DNA from: Lachnospiraceae bacterium | GTDB taxonomy: Bacteria > Bacillota > Clostridia > Lachnospirales > Lachnospiraceae | Direction: 5' to 3' | Assembly (NCBI GenBank): GCA_910574195.1 | Contig: CAJTBF010000004.1 | Location: 62,001-126,000, forward strand | DNA: 64,000 nucleotides | Part shown: positions 1-64,000 of the stretch, in pieces | How the letters are laid out: each line of letters opens with the position of its first letter | Numbering within the stretch: the first letter of the stretch is position 1 | The notes under the pieces: generated by a model | Database searches by the model: none | Told to the model about the DNA's origin: nothing | The model's input: the letters and a program-made list of their open reading frames with translations, nothing else | Program-made: the position numbers and the translations under genes

Positions 1-947
1 ACGTCCACAGAGATATTTCTGGAAATAGAAGCCGTGTCAATGTCGATATGCACAATTTTGGCCTTTGGTGCAAACGCATGCAGCTTTCCGGTAATTCGGT
101 CGTTGAACCTGGTTCCGATGGAAAACAGCAGGTCACATTCACTGACCGCCATATTTGCCGCATATGCGCCATGCATCCCCAGGTTCCCGATAAACAGCGG
201 ATGATTCGTCGGGATGGCTCCCCGGCCCATCACCGTTGTAACCACCGGTACATTTGTTTTCTCCACCACTTCCGTAAATACTTCGTTGGCCCCGGCAATG
301 TTCACTCCCCCACCGGCAAGAAACAATGGATGCTTTGCCTTATGCAGCATCTTGAGGGCACGCTTCAACTGCCCGATGTGTACGCTCGTATTGGGCTTAT
401 AGCCCCGAATATTCACGTCCTTCGGATATTCTGCACTGCCCAGTTCCCCCATAACGTCTTTGGGCAGATCAATCAATACCGGTCCCGGTCTTCCTGTTCT
501 GGCAATATAAAACGCCTCTTTGATCACCCGTCCCAGGTCTGCCCGGTTTCGGACTGTGACGCCGTATTTGGTAATACTTCTCGTAATCCCCACAATATCT
601 ACTTCCTGAAACGCGTCATTTCCAATCAGATGTCTCGCCACCTGACCGGTAAAACAAACCAGAGGCACACTGTCATAATTTGCCGTTGCAAGTCCGGTCA
701 CCAGGTTCGTTGCCCCCGGACCACTGGTCACCAGGCAAACCCCCACCTTTCCTGTCGTCCTTGCATACGCGTCCGCCTCATGCACCAGCGCCTGTTCATG
801 CCGGGGAAGGATCACACGAATCTCATTCTGCCGGTATAACTCGTCACTGATGTCGATCGTACACGCTCCGGGGTATCCAAATAATGTATCCACACCTTCT
901 TCTCTCAATGCCTTTACCAATAATTTGTTTCCCGAAATCTGTCTCAT
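1..947 (-). CDS. ilvB: Acetolactate synthase large subunit (5' part, runs off left edge)
   Basis: The first 315 codons of a thiamine-diphosphate enzyme that condenses two pyruvates to acetolactate, the first common step of valine/leucine (and, with 2-ketobutyrate, isoleucine) synthesis. The N-terminus reads MRQISGNKLLVKALREEGVD, followed by FGYPGACTIDISDEL, RHEQALVHEADAYAR with the ThDP-activating Glu, and TSGPGATNLVTGLATA, all typical of the IlvB pyrimidine-binding domain. The central domain begins near residue 190. The ATG at 945-947 is preceded by an AGGAGG ribosome site. The long upstream leader carries a T-box. The C-terminal ThDP-binding half lies outside the window. Confidence 0.95.
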   Translation of the reverse strand, partial: MRQISGNKLLVKALREEGVDTLFGYPGACTIDISDELYRQNEIRVILPRHEQALVHEADAYARTTGKVGVCLVTSGPGATNLVTGLATANYDSVPLVCFTGQVARHLIGNDAFQEVDIVGITRSITKYGVTVRNRADLGRVIKEAFYIARTGRPGPVLIDLPKDVMGELGSAEYPKDVNIRGYKPNTSVHIGQLKRALKMLHKAKHPLFLAGGGVNIAGANEVFTEVVEKTNVPVVTTVMGRGAIPTNHPLFIGNLGMHGAYAANMAVSECDLLFSIGTRFNDRITGKLHAFAPKAKIVHIDIDTASISRNISVD

Positions 948-1126
948 ACACACTCCTCCTGTATCCATTCGTTTTTATAATATCCATTTTTCACTCTGCT
1001 TCATCCGGCCATCTATAAAACATACAGAAATCCAATTGCCTTATGTATATTACGGCATTCTCTGCCAGCCGCCGCATATGAAAATATGCCGGAAACCGGC
1101 GACTATATTTTTTCTGTATACTATGG

Positions 1127-1162
1127 CAAAAAAAATACCCTAAGCTGCCAGCCAACTTAGGG
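1127..1162 (-). terminator. T-box attenuator hairpin
   Basis: CCCTAAG and CTTAGGG arms (1138-1162) are followed on the minus strand by a run of eight T residues with one A. It sits directly after the T-box motif and would be disrupted by antiterminator formation. Confidence 0.9.
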
Positions 1163-1511
1163 CGAATCCATCATCCGCGGTACCACCTAATTTCAGAGAC
1201 TTTTCTCTGCACTCTGCCAATACGGGAACTTCCTTCCGATATTGCTTCCCTGTAACGTGGGAACTACGTTGAAGCCTACTAAAATCTTACCGACAGTTCT
1301 GCCGGAACTTCTGTTGACATGTCTGCCGCTTCTCTGATCCGCTCTTCGACACTTCCGCCAGATTCTTCTTCGTTCGGTTCACTGCTCAGAGGCTACTTCC
1401 ATAATTTCTTCACGGAGATTTTCACCATCCATCTCCTCTCTTTGCTTCCGAAAACTATGTACTCCTCCTCGTCATTGCATTTTTCTTCGAAAATTGTAAA
1501 TAGAAATAAAT
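1127..1511 (-). promoter_or_regulatory. T-box riboswitch leader of ilvB
   Basis: The leader contains the conserved T-box antiterminator sequence AGGTGGTACCGCGG at 1175-1188 (minus strand), followed by a terminator hairpin. Upstream is a Stem I with the usual GACGAGGAGGAGTA block (about 1465-1478), an AG-rich bulge (AGAGAGGAGATGG) and a GGTGAAA terminal segment. Aligning the 3' side of Stem I with the glyQS T-box from memory puts the specifier at 1394-1396, reading GUA (valine). T-boxes bind uncharged tRNA and allow read-through when the amino acid is scarce. The element is secure; the specifier assignment is tentative. Confidence 0.93.
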
Positions 1512-1518
1512 TGTTATT

Positions 1519-1547
1519 ATTATAATGTGTGTTTTTCGCTTTGTCAA
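1519..1547 (-). promoter_or_regulatory. Sigma-A promoter of the T-box/ilvB transcript
   Basis: TTGACA at 1542-1547 and TATAAT at 1519-1524 on the minus strand with a 17-nt spacer, a consensus match. The predicted start near 1511 lies just before Stem I of the T-box. Confidence 0.88.
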
Positions 1548-1567
1548 TGCCGAATTCTTGATATATT

Positions 1568-2086
1568 TTAAGATCCAAGCGGAATCACTCCCCTGTTCTC
1601 ATATTTTGAAAAAACATATTCCAGATCAAAACAAGTCTGTTCTTCACTTACTTCCTTCAATTCCCATTCCGGCATCTGATCCAGATTCGCAAACCAGGTG
1701 TCTGCCTCATATGCGTGATCAATTTTGGTTACATATGCCGTATCACAATATGGGAGCAGCATTCGGTATACACTTCCTCCACCGATTACAAAAATCTCCT
1801 GTGAATTCTCTTTCTTCAGGCATCCTAAGACTTCTTGTAATTCTGCCAGGCTGTGTACAATCACAACACCTTTCTTCTGATACGCCTTCTTCGACGTCAG
1901 TACAATGTTCGTCCGGCCATCCAAAGGCAGCCCGCCCGGCAGGCTTTCCAATGTCTTTCTCCCCATGATCACCACCTGTCCCATGGTTTTTTCCCGAAAA
2001 AATTTTTTATCTGCCGGAATACTCCACATTAATTTTTTATTCTTTCCAATGGCCCAGTTTTTATCCACGGCTACAATCAGATTCAT
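1568..2086 (-). CDS. folA: Dihydrofolate reductase
   Basis: 172 aa, the normal size for chromosomal DHFR, which reduces dihydrofolate to tetrahydrofolate with NADPH. Visible motifs are the N-terminal MNLIVAVDKNWAIGK, the substrate loop LMWSIPADKKFFR (LPW in most DHFRs, LMW here) with the catalytic acidic residue near position 26, the NADPH-binding GRKTLESLP near 43-51, and IGGGSVYR near 100. It lies 34 nt downstream of the MarR gene on the same strand, so the two are probably co-transcribed. The stop falls just upstream of the ilvB promoter. Confidence 0.95.
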   Translation of the reverse strand: MNLIVAVDKNWAIGKNKKLMWSIPADKKFFREKTMGQVVIMGRKTLESLPGGLPLDGRTNIVLTSKKAYQKKGVVIVHSLAELQEVLGCLKKENSQEIFVIGGGSVYRMLLPYCDTAYVTKIDHAYEADTWFANLDQMPEWELKEVSEEQTCFDLEYVFSKYENRGVIPLGS

Positions 2087-2120
2087 GCGGCTCTTCCCCT
2101 TTCTTTAATTCAAATAAAAC

Positions 2121-2555
2121 TCAAGGATCTGCAATATTATACAACATTTTTTCCATTCCTTTGGTTACTGCGGCGATCTCCTTTTTTGTCATTCCCCGCG
2201 TCAGCTGTTTATCCAGCTTTTTCCGGTCTGTCTCCATTCTTCGTTGAATATCATAGGCTTTCTCCGTCAGATAAATATTCTTTTTTCTTTTATCCGACGC
2301 ATTGGGAACACAAAGAATATATCCTTTTTCATCCAGCCGCTTCAGCAATCCGGTCACGGTCGGATTCTTCAGATTCAGGCTTCGTTCCACATCCCGCTGA
2401 TTCACTTCCTCTTCATTCGTATGAAAAAGATAGTCCAGCACGGCGCACTGGGACGACGTAATTCCGATGGTCTTCAGTTGACGGTTCAAATCCTTTTCAA
2501 ATACATTGTTGATCTGTTTCACAAGAAATCCCAGCGGCTGCTTTCTCTTTTCCAT
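2121..2555 (-). CDS. MarR-family transcriptional regulator
   Basis: 144 aa from the ATG at 2555 (MEKRKQPLGFLVKQINNVFE), chosen because a GGGG-containing ribosome site precedes it; a longer frame to 2633 has no such support. The winged-helix core is visible: SSQCAVLDYLF, DVERSLNLKNPTVTGLLKRLDEKGYI and a basic wing DKRKKNIYLTEKA. MarR proteins are dimeric repressors that often respond to small phenolics, antibiotics or oxidation. The downstream neighbour is folA. A 20-bp-arm palindrome overlaps the likely promoter and is a candidate autoregulatory operator. The ligand cannot be inferred. Confidence 0.9.
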   Translation of the reverse strand: MEKRKQPLGFLVKQINNVFEKDLNRQLKTIGITSSQCAVLDYLFHTNEEEVNQRDVERSLNLKNPTVTGLLKRLDEKGYILCVPNASDKRKKNIYLTEKAYDIQRRMETDRKKLDKQLTRGMTKKEIAAVTKGMEKMLYNIADP

Positions 2556-2631
2556 CTTCTTCCCCTTTCCAAACCCATTGAGGATATAAACAGTAACTAT
2601 TGAACTACTATGTTCCAATAAGACAGGGCAC

Positions 2632-2683
2632 AAAAATAGATTCCATGCTATATTTTATATAACATAGCATGGAATCTATTTTT
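2632..2683. repeat. Perfect 20-bp inverted repeat (terminator and/or MarR operator)
   Basis: Arms 2632-2651 and 2664-2683 are perfectly complementary around a 12-nt AT-rich loop. The outer ends are A and T runs, so it could act as a rho-independent terminator in either direction. It lies just past the end of the thiamine-transport operon and also covers the putative -10 region of the MarR gene. Confidence 0.85.
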
Positions 2684-2689
2684 TGTCAA
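2661..2689 (-). promoter_or_regulatory. Probable promoter of the MarR-folA operon
   Basis: TTGACA at 2684-2689 and TATGTT at 2661-2666 with a 17-nt spacer on the minus strand. The spacer and -10 lie inside the inverted repeat at 2632-2683. Confidence 0.6.
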
Positions 2690-2703
2690 TAAATCTCTGT
2701 TTT

Positions 2704-3438
2704 TTAAAGTTTTCCCAAAATCTTACGCTTATACGACAGAAACTCTTCCGTTAGATTAAAATCTCTCTTTCTTGGTTTTGGTTCCCGAATCACGATCTCC
2801 TCTGTCACCTGTCCCGGCTTCCCTGTCAAAAGATAAATCCGGTCCGACAACAGAATTGCCTCGTCGATATCATGGGTAATAAAAAGGGTAGACAGATGAA
2901 TTTTATCCATCACATCCAGATACCACCTGTGCATCTCACTTTTCGTCAGGGTGTCCAGCGCGCTAAATGGCTCGTCCAATAATGCCACATCCCGTGAAAA
3001 CATATAGGTTCGCAATAATGCCGCCCGCTGCCGCATCCCGCCGGAAAGCTGATGAGGGTATTTTTTCTGCGTTCCTTCCAAACCAAATTCTTCAAAATAA
3101 AGAGAAACTTTCTCACGGGCTTCCTTCTTCTTTCCGCCCCGTATCAAAAGCGGCAGAATGACATTGTCCTCAATGGTCCGGTAGGGTAGCAGCAGATCTT
3201 TTTGCATCATATAACTAATCTGTCCCGGACATCCCGTAATTTCCTGCCCGTTTAAAACCACTTTTCCCTGCTGCGGTTTTTGAAGTCCGGAAATGACATG
3301 AAACAATGTCGTTTTTCCACACCCGCTTGCGCCCAGAATACTCACCAGTTCACGCTCATGCAGCTCCATACTGACATCTGCAATGACAGGCTCCTCTTCA
3401 TATGCAAATGTAATTCCCTCTACTTTTAACTCTGCCAT
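2704..3438 (-). CDS. thiZ: ABC transporter ATPase for thiamine precursor (ThiZ-like)
   Basis: 244 aa from the ATG at 3438, preceded by AAAGGAG; an open frame further upstream to 3696 is not coding-like. It contains Walker A GASGCGKTT (about 36-44), the Q-loop region YMMQKDLLLPYRT, the signature LSGGMRQRAAL (130-140), Walker B DVALLDEPFSALD and the switch histidine in ITHDIDE. This is the NitT/TauT type of ATPase that pairs with single-component permeases. It is the last gene of an operon with a permease, an NMT1-type binding protein and a thiamine-binding small protein behind a TPP riboswitch. The specific assignment to pyrimidine import comes from that context. Confidence 0.88.
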   Translation of the reverse strand: MAELKVEGITFAYEEEPVIADVSMELHERELVSILGASGCGKTTLFHVISGLQKPQQGKVVLNGQEITGCPGQISYMMQKDLLLPYRTIEDNVILPLLIRGGKKKEAREKVSLYFEEFGLEGTQKKYPHQLSGGMRQRAALLRTYMFSRDVALLDEPFSALDTLTKSEMHRWYLDVMDKIHLSTLFITHDIDEAILLSDRIYLLTGKPGQVTEEIVIREPKPRKRDFNLTEEFLSYKRKILGKL

Positions 3439-3514
3439 ATCCGCTCCTTTTGTTTCTCTGTCATATATATTTTTTCCGGCCGGAAGTTTTTTCCCTGTCT
3501 TTTCCCATATCTTC

Positions 3515-4579
3515 TTACTCCAAATATGCATTCGTAAACCCGGTATTTTCCGGAATCTCTGTTTCTGACAGCTGGTTCTCGCTGATCCAGTTATAAAATG
3601 CATTCCATCTGTCCGGGTCCATGTAGCCCCACTGTTCTGCCTCTGCCTTATACTGATCCGCCATATAGGTCTGACTCGCCAGCACCATCTCCTCATCCAG
3701 TTCCGGCGCCGCCTTGCATAAAATCTTTGCCGCTTCCTCCACCTCTTCTATGGCAAACTCATATCCTTTTTTCACCGCGCCTAAAAATGCTTTCGCCGTC
3801 TCCGGATTTTCCTCAAGCCATTCCTGATTCCCGATGATAACCGGTGTATAATAATCAAACACAGGATCAATATCTTTGAATGCAAAATAGTCCGTCTCCA
3901 GACCGGCAATCTCCGTTGCGATACCGGCCCATCCATAGAAGATCCAGATCGCGTCCACCGATTTACTTCGCAGTGCGGACACTTCATCCGTCACCGTACT
4001 GGGAATCAATTCCACTTTACTGAAATCACCGCCGTCCGCTTCCATCACCTGCCGCAATGTTGCCTTTTCAATCTCCAGATCCCAGGTGGCATATTTCTTT
4101 CCTTCCAAACCTTTTGGTCTGTCCAGACCTTCCCCTTTTCGTGACACGATTCCGGAAGTATTATGCTGCAAAATAGCTGCAACGGCTTCAATGGGAAGCG
4201 CATCCTCTCCCGTCACTGCCGGCATCATGGTATCCTGAAAAGAAATTCCAAACTGGGCCTTTCCCGAAGCCACCAGCACTTCCGCACCATCCTCCGGCGG
4301 CTGCACAATCTCCACTTCCAGACCGGCCTCCTGAAAATACCCTTTCTCCTGTGCCACATATAACCCCGTATGATTTGTATTGGGCGTCCAGTCCAGAACC
4401 ACCGTAATTTTTTCCGGAGAGTCTGTTCCTTCTCCCTTGTCCGGGCTGCTTTCTTCATCCGACACTGTCCCCGCCGTATTTTCCGGGGAAACCTTTTCTT
4501 CCCCTGTATTCGAAGCGCAGCCTGCCATCGCTCCTGTTAGAATAACCGCCAGAAATATGGCTACTATTTTTTGTCTCAT
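3515..4579 (-). CDS. thiY: ABC transporter substrate-binding lipoprotein, NMT1/THI5 type (ThiY-like)
   Basis: 354 aa with a lipoprotein signal peptide (MRQKIVAIFLAVILTGAMAG, lipobox Cys at 21) and a Ser/Glu-rich linker. The mature domain carries DWTPNTNHTGLYVAQEKGYF (64-83), diagnostic of the NMT1/THI5 family that binds thiamine pyrimidine precursors such as N-formyl-aminomethylpyrimidine, then KAQFGISFQDTM and ENPETAKAFLGAVKKGYEFA. It would be anchored outside the membrane and deliver ligand to the permease encoded upstream. The TPP riboswitch at the operon head supports a thiamine salvage role; the exact ligand is inferred. Confidence 0.9.
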   Translation of the reverse strand: MRQKIVAIFLAVILTGAMAGCASNTGEEKVSPENTAGTVSDEESSPDKGEGTDSPEKITVVLDWTPNTNHTGLYVAQEKGYFQEAGLEVEIVQPPEDGAEVLVASGKAQFGISFQDTMMPAVTGEDALPIEAVAAILQHNTSGIVSRKGEGLDRPKGLEGKKYATWDLEIEKATLRQVMEADGGDFSKVELIPSTVTDEVSALRSKSVDAIWIFYGWAGIATEIAGLETDYFAFKDIDPVFDYYTPVIIGNQEWLEENPETAKAFLGAVKKGYEFAIEEVEEAAKILCKAAPELDEEMVLASQTYMADQYKAEAEQWGYMDPDRWNAFYNWISENQLSETEIPENTGFTNAYLE

Positions 4580-4649
4580 TCGTCTCCTCCTGATCTTCCT
4601 AGCTACTATGATGTTCGCTAATTAACTACTCTTCTATTCTCTTTTTCTT

Positions 4650-5426
4650 CTACCTTTCAGAGCGGCTGTTTTTCTCCCAGGGCATACATCTCCTCTGCAA
4701 TACATTTACAGCCCACATCAGGAGCAAGCTGATACCGGAAATCAGAAAAATCACCGCGAACATTTTATCAAAAGAGAATGCCTTCCTCACTCTGGTCATG
4801 TAAACCCCCAATCCGTTAAATCCTCCCAGCCATTCTGAAATCACAGCGCCCACAACTGCATAGGACACGGAAATCCGCAGACTCGCAAAGAAAGGACCTA
4901 ATGCTCCCGGAAATTTTACATACCAGAAAATTTGCAGTTTTGTCGCGCCCATGGAGCGAAGCAGACTGATCGTATCTTTATCCGACGCACGAAATCCGTC
5001 CAGGAGACTTACCGTAATCGGAAAAAATGTGACAATTACAATCAGAATCACTTTGGGAAGTATTTCATATCCAAACCAAAGCACCAAAAGAGGTGCAATC
5101 GCTACGGTCGGTATGGTCTGGGTCAGCACAATCAACGGGTACAGCGCCTGGTACAGCCACTCAAAATAATCCATCAGCACTGCCATCATAAATCCTACCA
5201 GTACGCCTACCGCCAGTCCCACAAACGCCTCCAGAAGCGTCACTCGCGCATTGCTCATAAGCAGCGGAAAATCCACAACAAACGCTTTCCCCACATCCAG
5301 AGGGGAGGGCAGCAGGAATTCGGAAATCATTCCCGCCATACCGGCGATCTGCCAGAGCGTCAAAAGCAGCAGAACGGCTACTGCCGGTAAAATCTTACTG
5401 GTGGTGTTTGGTAACTTTCTTTTCAA
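4650..5426 (-). CDS. thiX: ABC transporter permease, NitT/TauT type (ThiX-like)
   Basis: 258 aa with about six membrane segments, from LLLLTLWQIAGMAGM near the start to VIFLISGISLLLMWAV near the end. The cytoplasmic coupling loop contains LRSMGATKLQIFWYVKFPGALG, the EAA-type motif of binding-protein-dependent permeases. The frame opens at a TTG (5424-5426) with AAGGAG about 12 nt upstream, and overlaps the preceding small gene by 32 nt, suggesting translational coupling. It is the membrane channel for the adjacent ThiY/ThiZ-like components. Confidence 0.88.
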   Translation of the reverse strand: MKRKLPNTTSKILPAVAVLLLLTLWQIAGMAGMISEFLLPSPLDVGKAFVVDFPLLMSNARVTLLEAFVGLAVGVLVGFMMAVLMDYFEWLYQALYPLIVLTQTIPTVAIAPLLVLWFGYEILPKVILIVIVTFFPITVSLLDGFRASDKDTISLLRSMGATKLQIFWYVKFPGALGPFFASLRISVSYAVVGAVISEWLGGFNGLGVYMTRVRKAFSFDKMFAVIFLISGISLLLMWAVNVLQRRCMPWEKNSRSER

Positions 5427-5691
5427 TGGTCAATACGTCTCCTTCCGGCCTATAAATCACTTTGATGTAAGCGGCAACCGAGGGGGCCCCCGCCCGAATG
5501 GCGATGTGCTGACACTCTTTCACGATATCCATCAGTTCGTCATAATCCCCTTCAATCGCGGTTTCAAACGGTCCCACATAATAATTCAGCCCGGTACTTT
5601 TAATGTAATCGATCACCTCATCTACAATCCGGATTAATTCCTCATCATTTGCCGCCTCCGGCAGTGACTGAATCGCTACACTTGCATTCAT
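5395..5691 (-). CDS. Thiamine-binding protein, MTH1187/YkoF family (DUF77)
   Basis: 98 aa, a compact ferredoxin-like fold protein of the MTH1187/YkoF-like family: MNASVAIQSLPEAANDEELI, then VIDYIKSTGLNYYVGPFETAIEG and HIAIRAGAPSVAAYIKVIYR. Members bind thiamine or its hydroxymethylpyrimidine moiety in the cytosol and often accompany thiamine-precursor ABC transporters. It is the first gene after the TPP riboswitch and overlaps the permease start. The biochemical role, as a carrier or buffer of imported ligand, is inferred. Confidence 0.85.
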   Translation of the reverse strand: MNASVAIQSLPEAANDEELIRIVDEVIDYIKSTGLNYYVGPFETAIEGDYDELMDIVKECQHIAIRAGAPSVAAYIKVIYRPEGDVLTIEKKVTKHHQ

Positions 5692-5791
5692 GTTTTCTTC
5701 CTCCTGTCTTTTTGTGAAATAAATAGTAAAATAAGTGTTCCGAAAACTGATTTCCTTTTCTCCGGCTGCTTTCCCGCATATTATGACATAT

Positions 5792-5820
5792 AAAAGCCCT
5801 GCCGGAATACCGGCAGGGCT
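5792..5820 (-). terminator. TPP-riboswitch expression-platform terminator
   Basis: AGCCCTGCCGG and CCGGCAGGGCT arms (5795-5820) around a 4-nt loop, followed on the minus strand by TTTTATAT. It lies between the TPP aptamer and the first gene of the transporter operon. Confidence 0.9.
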
Positions 5821-5857
5821 GTCATTCTATGGTGCATAACATATACATCTTCTGTAA

Positions 5858-5950
5858 GTTCCTACGCTGGCATTATCCAGATCAGGTATAAGAGTCAAAG
5901 AAGCGCTTCATTCTTAATCTCAGCCGGCCTGCCGCCAGCCCCTCTCTTCT
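5858..5950 (-). promoter_or_regulatory. TPP riboswitch (THI element)
   Basis: Minus-strand sequence shows the conserved CTGAGA block (within GGCCGGCTGAGATT), then ACCTGATCTGGATAATGCCA and GCGTAGGAA, the hallmark of the TPP aptamer. A GGGGCTGGCGG segment forms the 5' P1/P2 strand. With the following terminator it should shut off the thiamine-precursor transport operon when TPP is abundant. Confidence 0.97.
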
Positions 5951-6000
5951 TATTCAGTTTTCAAAGGTGATGTACGGGATATCTGCCCCGTACTTCCCTT

Positions 6001-6029
6001 AGTTTAGACGCTGCAGGTAAAAATGTCAA
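6001..6029 (-). promoter_or_regulatory. Sigma-A promoter upstream of the TPP riboswitch
   Basis: TTGACA at 6024-6029 and TAAACT at 6001-6006, 17-nt spacer, minus strand, about 45 nt before the aptamer. Confidence 0.85.
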
Positions 6030-6109
6030 GTACCATATAAAAATCTTTCTGGCTTAAAAATTTTTCTGGCCCGAATAAATCCCAATATATAAGCTCCAAA
6101 CCAGATCAT

Positions 6110-7441
6110 TCAAGAGCTCGGTTTCCATGCGTTCGCACCCTCTATGCCGAGCCATCCTGCCAGTGCCGCTCCGTAAGCGGCTTCTTCCTTCTGCCCGGCC
6201 AACTGCAGTTCCATGGAAAATCTCCGGCTTATGATTCTTTGCAGCGCCGGATTTTTCCGAAGTCCATTTCCGGAGACAATCAATCTCTTTCTCTCTCCCG
6301 CCACTCTTTCCATCTTCCGGTACATCTGGTATAATTCCTCCGCCATTCCTTCTAAAACTCCTCTGGTCAGCGCCGCCGGCGTAAAATTCTCTGTTCCGAT
6401 ATTTTGAATACTTCCTCTCCATTCCGGATGCTCTCTCGTCCCGGAAAATCTGGTATCGACCTCCAATTTTTCTATTGGACCCTCCATTTGCAAAAAGCGT
6501 TCCATCACGGAATACGGATTGATTTCTCTGATTCCCATTTCCCTGGCACATTGTACAAAAAATGCAGCCAAAATCGCATACGCTCTTCCTCCGCATAAGG
6601 AAGCCCCCACCAAAAGATATCCTTCTTTCAGAAAAGGTCTGCTCTCGATTCCTTCCTCTTCCAAATCACGGTCTGCATAAACGGATACCTGTCCGCCCGT
6701 CCCCATATTTACCAGAACAGAATCCTTTATTTCCTTTACTGCCCCCAAAAAACTGGCCTGATTATCCCCAATTGCCGTACAAACCGGAATTTTTCGATAT
6801 TCTCCCAGCGCACGGATTTCCGTCGTCACTTCCGGAAACAGATCGGAGCCGGGATGAATTTCTTCCCATAATTCCCTTCGAAATACATTTTTCCTGACAT
6901 CATATAGTCCCAGGCCGGCCGCATGACTACTATGCAGCCGGGGCTTTTTTCTCCCTGTCAATGTCATCCCCACATAATCTGCGATGGTACACAATCCTGC
7001 CGCTGACTTCGGAACCTGATCCGTGAAAATATGATACAGATACGTCGCCAGACCATATCCCGTATACATTTTCACTCCATACATTTCCTTCAAAAATTCG
7101 CATACACTTTTTCCGTCCCGGCACTTCTGCTCTCCACTCCCATCCTGCCAGGTATACAGCGGACTGATGGAATTTCCTTCCGCATCAAGGTAAACGATAC
7201 CGTGCATCTGTCCGGTCAAACCAATTACATCTATATCCGGCTCCTCCCTCAGAATCTGATCCAGCAGTTCCTGACTTTTACCGAAAATCCGAATAGGATC
7301 CTGCTGCTTTTTCCAGGATTCCCGACACCAGATAAAACCAGGATTTTTAATGGTACATGCCTTTTTTACTTCTTTCGTCTCACAGTCCACCACTACTGCA
7401 CTGATGGTAGTAGTTCCGATATCCAATCCCAAAGCCTTCAT
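6110..7441 (-). CDS. FGGY-family carbohydrate kinase (sedoheptulokinase-like)
   Basis: 443 aa from the ATG at 7441, which has GGAGGG just upstream; the open frame extends ten codons further without an RBS. The ATPase fold is visible: phosphate-1 motif LGLDIGTTTISAVVVD, substrate-lobe motif GLTGQMHGIVYLD, NQASFLGAV, phosphate-2 motif VNMGTGGQVSVY, and the adenosine motif LIVSGNGLRKNP followed by KEEAAYGAALAG. FGGY kinases phosphorylate sugars or polyols in the cytosol. GQMHG and the overall spacing resemble sedoheptulokinases, but the substrate is not established and no sugar transporter lies next to it. Confidence 0.85.
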   Translation of the reverse strand: MKALGLDIGTTTISAVVVDCETKEVKKACTIKNPGFIWCRESWKKQQDPIRIFGKSQELLDQILREEPDIDVIGLTGQMHGIVYLDAEGNSISPLYTWQDGSGEQKCRDGKSVCEFLKEMYGVKMYTGYGLATYLYHIFTDQVPKSAAGLCTIADYVGMTLTGRKKPRLHSSHAAGLGLYDVRKNVFRRELWEEIHPGSDLFPEVTTEIRALGEYRKIPVCTAIGDNQASFLGAVKEIKDSVLVNMGTGGQVSVYADRDLEEEGIESRPFLKEGYLLVGASLCGGRAYAILAAFFVQCAREMGIREINPYSVMERFLQMEGPIEKLEVDTRFSGTREHPEWRGSIQNIGTENFTPAALTRGVLEGMAEELYQMYRKMERVAGERKRLIVSGNGLRKNPALQRIISRRFSMELQLAGQKEEAAYGAALAGWLGIEGANAWKPSS

Positions 7442-7554
7442 TTCATCCCTCCAGACTCCCGATGACCCCACTTGTACCGATCATTTCCTCGCCTCTTTCG
7501 AATCTCCCCTTCAAGTGGCGTCCCATTCCGAAACCACCGCATACAATTACAGAA

Positions 7555-8265
7555 TCACTCCGCGCCGGCCGTAATCTCCGCCGCTTCTTCCTCCGTCAGG
7601 TATCCGTGTTCCACCATCGTGGAAAGTACCTGCCGCTGCCTCTCATATGCAAGCTCCGGATGTTCTGTCGGCGCATAAATTTCCGGTGCATTGGGGATCC
7701 CCGCCAGAAGCGTGCTCTCACAGGAGTCCAGCTTCTCCGGCATTTTCCCAAAATACCCGATACTGGCCGCCTTCACTCCATAATAGTCTTCTCCAAAATA
7801 AATGGTATTTACATAAAGTTCCAGAATTTCGTCCTTCGTATATTCCCGTTCCAGATCCAGCGACAGGAATACTTCCGCCATCTTTCTCGTAAACGTCTTT
7901 TCCTTTGTAAAATATAGATTCTTGGACAACTGTTGAGGAATTCCACTCCCACCTTCCCGCAGACAAACATATTTTATATTGTTGATCATCGCTCTCACAA
8001 CCGCCACCGGATCAATCCCGAAATGAGAATAAAACCGGTGATCCTCCACGGACACTACCGCCTCCTTATAGATCTCCGGCAATTCTTCAATGGAAACATA
8101 ATCCGGCTTACTCCTGATCCTTTCCACTTCCTGTGTCAGCGGCTTTCGTTCAACGGCATCCCGGTACATCCCGTATCCCCTGCAGACAGGCCAGGCGCAA
8201 ATTCCAATTCCAATCAAAAGAAGGATCAACAATATTCTTGCTGCAATTTTTCTGCGGGTATTCAT
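7555..8265 (-). CDS. Monofunctional peptidoglycan glycosyltransferase (GT51)
   Basis: 236 aa with one N-terminal membrane anchor (ILLILLLIGIGICAWPV, about 11-27) followed by a GT51 domain: VSVEDHRFYSHFGID with the catalytic Glu near 74, the REGGSGIPQQLSKNLYFT segment, and KDEILELYVNTIYFGEDYYG. It polymerises lipid II into glycan strands at the outer membrane face and lacks a penicillin-binding transpeptidase domain. The second motif is unusual: most GT51 enzymes read GGSTITQQL, while here STIT is SGIP. It follows the Bce-like module and precedes the FGGY kinase on the same strand. Confidence 0.88.
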   Translation of the reverse strand: MNTRRKIAARILLILLLIGIGICAWPVCRGYGMYRDAVERKPLTQEVERIRSKPDYVSIEELPEIYKEAVVSVEDHRFYSHFGIDPVAVVRAMINNIKYVCLREGGSGIPQQLSKNLYFTKEKTFTRKMAEVFLSLDLEREYTKDEILELYVNTIYFGEDYYGVKAASIGYFGKMPEKLDSCESTLLAGIPNAPEIYAPTEHPELAYERQRQVLSTMVEHGYLTEEEAAEITAGAE

Positions 8266-8439
8266 CCTACACTTCTCCTAAAACTGTTTCTGTACTCTTG
8301 TCCGACGCTGCCTGCCCATTCGGACATCCGTATCCGATATACTGCGAACATGCAGATCATTCGTAATCGTTCAGTCTGTAACTGCGTACTTCTTCCCCTT
8401 TTATTATCTGTTGCCTCCCTCCGTCTGTCAATCCTTTTC

Positions 8440-10557
8440 TCACGATCGCTCCACATTCCGACAGAAACCAATATACGTCACGCTGAAATATACCGCATAA
8501 ATCCCGAAAAACAGCGCCGCTGCCGTCAGAAAATACCGTCCCCCGGACATGGAAATCCCTGTGTAAAAATTGAACTTCCCTCCGGCATATACTGCGATCA
8601 GCCCACTGATTGCAAGCGCCATACAGACCGGACACATATAGTATCCCAGAAGTTGTTTCAAGATAATCCATGAAATCTTTCTTTTACTGTAACCCATCTG
8701 AGATAACACCCGGTAGCGAAACCTGTATTTCGCTGCATCACTCAGCTGATGCACCGAAAGGACTGTCAACGCCACACATAAGAATACCAGCCCCACATAA
8801 AACAACGGAAAAATCAGCGAAGAAAGCATGTATTTTACTTCCGGAACCAGATTATCCCTTACCAGGTTCTTGGCGCTGTATACAACAATATTGTCGGAAC
8901 CACAGCAGGAATTCCCCAACTCCTCTTCGTCCCATTCTTCCCACTCTGCCGTTGCCTCCGTCATCACATGCCCCTGCGCATCCATTTGTTTTTCATCTGT
9001 TTCCAGCGCATCCAGATGATTTTGCAGATTCGATGGAGCCGAGCCTTCGATATCCGCCGCCATCTCCGCATAATAAGGACGCATTGTCTGCAATACGGCG
9101 TCCGGTACTACGATCACATAGTCCCCGCCGTTATGTCCGTCCTGAGAAAAATTTTCCGTATAATATCCGGCAAAAGAAAGCGCGCCGTCTGCTCCTGTAA
9201 TTTCCAGTCTATTGGAAAAATCACCGGTTTCTCCAAGTACCCGCGCCTTTATATGAATCAGGTATTCCCCCTCCTTCAATGCAACCTCCGATAAGTTCAG
9301 CATCTTCCGAAGAACATTATAATCGGAAAGTCCCATATACGTATCCAGATCACAATAAATCATCGCCTCATTTTTCTGAATTTCTTCCAGATCCGGCGTT
9401 CCGTCCTCTTTCAGATAGTCCGAACCAAATTCCTTTAGATGGGTGTACAGCCACGTATTTACCTGATTTGTTCCGTTTTCATAAATCTGATATGTATAAA
9501 TCTCATTCACCCTGGTTTCTTTCTCCAGCAAAGCAATCTCCGCCTGAAAATCATCCGCCGGATCACTGCTGTACACCTGCACGTCAAACGGATACTTTCC
9601 GGTCAGAACCTGCGTCTGAAAATGATTGAACATCAACGCCACCGCACTTCCCAAAAGCGCCAGCGTAAACAATGCAGTCAAAGTCCCCATAGTAAAACTC
9701 ATGGTGCGGACTTTCGAGGAAAACTGACGCAGAAGGAACAGCATATCTTCCCGGTATACCGCGTTTCCCTTTCTTTTCACATAGCAGGATATCCAGGCTG
9801 CGATCCCCGTATAAAACAAATAAATGGTCAGTACCAGACCGATGAGAAAGAATAACAAAATTCCCATATTCCAGTTCTTATAGCAAAACAAGAATACACC
9901 AAATGCAGTTAGAAAAATCAAAGAAATCGGAAGAAGCATCTGTTTTTCTTTTTCCCACTTTTCCTCTATTTCCTCGTTCTGTTTCTGGCTTTCCATCAGG
10001 TCATGAATATTCATTTTCCGAAATCTTCGCCCACAGCGGAATAAAGCCACCAGGTAACAGCCGCCGTAACAGGCGACTGTCAGCAAAAAGCAGGAACGGT
10101 TCCATTCCAGATGCAGGTGGTACTCCATCTGGATCATACTGTAAAAAACAGACAACAGAATCTGCTGAAGCAAGGCGCCGATTCCCAGCCCTATCACAAA
10201 CGCACCCGCTCCAAGGAGCAGATTTTCCCGCAGATACAACCGCACAATTTCTTTTTTCTTCATTCCGATCAACAGATAAATTGCAAATTCCCGGCTCCGT
10301 TTTTCCAGAATAAACCGTACCATATAATTCATCAGCCACGCCACAATCAGAATAATAAAAAAAGTGGCAAGCCCAATCATGACCGCCATAATGCCGGCCA
10401 TCTCATACATCTCCTGTATATCCTCTGAAAACAGAAGCGTATGAAAAGAAAACATCAGCGCCGTCACCACCGACATGGTCAGAAAATACACCAGATAGTC
10501 CCTGACCGAACGCTGTACATTTCGAAAAGCCAGTTTATTCAGCATGGGAAAACTCAC
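8440..10557 (-). CDS. BceB-like ABC permease (FtsX family)
   Basis: 705 aa with the ten-segment layout of antimicrobial-peptide detoxification permeases: an N-terminal segment after MSFPMLNKLAFRNVQRSVRDYLVYF, a helix pair with the FtsX loop KRSREFAIYLLIGMKKKEIVRLYL, a large extracytoplasmic domain of about 240 residues between roughly 320 and 580, and three C-terminal segments containing YRFRYRVLSQMGYSKRKISW. Its start overlaps the ATPase gene by 23 nt. With the ATPase and the sensor kinase it should form a flux-sensing complex against cell-wall antibiotics such as bacitracin or lantibiotics. The substrate is not known. Confidence 0.9.
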   Translation of the reverse strand: MSFPMLNKLAFRNVQRSVRDYLVYFLTMSVVTALMFSFHTLLFSEDIQEMYEMAGIMAVMIGLATFFIILIVAWLMNYMVRFILEKRSREFAIYLLIGMKKKEIVRLYLRENLLLGAGAFVIGLGIGALLQQILLSVFYSMIQMEYHLHLEWNRSCFLLTVACYGGCYLVALFRCGRRFRKMNIHDLMESQKQNEEIEEKWEKEKQMLLPISLIFLTAFGVFLFCYKNWNMGILLFFLIGLVLTIYLFYTGIAAWISCYVKRKGNAVYREDMLFLLRQFSSKVRTMSFTMGTLTALFTLALLGSAVALMFNHFQTQVLTGKYPFDVQVYSSDPADDFQAEIALLEKETRVNEIYTYQIYENGTNQVNTWLYTHLKEFGSDYLKEDGTPDLEEIQKNEAMIYCDLDTYMGLSDYNVLRKMLNLSEVALKEGEYLIHIKARVLGETGDFSNRLEITGADGALSFAGYYTENFSQDGHNGGDYVIVVPDAVLQTMRPYYAEMAADIEGSAPSNLQNHLDALETDEKQMDAQGHVMTEATAEWEEWDEEELGNSCCGSDNIVVYSAKNLVRDNLVPEVKYMLSSLIFPLFYVGLVFLCVALTVLSVHQLSDAAKYRFRYRVLSQMGYSKRKISWIILKQLLGYYMCPVCMALAISGLIAVYAGGKFNFYTGISMSGGRYFLTAAALFFGIYAVYFSVTYIGFCRNVERS

Positions 10558-11518
10558 CTCCCGTCAGCGACAGCACATCCAAAATCTCATTCAAAAATTC
10601 CCGGCGCGTTTTCTCCCCGCGAACCAGTTCATGGAAGATTTTTCCATCCTTCAAAAAAAGAATCCGCCCACAATAGCTTGCGGAAAATGCATCATGGGTT
10701 ACCATGAAAATCGTGGCTTTCAGCTTTTCATTCATCTCGGTAAATGTTTCCAAAAGCGTTTGGGCCGAATGGGAATCCAATGCCCCTGTGGGTTCGTCCG
10801 CCAGCAAAAGCCTGGGACGATTCGCCAGCGCTCTGGCACAGGCACACCGCTGCTTCTGGCCTCCCGATACCTGATAGGGAAATTGTGCTTTCACATCCGC
10901 AATTCCCAGCAGTTCCAGTAATTCGGTACACCGTTTTTGAATCTCCTCTTTTTTCTGCCTGCGAAGCGTCATGGCCAGCATGATATTTTCTTCCAGCGTC
11001 AGCGTATCCAGAAGGTTGTATTCCTGAAATACAAATCCCAGATTATTTTTCCGAAAGTCCGACAACCGGTCTTCCGAAAGTTCGGTAATGTCCACTTCGC
11101 TGTTCGGGCATCCCGTATCGAATGCCCTTCGGGCAGACGGACAACTACCGCTGTCCGACAATGTATACCCTTCCGGGCACCCCGTATTGAATGCCCTTCG
11201 GGCAGGCGGACAGCTGCCGCTGTCCGACAATGTATAATAGATATGGCCGGCCGTTACCGTGTCAATCGTGGATAACAGATTCAAAAGGGTAGTTTTCCCG
11301 GAACCGGAAGCCCCCATCACCCCGATAAATTCTCCCTGCCTCACGGTAAAACTCACTCGATCTACCGCTTTTGTCACATGACTTCCGTTTCCATAATATT
11401 TTTCCACATCACAGATGCGGATCGCCGTCCCGGCATCTTGTGTCCCCGGTTTGCCGGCACCAGCTAATACACTGCCTTTTTGTTGAAAAAATAGTCTGTC
11501 CTTCTCCTGCATTTCCAT
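10535..11518 (-). CDS. BceA-like ABC ATPase with in-frame repeat insertion
   Basis: 327 aa, longer than the usual 250-260. It has a 30-residue N-terminal extension, Walker A GASGSGKTT (69-77), Q-loop GFVFQEYNLLDTLT, signature VSGGQKQRCACARAL, Walker B LLLADEPTGALD and MVTHD. Between Walker A and the Q-loop, where relatives have a short hairpin, residues about 95-141 contain two near-identical 23-residue repeats beginning YTLSDSGSCP and ending NTGCP or DTGCP. The DNA is two 69-bp units of a repeat found elsewhere in the window. The frame stays open, so the protein may still work. Partner of the adjacent permease; controlled by the upstream two-component system. Confidence 0.9.
   Translation of the reverse strand: MEMQEKDRLFFQQKGSVLAGAGKPGTQDAGTAIRICDVEKYYGNGSHVTKAVDRVSFTVRQGEFIGVMGASGSGKTTLLNLLSTIDTVTAGHIYYTLSDSGSCPPARRAFNTGCPEGYTLSDSGSCPSARRAFDTGCPNSEVDITELSEDRLSDFRKNNLGFVFQEYNLLDTLTLEENIMLAMTLRRQKKEEIQKRCTELLELLGIADVKAQFPYQVSGGQKQRCACARALANRPRLLLADEPTGALDSHSAQTLLETFTEMNEKLKATIFMVTHDAFSASYCGRILFLKDGKIFHELVRGEKTRREFLNEILDVLSLTGGEFSHAE
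11106..11236. repeat. Two tandem 69-bp units of dispersed repeat inside a coding gene
   Basis: Units begin with GGGCAYCCCGTAT at 11106 and 11175, each followed by GAATGCCCTTCGGGCAG, a palindromic GGACARCTRCCGCTGTCC block and GACAATGTATA. The period of 69 bp equals 23 codons, so the reading frame is preserved. Similar units occur near 51.2-51.4, 56.8 and 58.8 kb. Confidence 0.85.
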
Positions 11519-11545
11519 CCTTCCTCCTTCTTTTTTCTGCCATCT

Positions 11546-11613
11546 ACTATAACAAGAAGTTTTTACAGATGGTATCGAATTTCCTTTCCTGTATCTTACA
11601 GTTTTGAAAGATA
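11546..11613 (-). promoter_or_regulatory. Probable BceR-type operator and promoter of the ATPase-permease operon
   Basis: A 22-bp near-perfect inverted repeat at 11592-11613 (minus strand TATCTTTCA-4 nt-TGTAAGATA) lies about 40 bp upstream of a TATAGT -10 at 11546-11551 with no good -35. That is the arrangement of an activator-dependent promoter, and the site resembles Bce-type response-regulator boxes. Confidence 0.6.
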
Positions 11614-11703
11614 AAAGGTATCAGGTCTTTCCGGCAAAAGCAACAGATTGCCTGTTTACTGTGCAGCAGATACACGGCTACAAACTGAACTGTTACGGCT
11701 TTT

Positions 11704-12723
11704 TCACTCTCTGTATCCTGCCAGATAGGAACTGACCGGAAACTCCAGCCGCATTTCCGTCCCCTCTCCCTCCACCGATGCCGCCCGGATTTCTATTCCC
11801 AACTTTCGGCATAATTTACGACACAAATATAAGCCTATCCCGGTAGAGCGTTCTCCCGGCCTTCTCCCGTTCGTCCCGGTAAATCCTTTCTCAAAAATCC
11901 GGGGAAGATCCTCCGCAGGGATCCCGATCCCATTATCCTGTACTTTCAGCAAGATGCTCCATCCGGTAGATTCCGTGGCAATCCGAAGGAACGCCCCCTC
12001 CTCTCTTCTATATTTCGCACTGTTCAGCAGCAATTGATTTAAGATAAATTGAACCCATTTTTTATCGGTAAATACGGGATCCGGGCACGACACTTCCGCC
12101 CGGATCCCGCATTGGATCAAATACTGCTTATTTTTCATCAGCACTTCTTCCGCCGCTTCCTGCAAATTGGTTTCCGCAATCAGATAATCCTGATACACTT
12201 CTTCGGAACGGGCATAATAAAGCGCCATATCCACATAATTTTCTATTTTCCGGTTCTCGGCCAAAAAGTACCGGCTTCTCTCATCTCTATGATTCTCAAA
12301 ATCCAGCGCAATCCCCGTAATCGGCGCCTTGATCTCATGTACCCAGCTTTCGATATACTCCCGGTATTCCTTTTGCGCTTCCTCCAGCCTGCGAATCCGC
12401 TCAATCACTGACTTGTTGGATTTTCGAATCAACGTACGATACAGTCTGTCCTCCAGATGGAAAGATGTCGGCATCAGTTCCCCCAGAAGATAGCGCTGAT
12501 CCAGCTTTTCTACAATCTGCTCCAATTTTTGAAAATAACTTCTGCGATTCAGAAAATGCCACAACAGCCAGATACCAAGAACCAGACACCAACAGAACAA
12601 AATCACCACGCAGCCATCCAGGGAATACCCAGTCAGACGTAAAAACACCGTCAGCACAGACATACAGCCGATGTGAAGAAATAACAGGAGCGCTTTATCC
12701 TTTAAATAATCCACCACACTCAT
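11704..12723 (-). CDS. BceS-like intramembrane-sensing histidine kinase
   Basis: 339 aa. Two closely spaced N-terminal membrane helices (about 12-30 and 36-57) have almost no extracellular loop, the intramembrane-sensing type that relies on the ABC transporter for stimulus detection. The dimerisation/phosphoacceptor segment is ESWVHEIKAPITGIALDFE with His near 149. The ATPase has NQLLLNSAKYR, DNGIGIPAEDLPRIFEKGFTG and STGIGLYL. The start overlaps the regulator stop by 4 nt (ATGA). It should phosphorylate the adjacent regulator in response to cell-wall-active peptides. Confidence 0.9.
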   Translation of the reverse strand: MSVVDYLKDKALLLFLHIGCMSVLTVFLRLTGYSLDGCVVILFCWCLVLGIWLLWHFLNRRSYFQKLEQIVEKLDQRYLLGELMPTSFHLEDRLYRTLIRKSNKSVIERIRRLEEAQKEYREYIESWVHEIKAPITGIALDFENHRDERSRYFLAENRKIENYVDMALYYARSEEVYQDYLIAETNLQEAAEEVLMKNKQYLIQCGIRAEVSCPDPVFTDKKWVQFILNQLLLNSAKYRREEGAFLRIATESTGWSILLKVQDNGIGIPAEDLPRIFEKGFTGTNGRRPGERSTGIGLYLCRKLCRKLGIEIRAASVEGEGTEMRLEFPVSSYLAGYRE

Positions 12724-13388
12724 ACCCGATACCCCATTCCCCGTTTTGTCTCAATTAAGTCATAGACTCCAATTTCTTCCAGACGACTGCGCAGGCGCGT
12801 GACATTCACGCTCAAGCCGTTATCGTCTGTAAAAACCTTCTGATCCCACAAATATTCGATGAGATCCATACGCGAAACAATTTCCTCTTTATGCCGGAAC
12901 AAAAAAAAGAGAATTTTCAATTCGTTTTTGGACAGTTCCGCCTGCCGTCCCTGATAGCGGACACATCCGCGGGCCATATCCAGCTCCACCCCTTTGTGCA
13001 GCAGTCTCGTCTCTTCTGCTGCTCCCTTTCTCGTTCGTTTCAGGACGGCCGCAATGTGAGCCAACAGTATCGGCGCATGGAACGGTTTCGTAATATAATC
13101 GTCCCCGCCGCCCAGCATCCCGTTTAATTCATCCATGGAATCCGTTCTGGCAGTCACAAAAATAACGGGAATATCCGAAATTTCCCGAAGCTTCTGACAT
13201 ATGGCAAATCCGGATTCCTCCGGCAGATTGACATCCAACAGAACGAGATCCGGCGCAATGCGCAGGATCTCTTCCGTTGTCTTTTGAAATTCACATAGCA
13301 CCGTTACCCGATACAGGGCATTCTCCAGGAGCTGTTTTAATTCCTGACGGATTGCGGGATCGTCTTCTATAATTAGAATGTGCATCAT
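12720..13388 (-). CDS. BceR-like response regulator (OmpR/PhoB family)
   Basis: 222 aa: receiver domain MHILIIEDDPAIRQELKQLL with acidic pair, phospho-Asp in LVLLDVNLPEESG near 53, the Thr/Lys switch residues in PVIFVTARTD and YITKPF, then a C-terminal winged helix with ELSKNELKILFFLFRHKEEI and VNVTRLRSRLEEIG. The start is one of two adjacent ATGs (13388 or 13385). It is translationally coupled to the kinase and most likely activates the ATPase-permease promoter containing the 11592-11613 palindrome. Confidence 0.92.
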   Translation of the reverse strand: MMHILIIEDDPAIRQELKQLLENALYRVTVLCEFQKTTEEILRIAPDLVLLDVNLPEESGFAICQKLREISDIPVIFVTARTDSMDELNGMLGGGDDYITKPFHAPILLAHIAAVLKRTRKGAAEETRLLHKGVELDMARGCVRYQGRQAELSKNELKILFFLFRHKEEIVSRMDLIEYLWDQKVFTDDNGLSVNVTRLRSRLEEIGVYDLIETKRGMGYRV

Positions 13389-13444
13389 TCTCTCACTCTG
13401 GTCATTTCAATAATTGTTCTCATTTTAAATGTGTTGGTAATGAT

Positions 13445-13473
13445 ATTGTAGTCTCTATACAAAAAATTAGCAA
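13445..13473 (-). promoter_or_regulatory. Promoter of the Bce-like regulator-kinase operon
   Basis: TTGCTA at 13468-13473 and TACAAT at 13445-13450 on the minus strand, 17-nt spacer, about 57 nt upstream of the regulator start. Confidence 0.65.
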
Positions 13474-13506
13474 TAGCTTTTTTCTTTCACTAAATAAATC
13501 TCCTTT

Positions 13507-15816
13507 TTATCTTACCACTTCCATATTCTGCGGCACTTCATAATCGATTTTGAAAGCTCCGTCCTCTATCTTCCAGGATACGCGGATATTCCCTGCCGGA
13601 GTTTTTACGACTCCGGACGCATTCGTCAGATACCCTGCCATCGGCGCGATCCTTACCTTTTTGTAGCCGGGAGCTGCAGGCCGCACGCCAAGCGTTATGC
13701 TGGGAAGTTCATAAAGAATCAGCGATCCCCATGCATGACATTCACTCCTTGCGTACGCCTCTGATTCCACACAGGTGGTGCAGTGCATCTTCACCATATT
13801 TCTCCAGGTGTCCCAATACTGGTCCGTGTAAGCGTACAGCCCCGTTTTTTCCAGCGCCCGGAACAGATAAAAACGCATAGCTACCGTACACTGTACATAG
13901 CCCGGTTCTTCGATGGTTTTTCGCAGATTCCTTTTTCCGGTCTCTATATCCACTGTATCTGTCAGAAGTGCGAACACCTGGCAGTGCTGACTGTATTCCT
14001 CAATTCCCGGACCGTCCTGCAGCATTCCATTGTCTCCCATACAATATTTCCGCACGGATTCCTGCGCCTTTTTCGCCCTCTCGCGATATAGCCGCGCCTC
14101 TTCCCCTCTTCCGAGAAAATCCGCAAGACTCCCTGCATGCTGCAGACCATAGATATAGAGCAGCGTTTCCATCGTAAGAGGTCCCTTCAGGCCCGCGGCA
14201 GGCATACCGCTTGTATCATTCCACTCCCTGGCCCAGTCAATAAAAGACCAGAACCTGGCCTCCATATTGATGCCGCCAACCTTTTCCACATATCCTTCCT
14301 CTGTCAGATGCCGCTCAAAATAATGCAGAATCTGATCAATTGCCGGCATATGCTCCGCCACCAGAGTCCGGTCGCCAAAATACATCATATGGTCGTAAAT
14401 GATTAAAATATAATAAATGGAAAAACCGGGAATCACATTGGTATTGCAGTTCGGATAAGAACAGTTCAATACCCCGTCATAACGCTGGGACCGTCTCAGG
14501 TCATCCATACATTTTCTTGCAAGGCGGTCGTCCGCACTCACTGCATAAGTATATAAAATCTGTGTCCTCGCATCCATGATATACTGCAACTGCTCATAAA
14601 ACGGACAATCTTCATAAGTTTCATGCATACATCTTCGCAAAGTACGTTCACTGATTTCCCAGATTGCCCTCAATGATCTGTCGGAAGTTCTGACCGAAGT
14701 TGCCACCTCCAATGGATATCCGGTCTCTTCATAATCCAGTCCGTGAAGTGTGATTTCCTCTTCTGCGGTCTCAATATGAAGCCGCAGGAAACGAAATGTC
14801 CGAAACCAGTATGGTTCGTAAGTCTCCGGTTCTTTTATGGTTCCAAATCCCGCCGCATGATAGGTATCCTCATACCCTTTAAGATGTCCGTTCTCTTTAT
14901 CCATGCGGTCTGCCTTGATCGGAATATGCTCCGGCCCCACAACCCCGTCCTGCACATAGCTTTCCGAATAAAGCAATGACATCGTTGCACCCTTTCCTCT
15001 TGAAAACGCCGCCCGCATATAGCCGGTCATTTCCTCGCCCGCATCCAGTTCCACGATCGTTTCCGTATGTGCCGGGATGGTGAGTTCTTTCTCTCCTTTT
15101 AGAAAATCCGTCCATTCCCTTTCCGTATGGACGGATTTCTTTATGTCCATGACTTTCCCAAACCGCCTTTTTTTCCGATACATGTAAGGAATATTCCTGG
15201 GTTTTAGATTTCCCGGACTAACCGCCTCCGGAACCAGCTTCTTAATATAAGGTTTTGCCTGCTGCCATCCGCTGTCATCATACTGCGGCTTTTTCCAGCC
15301 GGACAGCGCCGGATTTCCTGCCGCCTTTTCATGAATGACAAGCGGGGCAAACCGCTCTTCCTCCCGATAGAAAGTGACGTTTCTGTCAATCCTGCACTTC
15401 CAGGATGCATCCGCCGATATCTCATATTCGTTCCCGATCATATCCTCGATTTTTCCGGTCACATACAGTCCCGGCACGGAAGTCCGAAACATTCCATGGT
15501 TTCCCGATATAGGATCTTCCGGATAGCGAAGCACCGATACGCCCAGAATATTCTTTCCTTTTTTTAAATAGGGAAGAATATCAATCGTATCATAAAACCA
15601 CACTTGATGGTCTCCGCGGCTTGGTCCCACTTCCACTAATTGTCCGTTCATATATAATTTGTATCTGGTATCCGCAGATATTTTCATCCGGCCCTCATAT
15701 GGTTCTTCCGCCAGACAGACAGTCTTTCTAAAAAGCATGATTCTTGGACAGTCTTTATCTTCCGCGCTCCAGTCCGGACTCCAAATCCAGTTTGAGTCTT
15801 TTAAATATTCCGCCAT
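13507..15816 (-). CDS. GH78-like alpha-L-rhamnosidase
   Basis: 769 aa with no signal peptide, so probably cytoplasmic. The N-terminus (WIWSPDWSAEDKDCPRIMLFRK, then ADTRYKLYMNGQLVEVGPSRG) is the beta-sandwich typical of GH78. The (alpha/alpha)6 catalytic domain contains YEDCPFYEQLQYIMDAR near 396-412, with the acidic residues expected of this inverting family, and a late ECHAWGS motif. GH78 enzymes remove terminal L-rhamnose. It is the last gene of a four-gene minus-strand run with an esterase, a GPH symporter and a second hydrolase, suggesting intracellular breakdown of imported, acyl-decorated rhamnosyl oligosaccharides. Confidence 0.88.
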   Translation of the reverse strand: MAEYLKDSNWIWSPDWSAEDKDCPRIMLFRKTVCLAEEPYEGRMKISADTRYKLYMNGQLVEVGPSRGDHQVWFYDTIDILPYLKKGKNILGVSVLRYPEDPISGNHGMFRTSVPGLYVTGKIEDMIGNEYEISADASWKCRIDRNVTFYREEERFAPLVIHEKAAGNPALSGWKKPQYDDSGWQQAKPYIKKLVPEAVSPGNLKPRNIPYMYRKKRRFGKVMDIKKSVHTEREWTDFLKGEKELTIPAHTETIVELDAGEEMTGYMRAAFSRGKGATMSLLYSESYVQDGVVGPEHIPIKADRMDKENGHLKGYEDTYHAAGFGTIKEPETYEPYWFRTFRFLRLHIETAEEEITLHGLDYEETGYPLEVATSVRTSDRSLRAIWEISERTLRRCMHETYEDCPFYEQLQYIMDARTQILYTYAVSADDRLARKCMDDLRRSQRYDGVLNCSYPNCNTNVIPGFSIYYILIIYDHMMYFGDRTLVAEHMPAIDQILHYFERHLTEEGYVEKVGGINMEARFWSFIDWAREWNDTSGMPAAGLKGPLTMETLLYIYGLQHAGSLADFLGRGEEARLYRERAKKAQESVRKYCMGDNGMLQDGPGIEEYSQHCQVFALLTDTVDIETGKRNLRKTIEEPGYVQCTVAMRFYLFRALEKTGLYAYTDQYWDTWRNMVKMHCTTCVESEAYARSECHAWGSLILYELPSITLGVRPAAPGYKKVRIAPMAGYLTNASGVVKTPAGNIRVSWKIEDGAFKIDYEVPQNMEVVR

Positions 15817-15912
15817 AATTCTGACATTCTCCTTATTCCCCCCAAGGCTTAAATCCTTTTACTTTTTAGTAGAATCGAGTCTTCCTATCATAGCCGCACT
15901 CTAAAACACTTC

Positions 15913-17475
15913 TCAATTCTCATAAAACCGCATGTCATCCCACACCCGTATTAACTCCGAACGGTCCAGACGGGCCGTTTTACTCTCCCTGTCAAAAATC
16001 CGCACCGGGGAATCATATCCCGCAAACCTGAGCCACTCCGGATTCGGATCGCCTGTTTTCGCAAAGCGTACCCACGAACCGTGTATTTCCCGAATGAGCT
16101 TCTCTATTGTCTCCTCCGGCTCATCCTGAAACACGAACTTGCTGAAATGGAAATCCATATTGGCAAAAGAAAGAGGAAGTTCAAAAGCGTGGGATGCAAG
16201 CCATCCTGTCTCCCAGCCCGATTTTGTGATATACTCATACCGATACATCCAGACATCCTTTGTATACTTCCTCTGTGCCTCCGCTACTTTAACCGACGGC
16301 ATCTGAAATGCGTAATCCGTTGCAAAGGAGATAAAAGGATACGCTCCTTCCTGCTCAAAATGTTCCGTAACAGGCGGCACGGTACTCATAGAAAACTCGC
16401 TCTGTGCTTTAAACTTTGTAAACCTGTCATTCTTTGAGGGATGATAATAATCAATTACCTTCGGAATCGCCTCCGCATGACCGTTTTTCTCCATCATCTC
16501 GGCAACCATCGCCCATGAGTTGGGAAATCCGGTTTTTTCCGGGTGAACAAACATGGTACCTTCCTGGAGATTTGTGCCAATAATGAGTTTTACATCTTTC
16601 GCACTGCCGCCCCGGATCGCGTCAATGGGACGCTCGGGCAGAAGATCGTCAATGACTGGCCCCGGCAGAAACATTCCCGGATTTTTATATTGATGATGTT
16701 CTGCAATATACGCCACGCCCTTTAAAAGTTCAAAAGGCTCCATTTCCTTAAGTTTTGGGATATCTTTTTCTATCATTCCCATCCCTTCCAGATACAAGTC
16801 CATATTTTCCCTTGCCGTCTCATGGGTACAAACACAATTGGGCAGTCCGCTCTGGACGATTGCTTTCTGGAAGAACCCTTTGACGGCGGGCATAGCCATC
16901 ATATTCACAACGGTGGCTCCTCCTGCCGACTCTCCGTTGATCGTCACATTCTCCGGATCGCCGCCGAAAGCCGCGATATTATCATGAATCCATTGCATCG
17001 CCATAATCTGATCGGAGATTCCGCAGTTGCTGTCAAATCCCTCACATCCCGAATATGTGGTAAAGTCATAAAATCCAAGTACGCTCATCCGGTACTGAAA
17101 AGAGACGAAGACCAACCCGTCGTCCGCAAAATGCTTTCCGTTATAGAGCGGCACGCATGCCGCTCCCGTCGTATAGCCTCCGCCATGAATATATACGAAC
17201 ACCGGCAGTTTTTCTCCTTCTGCCGGGCGCTGAATATTTATCGTCAGGCAGTCTTCCGACCCCTTATCCTCGCCCTCGTCGTTCTGCACCGCCTCCGGGC
17301 CATATCCCTTTGCGTCAAACACACCGTCCCAGGGTTCCATTTTCTGCGCCCGCCTAAAACGCAGCTCTCCCACGGGCGGCCTGGCGTAAGGAATTCCCAG
17401 GTATTCCACCCGTCCTTCCCTTAGATATCCTTTTACCTTGCCGCTTTTTGTATTTACGATATATTCACACCTCAT
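15913..17475 (-). CDS. Type-B carboxylesterase (PnbA-like)
   Basis: 520 aa alpha/beta-hydrolase without signal peptide. Motifs: N-terminal GIPYARPPVGELRFRRA, EDCLTINIQRP, oxyanion-hole VYIHGGGYTTG, nucleophile elbow NGESAGGAT with Ser near 183, and a catalytic His candidate in WLASHAFELPLSF near 429. Type-B esterases cleave carboxylic esters. In this operon a role in removing acetyl, feruloyl or similar groups from imported glycans is plausible but inferred. It begins 22 nt after the symporter stop. Confidence 0.9.
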   Translation of the reverse strand: MRCEYIVNTKSGKVKGYLREGRVEYLGIPYARPPVGELRFRRAQKMEPWDGVFDAKGYGPEAVQNDEGEDKGSEDCLTINIQRPAEGEKLPVFVYIHGGGYTTGAACVPLYNGKHFADDGLVFVSFQYRMSVLGFYDFTTYSGCEGFDSNCGISDQIMAMQWIHDNIAAFGGDPENVTINGESAGGATVVNMMAMPAVKGFFQKAIVQSGLPNCVCTHETARENMDLYLEGMGMIEKDIPKLKEMEPFELLKGVAYIAEHHQYKNPGMFLPGPVIDDLLPERPIDAIRGGSAKDVKLIIGTNLQEGTMFVHPEKTGFPNSWAMVAEMMEKNGHAEAIPKVIDYYHPSKNDRFTKFKAQSEFSMSTVPPVTEHFEQEGAYPFISFATDYAFQMPSVKVAEAQRKYTKDVWMYRYEYITKSGWETGWLASHAFELPLSFANMDFHFSKFVFQDEPEETIEKLIREIHGSWVRFAKTGDPNPEWLRFAGYDSPVRIFDRESKTARLDRSELIRVWDDMRFYEN

Positions 17476-17497
17476 ATTCTCTACGCTCCGTTATGTA

Positions 17498-18904
17498 TTA
17501 TTTCTTCCGCTCTTCCAGTTCTTTCTGAATCCTGGGCAATTCCTTATCCAGCTTATAAGTCAGCATGATAACAAAAGTCACGACAATCATGCCCACCGGC
17601 AGCCAATTATAAATGAATGAAATTGCCGCTTTTGCCGATTCACTCTGGGCGCTCGCCGCTCCGTCATATCCTCCGAATGCAAGGATCCATCCCAGAACGA
17701 CCTGGCCAATGCCAAGGCCCAGCTTCTGAGCCGCAGATATGGCGGCATTTCCCATGCCTACTACCTTAAAACCGTCTTTCCATTCCCCATATTCCAAAGT
17801 ATCGGCAACCATACCAAAGGCCATTCCGCCGGCTGCTCCAAGTCCAATTCCTTTCAGCGCGTTGAAAAGGACCAGAAGCGCCACGTTTGTTCCCGCAAAT
17901 CCGGTTCCCAGGAAACCGACTCCCATACCAATCAATCCGACCATGTATGTCATATGTTTCCCGAATTTCTTCATAAAAAACGGCGTGAAGAACATCGTGG
18001 CAAACTGCGCGATGGACAGTGCGTTATTCACCGGCGTATAGAGGGCGTAATCTCCAAGTACGTCCGCACAGTAATAGATCGCTCCTGCCGAATACATTAC
18101 AATGATAAAAAAGATGACAAACATTGCAAATATCATAGACAGCCAGTATCTGTTAGTGAACAGTGATTCCAAGGCTTTTCCCGTTGTCACGTCGTCCTTC
18201 GGCTTCTCTCCATCTTCCGCCCGTGCAGCCGTTCTTTCCATTGTCCCGCTCACGCAGACCAGTGCGGAAACGACGATGATGACGCCTACTACGATCGTCG
18301 CCAGCGTCCAGCCTTTCTGCGCCTCGACCATATACGGCTCGGCCGCGCCGGAAAATTTCACTACCATTGTCATAAAGAACGTGTTCATACAGATATTTGC
18401 TATTGTCTGGAAGATCATGCTGATATTTCCAAGCATCCCATGTTCATAACTGTCCGTCGTACTTAAAGAAATCAGAGAATTATACGGAACAAACATTGCC
18501 GTATAAAATACCGCATTTACCAGATTGTAAAGGATAAATACATAGACATACTTGATAACCCCTGTCATTGTGGACGGCACGCCGAATAGCAGAACCGTAG
18601 AAATCGCCAGCGGAATACACATCCGGATCAGCCATACTCTTGCCTTTCCAAACTTTGAGCGCGTATGGTCTACAATCCGTCCCATAATCAGATCAGAAAC
18701 GCCGTCAAACAATTTGGAAACAGCGATAATCATGCTGACTACTCCCGCGTCAACCAGAGATACGTCCGTCAAATATTTCATAAGGAAGGCCGACATCATG
18801 CCATTTACCCATGCCATTCCGAAATTTCCCATGCCGTAGCCGATTCGGTCGTTCCATCCAAGCTTTGTATTCGGTTTATTTGTCTTCGTCGCAAAACTGA
18901 TCAT
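17498..18904 (-). CDS. GPH-family sugar:cation symporter
   Basis: 468 aa with about twelve membrane segments. The family signature between segments 2 and 3 is clear: SKLFDGVSDLIMGRIVDHTRSKFGKARVWL. The N-terminus (LGWNDRIGYGMGNFGMAWV) and the ERTAAR/EDGEKPKDD central cytoplasmic loop are also typical. GPH carriers import glycosides, pentosides or hexuronides with Na+ or H+. AAAGGAG precedes the ATG. It sits between the two hydrolases and the esterase and is presumably the uptake system for their substrate. Confidence 0.93.
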   Translation of the reverse strand: MISFATKTNKPNTKLGWNDRIGYGMGNFGMAWVNGMMSAFLMKYLTDVSLVDAGVVSMIIAVSKLFDGVSDLIMGRIVDHTRSKFGKARVWLIRMCIPLAISTVLLFGVPSTMTGVIKYVYVFILYNLVNAVFYTAMFVPYNSLISLSTTDSYEHGMLGNISMIFQTIANICMNTFFMTMVVKFSGAAEPYMVEAQKGWTLATIVVGVIIVVSALVCVSGTMERTAARAEDGEKPKDDVTTGKALESLFTNRYWLSMIFAMFVIFFIIVMYSAGAIYYCADVLGDYALYTPVNNALSIAQFATMFFTPFFMKKFGKHMTYMVGLIGMGVGFLGTGFAGTNVALLVLFNALKGIGLGAAGGMAFGMVADTLEYGEWKDGFKVVGMGNAAISAAQKLGLGIGQVVLGWILAFGGYDGAASAQSESAKAAISFIYNWLPVGMIVVTFVIMLTYKLDKELPRIQKELEERKK

Positions 18905-18949
18905 TTCTTTTCTCCTTTCGTTCTCCCACCACTTTTTTAGTACGGAGTA

Positions 18950-20158
18950 TTAATTCCTGGTCGCAGCTACTTTTCTGCCTGCCGCAACAAGATCCTCTTT
19001 GCTCCCGGTCAGTTCCTGCAGCACATATGCCTTTTTTCTCGGCCTACATTCATGCCACGGCTCCTCGAAAAATCCAAAATATACTTCCGCAAGTCCTCCG
19101 ATCTGATTGTCCTCAATCCCGGCCTTTTTCAGCATGCCTTCTTCGTTGAGCAGACGGAAATTGTAAATTGTCCGTACATACGGCAGTTCTGCCGCCAGCT
19201 TTAATAATTTGCATGTGTACTGTGCACGCTTTATTTCCTCTTTCTCATCACCGCAATCCGTAAATCCGACCTCGGTAAGGATCACCTGTTTATGTCCGTC
19301 GCCATATTTGCACATTACCCTGTATGCGGCATCATTGTAATCCTTCCATAAATGATCCGGCTCAAAGATATCCAGAAACAGATCCATCCCAACCTTGCTC
19401 TGGTCAACGCTCATCTGGTAAGGATGCCATGACAGCATGTCAAAATAATCATCTGTATGATCCGACCAAAATCTTCCGGACTTGATCCGTTTATACATTT
19501 TATCAAGCGTCCATGCGATGCCGTACATCGGAGGCAGGTAATCCGGCAGATCCCCTCCCAGCCACGGGGTAGACAAAGCCGGGGAAAAGCAGGTAACTTT
19601 TGCGTTCGGATTTCCTTTCCTTACCCCTTTGGCCGAAAAATACATCATGTCAATAGCGATATCCATCTTCTCATCTGCCGTGAAGGCCTTTGCCCCCTCT
19701 TCATCCAAAAATCCGTCCGGATGCAAAAACGCATTGAGGTTCCATTCATTCCCAATCTCCCAGTTTCCTACCTGCGGAAAAAGCCTTGCCTGCGTGCACC
19801 AGGATTCCTCCAGCATCTCTAATGCCTTCCTATAAAGGCTCCCTTCCGTAAGGTCCCTCTTTGGCATCGCATGTCCCTTTCTCTGCTTGCAGCCCTTGGG
19901 GAGAAACCACTCATGACTCATTCCGGTTACTTCCAGATCAAGTTCGGCCGCTCTGTCAAGAAGTCTTTTATGAGCCGCTACCGCCTCCTCATTTGGGGTT
20001 ACCGGATCTGTCAAAGTATCGGTCAGATGCATCCAGGATCTGTATGCCGTACAACCCACGGCCTTCACAAGATCCAGGTATTCTGCCGCCATGACACCGG
20101 TATCGGCTTCCCTTTGAATCAATGGCTCCCCCATACCATAGAACCTTTCTGATAACAT
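18950..20158 (-). CDS. Glycoside hydrolase, clan GH-A-like
   Basis: 402 aa, cytoplasmic, (beta/alpha)8 layout. Two glutamate motifs fit the clan GH-A retaining mechanism: acid/base Glu in GNWEIGNEWNLNAF near 137 and nucleophile Glu in VILTEVGFTDCG near 297. MLSWHPYQMS lies between them at the position of the conserved barrel-strand histidine. I could not place it in a specific family; GH39-like or an unclassified GH-A group are both possible. It is the first gene of the operon, preceded by AGGAGG, and lies downstream of the AraC regulator and its terminator. It probably acts on the same imported glycoside as the GH78 enzyme. Confidence 0.75.
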   Translation of the reverse strand: MLSERFYGMGEPLIQREADTGVMAAEYLDLVKAVGCTAYRSWMHLTDTLTDPVTPNEEAVAAHKRLLDRAAELDLEVTGMSHEWFLPKGCKQRKGHAMPKRDLTEGSLYRKALEMLEESWCTQARLFPQVGNWEIGNEWNLNAFLHPDGFLDEEGAKAFTADEKMDIAIDMMYFSAKGVRKGNPNAKVTCFSPALSTPWLGGDLPDYLPPMYGIAWTLDKMYKRIKSGRFWSDHTDDYFDMLSWHPYQMSVDQSKVGMDLFLDIFEPDHLWKDYNDAAYRVMCKYGDGHKQVILTEVGFTDCGDEKEEIKRAQYTCKLLKLAAELPYVRTIYNFRLLNEEGMLKKAGIEDNQIGGLAEVYFGFFEEPWHECRPRKKAYVLQELTGSKEDLVAAGRKVAATRN

Positions 20159-20201
20159 CTTTTCAGTCCTCCTACCATCGTATTTTCCTCTGTAATCTCA
20201 C

Positions 20202-20256
20202 AAAAAAAGAAGAGCTCTCTTTGTGTTTACAGACTAACACTTGAAAGCTCTTCTTT
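20202..20256 (-). terminator. Terminator after the AraC-type regulator
   Basis: AAAGAAGAGCT (20206-20216) pairs with AGCTCTTCTTT (20246-20256), with an inner GTGTT/AACAC helix, and is followed on the minus strand by a run of seven T residues. It separates the regulator from the glycoside-hydrolase operon. Confidence 0.82.
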
Positions 20257-20322
20257 ATATCTTTTTCTTGCACTATTTGTTCTTATTTTGTCTAAACTTT
20301 TTTCTCTTATCAAAATATATCA

Positions 20323-21612
20323 TTATGGGCGTGTCAGCACGCTGCCTGTCCCCTCATAAAACTCCGTCGGTTTATGTAATTCCCGGTACAATTTCGGAGA
20401 CATCTGCATTTTCTGTTTGAATACTTTTCCAAAATAACTTTGAGAAGGAAAATTTACATATTCCGCAATCCCCGACAGCGTTTCCTCCGAATAAATTAAC
20501 AGATTGGCGGCCTTTTCCACTCTGACATCATTAATAAAATCCTGAAGACTGGTCCCCGTCTCCTTCCGGAACAGGCGTGACAGGTAACTGCCGCTGATTC
20601 CCAGCGTATCCGCGATATCGTCCAGATAAATCTTCTCCCTGTAATGTCCGTATACATAATCTTTACACTGTTCCGTGTAGCTGGAAGTATGCCGCTTTTC
20701 CTTCCTCTCGTGCACCCGCTTTGTCAGCTCTTCAATGGCATGGTTCCGGTAAATCAATATCTGCGTTATATCTTTACACGCCGTGCTTTTATTAATATAA
20801 AATCCGCTGAGCCGATATGCGGCCGCCGGCATCACGCCCCCTTCAATGGCAGCTCTCGCACACAATGTTACGGCCACAATGGACAGATTTCTCCAATGGT
20901 CGATTTCACTTTCTCCCAATCTGCCAATATTTACATCCATGGCTTTTGACAGGCGGACAGCCTCTTTTACATTCCCTTCCTTCACCTCATCCAGTATCCG
21001 CCGTTCTTCCTGGTAGGTATGACGGTATAAATCCTCGTCCTCAGACTTCATATCAAACCAGATCTGCTCCTGCCGTTCCCTTACTCTGGATACGGCATGA
21101 TAATTCGCGTCTACAAGCTGCTGATCTGTGTATTCCTGACCTGTAATTAGTTTCGTAAATATTCCCGCTATCTGCAAAACCTCCATCAGCGTGCGGTAAT
21201 TCAAGTCTTTCTCCCACTTCTCATCAATACCGTAAAAATGGTAAAACCTGTGTCGCTCTGTCCTGCTCATGACCCGTGTACTAAGAGGCCCCATCATATA
21301 ATAACTACTTTTCCATTTCACGCAGATAGAAAACATATGGAAGTCGTCACTTATAAGAACCGGTTCTTTTTGTTCGTCTGCATGGACAGTCAGGGAAAGA
21401 CGAAACGATTCATTCCGATACAGAGGATTATATTCCGGGCTTTCTTCATAAGAAATCAGATTTTCTTCCTGCAGACAGAATACGCCGGTATGAAAAACAC
21501 CCGCCAGATGAGTTAGTATGTATTCCTGATTTCCCACAGTTCTCACCTTCTTTTCTATGTCATATGTTTTCGGAAAGCCAATTTCTTTCAGTTCCCGTAC
21601 TTTTTCAACCAC
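20323..21612 (-). CDS. AraC-family transcriptional regulator
   Basis: 429 aa. The C-terminal AraC double helix-turn-helix (about 315-415) reads YLDDIADTLGISGSYLSRLF and SGIAEYVNFPSQSYFGKVFK, ending with QMSPKLYREL. The N-terminal 300 residues are an alpha-helical ligand-sensing region of the YesN/PocR-associated type common beside clostridial glycan loci. The frame opens at a GTG (21612) with only a weak ribosome site; no better start was found nearby. It lies directly upstream of, and in the same orientation as, the four glycan genes and is their probable activator. A consensus promoter lies at 21722-21750. Confidence 0.88.
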   Translation of the reverse strand: MVEKVRELKEIGFPKTYDIEKKVRTVGNQEYILTHLAGVFHTGVFCLQEENLISYEESPEYNPLYRNESFRLSLTVHADEQKEPVLISDDFHMFSICVKWKSSYYMMGPLSTRVMSRTERHRFYHFYGIDEKWEKDLNYRTLMEVLQIAGIFTKLITGQEYTDQQLVDANYHAVSRVRERQEQIWFDMKSEDEDLYRHTYQEERRILDEVKEGNVKEAVRLSKAMDVNIGRLGESEIDHWRNLSIVAVTLCARAAIEGGVMPAAAYRLSGFYINKSTACKDITQILIYRNHAIEELTKRVHERKEKRHTSSYTEQCKDYVYGHYREKIYLDDIADTLGISGSYLSRLFRKETGTSLQDFINDVRVEKAANLLIYSEETLSGIAEYVNFPSQSYFGKVFKQKMQMSPKLYRELHKPTEFYEGTGSVLTRP

Positions 21613-21721
21613 GAAATTCTTTTATTATCCCCGGTTGTTTTCATCCCGGACACGCAGTTGATGTAAAATATTCCTCAGAGATTTTCTCCGGAATCCCGTA
21701 TCTTCAAAATTTGCTTTCTCA

Positions 21722-21750
21722 ATTATATGAAAAGAAATAGATTCTGTCAA
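21722..21750 (-). promoter_or_regulatory. Sigma-A promoter of the AraC-type regulator
   Basis: Exact consensus TTGACA (21745-21750) and TATAAT (21722-21727) with a 17-nt spacer on the minus strand, about 110 nt upstream of the start codon. Confidence 0.88.
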
Positions 21751-21789
21751 CGATCATACTGGATTCTCTTGCACTCCCGGCATCTCTTG

Positions 21790-21824
21790 GTTACTGTTCA
21801 CATCCTGCGGGGACGCACAGTAAC
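21790..21824. repeat. GTTACTGT/ACAGTAAC intergenic hairpin
   Basis: Perfect 8-bp arms at 21790-21797 and 21817-21824 around a GC-rich 19-nt interior, between the divergent AraC and toxin-antitoxin promoters. It resembles other GTAACWGTT-ended hairpins in this window. The rest of the 21613-21939 gap holds the two promoters. Confidence 0.6.
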
Positions 21825-21867
21825 ATCTCTTATTTCACCTCCCCAAAAATGAATTTACTGTTAATTC

Positions 21868-21909
21868 TTCGTGCAAAATATTGTATTTTTCGTGCAGATA
21901 GCATATACT
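21868..21909 (+). promoter_or_regulatory. Toxin-antitoxin promoter with paired direct-repeat operator
   Basis: TTGTAT (21881-21886) and TATACT (21904-21909) with a 17-nt spacer. Two TTCGTGCA direct repeats (21868-21875 and 21889-21896) are 21 bp apart, two helical turns, on either side of the -35, as expected for autorepression by the antitoxin or its complex. Confidence 0.75.
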
Positions 21910-21939
21910 GTAATCACCAGCAGGAAAGGGGATGGTTAT

Positions 21940-22218
21940 ATGGCTGGCTCTACTACAAATATCAGCATCCGCATGGATTCAGACCTGAAAGCACAAGCTG
22001 ACAGGCTGTTCGGTGAACTCGGCATGAACCTGACAACGGCATTCAATATTTTTGTCCGCCAATCTCTCCGTGAAGGGCGGATTCCCTTTGATATTTCGCT
22101 CAATCAGCCCAATAGTGAAACAGTTGCCGCCATGCTGGAGGCGGAAAGGATTGCGAAAGATCCGGCAGTAAAAGGGTATACCGATTTGGATGAACTGTTC
22201 GCAGACTTGAAAGCATGA
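21940..22218 (+). CDS. RelB/DinJ-family antitoxin
   Basis: 92 aa from the ATG at 21940, preceded by GGAAAGGGGAT; an upstream in-frame ATG at 21871 lies within the promoter and is rejected. The N-terminus STTNISIRMDSDLKAQADRL is the ribbon-helix-helix DNA-binding strand and first helix, followed by GELGMNLTTAFNIFVRQSLR. The acidic C-terminal tail (DLDELFADLKA) would wrap the toxin. The stop overlaps the toxin start (ATGA). It should neutralise the downstream toxin and repress the shared promoter. Confidence 0.93.
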   Translation: MAGSTTNISIRMDSDLKAQADRLFGELGMNLTTAFNIFVRQSLREGRIPFDISLNQPNSETVAAMLEAERIAKDPAVKGYTDLDELFADLKA

Positions 22219-22505
22219 GAAACGCAAAATACACTGTCAAACTTACAACACAATTCAAGAAAGATTATAAGCTGGCGATGAAGCGTGGACTGGACATTCG
22301 TCTGTTGGAGAGTGTAATCGCTGACCTTGCCCTGGGAATCCCCCTCCCAGAGAAAAACAGGGACCACGCCCTGTCCGGGAACTGGGCCGGACACCGTGAG
22401 TGCCATGTGCTGCCCGACTGGCTGCTGATCTACCGCATTGACGATGATGTTTTGGTGTTGACCTTAGCCCGGACCGGATCACACAATGATCTGTTTGGAA
22501 AATGA
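22215..22505 (+). CDS. yafQ: YafQ-family mRNA interferase toxin
   Basis: 96 aa, RelE/ParE superfamily: KYTVKLTTQFKKDYKLAMKR at the N-terminus, HALSGNWAGHRECHVLPDWL with His and Asp residues of the active site, and C-terminal LARTGSHNDLFGK carrying the YafQ catalytic His in the TGSH motif. YafQ cleaves mRNA on the ribosome. All recognisable active-site motifs are present, so it looks functional. Translationally coupled to the antitoxin. Confidence 0.93.
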   Translation: MRNAKYTVKLTTQFKKDYKLAMKRGLDIRLLESVIADLALGIPLPEKNRDHALSGNWAGHRECHVLPDWLLIYRIDDDVLVLTLARTGSHNDLFGK

Positions 22506-22513
22506 TCTGACAT

Positions 22514-23053
22514 CTATAAAAGCGGATACGGATTTCCCTGCTCCTCCAACTCCGTCCTTTTGTAAACCTGAAATCCCATATGCTCATAAAAACTTTTTGC
22601 AAGAGGATTCTGCTCATTGACTGCCAGCTTATTTCCCAAATACTCCTCGATCCCGCATTGAAGCAGCATCTTCCCCAGCCCTTTTCCTCTTTCGGCAGGC
22701 AGGAGGAATAACATTTCAAGCCGCTGCCCCTCTACTCCCATAAATGCAGCCGGAAAGCCGTTGCCGTTCTCTGCGACAACCAAATGTTCGGCCTCCTTTA
22801 GTGCCTGCGGTACGTATTTTTTGATATCAGATATCTCGTTTTCCGATAAAAATAAATGTGTAGTCCTTACAGAATTTTCCCACACTGCCAATAACTGCTC
22901 TATCAGCAAAACCGTTCTTTCCTTCACTTCAAATATTTTCATATCCATCTTCCGATCTAATATTTTTTCGCGTTCTCCTTCTGATATATTTTTATCCAAA
23001 CATTTACTTAAATCAGCTTGAACCCTTTCAAGCAAACCATATCGGCCCATCAA
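22514..23053 (-). CDS. GNAT-family N-acetyltransferase
   Basis: The GNAT core is clear: LLAVWENSVRTTHLFLSENEI, the acetyl-CoA pyrophosphate loop LLPAERGKGLGKMLLQ, and the C-terminal VNEQNPLAKSFYEHMGFQVYKR. Family members resembling this (YjaB-like) begin close to MKIFEVKERTVLLIEQLL, here residue 40. The open frame adds about 37 residues upstream, starting at a TTG/ATG pair near 23053, with no clear ribosome site at either position. The true start may therefore be near 22942-22936. Substrate unknown. It converges on the toxin gene with a 9-nt gap. Confidence 0.85.
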   Translation of the reverse strand: MMGRYGLLERVQADLSKCLDKNISEGEREKILDRKMDMKIFEVKERTVLLIEQLLAVWENSVRTTHLFLSENEISDIKKYVPQALKEAEHLVVAENGNGFPAAFMGVEGQRLEMLFLLPAERGKGLGKMLLQCGIEEYLGNKLAVNEQNPLAKSFYEHMGFQVYKRTELEEQGNPYPLL

Positions 23054-23207
23054 GCTCTTATCATGGCTATCTATGGTTTTATCTATACTTTTTGTTCTGA
23101 TCCCGAATACCCCATATACCTATCTTCTTTGATCTCCATTTAGAAATACAGCCTTTTTCTGTCATTCAGTATACCGTAAAAAGACTGCCGCCACAATTCG
23201 AACATAC

Positions 23208-23330
23208 TCAAAAATTGTCGAAATCCGCCTGTGTAGCCAATTCCACATAAGCATCCGGGATAGACCCGTTCTCATAGAAATTCTCCGGCTCTCCATTGAC
23301 ATAGATCCTTCCGGTCGGTATACATAAAAA
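23208..23330 (-). pseudogene. Possible C-terminal coding remnant
   Basis: In one minus-strand frame this reads CIPTGRIYVNGEPENF then YENGSIPDAYVELATQADFD and NF-stop, with protein-like composition. There is no start codon or ribosome site, and a terminator-like hairpin immediately precedes it. It looks like the tail of a lost gene. Weak evidence. Confidence 0.3.
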
Positions 23331-23374
23331 AGCGGCGCTCCTGTTCTCCCCGTGCAGGGATAGAGAAACGCCGC
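23326..23374 (-). terminator. Probable terminator of the polysaccharide operon
   Basis: GCGGCG and CGCCGC arms with inner TCTC/GAGA and CCC/GGG helices, followed on the minus strand by TTTTTT (23326-23331). It lies about 390 nt past the last polysaccharide gene and is the first strong intrinsic terminator after it. Confidence 0.6.
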
Positions 23375-23620
23375 GCCTGCGTTGTATTCAGTTTTCATTT
23401 ATTCGAGCTCAATGCTGTATGCCGGTGTTAGGCTGGCAGAATTCCGGGCGGCATATCAAGGCTCTTTCCCTCAAAAGTAGTACCCGAAATGTTTTGTATT
23501 TATTCCTTATCCCTTATTTTTACATAGATAATGGCCTGTTTTTGTACTCATTTTACCTCTGAATGCTATTCTTTGCAAATACTTGTACTGCATGATTCTC
23601 TATACCCATAAATCATATTG

Positions 23621-23740
23621 TTATAATCTTTCTTTTATCAAACAACGCAGCTTTCCTGCATTATATAAAGTCAAATACTCCGTAGCAAGCTGACGGCGCA
23701 TTTTATCATCCCGCTTTGTCAGTATGATCTTCACAGGCAG
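23621..23740 (-). pseudogene. Possible small coding remnant downstream of the polysaccharide operon
   Basis: A minus-strand frame reads PVKIILTKRDDKMRRQLA then TEYLTLYNAGKLRCLIKERL-stop, protein-like but with no convincing start. Together with the remnant near 23.2 kb it suggests that this 0.7-kb gap holds decayed genes. Nothing else was recognised between 23400 and 23620. Confidence 0.25.
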
Positions 23741-23759
23741 ACACACTCTCTGCTATCCC

Positions 23760-25172
23760 TTACAAAAACATTAATCTTCTCCACCCGTTTCCATCATATA
23801 GGATGATCTGTATCGTATCCATACATTGTTCATACTCTTCCGTTAAAATGGTGGCTGTTACATTCCCGGCTTCGTTCTTCATCAAATCATATACTTTTTC
23901 CTCTCCCGTTTTCAGCCAGCCATAGACCACATCGGAATCCACTCTCCAGGTAATCCTCGTCAGTTTCTTTCCTTTCTCCACAACCAGGTCCTCTGCATTT
24001 AATTCAACATCCTGAATCGGATTCTCTTCTTCCCGCAGGGCGCTTTCCAATGTAGGATTTAAGTTCATCGCCTTCATACGCTCATAGTCAAAGTAATCAT
24101 TACTAATTGTATATTCCGCAGCCTCAAATACAACGCACTCCGGTTGAAAAATATTAAAATAGTACGGAAAGTCTATCACATTCTGATAATCATGCACATA
24201 AATATATTCCCCAAATCCATTCATGAAATACTTATATCCATATCCATTCATATAACTTCCCTGAAATACCAATGCACGAGGGGTTCCTTCCTTTATACGT
24301 TCCGGATTTGTATAGTAATGAAATGTAGGAAAAGCTTCATTCACTGAAAGTTCCTCCCTGTATTCCTCCGTGAGATCCTCATAGGCTGCCTTAACAGAAA
24401 TAGCCGGAACCATCTCGTCAATCGGGAATTCCGAAACAGGAAGCGTCGTCTGCCGTACCGCATCAAATATAAGATCCTTCTCTCCGTTTACATGAATCTG
24501 CGGAAGTTCTTCCTGTAAAGTCTCCAGAACCTGATTCGTTCCATAAAGAGCCCCCAGATCATTCCAGTGATTCGCGTCATATTTTTTATTAAATACCGCT
24601 TCCCCTTCCTTCGTCTTCTGCCGCAGCACTTCCGTGTTATCCACATAATGCACTCCCCGCCGGTCCAGCGCGTCCAGAAATAAGTCTACCCATTCCCGGT
24701 TATAATCCATCCCCGCCGGAATATATTCCGTCAGCACGGCAGGTTTCGCCGGATTAAACACAAACAAAAAGGGGATGTCTCTCTCCTCACAATATTCCTG
24801 CATCTTCAGAACCATATCCGCAAACACTTCATGGTACTCACTATAACATGGGTACACATTCAATCCGGCTCCAAATACATACCTTTCCTTTCCATAGACG
24901 TAAGAAGGATGTACCATTTTCCCAAAAATCCGGTCGTTTAACACCGTATAGGACAGAATCATCTTATCCCGAAACCCAATCCGGTCCTCCACATATTTTT
25001 CTATATTCCCCGTCAGATCCCCGGAAGCCATCGCTTCTTCCGAAAATGGGTTCTCAGCCAGTTTCCGGTTGTCAATCTCCGACGCCGCGTCTTTTCGAAA
25101 GTCAAATGTCAACACCGGCAATAAGATCACGATAAAAAAACTTATAATTGTCAAGACTCTCAGTATTTTCAT
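23760..25172 (-). CDS. AlgX/AlgJ-like SGNH-type protein (polysaccharide O-acylation partner)
   Basis: 470 aa with one N-terminal membrane anchor (ILRVLTIISFFIVILLPVLTF) and an extracellular domain. After a DxxNRKLAENP segment and a VEDRIGFRDKMIL motif comes YDANHWNDLGA near 200, where the D-x-x-H-W arrangement matches the catalytic signature of AlgJ/AlgX-type acetyltransferases. A SYMNG segment around residue 315 may supply the serine. These proteins receive acyl groups from a membrane MBOAT protein and transfer them to exported polymer. The neighbouring upstream gene encodes that MBOAT. Last gene of the polysaccharide operon. Confidence 0.8.
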   Translation of the reverse strand: MKILRVLTIISFFIVILLPVLTFDFRKDAASEIDNRKLAENPFSEEAMASGDLTGNIEKYVEDRIGFRDKMILSYTVLNDRIFGKMVHPSYVYGKERYVFGAGLNVYPCYSEYHEVFADMVLKMQEYCEERDIPFLFVFNPAKPAVLTEYIPAGMDYNREWVDLFLDALDRRGVHYVDNTEVLRQKTKEGEAVFNKKYDANHWNDLGALYGTNQVLETLQEELPQIHVNGEKDLIFDAVRQTTLPVSEFPIDEMVPAISVKAAYEDLTEEYREELSVNEAFPTFHYYTNPERIKEGTPRALVFQGSYMNGYGYKYFMNGFGEYIYVHDYQNVIDFPYYFNIFQPECVVFEAAEYTISNDYFDYERMKAMNLNPTLESALREEENPIQDVELNAEDLVVEKGKKLTRITWRVDSDVVYGWLKTGEEKVYDLMKNEAGNVTATILTEEYEQCMDTIQIILYDGNGWRRLMFL

Positions 25173-25189
25173 AGCTATCCTGCATCTCC

Positions 25190-26692
25190 TTAATATTGGA
25201 AATAAATAAACGGACTGTAAGTAGAATTAATCATAAACAGGACTGCAATTATAAAAAGAGACAGCAATCCAACCTCCTGTATCAAAAATCCTGCCTTTTT
25301 CCCGGAAAATCTCTCATACCATCTCTGTATTCCCGCGTTTCCCGGCAAGACCGCCCCCGCTGCTCCAATAACCGCCAGCGTAATGATCTGCGCGTCAAAA
25401 TAGTATCTCCAGGAAAAATAAATATGCTGCTGACGAAACGCTCCAAACATCAATTTCAGCCATTCCAACGATCCGGAAAACGATGGGAAACGGAAAAACT
25501 GCCAGCAGAAAAATGTAACCAGCATCGTGACAAACCACTTGCATACCGCCGGTTGTTTCTGATAAAATTTTTTCTCTTTCAGGAGACGCTCCAATATTAC
25601 CATCGCACCGTTGATTCCGCCCCAGAGAAGATAATTCCATCCGGCGCCATGCCATATCCCCGTTACAGCAAACACCACGGCTACATTACAGATGGTCCGG
25701 CGTTCTCCCCTCCGGCTTCCTCCAAGGGGAAAATAAATATATTCGCGGAACCATCGGCCCAGAGAAATATGCCAGCGTCTCCAGAATTCTGTAATGGATG
25801 TGGAGCGATACGGGAATCGAAAATTCTCCTGAAACTCGAATCCCAATAACCTTGCAAGTCCAATCGCAATGTCCGAATAACCCGAAAAGTCATAATAAAT
25901 CTGCAGCATATACAAAAACGCGATTCCCCAGCCTGTCATCACATCTGTTCCACTGACGGACACCCTGCTGATACAAAGTCCAAACTGATCCGCTAAAATC
26001 AATTTTTTGGCGAACCCGATCATCACCCGGTTTAAACCGGATACAACACCTTCACTCGTAACCACCCGTTTCTCAAGCATCGGGGCAAAATCTTTCCATA
26101 ATACAATCGGTCCTGAAATCACTTTAGGGAAGAAAGAGAGGTAAAGCATACAGTCGATAAAACTCCCCCCCCTGGTATCTCCACGGTAAATATCTACTAA
26201 ATAGGATATGGCAGAAAACGTAATAAAAGAAATACCCACAGGCGCCAGAATGGATTCTTTCACCAGGGTATCTCTTAATAAGTAATTCCAAATCGTCGTT
26301 AGTAACGACGCATATTTAAAGTGAATCAGACAAAACAGGATGAGTGAAACTGCAAAAAATAAAAGAAACGCAGATACGCGAATCTTTTTATAAACACGAT
26401 TTTCCTCTTCTTTTTTCTGTTCAAATACGGTCACATAAAATCTGCTGTTATAATGAATACAGCATCCTGCTATCCAGACTCCCAGCATATAAATCAGGAG
26501 TTTTATCACATCGTCAAAGCAGGCTCACATGTAAAACAACAGGCTCATTGCGATTAAACTCAAATCCTTGATCCGGAATTTAGCTAAAAAAGGATAGAAG
26601 ATCTTTCTTCGTTCCATTATATCGATACCGAAAAATATAAGTACCGTAATCGGAAAAAAGACAAATAGAAATATGGGGGTGGTGAAATTCAT
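25190..26692 (-). pseudogene. MBOAT O-acyltransferase (AlgI/DltB-like), interrupted by an in-frame TGA
   Basis: A 500-codon AlgI-type gene from the ATG at 26692 (GGAGA upstream). The N-terminus reads MNFTTPIFLFVFFPITVLIF, then SLLFYM, then TGA at 26525-26527 (codon 56), then ACFDDVIKLLIYML. AlgI-family proteins have Trp at this place (SLFFYAW), so this looks like TGG to TGA. The rest is intact with about ten membrane segments, FRFPYRSTSITEFWRRWHIS and the catalytic His in TGIWHGAGWNYLLWGG. Translation could restart at a GTG (26509), losing the first two helices. An in-frame G8 tract lies at 26165-26172. MBOATs move acyl groups across the membrane for polymer acylation. Confidence 0.88.
26165..26172 (-). 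repeat. Poly-G tract (G8) within the MBOAT gene, in frame
   Basis: Eight consecutive C on the plus strand, read as AGG GGG GGG AGT (Arg-Gly-Gly-Ser) in the MBOAT frame. One of only three runs of seven or more G/C in the window. Confidence 0.9.
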
Positions 26693-26763
26693 AACTGTTC
26701 TCCATTCTACTATTATCTTTAACTGATTTCTTCTGTCATTATTGTAAAATTATAAAAAGTCCC

Positions 26764-27885
26764 CTATCTTTTTGTATATCCAAATTCAAGAATATCCGCT
26801 ATTCTGGCACTTGCCAATCCATCGCCGTAGGGATTGGACGCATGAGCCATAGCATTGTATGCATTACCGTCATCAAGCAGTTCTGTAAATGCAGAATAAA
26901 TCGTCTTTTCATCCGTCCCCACAAGTTTTAAGGTTCCCGCTTCGATTCCTTCCGGTCTCTCTGTTGTATCCCGCATAACCAGAACCGGCTTTCCCAGAGA
27001 CGGAGCTTCCTCCTGAATTCCACCGGAATCCGTGAGAATCAAATGACTTGCTTTCATAAAATTATGAAAATCCAGCACTTCCAATGGCTCTATCAGATGA
27101 ATCCGCTTCTCATCCTCAAAGACAGATCGTGCCATTTCCCGAACAACCGGGTTAAGATGAATCGGATAAATCGCTTTCACATCCTTATGTTCCTCCAACA
27201 CCTGCTTAATCGCCCGGAACATATGCCGCATCGGTTCCCCCAGATTTTCCCGCCTGTGCGCGGTAATCAGAATCAACCTGGAGTCTGCCGCCCAAACAAG
27301 TTCCGGATGCGTATAATCTTCCCGTACCGTTGTCTTCAAGGCATCTATGGCCGTATTCCCTGTCACAAAAATCGTATCTTCTTTCTTCCCTTCCCGGAGA
27401 AGGTTTTCACGGCTGATTCGTGTCGGAGCAAAATTATACAAAGAAATAGTCCCTACCGCTTCCCGATTGAACTCTTCCGGATAGGGACTATAAATATTAT
27501 AAGTTCTAAGTCCGGCTTCCACATGACCGACCGGAATTTGAAGATAGAACGCTGCAAGCGCCGTCGCAAATGTGGTACTTGTATCTCCATGAACAAGAAC
27601 CACATCCGGCTGTACTTTCTCCAATACTGGTTTTATATTCATCAGAACCGATGTAGTAATATCAAACAACGTCTGCTTGTCCTTCATAATAGAAAGATCA
27701 TAATCCGGAATCACATCAAACGCTCTCAACACCTGGTCTAACATCATTCTATGCTGCCCGGTGACACAGACTATGGTTTGGATTCCCGGTCTGGATTGTA
27801 ATTCTTTTACAAGCGGACACATTTTTATTGCTTCCGGTCTTGTGCCAAAAACCAACATCACCCTTTTTCTCTTATTCTGTCGCAT
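26764..27885 (-). CDS. wecB: UDP-N-acetylglucosamine 2-epimerase (non-hydrolysing)
   Basis: 373 aa, the standard length. It has the N-terminal VMLVFGTRPEAIKMCPLV, VHGDTSTTFATALAAFY, GHVEAGLRTYNIYSPYPEEF, the UDP-binding TAHRRENLGEPM, and SDSGGIQEEAPSLGKPVLVM. This is the WecB/MnaA form, which interconverts UDP-GlcNAc and UDP-ManNAc, not the hydrolysing NeuC/LegG form. With wecC in the same locus it would supply UDP-ManNAcA for the polymer. AGAGGG precedes the ATG. Confidence 0.96.
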   Translation of the reverse strand: MRQNKRKRVMLVFGTRPEAIKMCPLVKELQSRPGIQTIVCVTGQHRMMLDQVLRAFDVIPDYDLSIMKDKQTLFDITTSVLMNIKPVLEKVQPDVVLVHGDTSTTFATALAAFYLQIPVGHVEAGLRTYNIYSPYPEEFNREAVGTISLYNFAPTRISRENLLREGKKEDTIFVTGNTAIDALKTTVREDYTHPELVWAADSRLILITAHRRENLGEPMRHMFRAIKQVLEEHKDVKAIYPIHLNPVVREMARSVFEDEKRIHLIEPLEVLDFHNFMKASHLILTDSGGIQEEAPSLGKPVLVMRDTTERPEGIEAGTLKLVGTDEKTIYSAFTELLDDGNAYNAMAHASNPYGDGLASARIADILEFGYTKR

Positions 27886-27972
27886 CTTTCCCTCTATTCC
27901 TTTCGCTTTTTATTAACTGAAAAACAACAAAAATGGTTTTCTTCTTCCAATCTTTTTCCCCTGTTTAAATAT

Positions 27973-28884
27973 TTAATCGGTTTCTACCGCGTACAACACC
28001 GTTTCTGTCCATGTTCTTGCATAATGCCTGACATAAAGTTTATAAAACGGATAATTTCTCCGGAAGAATTCAATCAGGCCAAGCATCTGCTCGTTTGTAT
28101 GATACATGCAAACCGCCACTGTGGGATGATGATTCATTATTGTTTCTTTTGCTCCCTCTAATGCCTCAAGTTCCGCGCCTTCTATGTCCATTTTAATAAA
28201 ACTGACCGCTCCCAGTCCGGAAGCGATTTCATCAATTGGCGCCGCCTGAACACGCACGCCGCCCCTCTCATCTATTTTGCTTGCATAATCCACTCCCCCG
28301 TCAAATGATAATTCTGTATTCTCCTTCCATGCAGCTTTTTTTACAATACGATATAAAAATCCGGAGTGCCTTGCCGCAATCGCAGACAATGTCTTTTCTA
28401 ATTTTATCATGTTATATTCATCCGGCTCCCAGCAGCATAACTGCAGCGACGCTCCTTTTTCGTCCCAGTTTGTCCACTTCTTCTCCAACAATAATGCTGT
28501 GTCTCCAGTAAATGCACCGCAGTCTATCAGAATTTCATTTTTCTTAAACCGTACGATTTGGGGATCGAAATATTTCTCTTCCATCGGACTTGTATACGAT
28601 AAATATTTTCGTTTCAGCGAGCACCTGTATTTTATTGCATTCAGATACACACGCTTACTTTTTTCATCCGCAAAACTTTTTACGTTCTTCTTTATGCGAA
28701 CTCGATTTTCTGTATAAAAATTACGTGTTTCCCGAAGCCTAGCCTGATTCGTATGCCTTTCCAGAAAGTCAATACACACATTAAATATTTCCGTATCTAT
28801 CAGCCATGTGATAAACCGTATCACAAATTCCAGGTGTCTGCTTCGCTGGAGCTTTCTCCAAACTGTAATCATTTTTTCTCTCAT
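27973..28884 (-). CDS. FkbM-family methyltransferase
   Basis: 303 aa from the ATG at 28884, which has GGAG six nt upstream; an open frame to 28920 lacks that. The SAM-binding core is ILIDCGAFTGDTALLLEKKW, followed by ELSFDGGVDYASKI and VSFIKMDIEGAELEALEGAK, the FkbM signature. The preceding 100 residues are a helical N-terminal region frequently seen in polysaccharide-locus members. It probably O-methylates a sugar of the surface polymer. The acceptor is unknown. Confidence 0.88.
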   Translation of the reverse strand: MREKMITVWRKLQRSRHLEFVIRFITWLIDTEIFNVCIDFLERHTNQARLRETRNFYTENRVRIKKNVKSFADEKSKRVYLNAIKYRCSLKRKYLSYTSPMEEKYFDPQIVRFKKNEILIDCGAFTGDTALLLEKKWTNWDEKGASLQLCCWEPDEYNMIKLEKTLSAIAARHSGFLYRIVKKAAWKENTELSFDGGVDYASKIDERGGVRVQAAPIDEIASGLGAVSFIKMDIEGAELEALEGAKETIMNHHPTVAVCMYHTNEQMLGLIEFFRRNYPFYKLYVRHYARTWTETVLYAVETD

Positions 28885-28989
28885 AAAAATCTCCATTCCG
28901 CTGCCAGGCCGACGGCACAAATAGTAATGAAACCTTTATAATTTCACACTAAGTTCTCCTATCCCTCTGCCCAGTGCTTTCAAATTTTT

Positions 28990-29087
28990 GTAACTATATA
29001 GCCCAGGGCTAAACAGTTACGGAATCCGGCCTGTTGAAGTTTGCCTTACGGCAAAGAGGATGTAAGTGAAGTAAATCGCATCCTCCC
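28990..29087. repeat. Cluster of three intergenic hairpins inside the polysaccharide operon
   Basis: From left: GTAACT/AGTTAC (28990-29020) enclosing AGCCC/GGGCT; TTTGCC/GGCAAA (about 29040-29056); and GAGGATG/CATCCTC (about 29057-29087). They fill the gap between the methyltransferase and the UbiA-type gene. No clear T-run follows any of them, so they may be pausing or processing structures. The first belongs to the GTAACWGTT hairpin family. Confidence 0.65.
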
Positions 29088-29096
29088 TGTCATCCG

Positions 29097-29941
29097 TCAG
29101 ATTATATCCACCATAAAACTCATCACAAACAGCCCCGCTAATACAAGCAGAACCCAACTATGTAAAATGATAATAATGGGATCTCCTGTATCTGACTTGC
29201 TCACCTCATACATATATTCCAACGCCATAATAATCCCGATCGTAGAGGCTATATAAGGAAAATATCCATTCATCCGTCCGCCTCCGATTTCGATTGTCCA
29301 TAGCACGAAAAAAATCACTCCGGAAATAAGTGTCAGCATGGCACACATGGAAAGATATGTTTCTGAATAAAGTTTGAACACATCCCGGTACGATGTGTTC
29401 AAAAGGAATTCTTTTTTTCTTTTTTCTATGGAAATATAAAGTGAAATCATCAGTACCGTAAGAAAAAGCCAGATAGACACCTTCGTACCGGACAGGATGG
29501 ATCCGTAAAAAAGGCGAAGCAGATATCCAGACGACACAATCAGAATATCTAATAAAGGCCTGTCCTTGAAACGAAAAACACTGTATCCGATATTACTCAG
29601 AATATAAATACCGAGTACAAAATAAAGCTGTATAGCGCTCCCGTCTTTCCCTCTCGAGATAAGCTCATTTAACACCCCCCCCCTACTGCAAGGACAATGC
29701 CTCCTGCAATACAGGCCTGCTTTTTCGTAATTGCACCGGAAGCAATCGGCCGTCGCTTTTTGATGGGATGCAGTTTATCTTTATCTGCATCGTATATATC
29801 ATTTATAATGTACACAAACGATGCCGCGAATCCGAAAGATATCCCTCCCAGCAATAGCCATTTCAGATCCGAAACCGTCCGGATCTCCTGGCCGAAAAAA
29901 GCCGGAAGAAAAATGATCAGATTCTTAATCCAATGTTTCAA
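29097..29941 (-). pseudogene. UbiA-type prenyltransferase (decaprenyl-P phosphoribosyltransferase-like), frameshifted at G9
   Basis: Two frames together make one membrane protein. The first (29669-29941) has KHWIKNLIIFLPAFFGQE and the Mg-diphosphate motif NDIYDADKDKLHPIKKRRPI, then ends after VGGGC. The second (29097-29675) continues NELISRGKDG through about six membrane helices with the second aspartate motif. They meet at a run of nine G (29675-29683); ten or seven G would fuse them. UbiA enzymes of this group transfer phosphoribose to a polyprenyl phosphate, giving lipid-linked pentose donors. Similarity continues 5' of the TTG at 29941 to about 29971 (KEYIRLCRL) but without an ATG, GTG or TTG there. 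Confidence 0.88.
29675..29683 (-). repeat. Poly-G tract (G9) breaking the UbiA-type gene
   Basis: Nine C on the plus strand. Read as GTA GGG GGG GGG TGT TAA it gives a stop; with G10 it reads on as GTG TTA AAT GAG into the rest of the protein. Longest homopolymeric G/C run in the window. Confidence 0.93.
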
Positions 29942-29964
29942 TCTGCATAAACGTATATATTCCT

Positions 29965-30384
29965 TTATGATTTTCGTCCCCTTCTTTCTGTACCTTTAAA
30001 AATAAGCCTGCTCAGCAGGTAGGAAATAATCACACATAATCCGGTAGACGCCCCCCATGCGGTTTCCCTCTTCCATTCCAGCCATTCCACTCCGGCATAA
30101 AGTAAACCGTTTCCGATGATCCCCAATACAACTTTAAGCAGGATAAAAAAAGATAAACTGGTTTTCACGTTTGCCTGTGAAAGAAATACACATCTTCGAT
30201 TCAAATAAAAGGCTAAAAATACCGATACCGTATAAGAAAAAACAGAGGCGGCCATATAATTCCATAAAACAACCGCATACAGCACATAGTACAGTAAGAA
30301 ATTGAACACAGTCGTACCGGCATTAAAGAATAAAAATAAGAGCAGTTCTTTATACTTCTGAAATATACGCATCACAATTTTCAT
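29965..30384 (-). CDS. GtrA-family membrane protein
   Basis: 139 aa with four membrane segments: LLLFLFFNAGTTVFNFLLYY, YMAASVFSYTVSVFLAFYLN followed by the typical RRCVF basic stretch, then FFILLKVVLGIIGNGLLYA and LCVIISYLLSRLIF. GtrA proteins are thought to flip or present polyprenyl-linked sugars. The start at 30384 overlaps the upstream glycosyltransferase stop (ATGA); the long open frame above it is a shadow. Its own stop overlaps the apparent beginning of the UbiA-type frame, so the three genes look tightly coupled. Confidence 0.88.
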   Translation of the reverse strand: MKIVMRIFQKYKELLLFLFFNAGTTVFNFLLYYVLYAVVLWNYMAASVFSYTVSVFLAFYLNRRCVFLSQANVKTSLSFFILLKVVLGIIGNGLLYAGVEWLEWKRETAWGASTGLCVIISYLLSRLIFKGTERRGRKS

Positions 30385-31409
30385 AGGTTCGGCCACAATC
30401 TGCGTAGATTCACATAGGAATACAGAATCAAAAATGCAGACTGAAGATGTACCACATCCAGCCAATACATTGTACGAATCGCTGTTTTTACAATTTTTCG
30501 TTCCTGCGGAAGTTTTTTGAATCTTAAATATGCGCACGTTTTATAATGAGGGAATAATTCTCTCAGCTTTTGTTTCATAAACCTGTGTTCTTTTCTCATG
30601 GCTGAAATCCCGACACCCGCACCGCTCTTCAACAGATGCCAGCAAAAGATTTTATACACCCAATATAAATATTCTTCTTTTCGATCAGGAAGTATCTTCT
30701 CATAGTTTTCCGCCAGATACCTTAATTCCAGTTCCGCCACCCCGCTGACAAAGCCGTTCATATAAGTATTACTTACCGAGGAAGGATTCCACACATAATT
30801 GTATCCGTCTGCTTCCGGGACATAGACAATTTCAGGCTCATTTCCCACAATACAGGCGCGTAACAACACGTCCTCCATAACCTTTCCGGATGGAATCTCC
30901 AGATGACATTCTTCCCAGAACACTTTCCTGAATAACTTTCCCCAATTCGATACCCCTTCATAAAGCGCGTTCTTTGCATCCCTGAACGTTCTTATATATC
31001 TCAAATTCCCGCAAAAATCAACACTTTTGAAACCGGAAAATACAATATCCGGCAAGGGATATTTTTTTCCTGGAAGAACCGACATCAATTTTTCTACATA
31101 GTCATAATCCAGATAATCGTCCGCATCCAAAAACATAAAATAGTCTGTGGTAACATATTTTACGGCATAATTTTTTCCTCCGCCGGGACCACGATTGGTT
31201 TTAGAATTGAAAAACCGGATTCCTGGTTCCTTTTCCATGATCTCTTCTACTATTTTCTTCGTTCCATCTGTTGAAGCATCATTATATACAATAATTTCCT
31301 GTATCCCCCTTGTCTGTAACAGGACACTCTCGATACATCTTTTAATATATGCCTCCCCGTTATATACCGATATCACAACGGAAACGGATACCGCATCATT
31401 TTTATTCAT
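30381..31409 (-). CDS. Glycosyltransferase family 2
   Basis: 342 aa from the ATG at 31409, preceded by CGGAGAG. GT-A fold: VSVVISVYNGEAYIKRCIES, IIVYNDASTDGTKKIVEE, NRGPGGGKNYAVKYV, and the nucleotide-binding FLDADDYLDYDYV, with metal-binding D-x-D near 95. Soluble, no obvious membrane anchor. It probably adds one sugar to the repeat unit or to a side chain with the coupled GtrA protein. Donor and linkage are unknown. Confidence 0.9.
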   Translation of the reverse strand: MNKNDAVSVSVVISVYNGEAYIKRCIESVLLQTRGIQEIIVYNDASTDGTKKIVEEIMEKEPGIRFFNSKTNRGPGGGKNYAVKYVTTDYFMFLDADDYLDYDYVEKLMSVLPGKKYPLPDIVFSGFKSVDFCGNLRYIRTFRDAKNALYEGVSNWGKLFRKVFWEECHLEIPSGKVMEDVLLRACIVGNEPEIVYVPEADGYNYVWNPSSVSNTYMNGFVSGVAELELRYLAENYEKILPDRKEEYLYWVYKIFCWHLLKSGAGVGISAMRKEHRFMKQKLRELFPHYKTCAYLRFKKLPQERKIVKTAIRTMYWLDVVHLQSAFLILYSYVNLRRLWPNL

Positions 31410-31504
31410 TTCTTCTCTCCGTTTTCTGCCTTTTTCACATCTGCATCCTGACAGGCCTTTTCCCTCTGTCAAATGTGAAATCTTCCTGATTACACTTCTG
31501 CCTG

Positions 31505-32995
31505 TTATGATTTACGTCCCGGGATCCACTTACAGCAACTGATTTCTTCTATCCCCGCCGCTGTAAGTATGATCTGAAATGTCATCAATGGGATAAACCG
31601 ATATCTTGTCTGTATACTGGCCGCCACTAAAAACAAGATGTAACCAAGCCAGCCAAGTGAAGAAAACAACGTCAATGCATCCCTTCTCCGAAGCGAAAAA
31701 GGCAGAATGCATAAGGAAGCGATATTTAATACAGAAAAAAGCACGCCAAGACATTCTTTATATCTCAGGAATAAATCAATCCACATATTGCTTCCATCTG
31801 TTCTGATCCAATCACAGGGATACGTGTCTGAATAAAAGAGAATCTGAAACTTCCGAAGCCAAATAGCCGGAAGCTCCTTCACATGCTCCGTCACCATTTC
31901 TTTTGCTGCTCCTTCTAACGACTGGATGGACTCTGCCAGTGTCTCCTGCTTTTCCAGTGCCTCATTGATCAACTCAGAAGCGACCTGGTCGTCCCAGATT
32001 CCCTCTTCATTCACCGAATATCCCCATAGAATATAAAAGGGAGTCGCCTGCTGCACGTCCGTCTGAATCACATCTGAAATCAAACGCTCATTCACATGTG
32101 ACAGGAACGAATTGGAAACAAAAAAGACACCGCCGTACACGAACAATAACCATGCCGTCTTTTTTATATGCATTTCATGATTCGCAAGTAAAAGAATCAG
32201 ACTACAGATCATCACAAGCAGTAATAAAACAGATAAGGGCTTAAATAAATTAACCAGTGCCGCTGCAAACGCCAGCAAAATAACAGGGACATACTTTCCC
32301 CACCCCTCGCTCTTTATTGTGACGCACTTCCCCCATAGCAGAAGGATAACCGATAAAATCATTACTGTTATATGGTCCGGTGTTGCGATAGAAGACCACA
32401 GAATTGCATGCGGAAAAAAACTGACAAACAGTAATGTAATCTTGAGACATTTTTTTGATACTGTTTCCCGCAGCAAAAAGAAAAAGCAGCTATATGTCAC
32501 AATAAGCAGAAAAAGATTCAGATAAAAAAGAACGTCCGCGTTTATGGGAAAGATGTGAAAAAGGGTCCGTGCAATCAACATGTAGGACCCCCAGGCCGGA
32601 TACAGAGAATAATATCTCTGAAAATGATCCAGCTCTTTTGTTCGTATAACATACTCTGTATATGGTCCGTTTTCCTGCAAAAATTTACAAAACTCCGTGG
32701 GCATTGCAAAATCGGAAAACGGAGCCACATTTAAAAAATAATAACAGACTGCCCGGAAAAGAATTCCCAGGATTAAGATACCGACGATGATGATATAATC
32801 TGTTCTGGATATATCCTCCTTCGTCCGGTCTTTTCTGAAATAATAGACAGCCAAAATACAACACAGTATGACGAAAACAATGCTCAAAAACAAAGACGTA
32901 CTTATTCTGAGATTTTTCATTTCACAAAGGGCGCCATAATACGCAATGATTGTAAAAACAACTATATAAAACCCATTTATCGTTTTTTTCGTCAT
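31505..32995 (-). CDS. GT-C fold membrane glycosyltransferase (PMT/GT39-like)
   Basis: 496 aa from the ATG at 32995 (GGAGAGCAGGAA upstream). About ten to twelve membrane helices. The first extracytoplasmic loop holds acidic residues (NVAPFSDFAMPTEFCKFL), the position where GT-C transferases keep catalytic Asp, followed by YYSLYPAWGSYMLI. A larger external domain occurs after residue 350. GT-C enzymes use polyprenyl-phosphate sugars outside the membrane. With GtrA and the UbiA-type protein next door, modification of the polymer with a lipid-linked pentose or hexose is a reasonable inference. Confidence 0.75.
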   Translation of the reverse strand: MTKKTINGFYIVVFTIIAYYGALCEMKNLRISTSLFLSIVFVILCCILAVYYFRKDRTKEDISRTDYIIIVGILILGILFRAVCYYFLNVAPFSDFAMPTEFCKFLQENGPYTEYVIRTKELDHFQRYYSLYPAWGSYMLIARTLFHIFPINADVLFYLNLFLLIVTYSCFFFLLRETVSKKCLKITLLFVSFFPHAILWSSIATPDHITVMILSVILLLWGKCVTIKSEGWGKYVPVILLAFAAALVNLFKPLSVLLLLVMICSLILLLANHEMHIKKTAWLLFVYGGVFFVSNSFLSHVNERLISDVIQTDVQQATPFYILWGYSVNEEGIWDDQVASELINEALEKQETLAESIQSLEGAAKEMVTEHVKELPAIWLRKFQILFYSDTYPCDWIRTDGSNMWIDLFLRYKECLGVLFSVLNIASLCILPFSLRRRDALTLFSSLGWLGYILFLVAASIQTRYRFIPLMTFQIILTAAGIEEISCCKWIPGRKS

Positions 32996-33053
32996 TTCCT
33001 GCTCTCCTGATCTGTTCCCTTTTTTCGGATGGAATATTTTCAAAGAAAATGAT

Positions 33054-33701
33054 CTACAAAGTTTCTCCTTTATAAAGACCAAGAGCACTGAAAGATGTGG
33101 TCACATTTCCAAGTACAACACTTCCGGCCCCTATCACGCTCTTTGCTCCTATCCTTATTCCCTGGATAACTGTTGCATTCGCGCCAACAAATGTATGATC
33201 TCCTACCACGACATTCCCACAAAGTACCGCTCCCACCGCAATATGACTGAATTCTCCAACGACACACTCATGTTCGACAATACTTCCTGAATTGAGAATC
33301 GACATCTTTCCGATAGAAGCACCTGCATTCACGACCACATTTTTCCCAATAAAAATTCCATCCGCCAACGTTGCAAACGCAGAAACGTTGGCGGATGGAT
33401 CTACAATATTTGGAAACGTAAAACCTATATTCCTGGCATTATGATACAATTTATATCTTAAAGACGTATCTTTTATACTCCCTACCGTAATAAAAGCTTC
33501 CTGAACTCCTTCCTGAAATAATTTTGGAAGAACCGTATCATCCCCTATTACGGGACATCCCATAATAGACGTTCCTCTTAGAATATCAGGATCCGTAATG
33601 TATATTTTATTATATTGTTTTCTTCGCAGTACAGCGTCCAGCACAGACTTGCAATGTCCGCCGGCGCCAAGCAGCACCAGTCTTTTCTCTGCTTTTTTCA
33701 T
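33054..33701 (-). CDS. NeuD-family sugar N/O-acetyltransferase
   Basis: 215 aa. An N-terminal Rossmann-like PglD_N domain (KRLVLLGAGGHCKSVLDAVL) is followed by left-handed beta-helix hexapeptide repeats from about 105 to the end (IGKNVVVNAGASIGKM, IVEHECVVGEFSHIAVGAVL, GANATVIQGIRIG). The catalytic His of this fold lies in VEHECVVGEFSHI. This is the PglD/NeuD/LegH group, which acetylates 4-amino sugars with acetyl-CoA. Beside a LegC-type aminotransferase it would produce the N-acetylated 4-amino-6-deoxy sugar. Confidence 0.9.
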   Translation of the reverse strand: MKKAEKRLVLLGAGGHCKSVLDAVLRRKQYNKIYITDPDILRGTSIMGCPVIGDDTVLPKLFQEGVQEAFITVGSIKDTSLRYKLYHNARNIGFTFPNIVDPSANVSAFATLADGIFIGKNVVVNAGASIGKMSILNSGSIVEHECVVGEFSHIAVGAVLCGNVVVGDHTFVGANATVIQGIRIGAKSVIGAGSVVLGNVTTSFSALGLYKGETL

Positions 33702-33705
33702 GAGA

Positions 33706-34755
33706 TTACCCTCTAATGAGTTTTAGATATTCCTCCCAATTTCCCATATCTGTCCATGATCCTTCAGAAATCGGAAATACGCCTACCCGTACTTTATCTC
33801 TAAGCAGACGTTTTATTAAATCGGTGATATGAAGAAATTCGTTGTTCCGGATATATCCAAAAATTTCCGGTTCCAAAACATAAAGGCCTGAATTGATCTG
33901 ATAAACCATTTCCGGTTTTTCTTTGATGTCAGCAAGTACCCCCTCTTCTTGTGTTTCAAGCGTTCCATATGGAATAGAATAATTCTTTAAAACAGAAACG
34001 ACCGTAATCATATTTCTATTTTTCTTATGATATTTCATAAGATCCGATAAATTTATATCCACAAGAATATCACAATTTGAAACAAAAAAAGTACTATTTA
34101 ACCGTTCCTTTAAAAGAAAAAGAGAACCCGCTGTTCCAAGAGGCTCTTCTTCACATATAAATTGTATCCCATATTCCGTATTGCCAAGTCCTTCAAAGTA
34201 ATTTTGAATCGTATCTGCTTTATAATTTACAGAAATATAAAACTCTTTACATCCCACTTCAACAAATTCATCCATAATCTCTTCGATAATTGTCTTTTCT
34301 TTCAGCGGAATCAATGGTTTGGGAAGAATGTTTGTAATTGGCCGTAATCTGCTGCCTCTCCCTCCCGCCATAATAACAACAGGGCATTGTACTTTTTGAC
34401 TGTTTTTTTGATATGCATTGGAAAATACTTCTTCCCATTCTATGGTATCCGTCAACATCCCTTTGTCATCAACCACAGGCATACATTCCAGACGTTTGCG
34501 CTGCATTAATATTTTAATCTCATCCATGCTCATTTCATTGGAAGCATACAGGATATCAGACCGCATGTATCCGGCAACACAGTCCGATAAATCTCGTTTA
34601 TTCAATATTGCTCTCTGTATATCTCCGATTGTGATTAAACCGAGAAACTTATCTTCATTACAGACAATCAGTAATTTGCGCCCCGCCTTGTCCATAATTC
34701 TCAGCACATCAATCAGAGTTGTTTCTTTTGTAATTACAATTTTTTTATTTATCAC
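33706..34755 (-). CDS. CBS-domain sugar nucleotidyltransferase (PtmE-like)
   Basis: 349 aa from a GTG at 34755 with AGAGGGGAG upstream; the frame also opens at an ATG (34833) right after legC, so an N-terminal extension of 26 residues cannot be excluded. Residues 1-115 form two CBS motifs (KLLIVCNEDKFLGLITIGDI; LECMPVVDDKGMLTDTI). The nucleotidyltransferase domain begins VVIMAGGRGSRLRPITNILP, with NCDILVDINLSDL as the metal site. This CBS-plus-transferase architecture is that of PtmE, which makes GDP-glucosamine in the Campylobacter legionaminic pathway. Substrate here is inferred from architecture and neighbours. Confidence 0.85.
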   Translation of the reverse strand: MINKKIVITKETTLIDVLRIMDKAGRKLLIVCNEDKFLGLITIGDIQRAILNKRDLSDCVAGYMRSDILYASNEMSMDEIKILMQRKRLECMPVVDDKGMLTDTIEWEEVFSNAYQKNSQKVQCPVVIMAGGRGSRLRPITNILPKPLIPLKEKTIIEEIMDEFVEVGCKEFYISVNYKADTIQNYFEGLGNTEYGIQFICEEEPLGTAGSLFLLKERLNSTFFVSNCDILVDINLSDLMKYHKKNRNMITVVSVLKNYSIPYGTLETQEEGVLADIKEKPEMVYQINSGLYVLEPEIFGYIRNNEFLHITDLIKRLLRDKVRVGVFPISEGSWTDMGNWEEYLKLIRG

Positions 34756-34834
34756 GTTTTGCTCCCCTCTGACAAATGTCTTTATCTCACAAATATGTCC
34801 AAAGTATGATTCCTCCAGTATCTCTCTTTGCATA

Positions 34835-36007
34835 TTAGAAGAACCTACCTAACACTTTTTTTACTGTCCCGGATACATATTGAATATCCTCTTCTGCCAG
34901 ATTTGTACTTGCAGGTATATTTAAAATACATCCGCTATAATAAGGCGCTTTCTCCATTTTATAGGTCAGGGAATCCTCATAAGGTTTTTGTTCATGGATC
35001 AGTCCCCAGATCGCTCTTGTTTGTACTTTTTCCTTCTGTAAACGCATGATAATTTCACGCATAGACAGGTTCACTCTGATTTTGTCAATCTCCAAAGAGT
35101 AAAACCATTTATTCGAGTTTGTATCTTCTCTAAAAGATTTTAATTGTACATACGGAGCATCTGCAAATAATGTCTGATATAAATCATAGTTCTTTTGTTT
35201 CCGCCTGATAAACTCATCCAACATCTCCATCTGAGCCACTCCAACCGCTGCCTGCAGATTTGTCATTCTATAATTATATCCGATCTCTTTATGGATGTAA
35301 TAATGCGGATCATCTTTCGCCTGTGTGGAAAGATATCGTAAGTGATCTACCGATGTACAGTATCTTGCTGTTACGGCTCCGCCGCCGCCCGTTGTAATAA
35401 TTTTATTTCCATTAAAGGAAAACGCACCGTAGTCTCCTATGGTTCCCGCATATTTCCCCGCGTATTTCCCTGCTGTATACTTTGTCCCCAATGCCTCCGT
35501 AGCGTCCTCAATTACTTTTAAATGATAGCGCCTGGCCGTATCCATAATCCTTTCCATGTCAGCCATATTCCCAAACACATGAACAACCACCACTGCTTTT
35601 ACCAGTTTCCCCTTATATGTAAGCATCCCTTCATGAAAGTCACATTCCTTCTCACAAAACTCCTGCAGTTTTATCGGATCCATACACAAACTTTCATCGC
35701 AATCCATAAAGACCGGATTGGCAAACTGATACCGGACCGGATTTACCGCTGCTATAAACGTAAGTGTCGGTACGATCACCACATCATCCGGCCCCACACC
35801 GCATTCAATAAGTGACAGATGCAATGCGGATGTACCACTTTGACATGCAGCCACGTTTTCTACATGGAGAAACTCTGCCAGCATCTTTTCCAGTTTCGTA
35901 ATATATGCCCCTCCCGTAGAGACCCAGCCCTGTTTTACTGCATCTTCCACATATTTTCTCTCGTTTCCTTCAAAGTTGGGAACGGACAACGGTATAAAAT
36001 CCATCAT
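34835..36007 (-). CDS. LegC-type DegT/DnrJ/EryC1 sugar aminotransferase
   Basis: 390 aa PLP enzyme. The N-terminus FIPLSVPNFEGNERKYVEDA and GWVSTGGAYI are characteristic of the LegC subgroup. Also visible are ACQSGTSALHLSLIECGV, VIVPTLTFIAAVNPVRY, VIEDATEALGTKY with the PLP-ring Asp, and the Schiff-base Lys in SFNGNKIITTGGGG near 190. A short KYAGKYAG duplication occurs near 178. It aminates a 4-keto-6-deoxy sugar nucleotide, the product expected of the dehydratase encoded just upstream. Confidence 0.9.
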   Translation of the reverse strand: MMDFIPLSVPNFEGNERKYVEDAVKQGWVSTGGAYITKLEKMLAEFLHVENVAACQSGTSALHLSLIECGVGPDDVVIVPTLTFIAAVNPVRYQFANPVFMDCDESLCMDPIKLQEFCEKECDFHEGMLTYKGKLVKAVVVVHVFGNMADMERIMDTARRYHLKVIEDATEALGTKYTAGKYAGKYAGTIGDYGAFSFNGNKIITTGGGGAVTARYCTSVDHLRYLSTQAKDDPHYYIHKEIGYNYRMTNLQAAVGVAQMEMLDEFIRRKQKNYDLYQTLFADAPYVQLKSFREDTNSNKWFYSLEIDKIRVNLSMREIIMRLQKEKVQTRAIWGLIHEQKPYEDSLTYKMEKAPYYSGCILNIPASTNLAEEDIQYVSGTVKKVLGRFF

Positions 36008-36051
36008 TTGATCCTTCCTCTCTCTTTTAAATATCCCGCATTATTTCTTCC

Positions 36052-37260
36052 TTACATTTTACTGTCCAGCACTCTTCCTTTTTCTATATGCTTAAAATTT
36101 GGAAGGTACAAACTCATAATTTCTACAATCTCTTTTTTTGATATTGTGGGTTTCTCAAAAGCTGCTTCCAGACAATTCACCAGCGAATTGACCCGGTTCT
36201 TATCCGGTATAACTGTATCTGTAACAACTCCCAGAGAATGAAATCTTTCCATATCTATTCTTTCATTCCCGGTATAAAATTCTTCATATAGTTTTTCTCC
36301 GGAAGTATCGGATACCGCATAATATACCGGGTACTTCTTACTTCCTCTTTTCAATTCCTCCGCTTTCTTTCTCGCCTCTTCCTCAGACGTACATTCCACT
36401 ACCTCATATCCATGCTCCTGAAGCAATGCAGTAGCAATTGCATCAAATGACATCATTTGAACTTTGTCCAGCTTTGGGAAGAAAATCTCCCTGTTCTTTC
36501 CCAACATACAGGCAAGCAGACAAATCTGTCCGCTCTCTTCCAGGGATACAAAGTAACGCTTTATATCCGATGGAGCGGACAAGGGCTGGTATTTTGATAA
36601 ACGCGCAAGAAATCCGGCAGGTAAAGAGCCGTTTGAAAACGCAACGTTTGCAAATCTGGCAGTCTTTACCGGGAAGCGATCTGAGTAACTAAAAATAACA
36701 TCCTCCATAATCCGTTTACTTGCTCCCATAATATTGACGGGATTCGCCGCCTTATCCGTAGACACACAAAAATATTCTTCCGGCGGAAATTCGGCAAGCA
36801 AATTTAAAAGTTTTTTCGCCTGAAGAACATTATTCTGCAGCAAAGCTTCTATGGAATAAATATCTTTTTCACTTCGGACATGTTTATGCGCCGAAAAATT
36901 TGCGACAATCTGAAACCCTTTGCGGGATCGGAACATTTTTTCAAAGGTTTTCGATGAGAAACTCATCGGATATAAGATAAATTCTTCCGGTATCCGTGTA
37001 TTCGCGGCACTTCGTAAATCGCGCGCCAGCTCGGCAAGTTCGTTTTCATTCGTATCCACCACGACAAGTGTGGCCGGATGGAACTGTAATATCGCTTTAA
37101 TGAAAGAGGAACCAATACTCCCTGCCCCTCCTATCACCAGTACAGATCGCTGATCTATTTTCTCTCTCAATTTCTTTTTATTACCTTCTAAATCATCCTG
37201 AAACATACTTGATTTTCTGCCTGTCACAAATTCTGATACAAAACTACCCAGTTCAAACAT
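36052..37260 (-). CDS. NDP-HexNAc 4,6-dehydratase (LegB/PglF/CapD-like SDR)
   Basis: 402 aa extended short-chain dehydrogenase (Polysacc_synt_2): Rossmann motif VLVIGGAGSIGSSFIKAIL, VVVDTNENELAELARDL, FSAHKHVRSEKD, and the active-site segment CVSTDKAANPVNIMGASKRI, in which Met replaces the Tyr of the usual YxxxK, as in PglF/FlaA1/CapD proteins. There are no N-terminal membrane helices, so it is the soluble form. It would turn UDP- or GDP-GlcNAc into the 4-keto-6-deoxy derivative for LegC. Confidence 0.88.
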   Translation of the reverse strand: MFELGSFVSEFVTGRKSSMFQDDLEGNKKKLREKIDQRSVLVIGGAGSIGSSFIKAILQFHPATLVVVDTNENELAELARDLRSAANTRIPEEFILYPMSFSSKTFEKMFRSRKGFQIVANFSAHKHVRSEKDIYSIEALLQNNVLQAKKLLNLLAEFPPEEYFCVSTDKAANPVNIMGASKRIMEDVIFSYSDRFPVKTARFANVAFSNGSLPAGFLARLSKYQPLSAPSDIKRYFVSLEESGQICLLACMLGKNREIFFPKLDKVQMMSFDAIATALLQEHGYEVVECTSEEEARKKAEELKRGSKKYPVYYAVSDTSGEKLYEEFYTGNERIDMERFHSLGVVTDTVIPDKNRVNSLVNCLEAAFEKPTISKKEIVEIMSLYLPNFKHIEKGRVLDSKM

Positions 37261-37294
37261 TTTATTCTATTCCTCTTTTCCTGTTCATTACAAA

Positions 37295-38366
37295 TCAATA
37301 TTTTGCTATTCTCCCGGCAGTTCTTTCGAACATCAATTTTGCTTTCCTTCCAATATGCAGTCTTTCAAACAACCAGTTCCGAAGATACTCTATCGTTCCA
37401 CAGATCATATATAGAACCACCGCTGTTATAATAATGGTTATGATACTTACAACTGCATTCAATTCTGCGATCCACCCAAAAGCATTGACAAATACATGAT
37501 TTCGTATCACAATCTGCGAGTGTATCAAAAATACACCAAATGATACACCACTTAACATTTTTATGATATTTTGTATCCTTTGATTTTTTATTTCTATTTT
37601 GGAAAAAGCAGCCATCAGCATAATCGCATTCAGCAGTATCGTGGGAGACGTATATTTTACAAACATATTACTAAATGGAATTAGCGATTCTATTTTTATA
37701 CTTTCTATTACAAACCTTATCAGCCATGAAAAAGTAACACCTGATAAATAAATCACAATTGCTTTCTTAGTTCCTGTATTCGAAAACAGGCCGCATTTTT
37801 TCATCAATCCGCCTACCATATAAAGCAGTAATATCCATATAAATGAATAACCGTCCAGCATATTCATCGGATCTTTGCCTGTAAAGGTCGTCCATGCCGA
37901 ACAAAATAAAAAGATGACCAGAAAACAGTTTTTCGCTGTTTTTGGATTCATCCCATTCACCGCCGCATTCATATAAGGCATAAACAAAAAAGTTCCAAAA
38001 TAGGAAGTAAAATATTTCCACTCACAAAAAGTAGTGGGAAACATGGATATAATTAATTCTTCCCGTGTAATATCAATTCCTGCTATAAAAACACATATCA
38101 ACGTAATAAGAACTGAATAAAAGAATACCTGCAGCCACCGGAGAAACACTTTATAATATTCACATTTCCGGTCTGCCATTAAGTAACCTGTAGTGATTGC
38201 AAAAACATTCACCGCACAATAACACATTACTTCCAAATATCCATGCAATTCATATCCTAATGATAATATTTCTTTGTTTTGCCCCCCCAATCCCTAAAAC
38301 GTGCAATACTAACACCATATGCATGGCGATTACTTTCAGCAAGTCAATCCCATAATTTCTCTTCAT
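37295..38366 (-). pseudogene. Acyltransferase-3 family membrane protein, frameshifted at G7
   Basis: The N-terminal part begins at the ATG 38366 (GGGGGA upstream) as MKRNYGIDLLKVIAMHMVLV then LHVLGIGG, the first helix of an acyltransferase-3 (OafA-like) protein with the family His. It runs out of frame at G7 (38282-38288) and stops at about 38250. The rest (37295-38290) continues in another frame as GGQNKEILSLGYEL followed by about nine helices. Six or nine G would join them into about 357 residues. These enzymes O-acetylate exopolysaccharides from the membrane. Confidence 0.88.
38282..38288 (-). repeat. Poly-G tract (G7) breaking the acyltransferase gene
   Basis: Seven C on the plus strand. 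The frame ATT GGG GGG GCA AAA ends about 14 codons later; ATT GGG GGG CAA AAC, with one G fewer, joins the remaining open frame. Confidence 0.92.
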
Positions 38367-38438
38367 AAAGATCATTCCCCCATCCAAAATACAATTCGTA
38401 TGAAGCTTTCTTATACGAACCTGCACAACAATCATTTT

Positions 38439-39713
38439 TTATGACTTTGTTTTTACACTATTATAATAGAACACAATCGAAATCAGACTGGATACTGTTA
38501 CGACTCCCAATGTGGCATACGCGGCTCCAAGAGGACCGATCCTTTTTATAAATATAACATCCAACACAACATTTACAATTCCACTGACCAGACTGTTCCA
38601 AAAGTTGATTTTCACCTTGCGCATCATTGCCAGAATATTCCCAAACGGAATTCGCATCATTGTAGAAAAAATATAACTCAATCCCAAAGCCTGAAAGATA
38701 GGAACCGCTTCCAGATAATCTGCGCCATAAATGACGGAAATAATCTCGCGCGATGCGAATATCATTAAAAGACCAATCGGCAGGTTTATCGCGGAAAGTC
38801 CCGCAATTAATATTTTTGTATATTTTTTAATCCATTCTTTATGATCCTTCATTCTGGCAAAATAAGGATACACTGCAACCATAACCGAACTTGTTATAAA
38901 AAACATATTATTCGGAATTTGCGTACTTGCTTTATAAATGGCAACATCTTCCGGTGAATTCATCAGACTTCCGATTAATTGCACATCGATAATCAATAAT
39001 AGTTGTGAAAGCCCATTATTTGCCATACAGACTAAGGAATATTTCATTAACTCTATATGTTTTCCGATTTCAAATTTCGTCCGGTAAATAATCCCCCGCA
39101 ATTTTTTCCTATATTTATAAAGTATATAGAAAGAAGCTGCAATTGCCGCCAGATAGAAAGAATAGACATATCCTGATACGCCGAGCAGCACGGTAAGACT
39201 GATTCCACTTAACGTTCTGATGAAACTATTCAGATTGGTGATTCTCGCAAAATCCTGATTCTTTTTCGTCGCCCGCAGACCGATGCAAAAATAGGTATAC
39301 GTGAAAAAAATCACAGGCCACAAAGAAAAAAGACACAAAATCTCCCTCGAACCGGGTAATGCCATGTGGCCCGCTATGGAATAAATAAATAAAATCAATG
39401 CTAAAACCGCATTGATTGCTGTTCCGTATATATACCCAAACCAGAGTCTTTCCCTTCTATTTTCTACTGTTTCAGAACAAAATTGTAATATTCCGGCATC
39501 TATTCCAAACCCACTGAAGATCAGAACAAAAGATACAATATTGTATGCATAACTAAAATTTCCGAAATCATTTTGTGACATAAATCTGACAATCACTATA
39601 TTTAACAAAAAGGAAAGACCATAATTTATCACACTTGATCCCACAATATGAGGGATTCCATTCTTTACCAGCGTAGCTATCCCTTTTTTTATATTTCGTA
39701 TTTGTCCATTCAT
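38439..39713 (-). CDS. Wzx-type oligosaccharide flippase
   Basis: 424 aa with about twelve membrane helices. The N-terminus NGIPHIVGSSVINYGLSFLL and VIVRFMSQNDFGNFSYAYNI are typical of Wzx/RfbX proteins of the MOP superfamily, as are the second-half MVAVYPYFARM and GPLGAAYATLGVVTVSSL. It should move the completed undecaprenyl-linked repeat unit across the membrane for polymerisation. Confidence 0.9.
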   Translation of the reverse strand: MNGQIRNIKKGIATLVKNGIPHIVGSSVINYGLSFLLNIVIVRFMSQNDFGNFSYAYNIVSFVLIFSGFGIDAGILQFCSETVENRRERLWFGYIYGTAINAVLALILFIYSIAGHMALPGSREILCLFSLWPVIFFTYTYFCIGLRATKKNQDFARITNLNSFIRTLSGISLTVLLGVSGYVYSFYLAAIAASFYILYKYRKKLRGIIYRTKFEIGKHIELMKYSLVCMANNGLSQLLLIIDVQLIGSLMNSPEDVAIYKASTQIPNNMFFITSSVMVAVYPYFARMKDHKEWIKKYTKILIAGLSAINLPIGLLMIFASREIISVIYGADYLEAVPIFQALGLSYIFSTMMRIPFGNILAMMRKVKINFWNSLVSGIVNVVLDVIFIKRIGPLGAAYATLGVVTVSSLISIVFYYNSVKTKS

Positions 39714-39743
39714 AAATAATTTCAGTTCCCTATCTTCTCTGTA

Positions 39744-41468
39744 TCAAAAAAATTGACTTAAACTTTCTAAAAGCGTGATTGCCTGCGTTTTTTCTATTGT
39801 AGTCCCTTCCTCATACAACAGTCTGATATCATCCAGTAAAGTACCGGAAAATGAATCCCGTATCTTCTCTTTTTCTATTGCATTTTTCGCAAAACCATCC
39901 AGTTCCCTCCGTACTTCTCTGTTATTTTCATACCAGTAATCCCATGGATTCATACTGCTTTTTTCTAACCTGGCATCCGGCTCCTCTGCCAGATGTAATT
40001 TCCAAAAAACCCATGCCACAGATACAGATATACCATACTTCTTCACTTTTCTTAAGTTCTGCCTCCAGCGGCCTTCTGTTAACAGACCATTGTTGTAACG
40101 CTCTAATGGAATTTCTGCTGCTTTTGGATACCTGCTAAGCACCCATTTTTTATAGATCTCATGATGATCTCGCTTTCTTTTAGGAATGCTTCCAATACAA
40201 TATTCAAAAAATTCTTTATATAAAAATGGTGAGATGCACTCGACATAATTCGAACAGACCATTTTATTGGCGACAACCCCATTAAATACTCTTGTCTCCA
40301 TCAAATATTTTTCAATGTTTCCTTTCCCATCCCATCGGCCGGTAATTCTGCCCGATAAACGTGTGGAATATGCCCCCGGGAAATCCGTCTTTTCCGAACC
40401 ATGGAAACTGCCCACAACGGCGTCCCCAACATCCCCTGTATGGAGAATTCCATACGGTCCAAAATTAATTTTCTGCAGCATACTATAAATATGGCAGATC
40501 CCGGAATACAAAGCCAGGCCACCATTTAATTTCACAATATCCCGATGTGCCAAAAGACATTTTCCATCGTTTAAAGGCTTTATCAGCATCTCTATGTTTA
40601 ATTTCTGCGCTACCTTTTTGGCAATTACTTCGTCTAAATAATCCGCCTGGCTAAACGTAATACTTAACAGGTCTGTATAACCCATTTCATACGCCGTCCA
40701 AACTGTCATTCTGGAATCCAGACCACCGCTGAGACTTGCAATATGCCGATATCCATATTCAGCATCTTTGTCAAATTGATATTGAACCGCTTTCTTAAAA
40801 AGAGTATCCAATGTATTTATTATTTCCTCATCACTCTGTTCAGACTGTAATCCACTATAATATTCATAATGATAATATTGACTTACTGAAATAGAACCAT
40901 CTTTTATTTTCATATAGTGTCCATGTGGCAATTTTTTTATTTCCGATACCAGGGTATACTCTTTCGTCATGAATCCATATGTCAGCAAATCATAGGCGGC
41001 GACTTCATTCAAATTATAATTTTTATTACATTCTTTTAAAGTTTCGATGATATTCCCAATCTCAGAAGAAACAATAAAATCCTTTCCGTCACAATAATAA
41101 AATATCGGTTTATTTTCAATATGACTGGTATAGATATACCATGTGTCATCCTGCTTTTGATAATGCGCTCCACAAAATACTCCTCGTAAAGCGTCAAAAT
41201 ATCGTTCTTCACTTTCATGGATCATATTTGCAAGTGTCGTCGCCCAGTCTGCATGATACTTTTCACATAGTTCCCTTTTATTGAGAATAATCCCGTCGGT
41301 AATCACAGCCAATTTCCCAGCTTCCTGAAATACTTTATCTCCCTGGAATTTCTTTGGTGCATTTCTTCTCACGATATATCGGGGAATATGTAGATATTCC
41401 ATATCTGCCTGCCCGAAAAATGCCCCTGGCTCTTCTCCACTTAAAATATTACTGATATAAAATCCCAA
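39744..41468 (-). CDS. Asparagine synthetase-like protein without the N-terminal Cys nucleophile
   Basis: 574 aa. The frame opens at a TTG (41468) nine nt after AGGAG, giving MGFYIS, so the catalytic Cys2 of class II amidotransferases is missing. The N-terminal glutaminase-like fold can still be followed (RYFDALRGVFCGAHY, FIVSSEIGNII). The synthetase domain has the PP-loop SLSGGLDSRMTVWTAYEM near 247 and SQADYLDEVIAKKVA. Proteins of this type occur in exopolysaccharide loci, where they are proposed to adenylate and amidate or modify a uronic acid or amino group using free ammonia or another amine. A link to the ManNAcA made by wecC is possible. Function unproven. Confidence 0.8.
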   Translation of the reverse strand: MGFYISNILSGEEPGAFFGQADMEYLHIPRYIVRRNAPKKFQGDKVFQEAGKLAVITDGIILNKRELCEKYHADWATTLANMIHESEERYFDALRGVFCGAHYQKQDDTWYIYTSHIENKPIFYYCDGKDFIVSSEIGNIIETLKECNKNYNLNEVAAYDLLTYGFMTKEYTLVSEIKKLPHGHYMKIKDGSISVSQYYHYEYYSGLQSEQSDEEIINTLDTLFKKAVQYQFDKDAEYGYRHIASLSGGLDSRMTVWTAYEMGYTDLLSITFSQADYLDEVIAKKVAQKLNIEMLIKPLNDGKCLLAHRDIVKLNGGLALYSGICHIYSMLQKINFGPYGILHTGDVGDAVVGSFHGSEKTDFPGAYSTRLSGRITGRWDGKGNIEKYLMETRVFNGVVANKMVCSNYVECISPFLYKEFFEYCIGSIPKRKRDHHEIYKKWVLSRYPKAAEIPLERYNNGLLTEGRWRQNLRKVKKYGISVSVAWVFWKLHLAEEPDARLEKSSMNPWDYWYENNREVRRELDGFAKNAIEKEKIRDSFSGTLLDDIRLLYEEGTTIEKTQAITLLESLSQFF

Positions 41469-41480
41469 TCCAATCCTCTC

Positions 41481-42611
41481 CTAATCCGGCTCATCAAAAT
41501 TCATCACCTGTTTCCATTTTATGCGAATCGCATTCCACGAAAACAATTGATAGATACGTTTTTGATTCTTCTGCAATTCATTTAAAAACCTGCTTTGTTC
41601 TTTTAATTCAACACAATCGTGCAAAAACCCCGGTAATTCGTCAAAAGTTTTGTATTCTATATAAAACACACCATTCTCTGTTAATTCCGGATAGGGAATC
41701 CAACAGGGATTAAATACCAGGCCGCCTGCCAGCAAATGTTCTAATATGGTTGCAGACAGAGAATCTGTAATCTGAGCATGTATGAACAGATCCGTCGCTT
41801 TTGTGAGCCATGCATTTTTTTCATCATCTAAAAACTTTGTAAAAAAGGAATAACCACATCCGGTTTCCCGAAGCTTTTCCTCAAGTTTGCAAATATAACT
41901 TTTGTTATTTTCACCATATGTCAGACGGAGAACCACATGTATCCTTTTTCTTTTCTCTTCTTCCAGTCTCCCTATCTGCTCAAGTACACGAAGATGTTGT
42001 TGCTCCGGCGCTCTGTTATACCCTATGGATACAATCACTTTATCAGAAGGCAACGACATTTTTTCTTTTGCAGCACTGTTTGGAATTTCTTTTATTTTTT
42101 CTATAAAATCCAACTCTGATAATCCAAACTTAGCGCCATAAATCCTATGATTATATTGGCATCCAAACAGTTCTTCAAACTTTTTTCTCATCTGCAAAGA
42201 GGGAATTACAAATTTATCATAATACTTTAACAAGTGTTTCTTACAAATGAATTCCCTTTTCGTAATTCGCAAAATGTCGCTTCCCCAAAAAACAGCCAGA
42301 CGGTATCTGGAACAGTTTCTTAACAGAAAGTTCATTATGATCCGATCCGTTGATACAAAACTGGTAATGATCAAATCATAATTGGATTTACGCAATAATT
42401 TATAAGACTGAAAACAGTATAGCAGGCCGCTTACCAGCCTGATCTGCCCCCGTACCGGAGCCTGTACCAATGTCACTTTACTCTGCTTATAAAAATCTGC
42501 ATATTTATCAAAGGATTGGCCATGTAAAACAATCTCATGACCGGTTAATACATACTTCATTAAATTTCTATTATGAATGGACTCCGCATCCCCAAGAATC
42601 AATATTTTCAT
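41481..42611 (-). CDS. Glycosyltransferase, GT4-like (GT-B fold)
   Basis: 376 aa. N-terminal MKILILGDAESIHNRNLMKY, a middle LAVFWGSDILRITKREFICK, then the C-terminal Rossmann lobe VIVSIGYNRAPEQQHLRVLE and KATDLFIHAQITDSLSATILE, where the Glu of the donor-binding E-x7-E region is visible. It probably adds a sugar of the repeat unit in the cytosol. The family is assigned from the overall layout; donor unknown. AAAGGAAAAAGGA precedes the ATG. Confidence 0.8.
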   Translation of the reverse strand: MKILILGDAESIHNRNLMKYVLTGHEIVLHGQSFDKYADFYKQSKVTLVQAPVRGQIRLVSGLLYCFQSYKLLRKSNYDLIITSFVSTDRIIMNFLLRNCSRYRLAVFWGSDILRITKREFICKKHLLKYYDKFVIPSLQMRKKFEELFGCQYNHRIYGAKFGLSELDFIEKIKEIPNSAAKEKMSLPSDKVIVSIGYNRAPEQQHLRVLEQIGRLEEEKRKRIHVVLRLTYGENNKSYICKLEEKLRETGCGYSFFTKFLDDEKNAWLTKATDLFIHAQITDSLSATILEHLLAGGLVFNPCWIPYPELTENGVFYIEYKTFDELPGFLHDCVELKEQSRFLNELQKNQKRIYQLFSWNAIRIKWKQVMNFDEPD

Positions 42612-42725
42612 TCCTTTTTCCTTTTATACAGAGAATCAGCCGTCTCCTTTTTGGGCATACTGTGCTTATTGAACTACGAATGCTGTACAAGATACGAGAT
42701 TAAAATATACGATACAGTACACAGG

Positions 42726-43946
42726 TTATAATTTATAACTGTCCGCAAGCCCAAGAATATTTCGCGTATCCAGGACAATTTTCTTTTCCAGTTTATGCAC
42801 ATTTTCTTTTATCTCAGAATGTCCGACCATAATCACAACCATATCCACCGCTTCTAAAAATTCATCCAGCGTATCATATTGATTGGCAACAACTCTTTTC
42901 GTTACAAACGGATCATAAACCTTAAGTCCGTTTGCCAGATGCCGTTCCTGGGATTCCAGCAACTGCAGTGTCGGTGATTCCCTTATATCGTCTACATTTT
43001 CTTTGTAAGCAAGGCCATAAAGCCCAACCCGGGTAATATCATTCAGTCCTCGTTTTTTCATAATCTCGTAAATTCTGTTTAACACAAAATCCGGCATACT
43101 GTCATTTGTCTTCATAGATTCATCTATGACTTTCGCCAGACTGGGATAATCCCCTACCAGAAACCATGGATCCACAGAGATACAATGTCCGCCCACACCG
43201 GGACCCGGCTGAAGAATGTTCACCCTTGGGTGCATATTACATATGCGTATAATTTCATAGACGTCCATTTCATCATGCCTGCATATCTTCGCCAGTTCAT
43301 TGGCAAACGCTATGTTCACTGCACGAAATGTATTCTCTACTACTTTTGACATCTCCGCCGTGCGAATATCTGTTACAACAATCTCTCCCTGGCAGAAAGA
43401 TGCATAGTACTCTTTTACTTTTTCTCCAACCTCTTTTTCATCTGCGCCAATTGTTCTGCTGTTATGACACAGTTCGTAAACCATGTTGCCTGGAATAATT
43501 CTCTCCGGAGCATGAACCAAATGGATATCCTTTCCTGTTTTAAATCCACTTTTTTCAATCTCCGGTCTGATATACTTTTCAATAGTTCCAGGGGAAATGG
43601 TAGATTCAATTACTACTACCGCTCCTTCTATGCATACTTTCATAACTTCTTTCACAGCATTTATAACATATTTCGCATCCACTTTCTTTGAAAATTTGTC
43701 ATACGGCGTAGGAACGGATATGATATATGTATCTGTGGTCTGATATTCTGTCGTAAATGTAATGCCGGCGTCAACCGCTGATTTGAATAAATGTTCCAAC
43801 CCTTTTTCCTTGAATGTTGTACGCCCTTCATTTAAAGTATCTACCAGTTCTTTATTATAGTCTGTTCCTATAATATCCAATCCGTGCGAGGCCATCATCA
43901 ACGCTGTCGGCAATCCTATGTATCCCAGTCCAATTATATTAATCAT
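42726..43946 (-). CDS. wecC: UDP-N-acetyl-D-mannosamine dehydrogenase
   Basis: 406 aa from the ATG at 43946, which overlaps the end of the polymerase gene. NAD-binding INIIGLGYIGLPTALMMASH, ISVPTPYDKFSKK, STISPGTIEKYI, then AELAKICRHDEMDVYEII-like central helices and the catalytic Cys in GPGVGGHCISVDPWF, with the C-terminal LAYKENVDDIRESPTLQLL. It oxidises UDP-ManNAc twice to UDP-ManNAcA, and the epimerase wecB is in the same locus. A UDP-HexNAc dehydrogenase of related specificity cannot be excluded from sequence alone. Confidence 0.92.
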   Translation of the reverse strand: MINIIGLGYIGLPTALMMASHGLDIIGTDYNKELVDTLNEGRTTFKEKGLEHLFKSAVDAGITFTTEYQTTDTYIISVPTPYDKFSKKVDAKYVINAVKEVMKVCIEGAVVVIESTISPGTIEKYIRPEIEKSGFKTGKDIHLVHAPERIIPGNMVYELCHNSRTIGADEKEVGEKVKEYYASFCQGEIVVTDIRTAEMSKVVENTFRAVNIAFANELAKICRHDEMDVYEIIRICNMHPRVNILQPGPGVGGHCISVDPWFLVGDYPSLAKVIDESMKTNDSMPDFVLNRIYEIMKKRGLNDITRVGLYGLAYKENVDDIRESPTLQLLESQERHLANGLKVYDPFVTKRVVANQYDTLDEFLEAVDMVVIMVGHSEIKENVHKLEKKIVLDTRNILGLADSYKL

Positions 43947-45390
43947 CTTTTTTCTCTTCCCTTTCTTCCACCTTTTTCTCTTTAGATCTTCTGGAAAATA
44001 CTTTCCATTTTCCAATGTGCATATACTTTATATCAAGAATAAACAAAATAAAAACCGTAACCAAAAATACATATGCTCCCTGCAAAATGGGACGCAGATC
44101 AGCCGACGCATTTAACCCGAAAAATCTCTCGGCCAAAATGATGCCAAAAAGCAATTGCAAACGCTGATTGATCATACATTCAATTACCATATCCAGCCGT
44201 GCCGCAAGATAGGCAACCAATATGCACAAAAGAATTGTCCCTATAATTCCGGCCTGAATATATCCAAATGAAATCAGATCGTTCGGTTTTCCACCTGTAT
44301 TTCTCCAATCCACACCGGAAATATACTCCGAAGTATTTTCGTAAGAAACCGGAAATTCCACTCCCGGAAGGAGGCTGAAAATATCTTCATATATCGTAGC
44401 AAAATAGGTAAATCCATATTTCTTTACAATATATGGCAAATTCAGACATACCGTAAACGGGCAGGCAAATTCCCCGAGAAAATTCATATAATTTGCACTA
44501 ATCTCCCCAAATCTGCTTGTATTAAAGTAAAAAAACACATTATCCAATAGCGATAATAACGGCATACTGACAATTGCCATGGAAAACATAATGAGCCACG
44601 TTCTTTTATTTGTCTTCTGGTTTTCCTTTAACCAAATGTAGAGAAAGCAGATCCCAAACATTAAAATTGGAGAACGCCCTGCTTTATATAGAAAGTAAAT
44701 CGTAACCACAAAAAAAGAGCTTAACAATAAAAATAAATTTACCTTTGTCTTTTCCACACTCCAGGTATAGCTGAACAGATACGGAGCTATTTCTACCAAT
44801 GCGGCAGGTATGGTTAATAAATAAAACCTGGTATAATCCGACAGATTACTGTTATGCTGACGTAATGTTTCCGCCAGAGAAAGCGTATTTCCAATACCGC
44901 CCAGCGATATAATTAAAACGGCAAAACATAAGGTTCCCACTGCAAATGTCAGAATTCCGATCCCTCTTGTGATTTTATATATGTTATTGTCATTCTCTTT
45001 TGAAGCAATTTTTGCGTCGGCAATTCTTTCAGAATGAAACTTCATTGTCTTATGATATGTAATAATGATAGTAAATAGTGCAATATATCTTAATAAAACT
45101 GTATATGCAAAATCATACGGCGTTTTATCTATAATATGCGGATAATAATTGACAAAAGAAGCCTGAACTCCCAGTGTATCGATATTCCATACACATAAAA
45201 AAGAAATAATAATATAATAAAGAAGAAAGCCAAACAAAATTCCCGCGTAAGCTCCCGTCATATTTTTCATCACGCATTTATTACACCAATTTATTTCATA
45301 AATACTTATGATTCCCAATGGAATCAGTGAACACAAAAAGAATAAATTATCAATCATATCGTTGCTCCCCGGTATCATTGTGAATATCAT
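43939..45390 (-). CDS. Wzy-type polysaccharide polymerase
   Basis: 483 aa with about eleven or twelve membrane helices and a large external loop around 290-390 (ANYMNFLGEFACPFTV, ISGVDWRNTGGKPNDL), as in oligosaccharide-repeat polymerases of the O-antigen polymerase/EpsG class. The cytoplasmic tail is highly charged (RRSKEKKVEEREEKKD). Wzy proteins have low sequence conservation, so the call rests on topology and on position between the transferases and precursor genes. Overlaps both neighbouring genes by 4-8 nt. Confidence 0.75.
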   Translation of the reverse strand: MIFTMIPGSNDMIDNLFFLCSLIPLGIISIYEINWCNKCVMKNMTGAYAGILFGFLLYYIIISFLCVWNIDTLGVQASFVNYYPHIIDKTPYDFAYTVLLRYIALFTIIITYHKTMKFHSERIADAKIASKENDNNIYKITRGIGILTFAVGTLCFAVLIISLGGIGNTLSLAETLRQHNSNLSDYTRFYLLTIPAALVEIAPYLFSYTWSVEKTKVNLFLLLSSFFVVTIYFLYKAGRSPILMFGICFLYIWLKENQKTNKRTWLIMFSMAIVSMPLLSLLDNVFFYFNTSRFGEISANYMNFLGEFACPFTVCLNLPYIVKKYGFTYFATIYEDIFSLLPGVEFPVSYENTSEYISGVDWRNTGGKPNDLISFGYIQAGIIGTILLCILVAYLAARLDMVIECMINQRLQLLFGIILAERFFGLNASADLRPILQGAYVFLVTVFILFILDIKYMHIGKWKVFSRRSKEKKVEEREEKKDD

Positions 45391-46715
45391 TGAATCAGGC
45401 GCTTATAGTATTCATTCTGGAATTCACGCGAGAACTTTTCTACGTTTAATTCTGTGTTGAATTCGCACATATCATTCTCCCAATCAACATACATTTTATG
45501 GATTGCTCCTTGAATCTCCCTGGAATCATCATTTACGGAAATACCAATTTTATAGTCATCTATAAGCTTTTTATGTATTCCATCACTGCTCCCAATTGAT
45601 AAAATAGGCTTTCCCGCCCTTAAATAATCATAAAATTTCCCACTGATAATATATCTGGAAGAATGATCTTCTGTGGTATGTAATAACAACAAAACATCCG
45701 AAGTCAATATATATTTGTAAGATTCCATAGCCGGTACCGTTCCTATAAACTCAATGTTCTGAAATTCCTGTTTCAATTCCGTAATTAATTTTAAAGACAA
45801 ATCATTTACCCCAATAAATCTCAGCTTTATCCTTTTGTTCACTTTACTTATTTCTCTGTAAGCATCTATCAATGATTTAATGTTTCTGATCCCGTCATAG
45901 ATGATTTCAATCGTTCCGACATAAGAGATTGTAAACATCTCATTTCTTCCTGTCTCTTCCTCCTCTATCTGTTCCCAGGTTGACGCACTGAATCCATTTG
46001 CTATTACTGCAATATCCTTTCTGGGAAATGAAAATTCCTTACTCATGTCGTCTGCAAGATATTCGTTCGTACAGACAATTTTATCCGCATATGATATATA
46101 TTTTTTCTCGTCTCTGAAACTCTTTTTCGATGTTCTTTTCCATAGATTCCAGGGATCCCGATAATCATAAATCAGCCTCACATCGCAGTTGTTTTTCACA
46201 TACTTTCCGATGGATAATAGATGAAATGCGGGGACGGAAATGATGACTGTCTTAATATGATTCCGATGAATATATTCCGTAATTTCCCGCACATGTTCTT
46301 TTACCCAAACCAGTGTAATCAGACCATTTAAAAAAACAGGTTCATTATATAAATAAGAATCCAAAGCATTCATTGCTTTATACAGGAACACATTTTGTTT
46401 TACGAATTTTCGGAATGCTTTCAACATATTTGTACATTTATTTTCTGACTCTTCTTTATTTTCTTTCCTGACCAGATTTCTCGAATCCAAAAACCTCTTC
46501 AAAAACCTGTTATTTACTTCCAGTGATTTGATTTTAAAATGGATCTTCTTCCCGTAACTATTATTGGTACTGCTCTTACAGTGAAATACGGTAACATCAT
46601 ACCCATCTTTTGTTAAACATTCTGCTAAATAGTACATTCTCTGGCATCCGCCCCATGAAGATGTGTACGGTATCATATCATAGGTAACTATCGCAACTTT
46701 TTTATTTACATCCAT
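45387..46715 (-). CDS. Glycosyltransferase family 4
   Basis: 442 aa GT-B enzyme: VAIVTYDMIPYTSSWGGCQR at the acceptor lobe, LIYDYRDPWNLWKRTS, the inter-lobe ADKIVCTNEYLADDM, then FTISYVGTIEIIYDGIRNIK and the donor site with DVLLLLHTTEDHSSRYIISG and FDYLRAGKPILSIGSSDG. Soluble. Its stop overlaps the polymerase start by 4 nt. Donor unknown. Confidence 0.88.
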   Translation of the reverse strand: MDVNKKVAIVTYDMIPYTSSWGGCQRMYYLAECLTKDGYDVTVFHCKSSTNNSYGKKIHFKIKSLEVNNRFLKRFLDSRNLVRKENKEESENKCTNMLKAFRKFVKQNVFLYKAMNALDSYLYNEPVFLNGLITLVWVKEHVREITEYIHRNHIKTVIISVPAFHLLSIGKYVKNNCDVRLIYDYRDPWNLWKRTSKKSFRDEKKYISYADKIVCTNEYLADDMSKEFSFPRKDIAVIANGFSASTWEQIEEEETGRNEMFTISYVGTIEIIYDGIRNIKSLIDAYREISKVNKRIKLRFIGVNDLSLKLITELKQEFQNIEFIGTVPAMESYKYILTSDVLLLLHTTEDHSSRYIISGKFYDYLRAGKPILSIGSSDGIHKKLIDDYKIGISVNDDSREIQGAIHKMYVDWENDMCEFNTELNVEKFSREFQNEYYKRLIQ

Positions 46716-46740
46716 AGCGTTTTTCTTCTTCCATCCCCTT

Positions 46741-47691
46741 TCAGATATTTTTAAGCAACACCTTTACCTGAAAACGTATTTGCCTGTATCTGCTGCCTGG
46801 TTTCAAATCCTGATCTATTAATACACACAGCATATTTCGAAACGATTTTTTATAGTTGACAATTTCCAGTATTTTAAGTCTGTCTTTATCAGAAATCTGT
46901 GTTCCAAACTCACGGAGCAATTCTAACGCATCATAATATCTTGGCTGCGTCCTCCAATCAAAAATGTATTTCCATTCCCGTTTTACCCTGGCGATACTTA
47001 TATTCCTCTTAGCGGTTCCAACCGCGTTACTTCCATGTTGTCTGTAATTTATATGAGGAGTGAAATCATAAACTATATTTCCAAACAAACTGCAGACACA
47101 ATATAACCATGTATCGTGCATAGAAAACCGAGACGGCCGTTTTTCCGATATTATTTGAGATAAACACCTATTGTAAACAATTGTACAACCCGTAGGTAGC
47201 GTATCAGACAAAAAAGAATATTCTCGAACCGCTATATGCGGCTGACTATGAGAATTTCGGATAAACACATTATTTTCATCTACGATTCTTAAATTGGAAT
47301 AATACATTGCCGGCTTATCTCCCGGTAATCTATCCAACATAAGAATTGCCTTTTTTAATTTATCCTGATCCCAGATATCATCCTGATCCGCCAGAGCATA
47401 ATATTCTGTATGATTTTCCTGTGCCATCAAATCAAAAAAAGAGCCGCACGCTCCCAGATTTTTTTTTGCTTTAATTATTTTCATGTTGGAATGATCAAAT
47501 TGATATTCTTTTAATATATCCATTGTACAATCTTTAGATCCGTCATCCCGCACAATCAGATAAACACAAACATCTATCTGATGAAATATACTGTCAAGCT
47601 GATCTTTTAAAAATTTTTCCCCGTTATACGTAGACAATAACACGGTTACTTGTGGAACTGATTTTTCAGTTTCTTTCTTCTTATGATTCAT
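46741..47691 (-). CDS. Glycosyltransferase family 2 (rhamnosyltransferase-like)
   Basis: 316 aa. GT-A motifs VTVLLSTYNGEKFLKDQLDS, LIVRDDGSKDCTMDILKEY, KKNLGACGSFFDLM, and ALADQDDIWDQDKLKKAI, the A-D-Q-D-D-x-W form frequent in rhamnosyl- and related transferases. A later SMHDTWLYCVCSLFG probably contributes to the acceptor site. GGAGAAAA directly precedes the ATG. Confidence 0.88.
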   Translation of the reverse strand: MNHKKKETEKSVPQVTVLLSTYNGEKFLKDQLDSIFHQIDVCVYLIVRDDGSKDCTMDILKEYQFDHSNMKIIKAKKNLGACGSFFDLMAQENHTEYYALADQDDIWDQDKLKKAILMLDRLPGDKPAMYYSNLRIVDENNVFIRNSHSQPHIAVREYSFLSDTLPTGCTIVYNRCLSQIISEKRPSRFSMHDTWLYCVCSLFGNIVYDFTPHINYRQHGSNAVGTAKRNISIARVKREWKYIFDWRTQPRYYDALELLREFGTQISDKDRLKILEIVNYKKSFRNMLCVLIDQDLKPGSRYRQIRFQVKVLLKNI

Positions 47692-47762
47692 TTTTCTCCA
47701 TATTTAAAATACCATAACTATTACGATGTAATTCTTATTTTTGTCATATCTGACTCGAGAGA

Positions 47763-48581
47763 TCAGCGCAACACTTTCTGGAAAAATATTGTTCGTATTT
47801 TCAAAGGCATAAGTGAAACCATTAATTGTATAAGACACGTAATACCATAATCCATTTTTGTAATGTAGCCTGTTTTTAAAATCTGTTTTCTCCCTCTACA
47901 ATATTTACGAAAATATTTCCAGCCGCCTCTTCGCTGTATCATAGCCATACCCGTTCTGGCATAAACCAGCGGAGTATCCAGATTCATTCCCCTGGCTCCT
48001 GCATGCAGCATCTCACACCATAAAAGATCATCCTCCATTAGCAGAGCGTTTTTATAATTCCCAACCTTTAAAACAGAACTTTTCTTATACATGACTGTCA
48101 TATGGTTAAATGCACTTCTTTGCCTCTGATATTTTCGTATCTCTCTGTCTGTTAAAGGAACTTTTCTTTCGGATAATTTATTGGTGATCTCTCCTTCAAA
48201 CTCCACGATATGACCGCCCACAATATCCAATTGAGGATTTTGTTGAAAGGATTTTATTTGCATTTTGAATCGATCCGGTACACAGATATCGTCTGTATCC
48301 ATTCTGGCAATTAACTCATAAGAACATTCTTTGATTCCTGCCGCCAGAGCCAGACCCAATCCCTGGTTTTTCTTCAGTTTTACTCTTTTAAATGGTATTT
48401 TACTTTCTTTTTCACATGCATCAATTCTCTGTTCTAATTCTTCCGTAAGCGGACCATCTTCTACCAGAACGATTTCGTCCGGTAAAAGTGTCTGGGCAAA
48501 TATACTATCCATACACTTTCGAAAATACTCCGGTTTTTCTTTTACATATATGGATAGCAAAACACTAAATCTAAAATCCAT
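47763..48581 (-). CDS. Glycosyltransferase family 2 (AmsE-like)
   Basis: 272 aa from the ATG at 48581 with a GGGGAAGAG site; the open frame runs 17 codons further. FSVLLSIYVKEKPEYFRKCM, EIVLVEDGPLTEELE, KKNQGLGLALAAGIKECSYE, and IARMDTDDICVPDRF with the metal-binding D-x-D. This pattern matches the AmsE/CpsE subgroup, which adds the second or third sugar in exopolysaccharide assembly. Confidence 0.88.
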   Translation of the reverse strand: MDFRFSVLLSIYVKEKPEYFRKCMDSIFAQTLLPDEIVLVEDGPLTEELEQRIDACEKESKIPFKRVKLKKNQGLGLALAAGIKECSYELIARMDTDDICVPDRFKMQIKSFQQNPQLDIVGGHIVEFEGEITNKLSERKVPLTDREIRKYQRQRSAFNHMTVMYKKSSVLKVGNYKNALLMEDDLLWCEMLHAGARGMNLDTPLVYARTGMAMIQRRGGWKYFRKYCRGRKQILKTGYITKMDYGITCLIQLMVSLMPLKIRTIFFQKVLR

Positions 48582-48644
48582 TTTTTCTCTTCCCCAACTT
48601 TTCATCATTTTCTGCGAATCGTTCTTATCCAAATTCTTATATTT

Positions 48645-49328
48645 TTAAATCATCGCTCCGATCGTTCTTATCATTGTCTTCCATTCTCTGAAAATCCCGA
48701 ATTTCTTCATACTTTCCAGATTATATTCCATCTTTTCCGGCAGTATTTTTTCTATATATATCTCATCTACATTCTCCGCTTCACCAAGTATTTCCGCTTC
48801 GTCTTTATAATAAATGCTCGCTTCCGAGGTTACTCCGGCCGGTAAAAGCAATGTCGCCTTCATCTCATCCGTATAAGCATCCACATACTTCTGTACTTCC
48901 GGCCTTGTCCCTACAAAGCTCATATCTCCGGTTATGATGTTCAGTAGCTGCGGAATCTCATCAATTCGATATTTCCTGATTTTTTTCCCGACTTTTGTAA
49001 TTCTTGCATCATTTTGCCGGGTCACAAGCGTCCCTTTTTTATCGGCGTCTGCCACCATTGTCCGAAATTTAAAAATGCGAAATACTTTCCCATACTGTGT
49101 CACCCGTTCCTGTCGATAAAACACGGGGCCTGGGCTGTCTGTTTTGATCCAGACAGATACAAGCAAAAACATCGGTAATAACACAACCAGCAAAATCACA
49201 GATAAAATAACATCAAAAAAACGTTTTAGTATCAAACTAAAGCGTTTTCTTTTCAGTCTGTTATAATATTTTCTGACCGTCTCATTTTGCATAAAATCCG
49301 GAAGCTCGTCCCACTCTCTAAATCGCAT
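48645..49328 (-). CDS. Priming sugar-phosphate transferase (EpsL/PglC-like)
   Basis: 227 aa from the ATG at 49328, overlapping the aminotransferase gene. One membrane segment (VILSVILLVVLLPMFLLVSV, about 40-60) precedes the catalytic domain: PGPVFYRQERVTQYGKVFRI, FKFRTMVADADKKG, KYRIDEIPQLLNII and MSFVGTRPEVQKYVDAY. This polyprenyl-phosphate phosphoglycosyltransferase moves a sugar-1-phosphate to undecaprenyl phosphate, the first committed step of the repeat unit. The short monotopic form and neighbouring amino-sugar genes suggest an acetamido or diacetamido sugar as first residue. Confidence 0.93.
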   Translation of the reverse strand: MRFREWDELPDFMQNETVRKYYNRLKRKRFSLILKRFFDVILSVILLVVLLPMFLLVSVWIKTDSPGPVFYRQERVTQYGKVFRIFKFRTMVADADKKGTLVTRQNDARITKVGKKIRKYRIDEIPQLLNIITGDMSFVGTRPEVQKYVDAYTDEMKATLLLPAGVTSEASIYYKDEAEILGEAENVDEIYIEKILPEKMEYNLESMKKFGIFREWKTMIRTIGAMI

Positions 49329-50559
49329 AACAGACCTTCCCACATTCCTTCCATATTTCTGTCACTTTAAGAACGATATATTCCACGTCTTCTTCCTCCA
49401 GACAGGTATGCAGCGGCAGCGTGATCTCATTCTCATACTGCCGGTACGCGTTCGGATAATCTGAAATATCAAATCCAAGGTTTTTATAAGCTGTCATCAT
49501 CGGCAGCGGCTTATAGTGTACATTGGAAGCGATTCCCTGCTCCGCCAGTTGATAGATCAATTGGTTCCGTTCCTTTTCCCCGATTCCCGGTATCCGCATA
49601 AGATACAAATGCCCGCTGGATAAATTTTCTCCTGTATAGTGATCCAACACCTGCACTCCGAAGGGCCGGAATGCCGCATGATACCTCTTAACTATTTTTT
49701 CCCTTTTCATCAATATATCCGGATAGCGTTCCAACTGTCTCAATCCAATCGCCGCCATAATATCCGTCATATTCCATTTATAGGCCGGTGACAAAATATC
49801 ATACTCCCATGCGCCCAGCATGTTTTTCGCCAGGGCGTCTTTCGACTGTCCATGCAGGGAAAGCAGCATAAACTGCTGATAGATCCAGTCATCGTTAACT
49901 CCCTCAATGGGATTCCAGGTAAGCGCCCCACCCTCCGCTGTCGTCAGATTTTTCACCGCATGAAAGGAGAAGCTAGTAAAGTCGGCAATCGAACCGCTTC
50001 TTTTCCACCTTCCTTTCATCTGTCTTTTCGCCCCGAGGGCATGGGCGCTGTCGGCAACCACGATCACTCTCCCGATTGCCTCCTGCACCCGGTTGGATGG
50101 ATGAAACAGCTTCTTTTTCCTTTCCACAATCTCGAAAATCTTCTTATAATCACACAAAACTCCGCCAAGATCTACCGGAATCACCACTTTGGTTTTTTCT
50201 GTAATTGCGTCCTCGAAAGCCGCATAATCCATCTCATAACTGTCTTTTCCCACATCCACCAATACCGGCTTCGCCCCTACATGACAGACCGGGCTTGCCG
50301 ACGCCGTATAGGTATAGGCCGAGGTAATCACCTCATCTCCCTCACCCACGCCCAGAAATCTCAGGATCGCTTCCAGGCACGCCGTAGCGGAATTCAATGC
50401 CACTGCGCGTTTTGTTCCACAATATGCCGCAATCTCTTTCTCAAACTGCTTTACCCGGGGTCCTGTCGTAATCCAGCCGCTTTTTAAAGTTTTTACTACT
50501 TCTTCTATTTCCGGATCTGTAATATCCGGCGGAGAAAAGGAAATTTTTCTTTTTTCCAT
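49318..50559 (-). CDS. DegT/DnrJ/EryC1/StrS sugar aminotransferase (ArnB/PglE-like)
   Basis: 413 aa PLP enzyme: ISFSPPDITDPEIEEVVKTL, SGWITTGPRVKQFEKEIAAY, LNSATACLEAILRFLGV, VVADSAHALGAKR and the Schiff-base Lys in SFHAVKNLTTAEGG. A C-terminal domain (HLYLMRIPG, HYKPLPMMTAYKNLGFDISD) completes the fold. Second sugar aminotransferase of the locus and distinct from the LegC-type one, which suggests either two amino sugars or two steps. It lies 14 nt after loaP and overlaps the priming transferase. Confidence 0.9.
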   Translation of the reverse strand: MEKRKISFSPPDITDPEIEEVVKTLKSGWITTGPRVKQFEKEIAAYCGTKRAVALNSATACLEAILRFLGVGEGDEVITSAYTYTASASPVCHVGAKPVLVDVGKDSYEMDYAAFEDAITEKTKVVIPVDLGGVLCDYKKIFEIVERKKKLFHPSNRVQEAIGRVIVVADSAHALGAKRQMKGRWKRSGSIADFTSFSFHAVKNLTTAEGGALTWNPIEGVNDDWIYQQFMLLSLHGQSKDALAKNMLGAWEYDILSPAYKWNMTDIMAAIGLRQLERYPDILMKREKIVKRYHAAFRPFGVQVLDHYTGENLSSGHLYLMRIPGIGEKERNQLIYQLAEQGIASNVHYKPLPMMTAYKNLGFDISDYPNAYRQYENEITLPLHTCLEEEDVEYIVLKVTEIWKECGKVCYAI

Positions 50560-50572
50560 CTGAACTCTCCTC

Positions 50573-51127
50573 TTATATTCTTTGTCTGTTCTCTTTTGTC
50601 TGCTCTCTTTTCTTTCCTACAATCTCTATTCCAAGATGGATCACCGTCTTCCGGTTCATAAAGTCCACCTCTACCTTCGCAATCCGCCGGTGCAGGTCTA
50701 TCTTTTTAACGCGCCCTTCCATATCCTTCAAAGGCCCCGACAGAATCGTGATCGCGTCCTCCTTTGATACGGAGACCTCCGAGATCTGTACTTCCGTGTT
50801 CTGTCCTTGGGAACCTGTGAGCCGCTCTAACCATTCCACCTCATGTTCCGGAAGGGGAATGAACTGTTCCCCGTCTTTCCCCAGTATTTTAGTCAACGCG
50901 GGGATATCTCTTAATCTCAGATATAACTCTCTAACATTCTCACTGGTTATGAATATATAACCGGGAAGTAATTTCTCATGTAATTCCTTCCATTCCCCCC
51001 GGATCTTCTTTCTTACATGACGGATTGGATGAAAACAGCGGCCATACAGTTCTTTCTCTATCAGAACTGCGATCCGTTCTTCTATTTTACTCTCCATTCC
51101 GGAAGTAACCTGTATCACATAATACAA
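50573..51127 (-). CDS. loaP: LoaP, NusG-family processive antiterminator
   Basis: 184 aa. The NGN domain begins MYYVIQVTSGMESKIEERIA and includes GRCFHPIRHVRKKIRGEWKE and KLLPGYIFITSENVRELYLR. A KOW-containing C-terminal domain follows (ITILSGPLKDMEGRVKKIDL). This matches LoaP proteins of clostridia and bacilli, specialised NusG paralogues that suppress termination across long polysaccharide or polyketide operons. The start is a TTG (51127), with AAAGGAG about 12 nt upstream. It is the first gene of a 27-kb co-directional run, and its leader carries a tandem-repeat block. Confidence 0.9.
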   Translation of the reverse strand: MYYVIQVTSGMESKIEERIAVLIEKELYGRCFHPIRHVRKKIRGEWKELHEKLLPGYIFITSENVRELYLRLRDIPALTKILGKDGEQFIPLPEHEVEWLERLTGSQGQNTEVQISEVSVSKEDAITILSGPLKDMEGRVKKIDLHRRIAKVEVDFMNRKTVIHLGIEIVGKKREQTKENRQRI

Positions 51128-51177
51128 AGCATTTTTACACTCCTTTACCAGTCGGATGTCCCATAACTCTTTCCCTT

Positions 51178-51445
51178 AACGGACAGACAAGCTGTTATCG
51201 CCCGACAAGGTATAATCCGCAAGACATCCCATATTGCATGCCTCTAACGAAGTGCGCGGACAGCTATTGCCGTCTAACAAGGTATACCCACAGCCCATTC
51301 CGTAATTCATGCCTCTAACGGAATGGGCGGACAGCTATTATCGTCTAACAAAGTATACTCGCAGCACATTCTGTAATTCATGTCTCTAACAGGGCAGTCG
51401 GACAGCCATTGCTGTCCGCAGAGTATGCTTCGCCATCCATGCCTC
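51178..51445. repeat. Tandem array of about 3.7 diverged 70-bp repeats in the loaP leader
   Basis: Units start near 51224, 51294 and 51365, with partial units at both ends. Each contains CATCCCATATTGCATGCC-like or CATTCCGTAATTCATGCC-like text, then CTCTAACGGA, a GGACAGCTATTRYCGTC block and AACAARGTATA. Same family as the copies at 11.1, 56.8 and 58.8 kb. The remaining non-coding stretch from 51128 to 51676 includes a GGGAAAAACTCCC hairpin near 51450 (minus strand) and no confident promoter. Confidence 0.85.
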
Positions 51446-51676
51446 ACGGGAGTTTTTCCCACTGCCACAGTCACTTGTCTGTAACCCTGTAAAAATAACT
51501 TCTTACATCGTCAGAATTTATCAGACAGCAAATATATCATACTTTCAAATATCCAAGTGCCCTTGCTGCAAGGATCTTTTAAAAGTAATCCTGGTTCTTT
51601 CCGGTTTTCGGATATGTGGTGAGAACCTTCTCTGTTTATTTCAGATCAAAAAATGAAGAACAGTTTCGGAAGTTCA

Positions 51677-54232
51677 TCAAAATCCGATCTTTTCCAGTCT
51701 TTTTATCTGATCTCCGTTTCCTCCGGAACAGTGCAGTTTTATTTTTCCTGTCCGGATTCCCCAAATCCATTTTCCAAGTGCAAATCCGTTTTCATCCGTA
51801 TAGGTTACTGGAATTTCCAGATTTCCAAAATGTTGAAAATAATATACGGCGGAAGCATAGTGTTTTTCCCAATTTTGTTCTGCCTTGGTCATCCATCTCA
51901 TTCCAATTGCTTCTAATTTTTGAATCTGTTCCTCTGTCAGTTTTTTTCCCGGACGATTTCCACGATAGATATTACGCTGTTCGCTCAGCCATCTGGAAAG
52001 CCAAACTCCTTCTGCTTTATAATAAGAAGGAATATTTAAATCTCCATGTTCTTCAAAGTAAGCCTTAACAAGACCGTAACGTGTTTCCCATGGATCCGGC
52101 TTTGCCCAGACCATTTCAAGTGCATCCAGTTGTTCCCGCTGTTTTGGGGAGTGTTTTTCTTTTCCCCGCTCCCGCCGGTCTGAAATCCAGCCGCCCAGCC
52201 GGAATCCGGTGGGACTAATATATCTGGTCGGAACGTTCAGATTCCGATATGCTTTATAATAAATCTTCGCTTCCTCCAGGCCCTTTTCCCATTGCTGCCG
52301 CTGCTTGTTCTTCCACACCATCCCAATGGAATCCAGTCGGGCAATCTGCTCCGGTGTCAGCCCGCCTGTTGAACTCTCTCTTGATTTCAACAAAGCCTTT
52401 TCCGATGCAATTTCTCCTGATGCCGCTTCTTCCCTGAGCTGCCGCTGTCTGCGCAGCCACTTCCCGATTTTTAAACCACCTGGAGAGCAATAATCGCTGG
52501 GAACATCCAAATTTCCATACATGCGGTAATACTGCATGCACTCCATAAAGTTCTCTTCCCAGAGATAATCCGGTACATCCCAGATCATTCCCAGTTCATC
52601 CAGCATGCGGATTCGTTCCGTTGTCAGATATCCTTTTTGAATCCCGCTTTTGCGGTAAGTCCGAAGCCGACAGATCCACGCCCCCAGCCGGACACCCGAG
52701 GCGGTCACTTCCTGCACCGGAACGTTCAGATCTCCATGGGCTTTTGCATACTTCCCAGCCTCTTCCAGATACCGTTCCCAGGACAGATCACGGTAACTTC
52801 CCCAGACCATCCCGATGGCATTCAGCTTCCGAATCCGTTCCTCCCCCAGAGTGCCGTACTGTTCCCCGACATAGACTTTTCGCTGCGTAAATAACCAGGT
52901 TCCCAGACTGTATCCGTCGTCTGTCTTATATTTCAATGGAACTTCCAGATTCCCATGGATCGCATAATATTGTTTCGCATACGTATACATCAGTTCCCAG
53001 GATGCCGTCAGGGTATCGTTCAATCTGGTAAACAATGCAATACTGTCCTGCACCTCATCCAGAATCCGGAAATGCTCGTGAACAATCTCATTTTCCCGTC
53101 CCTGAAAGCGGTAATAGGACAATGCGGTCTGCATTTCCTCTTCCACAGCGCTGATGCTATACAAATTTTCGATATTCAATACAATGTCAAAGATCACCGC
53201 GTCTTTTTTCTTTCCCGCAGATAAGGCCCTGCCAATCTGCTGTTTATAAATGATCGGAGACACTGTGGGGCGCAACAGAATAACGCCGCTTACATCCTCC
53301 ACATGGATCCCTTCGTTGAGCATATCAATGCAGTATAATAATTTCAGATGCGCACTCTGATCCGCCTTGAATTCTGCAAAAGATTGGTCTGTCTCCGGAT
53401 CATCTGCATACGCAGAATAAAGGTGGGGATGCCTATCCACTTTCGCAAACCACTCCGGCGCTTTCTCCATCATTTCCTGCATATGGTGATAATTGGCACA
53501 GAAGACAATATATTTTCCTGTTCGGTCTGCCATATGTTTCTGAAAGATTTCCTCCAGTCCGTCCGCCTGTTCCAGCGCACGTCGGAGGCTCTCCAACTGC
53601 TTTTCCCCCAAGTCCCGGACTGCTTTGCTTTTTGCCGCCCGGACCTTTCTCTCATATTTCTCCACATCTTTCTGGTAAGAAAAAACCGAAAGGACATACT
53701 TCGGCGGATGCAGAATTCCCCGGACAATGGCCTCTCCCAATGTCATCTCCGATGCGATATTCCCGTCAAACAACTCGTCCGACATATCCCGCTGATTATC
53801 CAGATAGCGGATTGCAGTCGCGGAAAGCCCCAGCACCATAGCCTGCGGATAAACTTTCAACAGATTTGCCACACCTTGTCCCCATGCTTTTGCTCCGCAA
53901 CGGTGAAATTCATCCAGGATAATGTAGGAAGGACAGATTTCCGCCATCTCTTCCTCCGATAACAGACGCAGTTTTGCATACGTAAAAAACCGGATATTTT
54001 CCGGTTTTTCTGCCCCGGCGGCGGCCAGATTTTCCAATTGTGTCCGGAAAATATATTCCGAAGGGGAAACCCAGCAGATTTTTTCCTTCGGAAATTCCTC
54101 ACATAATTTAAACCCAAGAAAGGATTTTCCTGTACCCGTAGGATGAATCACCGCGGCTTTTCCGGTGCGCTGCATCATTTCCAGAGCCGCTTCATAGGCC
54201 GTCTGATTATGTGGAAATAATGATATTGCCAT
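51677..54232 (-). CDS. DEAD/DEAH-type helicase with six helicase-associated (HA) domains
   Basis: 851 aa. Superfamily-2 core: Q-like FPHNQTAYEAALEMM, Walker A HPTGTGKSFLGF (30-37), Walker B variant ILDEFHRCGAKAW, motif III GLSATAIRYL, and the second RecA lobe with GKYIVFCANYHHMQEM, LKLLYCIDMLNEGIHV and QQIGRALSAG. From about 430 to the end there are six HA repeats of about 70 residues, each with W-x4-x5-Y/Y-x4-GxLxVP and a G-x2-LG-x-W core. Such proteins are scattered in bacteria, often near mobile or defence-related genes. Nucleic-acid substrate unknown. It has its own consensus promoter and a palindrome in the leader. Confidence 0.9.
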   Translation of the reverse strand: MAISLFPHNQTAYEAALEMMQRTGKAAVIHPTGTGKSFLGFKLCEEFPKEKICWVSPSEYIFRTQLENLAAAGAEKPENIRFFTYAKLRLLSEEEMAEICPSYIILDEFHRCGAKAWGQGVANLLKVYPQAMVLGLSATAIRYLDNQRDMSDELFDGNIASEMTLGEAIVRGILHPPKYVLSVFSYQKDVEKYERKVRAAKSKAVRDLGEKQLESLRRALEQADGLEEIFQKHMADRTGKYIVFCANYHHMQEMMEKAPEWFAKVDRHPHLYSAYADDPETDQSFAEFKADQSAHLKLLYCIDMLNEGIHVEDVSGVILLRPTVSPIIYKQQIGRALSAGKKKDAVIFDIVLNIENLYSISAVEEEMQTALSYYRFQGRENEIVHEHFRILDEVQDSIALFTRLNDTLTASWELMYTYAKQYYAIHGNLEVPLKYKTDDGYSLGTWLFTQRKVYVGEQYGTLGEERIRKLNAIGMVWGSYRDLSWERYLEEAGKYAKAHGDLNVPVQEVTASGVRLGAWICRLRTYRKSGIQKGYLTTERIRMLDELGMIWDVPDYLWEENFMECMQYYRMYGNLDVPSDYCSPGGLKIGKWLRRQRQLREEAASGEIASEKALLKSRESSTGGLTPEQIARLDSIGMVWKNKQRQQWEKGLEEAKIYYKAYRNLNVPTRYISPTGFRLGGWISDRRERGKEKHSPKQREQLDALEMVWAKPDPWETRYGLVKAYFEEHGDLNIPSYYKAEGVWLSRWLSEQRNIYRGNRPGKKLTEEQIQKLEAIGMRWMTKAEQNWEKHYASAVYYFQHFGNLEIPVTYTDENGFALGKWIWGIRTGKIKLHCSGGNGDQIKRLEKIGF

Positions 54233-54253
54233 GCCGCGCCTCCTTTTGCAGTG

Positions 54254-54276
54254 TCATGAAGTATGGTACTTCATGA
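54254..54276. promoter_or_regulatory. 23-bp perfect palindrome upstream of the helicase gene (copy 1)
   Basis: TCATGAAGTA and TACTTCATGA arms separated by TGG, lying 22-44 nt before the helicase start and downstream of its promoter. A 19-bp version with the same arms occurs at 54927-54945. Operator or RNA hairpin. Confidence 0.7.
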
Positions 54277-54325
54277 TACTCAAAAATAAATAAATTAAAA
54301 AAATTGCACTTCGTACATCCCGGTT

Positions 54326-54354
54326 ATCATAACACTCAAAAAACAATTTGTCAA
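54326..54354 (-). promoter_or_regulatory. Sigma-A promoter of the helicase gene
   Basis: TTGACA at 54349-54354 and TATGAT at 54326-54331, minus strand, 17-nt spacer. The leader of about 90 nt contains the 54254-54276 palindrome. Confidence 0.85.
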
Positions 54355-54379
54355 TACTTCGGACATGCGGCAAATTCCT

Positions 54380-54444
54380 CGTAACTGTTATGCGTTTTTA
54401 CGGACTTTGCAGCAAGTGCAAAGTCCTGGGCTGAAACTGTTACG
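54380..54444. repeat. GTAACTGTT-ended hairpin with strong inner stem
   Basis: CGTAAC/GTTACG outer arms (54380-54385, 54439-54444) enclose a perfect 10-bp stem GGACTTTGCA/TGCAAAGTCC (54402-54411, 54417-54426) with a 5-nt loop. Its right end (GGGCTGAAACTGTTACG) is nearly the same as the hairpin at 28990-29020. Confidence 0.7.
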
Positions 54445-54525
54445 ACTCCTCTATTCCGTTATGATTATTCCGACCTCTCATAATTTACCGGAACACATCT
54501 TACATTTTTGCGAAAAAACAGACAG

Positions 54526-54651
54526 GGCAGAAATACTTGTGTATCAGAACCTCTCAAAAAACGTCAGAGCGGGGCGAGTTTTTTCGAGTTTAGCGTCTGT
54601 TACGTTTTTTGCGAAGCGAAAGCGGGGGGATGTGGACAAGTATTTCTGTCC
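54526..54651. repeat. Long nested inverted repeat, candidate structured RNA or miniature element
   Basis: GGCAGAAATACTTGT (54526-54540) pairs, with one mismatch at the end, with ACAAGTATTTCTGTCC (54636-54651). Inside, CAAAAAACGTCAGA (54555-54568) opposes TCTGTTACGTTTTTTG (54596-54611). The whole 126 bp would fold as one long hairpin. No open frame here is convincing. Confidence 0.65.
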
Positions 54652-54706
54652 TGGCGGACGATTGCTTTTTGTCCAACAAAGCATATGTATCTGGTATAAT
54701 ATCCTC

Positions 54707-54923
54707 CTGAAAAACTGGCGGAAGCACAACAAAAATAATCGTAGGATTTTATGTATTCGCAGTCATAATCGTAGTAAAGTAATGGAAAAACAGGAAAGAA
54801 GATACTGAAATAACTTCATCTAAATAAGGAAAGAAATCTTTTATTGAGAAAAATCTATTTGCAGTCCAATTTCTGGTCAAAGAAAGCCTGCTGCCCTTAA
54901 GAAACAAGGGCGGCAGGCTTTTT
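54707..54923 (+). ncRNA. Candidate small RNA with own promoter and terminator
   Basis: An extended -10 (TGGTATAAT, 54692-54700) on the plus strand is followed by about 180 nt without a convincing open frame and then by a strong intrinsic terminator at 54883-54923. The region contains a repeated ATAATCGTAG. It runs antiparallel to the flanking minus-strand genes. No known RNA family was recognised; the terminator may instead serve yaaA. Confidence 0.3.
54883..54923. terminator. Bidirectional intrinsic terminator after yaaA
   Basis: AAAGCCTGCTGCCCTT (54883-54898) pairs with AAGGGCGGCAGGCTTT (54906-54921) with one mismatch and a 7-nt loop. TTTTTAT follows on the plus strand and TTTCTTT on the minus strand. 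It lies 67 nt past the yaaA stop. Confidence 0.88.
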
Positions 54924-54926
54924 ATC

Positions 54927-54945
54927 ATGAAGTACCATACTTCAT
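54927..54945. promoter_or_regulatory. 19-bp palindrome, second copy (downstream of yaaA)
   Basis: ATGAAGTA and TACTTCAT arms separated by CCA, the core of the helicase-leader palindrome at 54254-54276, located immediately beside the bidirectional terminator. Confidence 0.65.
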
Positions 54946-54989
54946 TATTTTTTTGCCCTTCTTTTACAAACAATAATTTCCAAATTTCA

Positions 54990-55835
54990 TTATTTCAAAA
55001 AGACATATTCCTCCTCCGAAGACAATTCCGGATGAAAGCGATACCCCAGCCCTTCAAACTGTTTTAATTCCTGTACATCCTCCACCTGGTTTTCCGCCAT
55101 CCAGCGAACCATTTCTCCACGGGCCATCTTTGCCTGTGTTCCTTTTACTTTTACTTTTCCTGCAATCCACTCTCCAAAAACGCATGTAACTACTCTGACC
55201 GGACGAGTCACATAGGGGAGAATTGCCTTGCTGTATTCCGCCGATGCCAGATTTACAATATAAAACGGTTCTTCCTCATCAGCCGTTCCCGCAGTCAGAT
55301 TACGATAAAGCGCATCGCCCCAGTACTGGTATAGGTTTCGTGGAAAAGGCTCCAGCTTTTGCTGTGAATCCTGTCCTGTATTCTCTTCTGTTCCGGGAAG
55401 AAAAGAGGAGAACTTCTGCAGAACCTTGCCCAAAGGAGCAATCTTCGCCTGCATTTCCAGCCGATAGGGAATTACCCCGTCCGTCGGTCTTAAAATTCCG
55501 TAAAATCCAGACAAAATCCTTAGATGCTGCTCCGCATAATTCCACTGTGTATCGGAAAAAATCTGCGGCGCCATATACTGATATTGAATTCCTTCATACG
55601 CCAAAAGCGCCGGCGTTAAGTTTCGGTCAATCTCATAAGTATGAAGCTGTTTGTAACAGACAGAAGCCAGTTTTTCACTGCAGCCCCAAAGCGTTTTCAA
55701 TTCAGCGAAGGAAAGGGATCGCAGACTCTCCATAAGAACTCTTGTTCTTTCCAGCAGGGCAGGCGCCGTCAGCGTACAGGAATATTCCTCCAAAACCTGC
55801 ATTTTCTTTGCCGGTGAAATCATGATTCTAAGCAT
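54990..55835 (-). CDS. yaaA: YaaA-family (UPF0246) peroxide-stress protein
   Basis: 281 aa. N-terminal MLRIMISPAKKM is the family hallmark, with LLAYEGIQYQYMAP, LSGFYGILRPTDGVIPYRLEM and the C-terminal VKGTQAKMARGEMVRWMAEN. YaaA limits intracellular iron and DNA damage under peroxide stress and binds DNA. It is slightly longer than the usual 250-260 residues because of an insertion near 150-175 (PGTEENTGQDSQQKLEPF). Upstream AGGAGG is 13 nt from this ATG. Confidence 0.93.
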   Translation of the reverse strand: MLRIMISPAKKMQVLEEYSCTLTAPALLERTRVLMESLRSLSFAELKTLWGCSEKLASVCYKQLHTYEIDRNLTPALLAYEGIQYQYMAPQIFSDTQWNYAEQHLRILSGFYGILRPTDGVIPYRLEMQAKIAPLGKVLQKFSSFLPGTEENTGQDSQQKLEPFPRNLYQYWGDALYRNLTAGTADEEEPFYIVNLASAEYSKAILPYVTRPVRVVTCVFGEWIAGKVKVKGTQAKMARGEMVRWMAENQVEDVQELKQFEGLGYRFHPELSSEEEYVFLK

Positions 55836-55862
55836 AAAAAGCCATGTACCTCCTACCGCATG

Positions 55863-56744
55863 TCACACAAGTAGCTGCATATGATCTTCCCGGGCAAATA
55901 CGGAAGAAAACTTCTTGAGTCCGAAACGCCGGACGAACAGTTCACATTTGCACAAAAATAGAAAATAAGGATTCAATTTTTCTCCGTATAAGCCTTCAAA
56001 ATTCCCCTGTCCTTTGGAAAGGATCACATCCGCTTTTCTGAGAAGTTTTTCCGCGCTCTTACTGACCACAGAAAGATCTGTTCCCGTAATTGCAGCACCG
56101 TTTCCCATACAATCTACAATTTCCGTCAGACCGATCTCCTCCGCATCCTCCATCGTCGCGTCGTTCAGGGCCGGGCCTCCCCGCAAAATCACAGTAATAT
56201 GTAGATCAGGATATTGTTCTTTGATGAACTTTATCCAGATCTTGTCCATGACAATTTCTCCACAATTATCCGTCAGATATACCAGTTCCCCGGCATCCTT
56301 TAAATCTGTTTTCAGACTTTCCAGTTCCGGCGCAGATACCGCTTCCTCTTCCGCCTTTGCGAGCAGCCTTTCCAGAATGGAATCATCCACCCGGCCCGTG
56401 GGACCAAAATCAATATAATTCCCCGCACATACATATTTGATACAAGTCTGCATGGGATCCGCAGAACGGCGGATACGCTGTTCAATCAACAGCTCCTTTG
56501 CAAGCATATATTGATTATATTTCTTTTTCAGATCTGTGTAATCTTTCAAAGGCCCAAAATAGCGGACATAAGTTTCTTCAATCTGCATCAGTAACCAGGG
56601 ACAGGAGTGCGTCCCCGCATTTTCCTCCAGAATTCGTCTCACTTCCTCCAGATAATCTGTCTTTTTCTTTTCCTCTGAAAAACAGGAAACCGACTCTTTT
56701 TGCTTTCCCATTATACAGGCGATACAGGAAACGTTCGCGTGCAT
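55863..56744 (-). CDS. DUF89-family protein (ARMT1-like metal-dependent phosphatase)
   Basis: 293 aa from the ATG at 56744, which has a GAGGGG site and starts at the family N-terminus MHANVSCIACIMGKQKESV. The open frame continues upstream to 56909, but that part translates a dispersed repeat and is rejected. Key motifs are LVYLTDNCGEIVMDKIWIKF, ILRGGPALNDATMEDAEEIG and VILSKGQGNFEGLYGE, with Asp/Asn residues of the metal site. DUF89 enzymes are damage-control phosphatases acting on sugar phosphates and phospho-metabolites. Physiological substrate here unknown. Confidence 0.9.
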   Translation of the reverse strand: MHANVSCIACIMGKQKESVSCFSEEKKKTDYLEEVRRILEENAGTHSCPWLLMQIEETYVRYFGPLKDYTDLKKKYNQYMLAKELLIEQRIRRSADPMQTCIKYVCAGNYIDFGPTGRVDDSILERLLAKAEEEAVSAPELESLKTDLKDAGELVYLTDNCGEIVMDKIWIKFIKEQYPDLHITVILRGGPALNDATMEDAEEIGLTEIVDCMGNGAAITGTDLSVVSKSAEKLLRKADVILSKGQGNFEGLYGEKLNPYFLFLCKCELFVRRFGLKKFSSVFAREDHMQLLV

Positions 56745-56777
56745 CTCTTTTCCCCTCTTTCCTAACTCTTTTATATC

Positions 56778-56842
56778 CATATACCTTATTGGACAACATA
56801 AGTTGTCCACTTCTGCGAAGCACATCAAATACGGGATGCCCA
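56778..56842. repeat. Single copy of the dispersed 70-bp repeat upstream of the DUF89 gene
   Basis: Reads on the plus strand TATACCTTATT, then a perfect GGACAAC-4 nt-GTTGTCC hairpin (56791-56808), CTTCTGCGAAGCACATC and AAATACGGGATGCCC, the reverse orientation of the 11.1-kb units. The gap 56745-57079 otherwise holds only the 57005-57069 hairpin. Confidence 0.75.
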
Positions 56843-57004
56843 GATGATTTTTGTCAAGAAATTGTTTCACTTCCCGAAAACCACATGCAACCGTCCAGCC
56901 TGCAGCCAAATTTAAGACTCACATCAAAATTATATCATGTGGTATACACAATAACCAGCATATTTTATCGTCTCTTCCATTCTTAAGTAATCGTATCGTT
57001 ACTT

Positions 57005-57069
57005 ATCATAGTTCGTAAATTATCACAAAAAGTGCTTGCATTTATTTGTGATAACCTTAGAACTATGAT
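57005..57069. repeat. Nested double inverted repeat (10 + 10 bp)
   Basis: Outer ATCATAGTTC/GAACTATGAT (57005-57014, 57060-57069) and inner TTATCACAAA/TTTGTGATAA (57020-57029, 57045-57054), both perfect, with 5-nt internal loops and a 15-nt apical loop. It lies 11 nt after the YwaF-like gene stop. No T-run follows, so not a standard terminator. Confidence 0.8.
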
Positions 57070-57079
57070 TTTTCACGGC

Positions 57080-57742
57080 TCAGGAATGCGCTGAACTGCG
57101 CATTCTGCTCTTTCTTCCCAGATTCCTCCAGAAAACATGCAGGATTCCGGCCCCTACTATAATGGAACCAATATAAACCAGAATGCCGATCCCGTTCCCC
57201 AACACCTCCGCGATCCTGCAAAAAACGATCTGCGCCATGGAATAGTACGGATTGATATAGAACATATTAATTTTTCCAAAAGAATGAAACAACAGATTAA
57301 ACAAAGTTGCCGTTAGACAACAGAGCAGAAAAAACAGTACGCTCCCCGCAAAAAATTTCCAGGAACGGTCTACCTCTTTTCTGCTTCCGGAATAAATTCC
57401 AAGAAAAATCAAAAAAACATGCCATACAAAAGAATGAACCGTCAATGGAAAATACGGGTAGTGCAGTCCGCTGGTATCAAAAAAGGTGAAAATCCCTCCC
57501 AGCATTCCAAAATCCATCAAAAAGATCAAAAACACATTTTGCAGCCGGAAAGAGGTTATCCACGGAAGCAGCAGACAGATATACATTGGAATACTGCATA
57601 GCTGAAACGGAAAGTACCACCAGTCATAAGTACCCCCGTTTACGAGATACGTGAGACTCCATTGTTTCCAGATCTCACTCAGAAGCATCAAAAGACCGCT
57701 ATAAAAAAAGAACTTTTTTTGTTTTACTTTCTGTTTCCACAT
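57080..57742 (-). CDS. YwaF-like (TIGR02206 family) integral membrane protein
   Basis: 220 aa from the ATG at 57742 with AAGGAG upstream; the longer frame overlaps the kinase gene and is not supported. About six membrane helices. Family features include WWYFPFQLCSIPMYICLLLP, FDTSGLHYPYFPLTVHSFVW and HVFLIFLGIYSG, with conserved His residues and the NPYYSMAQI segment. The biochemical function of this family is not known to me. It follows the histidine kinase gene on the same strand and may be co-transcribed with the resistance operon. Confidence 0.82.
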   Translation of the reverse strand: MWKQKVKQKKFFFYSGLLMLLSEIWKQWSLTYLVNGGTYDWWYFPFQLCSIPMYICLLLPWITSFRLQNVFLIFLMDFGMLGGIFTFFDTSGLHYPYFPLTVHSFVWHVFLIFLGIYSGSRKEVDRSWKFFAGSVLFFLLCCLTATLFNLLFHSFGKINMFYINPYYSMAQIVFCRIAEVLGNGIGILVYIGSIIVGAGILHVFWRNLGRKSRMRSSAHS

Positions 57743-57792
57743 CTCGTCTCTTCTCCTTGATTTCTGTTTTGCAAACACCTGACTGGAGCCTG

Positions 57793-58692
57793 TCAGCCCT
57801 CCCTTGTACAAAGTATCTCAGGAAGAGCCAGCGTGATTCGAAGTTTTTCTCCTTCCAGTTCTGCCCGGACACTTCCCCCCATCCTCTCTGCCAGTTCTCT
57901 CACAATAAACAGTCCAAGCCCGGAGGAACCTTTCCTTCGGGCCGCGTCTGCTTTGTAAAACCGTTCAAAAATCCGTTCCGGATCCGGCCGGCTTGTTTCC
58001 GATACTCTATTTTCAAAAATCAGATTTTTTCCGCTTTGCCGGATGGTAATTCCCCCCGTCCCATGCAGAAGGGCATTTTGAATCAGGTTATGAAAAATTC
58101 GCCGCAGACATTCTTCATCCGCAAGGATACGAACACTCTCGAACTCAAATTCCACCTCTGGTTCGCATCCCTTCTCTTCAAACTGTCCATAAAATCCCAC
58201 CAGACATTCGCTTAGCAGCGGAAGTACCTGCAATTCACTAAGATTAGGAATGAATTCCTCGCCGGTTAATTTGGTGTATAAAAACAGTTCTTCCAGCATA
58301 TCGCTCAATTCCTGCATCCGCTCGGATGCGATCTGCAGATACCTTTCCTGTCTGGCCGGTTCCCGGCACTCCTGTGCAAGCTGTACATACCCGGCCGCAC
58401 CGGTAAGCGGTGTCCGAATGTCATGGGCCAGACTGGTAATATTCTGTTTTAACTGCTTTTCCGCCTGCATATACTGTCTTTGTTCCCTTCCCTGCTGCCG
58501 CAAAAGCTGATTTAATATTCTGCAAAGAGAAAGCATTTCCTTCTGACGGCTCGCTATCCCCAGCTCCATGTGACTGCCTTGTCTGATTTCCTCCAACTGT
58601 CTGCAAAGAGAACGTATCTGCAGAATACCGCGGACATGCTGCACCAAAAGCCACCCACAGAGACAAACAAAAATCACCAATCCTACCGCCAT
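57793..58692 (-). CDS. Sensor histidine kinase
   Basis: 299 aa from M7 of the open frame (58692). One N-terminal membrane helix (MAVGLVIFVCLCGWLLVQHV), a short coil, then the phosphoacceptor segment NITSLAHDIRTPLTGAAGYV with His near 96. The ATPase has FHNLIQNALLHGTGGI, PERIFERFYKADAARRKGSS and GLGLFIVREL. There is almost no extracellular sensor, as in kinases tied to peptide ABC transporters. It is separated from the ABC permease by about 220 nt containing repeats, and probably pairs with the regulator at 60751. Confidence 0.9.
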   Translation of the reverse strand: MAVGLVIFVCLCGWLLVQHVRGILQIRSLCRQLEEIRQGSHMELGIASRQKEMLSLCRILNQLLRQQGREQRQYMQAEKQLKQNITSLAHDIRTPLTGAAGYVQLAQECREPARQERYLQIASERMQELSDMLEELFLYTKLTGEEFIPNLSELQVLPLLSECLVGFYGQFEEKGCEPEVEFEFESVRILADEECLRRIFHNLIQNALLHGTGGITIRQSGKNLIFENRVSETSRPDPERIFERFYKADAARRKGSSGLGLFIVRELAERMGGSVRAELEGEKLRITLALPEILCTREG

Positions 58693-58754
58693 CTGCGCTC
58701 CTTTCCACATCCCTTATTCCATGTACTCTGCACCAATGGACGCCCTGCGCCCGG

Positions 58755-58906
58755 TAAGGTATACTAATTCTCACCGGATGCGGAGCATCGGTCTGTTCAA
58801 AGCACGTTAAATACGGAATGCCCGACTGGGTATACCTCTCCGGGTATCCCACAATCCGTGCCCTTACCAGGGCGGCGTCCAGCTAACGCTGTCCGATAAG
58901 GTATCG
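58755..58906. repeat. Two dispersed-repeat units in opposite orientation between permease and kinase genes
   Basis: The left unit (58755-58822) ends AAATACGGAATGCCC, like the 56.8-kb copy. The right unit (about 58842-58906) reads GGGTATCCCACAATCCGTGCCC, a GGGCGGCGTCCAGCTAACGC-type middle and CTGTCCGATAAGGTATC, like the 11.1-kb units. They are inserted inside what is otherwise one co-directional operon. Confidence 0.7.
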
Positions 58907-58912
58907 TATCCT

Positions 58913-59719
58913 CTATATATCCTGCTTTCTTAAAATCACCCCGGCTAATCCCCCATAAAGCAGCAGGAAAACGACTCCAATCAGGTATACACTTAGATCG
59001 GATAACGAGTGATACTGGTCTGCGCCCCGATTCATCGTCATATAAATCGTATATTTCAGCCATTCTCCCAGGTGGAACTGCTGCAGAATCCCATACAGCG
59101 GCATCACAAGCGAACCCGTTCCCAGAAATACGGCCGCCAACGCTCCCGCCGCCACACTTCGTGTTATCACACAGATCAAAATGATAAGGGCCGCAAAGGC
59201 CGTTGTCAAAAGCCATACCCAGGATAGATAAAACAGAACATCCTTCCATCCGGTACAGGGAACCCGAATTCCAAATAACTGGTTCAGCAGAAGCAGGAAT
59301 AAAAACTGGATCAATAAATAAAACAGGTTCACAACTCCGGCCGCCAGAACTTTGCTTCCCACATAATTCCAACGATTCTGATGCAGCGCCATTATATTTT
59401 TAATAAAACCGTTCTGATAATCCGCGCAGACGAACAACATCACCCAGATTCCGAATATCAGGCTATAACTTCCGCCGTCCATCCCGTTCTGCCGAAACAT
59501 CGACAGCGTATTCTCTCCCTCCAGCATACTGGAACCATCTTTCAGATCTTCCGGAGAAAGCATGCCGATATGAAGCGCCGTATCCTGTCCCTGCGGCGTC
59601 GCTACCAGCCAGACCATTCCCATTACCATCACCATCATAAACAGCATAACTCCCAGACAGACATACAGTGATTTACTTCTTTTTATCCGATACAAATCCA
59701 TACGCAATAAATTAAACAT
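58913..59719 (-). CDS. ABC-2 type permease (BcrB-like)
   Basis: 268 aa from the ATG at 59719, which lies inside the end of the ATPase gene and has GGGGGAGAAGAG before it. Six membrane helices: SLYVCLGVMLFMMVMVMGMV first, then helices around YSLIFGIWVMLFVCADYQNG, FLFLLLLNQLFGI, FAALIILICVITRSVAAGAL and a C-terminal VYLIGVVFLLLYGGLAGVIL. It forms the membrane part of a lantibiotic/bacitracin-type immunity transporter with the upstream ATPase. Confidence 0.87.
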   Translation of the reverse strand: MFNLLRMDLYRIKRSKSLYVCLGVMLFMMVMVMGMVWLVATPQGQDTALHIGMLSPEDLKDGSSMLEGENTLSMFRQNGMDGGSYSLIFGIWVMLFVCADYQNGFIKNIMALHQNRWNYVGSKVLAAGVVNLFYLLIQFLFLLLLNQLFGIRVPCTGWKDVLFYLSWVWLLTTAFAALIILICVITRSVAAGALAAVFLGTGSLVMPLYGILQQFHLGEWLKYTIYMTMNRGADQYHSLSDLSVYLIGVVFLLLYGGLAGVILRKQDI

Positions 59720-60641
59720 GCTCTTCTCCCCCTTCCATGCGATCCAGAAAATACTCTTCCAGGTCCATCCGATGGAATCCGGACGCCTCCACGGAAATCT
59801 GATTTTCAATCAATACCTGATTCAACTCCGCTCCCTTTTCCAATCCATAAATCCGAAGCGTCCTGTCGTCAAATACTTCCGTCTGTACCCTCGGAAATGA
59901 CTCCTCAATCACCGGAACCGCACGGCGCACGTCCTGCACCTCAATCTGAAAATAGTCCTGACATTTTTCTTCCAGTTCCTCTCTGGTAAGCTGCTCCATC
60001 AATACTCCTTCTTTGATGATTCCGTAACTGGTAGAAATTTTACTCAATTCTCCTAAAATATGGGAGCTGATCAGAATCGTTTTCCCTTCTTCCTGAAGTG
60101 TCAGAATCAACTGGCGCAGTTCCCGGATTCCTTCCGGATCCAGTCCGTTGAACGGTTCGTCCAAAATCAACAGATCCGGATTTCCCAGCAGTGCCAATGC
60201 AACGCCCAGCCTCTGTTTCATTCCCATGGAAAAATGTTTTACCTGCTTTTTTCCTGTATCATGAAGCCCCACCTTTCTCAGAACCGCGTCCACACTCTTT
60301 TCGTCTGCAAGCCCCATACATTTTGCCTTCATGACCACATTCTGCCGCGCTGTCATCCCCGGATAGAATCCCGCGGCTTCGATTAATACACCCAGTCTTC
60401 TTCGTACAATGGGATCACTGACCGGTTTCCCAAACAGCCGGACTTCTCCGTCCGTAGGCGCCGCCAGTCCGCAGAGCATCTTCAATGTCGTGGATTTTCC
60501 GGCTCCGTTTCTGCCGATAAATCCATAGATCTCTCCCTCTCTGATCTTTAAATCCAGTTGCCTTACTACCGTCTTCTCTCCATATTTTTTCGTGAGATAT
60601 CTGGTCTCTACTGCAACAGTATTTCCCTTTTCCATCTTCAC
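59712..60641 (-). CDS. ABC transporter ATPase (BcrA/lantibiotic-immunity type)
   Basis: 309 aa: Walker A GRNGAGKSTTLKML (about 43-56), Q-loop LIEAAGFYPGMTARQNV, signature HFSMGMKQRLGVALAL, Walker B LLILDEPFNGLDPEGI, switch ISSHILGELSKI, and a C-terminal extension of about 90 residues typical of BcrA-type subunits. The frame begins GTG AAG ATG; the first codon has GGAG ten nt upstream, so either is possible. It works with the ABC-2 permease immediately downstream. Confidence 0.92.
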   Translation of the reverse strand: MKMEKGNTVAVETRYLTKKYGEKTVVRQLDLKIREGEIYGFIGRNGAGKSTTLKMLCGLAAPTDGEVRLFGKPVSDPIVRRRLGVLIEAAGFYPGMTARQNVVMKAKCMGLADEKSVDAVLRKVGLHDTGKKQVKHFSMGMKQRLGVALALLGNPDLLILDEPFNGLDPEGIRELRQLILTLQEEGKTILISSHILGELSKISTSYGIIKEGVLMEQLTREELEEKCQDYFQIEVQDVRRAVPVIEESFPRVQTEVFDDRTLRIYGLEKGAELNQVLIENQISVEASGFHRMDLEEYFLDRMEGGEEHV

Positions 60642-60750
60642 AATACAACGTCTCCTTTCTTCCTTCCGCCTTCGGAAGCACAGGCGGCTCTCTTCTTTCT
60701 TCTCATTTCATAGTATAAAAGGAGAGGTTTCAAAAAGTACTCAGAAAAGT

Positions 60751-61479
60751 TTAAGAAAGTTTAAAGCCCATTCCCCACACCGTCTGGATATAGGTATCTG
60801 TTCCGCTTTTCTTTAATTTGGAACGGATATTACTGATATGTACATTGATGGTTTTATCCTCTGCAAAATATTCTTCTCCCCACGCATACTCATAGATCAT
60901 CTGTTTTGTAAATACACGCCTGGGATTTCGAATCAATAGTTCCATAATTAAAAATTCATGTCTGGTCAGTTCTATCATTTCTCCTTCCGCCGTCATTTCC
61001 TGCGTATCGGGATTCAGTGTCCATGCGCGGTAGGAATATACCCTGCCGATCTCCCCCGCCGGATTCTGTTTCGTTTCTTCCGGGTTTTTAGCAGGTTGTT
61101 CCGCCCTCTCTGTTGTATCCGCTTTCCTTCGACGGCGGAGCTGCACCTGGATCCGCACCAGAAGTTCCTGCAAATCAAAAGGCTTGCAGAGATAATCCTC
61201 GGCTCCCGCCGACAGCACTTCCACTTTACTGTCCAATCCGCTTTTCGCGGAGAGCACAATGACCGGCGCTTTCTCTGCAAACAGGGAAACCAGTTCTTCC
61301 CCCGCAATCCCCGGAAGCATCAGATCCAGCAAGATCAAATCATATTCTTCCATTGTAAACAACAGCTTCCCTTCACTGCCGGAATATGCCTGCGTGCACA
61401 GATAACCATGATCCTCCAGATAATCCCGGAGCATCTGATTATTTTCGGCATCGTCTTCTACAATTAAAATTCTCTGCAT
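60751..61479 (-). CDS. Response regulator, OmpR/PhoB family
   Basis: 242 aa. Receiver: RILIVEDDAENNQMLRDYLE, phospho-Asp in LILLDLMLPGIAG near 52, VIVLSAKSG and YLCKPFDLQELL. A 30-residue polar linker (about 120-150, TTERAEQPAKNPEETKQNPA) leads to the winged helix with LTRHEFLIMELLIRNPRRVF, VHISNIRSKLKKSG and YIQTVWGMGFKL. First gene of the regulator-ATPase-permease-kinase operon, with a promoter at 61550-61578. Confidence 0.93.
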   Translation of the reverse strand: MQRILIVEDDAENNQMLRDYLEDHGYLCTQAYSGSEGKLLFTMEEYDLILLDLMLPGIAGEELVSLFAEKAPVIVLSAKSGLDSKVEVLSAGAEDYLCKPFDLQELLVRIQVQLRRRRKADTTERAEQPAKNPEETKQNPAGEIGRVYSYRAWTLNPDTQEMTAEGEMIELTRHEFLIMELLIRNPRRVFTKQMIYEYAWGEEYFAEDKTINVHISNIRSKLKKSGTDTYIQTVWGMGFKLS

Positions 61480-61549
61480 CTATGTTTTCCTTCCCCAAAT
61501 GTTTTTTTAAAATTTTTCCCACATGATTTTCCTGTATTATTCTCTGAAA

Positions 61550-61578
61550 AGTATAACCGATTCTTCTTTTCCTTACAA
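61550..61578 (-). promoter_or_regulatory. Promoter of the regulator/ABC/kinase operon
   Basis: TTGTAA at 61573-61578 and TATACT at 61550-61555, minus strand, 17-nt spacer, about 70 nt before the regulator start. Confidence 0.7.
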
Positions 61579-61664
61579 TCCTAATTCCAGATAATTCACC
61601 TAAAATCATTACTTGTAAAAATATAAAGGAAATTCCGAATCAATCTGCATTCAAAAAATGCAAA

Positions 61665-61700
61665 AACAAAAAATTGCCAACGAAAAGATCCGCCGGCAAA
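61665..61700 (-). terminator. Terminator after the tocopherol-cyclase-like gene
   Basis: ATTTGCC and GGCAAT arms enclose an inner GGCG-rich loop and are followed on the minus strand by TTTTTT. It lies about 60 nt past the gene stop. Confidence 0.6.
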
Positions 61701-61762
61701 TCATTTTTATGTGAAACTAATAAGAATTTATTATAATCAATTTATAAATACTGTAATAACAT

Positions 61763-62608
61763 TTACTTCGATAATTCATATTCAAAAGAAGCCCTGTCCG
61801 TCGTAAAAGAAAAGACAGTGAATTCTCCTTTTCGGAATCTGTAAAATGCCCGGCAGGCTACATTTTCATGAATCGTCCTTACCATATTCCCATTAGCCGG
61901 AGCATTCAGAGGGCTTCTGACCTTTTCTAACAGCCTGGCTTCTAATTCCAGATTCCCCTGCACAATCCGAAGCCTCCCGTCCCGGGCCTGCGCCGCTCTT
62001 GCCCCCAGATAAGTTGCCAGCCGGTATTCTCTGCCCTTCCATAGCACAACACCAATGACGCCCCGAAAATAAAAGCCGGCAACCGGGACATCTGCCACAG
62101 CCAGCATCAGCGAGCCTCCCGGAAAGCTGCATTGCGTCCATGCATATTCCCTTGGAAAAGAATGTCCTTCATCTCCTTCCCAGTATCCCACTGCATTCTG
62201 AAACAAATATTCCTCCCCGTTCACGTTCATCCTTCCATAGACCGAATGCCGCATACTCCGCACACTATGCCGGCATTCCAGGAAAGGAAATAGGGAAAAC
62301 GGCCCCATGATATCATATTTCAAAGGAAAAAGGGGGCCAAACCTCAATTCTCCGCTTATATCCAACTCCGGCATATGTACTGCCAGAAGAATCCCCCTCT
62401 CTCCAAACCGGCTCTTTCCAATCCGGATATCCTTTCCTGTCCGGTGGAACGACGCAGCAGGATAATCAACATTCCACACATGATTCTCCGTAATGACCTG
62501 AATGGAGCAAGATTTTTTTTGTTCTGACCTGTGAACCGCAGGGATGATTGACAAGGTCCGGGGTTCCGACTGGCATTTAAAATACCAGCCATAAAAATAA
62601 TTGCGCAT
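61763..62608 (-). CDS. Tocopherol cyclase-family protein
   Basis: 281 aa from the ATG at 62608 with GGAGG nine nt upstream. The N-terminal FYGWYFKCQ followed by TLSIIPAVH, the central FSLFPFLECRHSV and GYWEGDEGHSFPREYAWTQC, and the C-terminal VRTIHENVACRAFYRF follow the layout of the plant/cyanobacterial tocopherol cyclase family. Bacterial members outside phototrophs are uncharacterised. A lipid-modifying or lipid-binding role is only a guess. The gene stands alone, in the same direction as the resistance operon but separated by a terminator. Confidence 0.78.
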   Translation of the reverse strand: MRNYFYGWYFKCQSEPRTLSIIPAVHRSEQKKSCSIQVITENHVWNVDYPAASFHRTGKDIRIGKSRFGERGILLAVHMPELDISGELRFGPLFPLKYDIMGPFSLFPFLECRHSVRSMRHSVYGRMNVNGEEYLFQNAVGYWEGDEGHSFPREYAWTQCSFPGGSLMLAVADVPVAGFYFRGVIGVVLWKGREYRLATYLGARAAQARDGRLRIVQGNLELEARLLEKVRSPLNAPANGNMVRTIHENVACRAFYRFRKGEFTVFSFTTDRASFEYELSK

Positions 62609-62744
62609 CTTTTCTGCCCTCCATAGAAAGATACTGTTATTTTCCCACACATGGCTTTCATTTATACGCAGATCCCCCGCCGGCAGTCCAAAAAAGCTGC
62701 TTTTCTAATTCTGGCCTTAAATTTCTTCCTCCCTCCGCCTATTC

Positions 62745-62781
62745 GTTACAGTTCGCGGCCGGTCAGATCGTGAACTGTAAC
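62745..62781. repeat. GTTACAGTTC/GAACTGTAAC hairpin
   Basis: Perfect 10-bp arms (62745-62754, 62772-62781) around 17 GC-rich nt, between the divergent cyclase-like and regulator genes. Fourth member of the GTAACWGTT hairpin set. The rest of the 62609-62961 gap holds the regulator promoter and leader. Confidence 0.7.
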
Positions 62782-62820
62782 CTATTCACGGTCCATTTAA
62801 AGTTGCTTTTGACAAGGGTC

Positions 62821-62850
62821 TTGCGTTCAAACCGGAAGCGGCGGTATAAT
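62821..62850 (+). promoter_or_regulatory. Probable promoter of the right-edge two-component system
   Basis: TTGCGT (62821-62826) and TATAAT (62845-62850) with an 18-nt spacer, plus strand. The leader contains complementary AGTAC/GTACT and GCATTC/GAATGC pairs (62868-62939) that could form a hairpin before the start codon. Confidence 0.55.
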
Positions 62851-62961
62851 CTTAACATAAAAATACCAGTACATCCTTGCATGCATTCCGAAGTAAACAG
62901 CGTTTGATATTTCCTCGCTTATGAATGCAATGACGTACTAAGAAAGGGCCTATTTCGTTTT

Positions 62962-63708
62962 ATGAGTCAAAAACAGGAAATGCAAAAATTCCAACCCACG
63001 GCAATAACCAGCCATATCGATTTTTCACAATCGGAAGCCCAGACACTGCTCATCGCAGATGATGAACCGGGTATCCTTCAACTATTGAAGGACTATTTCG
63101 AGATGCAGAATTATCGAATTCTGGAAGCCGCAAACGGATTCCAGGTTCTGGAACTGCTCTCTCAAAAACCGGATTTGATCCTGCTGGATGTGGCAATGCC
63201 ATTGTTGGACGGATTTGAAGTATGTGAACGAATTCGGGAGCATGTATCCTGTCCGATTCTCTTTCTGACCGCAAAAATCGAAGAAACAGACCGGATCAAA
63301 GGACTGATGCTGGGCGGGGACGATTACATCCTGAAACCTTTCTCCATGGAAGAATTGGACGCCCGGATCAAGGCACATCTGCGCCGGGAACATCGTCGAA
63401 AAGTCGAAAATACGGTAAAGTTTTTCGGCCGCCTGGCATTCCATTATGAAGAGAAATGTATCTACTATGAGAATCAACCGCTTTCGCTTACCAGAACCGA
63501 ATACGGTATCGCAGAGTTTTTATCTCTGCATCCCGGACAGGTATTCAGCAAAGAGCAGCTCTATGAAAACGTCCGCGGTTTCGACGGAAATGCCGACAGC
63601 AGCATCGTAACAGAACATATTCGCAGAATCCGCAACAAACTGGGCGGTCATACAGACCATATTTATATCGAAACCGTATGGGGGGTGGGATATCGATGGA
63701 TTGGATAG
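62962..63708 (+). CDS. Response regulator, OmpR/PhoB family
   Basis: 248 aa. A 25-residue polar N-terminal extension precedes the receiver: TLLIADDEPGILQLLKDYFE, phospho-Asp in LILLDVAMPLLDG, PILFLTAKIEE and YILKPFSMEELD. The winged helix includes LSLTRTEYGIAEFLSLHPGQ, IVTEHIRRIRNKLGGH and YIETVWGVGYRW. It overlaps the downstream kinase start by 13 nt, so the two form a coupled pair. Targets are outside the window. Confidence 0.93.
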   Translation: MSQKQEMQKFQPTAITSHIDFSQSEAQTLLIADDEPGILQLLKDYFEMQNYRILEAANGFQVLELLSQKPDLILLDVAMPLLDGFEVCERIREHVSCPILFLTAKIEETDRIKGLMLGGDDYILKPFSMEELDARIKAHLRREHRRKVENTVKFFGRLAFHYEEKCIYYENQPLSLTRTEYGIAEFLSLHPGQVFSKEQLYENVRGFDGNADSSIVTEHIRRIRNKLGGHTDHIYIETVWGVGYRWIG

Positions 63709-64000
63709 AGGAAAAAACAGAAGCGCTGCGCATACACATCCGGAACCTTTCTTTTCGAAAAGCAATGCTGGCATATATCTTTGTGCTTGCCGTTCTTGTA
63801 TGGGGAATCTCTTATCTCACCATCCTTTTCTGCTGGAAATGGGAAAACAGCATCTGGGGAAAATACAACGGTATCGAAACGCTTCGGCACACCATTTATC
63901 AGAATGGGCTTCATTGGTATCTTCAATACAGCGCTTTTGATCCCACAGATCGATCCCTTTTTTTGTTCCTTGACTTTTTCCGGGTGTGGTGCCCGTTTTT
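63696..64000 (+). CDS. Sensor histidine kinase (5' part, runs off right edge)
   Basis: 101 codons without a stop from the ATG at 63696, inside the end of the regulator gene. The N-terminus MDWIEEKTEALRIHIRNLSF is cytoplasmic, then a membrane helix (AMLAYIFVLAVLVWGISYLT) and the start of an extracytoplasmic segment, consistent with a membrane kinase paired with the overlapping response regulator. The catalytic domains are not in the window, so the call depends mainly on gene order. Confidence 0.75.
   Translation, partial: MDWIEEKTEALRIHIRNLSFRKAMLAYIFVLAVLVWGISYLTILFCWKWENSIWGKYNGIETLRHTIYQNGLHWYLQYSAFDPTDRSLFLFLDFFRVWCPF

Follow-up and report, generated by a model that had tools for sequence, protein, structure and literature searches.

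The G runs in polysaccharide biosynthesis genes of this Lachnospiraceae genome probably mark a phase variation of surface polysaccharides that works by slipped-strand mispairing and reaches across a genus, beyond a three-gene switch. Slipped-strand mispairing during replication would add G's to a run or remove them. Inside a gene, the change in length would move the reading frame and turn an enzyme on or off; between the −35 and −10 boxes, as in relatives, it would alter promoter spacing. The longer runs of this genome and its congeners lie mainly in surface polysaccharide genes (for O-acyltransferases, a methyltransferase, a glycosyltransferase, a sugar aminotransferase and an enzyme resembling a lipid-phosphoribose synthase), so that many surface variants would be present in a clonal population. 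We infer slippage as the cause, as well as the reversibility and phenotype of the G runs. Phase variation had been proposed in the first-pass annotation, and frame changes at runs, the location of longer runs in polysaccharide clusters, the varied run sites and a stretch assembled twice all speak for it, whereas the scope and the number of switches proposed there do not hold.

The window, the whole stretch of DNA analysed here, comprises 64,000 bases (C4:62001-126000 of genome G000). Counted over its entire length, it contains exactly three runs of at least seven G or C, at the positions and with the lengths given before: G8 in an MBOAT gene (26165-26172), G9 in a UbiA-type gene (29675-29683) and G7 in an acyltransferase-3 gene (38282-38288). 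All three runs are intragenic (Pfam names MBOAT, UbiA and Acyl_transf_3) and consist of G in the coding sense, the minus strand for each gene. The genes belong to a polysaccharide biosynthesis locus of 19 genes (23760..46715, minus strand), delineated by open reading frames, Pfam matches and gaps; the Pfam families of ten of its proteins include Epimerase_2, Glycos_transf_2, Polysacc_synt_3, FkbM methyltransferase and ALGX. Since the 19 genes share the minus strand and either overlap or are spaced by at most 176 bases (with the upstream ends of the MBOAT and acyltransferase-3 genes entered approximately), a single operon is plausible.

Two frame changes were found in this cluster, both at runs; the other genes are open. 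The UbiA-type gene (29097..29941, minus strand) occupies two frames, with 29669-29941 preceding the run and 29097-29675 following it. Its first half matches PF01040 (E 2.9e-14), the second half alone gave no match in the Pfam search, and both halves align with the same intact open reading frames from four other genomes (L055-L058). Intact L055 in turn matches decaprenyl-phosphate phosphoribosyltransferase (PDB 8j8j; E 8.4e-36, residues 15-288). Similarity to a phosphoribosyltransferase of the UbiA superfamily along most of the length is therefore obtained indirectly, via L055, and the window protein is probably a relative of polyprenyl-phosphate phosphoribosyltransferases, with the activity predicted. 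UbiA orthologues were found in 7 of 98 genomes and, within the genus, only in this genome and in congener G007. The acyltransferase-3 gene (37295..38375, minus strand) is likewise split: roughly 30 codons of N-terminal sequence lead from the start codon at 38375 to the run, and the main part (37295-38290) follows in another frame. The main part matches PF01757 (profile positions 39-320, E 2.6e-11); the N-terminal piece gives a weak match to profile positions 1-22, whose E value of 0.01 does not reach the curated cut-off. Among 12 genomes of the genus, its orthologue was found in one, namely its own. Judged by their frames, both genes sit in the OFF state in the assembled window.

The frame of the MBOAT O-acyltransferase gene (25190..26692, minus strand; PF03062, E 2.2e-26) is open across its run. 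The open reading frame itself spans 25190-26509; a TGA at 26525-26527 separates it from an N-terminal part in the same frame that reaches back to an ATG (26690-26692). TGG stands in place of the TGA in the homologues L079, L060 and L087, and the degraded second copy on contig C15 has TGG there too. Because of this upstream TGA, the in-frame run does not by itself make the gene active, and it is probably inactive owing to the TGA rather than to the run. L079 and L060, the nearest relatives of the window MBOAT, both lack a run; among named records, the MBOATs nearest to it come from 'Lachnospiraceae bacterium isolate A75_68.CO.DSS' (70%) and 'Dorea sp. 5-2' (66%), which makes Lachnospiraceae the probable family. 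As assembled, none of the three window genes looks fully active.

The number of runs carries no weight as evidence and was dropped. From the genome-wide rate, 0.9 runs of at least seven are expected per 64 kb (P for three or more, 0.064) and 0.29 runs of at least eight (P for two or more, 0.035); under Markov models of the window, the expectation for runs of at least seven ranges from 0.75 to 6 with the order of the model. The run count in the window is near chance; placement and frame are not chance-like.

Across the genome, we counted 38 G7, 13 G8 and 5 G9 runs and none longer, with one G8 and one G9 representing a single locus assembled twice. Inspection of the neighbourhood of each listed tract left 28 of the 38 G7 and 11 of the 18 longer tracts as coding; excluded were 10 G7 and 6 longer tracts (non-coding or doubtful) and the duplicate on C15. 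Coding tracts of at least eight G lie in polysaccharide genes in 8 of 11 cases, compared with 3/28 for G7 (Fisher p 0.0003), with gene classes assigned by the analyst after seeing the data; when DUF2142 and DUF7657 are reclassed as other, the longer tracts give 6/11 (p 0.008). A family match is absent in 3 of the 25 other G7 genes. The reading frame changes at the tract in 4 of 11 polysaccharide tracts and in none of the 28 coding tracts of other genes (p 0.004), while a split by length alone (3/11 longer versus 1/28 G7) is not significant (p 0.06). Besides the two window genes, the frame changes at the run in a second MBOAT (C3:151478) and in a DegT aminotransferase (C11:29181); the halves of the latter align with profile positions 6-105 and 128-271. 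Several features by which slipped-strand loci are recognized are present in these genes: the homopolymer is intragenic and its length sets the reading frame (UbiA, acyltransferase-3, second MBOAT, DegT), and, by the analyst's class assignment, most of the longer coding tracts fall in genes for the cell surface.

These tracts extend the pattern to further clusters, for which gene names were read from the sequence: one with GDP-mannose/fucose-type genes (C3, 142-162 kb), one with dTDP-rhamnose and ABC-exporter-type genes (C3, 195-232 kb) and one with NeuB/NeuC/NeuA-like genes (C11). Consequently, a set of three genes in one operon, as first proposed, is too narrow, and the eight surface states derived from it are a wrong count, since tracts are confined neither to the operon nor to the three genes. 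Nor are the tracts restricted to genes that decorate the polymer: elsewhere in the genome, genes for an aminotransferase, for a nucleotidyltransferase/aminotransferase and for large membrane proteins carry them. Unrelated genes with tracts of equal length, named in the first-pass annotation as counting against its reading, do exist for G7 (25/28) and to some extent for G8-G9 (3/11 coding). Length 7 was dropped as a threshold, as 25 of the 28 coding G7 runs are not in assigned polysaccharide genes.

Congeners show the same kind of locus. In G007, the frame of a UbiA homologue shifts at a G9 run located at another protein site than in the window UbiA, and a nearby acyltransferase-3 gene changes frame at a G9 run as well, its halves matching profile positions 2-93 and 104-324. 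G006, a 3-contig assembly, holds 39 tracts of at least eight. Five of its genes change frame at a tract, as read by eye; they encode an acyltransferase-3, a GT2 glycosyltransferase, a methyltransferase, a LuxR-type regulator and a large membrane protein. In-frame tracts of G006 include those in two MBOATs, an acyltransferase-3, a GT1 and a hexapeptide transferase, and others in two solute-binding proteins, a histidine kinase and an AraC regulator. No family was matched for several of the genes that carry tracts in G006. Of four orthologous tract pairs between congeners that are spanned by an alignment and have at least eight in both copies, three differ in length; two of these three are solute-binding proteins, with one copy in frame and its partner out of frame. 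Seven run-bearing MBOATs (from this genome, G006 and the named records L087 and L092) carry their runs at seven different sites. Queried as DNA, the second MBOAT on C3 gave only partial, distant matches in the congeners. Long runs are patchy across the family, since runs of ten or more occur in 66 of 200 genomes drawn from it and are absent from the genome of the window.

Ordinary one-way decay of fast-evolving polysaccharide genes, with the G runs as mere frameshift-prone spots, is a rival reading of these data. MBOAT genes in this genome also decay by routes independent of a run, as seen from three cases: the TGA in the window gene, the C15 copy, which is degraded, with large deletions, and has G6 where the window has G8, and a C11 MBOAT whose frame changes in a stretch without any G or C run of at least six. 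As the C11 gene breaks without a run, our confidence in the slipped-strand reading is slightly lowered. MutS1 and MutL are both present at full length, which excludes loss of mismatch repair as an explanation, fits decay and stands as a counterpoint to slippage; with these genes intact and the runs short, slippage of runs of 7-9 G may be slow. Decay would, however, leave the coincidence of both frame changes in the window cluster with runs, in an otherwise open set of genes, to be explained, as well as the recurrence of runs at new sites within the same families and the existence of intact run-bearing copies such as the MBOAT at C3:148455. We regard one-way decay as unlikely, though it deserves to be taken seriously.

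The DegT locus bears both on slippage and on the quality of the assembly. Its stretch appears at the end of contig C15 and again inside C11, up to a one-N gap, with 578 of 579 aligned bases identical. The sole difference is one G in the run, and both versions are out of frame. With a contig end limiting the match on one side and a gap on the other, the doubling is as expected for one locus assembled twice rather than for two genes, and the length difference would reflect either a culture in which both lengths occur or an error of the consensus. Miscalled homopolymers could in principle have created the frame changes together with the doubled DegT stretch: the genome is a draft of 80 contigs, the doubled stretch adjoins a contig end and a gap of one base, and PMC9187656 cautions about database lengths of G tracts. 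Random miscalls, however, would not be expected to spare all 28 non-polysaccharide coding tracts, and G006, with its three contigs, and G007 independently give the same pattern, which makes sequencing or assembly error a highly improbable source of the frame changes. Programmed ribosomal or transcriptional slippage, by which a share of full-length protein would be made from an out-of-frame gene at runs of 7-9 equal bases that may be slippery, is hardly to be believed, as a conserved slip site would be expected within a family, whereas seven MBOATs have seven sites, two UbiAs have two, and orthologous tracts differ in length.

Slipped-strand variation in relatives may also act on promoters. Five intergenic tracts occupy the space between an exact TTGACA and a −10-like box that are 17-19 bases apart, two in G006 and one in G009 of the same genus and two in G109 of another genus of the family. 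Each precedes an open reading frame of at least 384 codons, the predicted products being a LytR-CpsA-Psr-like protein, a lipoprotein and secreted proteins (signals assigned by eye). Such boxes flank 7 of 121 tracts of at least eight, two of the seven within open reading frames, as opposed to 43 of 10,265 runs of G3-G5. Tracts of this type were seen in relatives only, and the three window tracts are all intragenic. Poly-G promoter spacers of the porA type occur in Neisseria, and the arrangement in the relatives would work in the same way; Neisseria is Gram-negative, and the likeness is one of layout.

Slipped-strand switching is a mechanism of a known kind, and the new part would be the host group. 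PMC4965091 gives 29 loci with G/C tracts of at least seven for Campylobacter jejuni NCTC11168. The present system resembles the capsule and lipooligosaccharide switching of that species in having intragenic G/C homopolymers in surface-glycan genes at several loci per genome; it differs in phylum, in its tracts of at most 9 and in the presence of mismatch repair genes, and the evidence here is drawn from sequence. In Neisseria, intragenic G-tracts are found in glycosyltransferase and acetylase genes (cited in PMC9187656). The same source describes, by deep sequencing, a G-tract in Bifidobacterium breve that splits a pilus gene into two open reading frames and whose length sets expression. This is again a gut commensal in which a homopolymeric G-tract splits a surface-structure gene, but it belongs to the Actinobacteria and concerns a pilus, whereas our case involves polysaccharide genes in a clostridial family and is built on genomes. 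Homopolymer-length variation in Firmicutes is represented by the poly-C tract of mga in Streptococcus pyogenes (8C to 7C), which, according to the review PMC11868660, concerns a single regulator and not a set of polysaccharide genes. The same review presents phase variation in Clostridia through the invertible promoters of Clostridioides difficile, where switching occurs by site-specific inversion, as against the slippage proposed here. A literature search, in which subscription journals were poorly covered, did not turn up any description of poly-G phase variation for Lachnospiraceae.

In its widest form, to which we lean slightly, the proposal is that a clostridial genus with a probable gut habitat carries short poly-G switches genome-wide, in polysaccharide genes and in the promoter spacers of surface-protein genes, and that these runs re-arise at unrelated positions within the same gene families. 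If true, the independent surface switches of each genome would number from several to perhaps ten or more, and the surface polysaccharides of a Gram-positive gut group would vary randomly within a clone. This would provide a slippage-based counterpart to the invertible promoters usual for gut bacteria and would matter for phage sensitivity, for immune recognition and for the typing of strains. Genomes of the group would then include OFF alleles that look like pseudogenes, and runs recurring at different sites of one family would offer a natural experiment on the evolution of switches.

The sequence following the runs was considered in connection with a mobile or inserted G-run element. Two MBOATs, L087 and L092, share an identical 20 bases, and TA follows 26 of 60 runs of at least nine, compared with 5-9% for G3-G8. 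The MBOAT alignment shows no insertion at that place and does not support this candidate. The TA excess is partly due to −10 boxes that directly follow intergenic runs.

Among the fetched loci, TA directly followed 43% of runs of nine or more G (n = 60), compared with 5–9% of G3 to G8 runs, and −10 boxes account for only part of this excess.

The MBOAT gene of the window has a second copy, in degraded form, on contig C15 of the same genome, G000 (~93.3–94.2 kb; L239:8271-9231); the duplicated stretch also covers the start of the gene that follows MBOAT. It is 88–92% identical to its counterpart in the window, carries large deletions and contains a G6 where the window gene has its G8. An additional MBOAT-like gene on contig C11 of G000 (L238:7390-8600) exhibited a frame change in a stretch where neither G nor C runs reach six bases. 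On contig C19 of G000, a LarC-type nickel insertion gene (PF01969; L013:2003-3412) carries a G8 run in frame.

Long G runs were also observed in other genomes. In the congener G006 (L149), a NeuB-GNAT gene stops just past a G8, and the following formyltransferase frame begins at the G8 run without a clear start codon. Neighboring G and C runs of 11–18 in opposite directions, found in G054 (L210) and G107 (L212), are perhaps assembly artefacts. In G008, a gene judged by eye to encode a phage tail fibre-like protein (L180:947-2259) showed a frame change at a G11 run.
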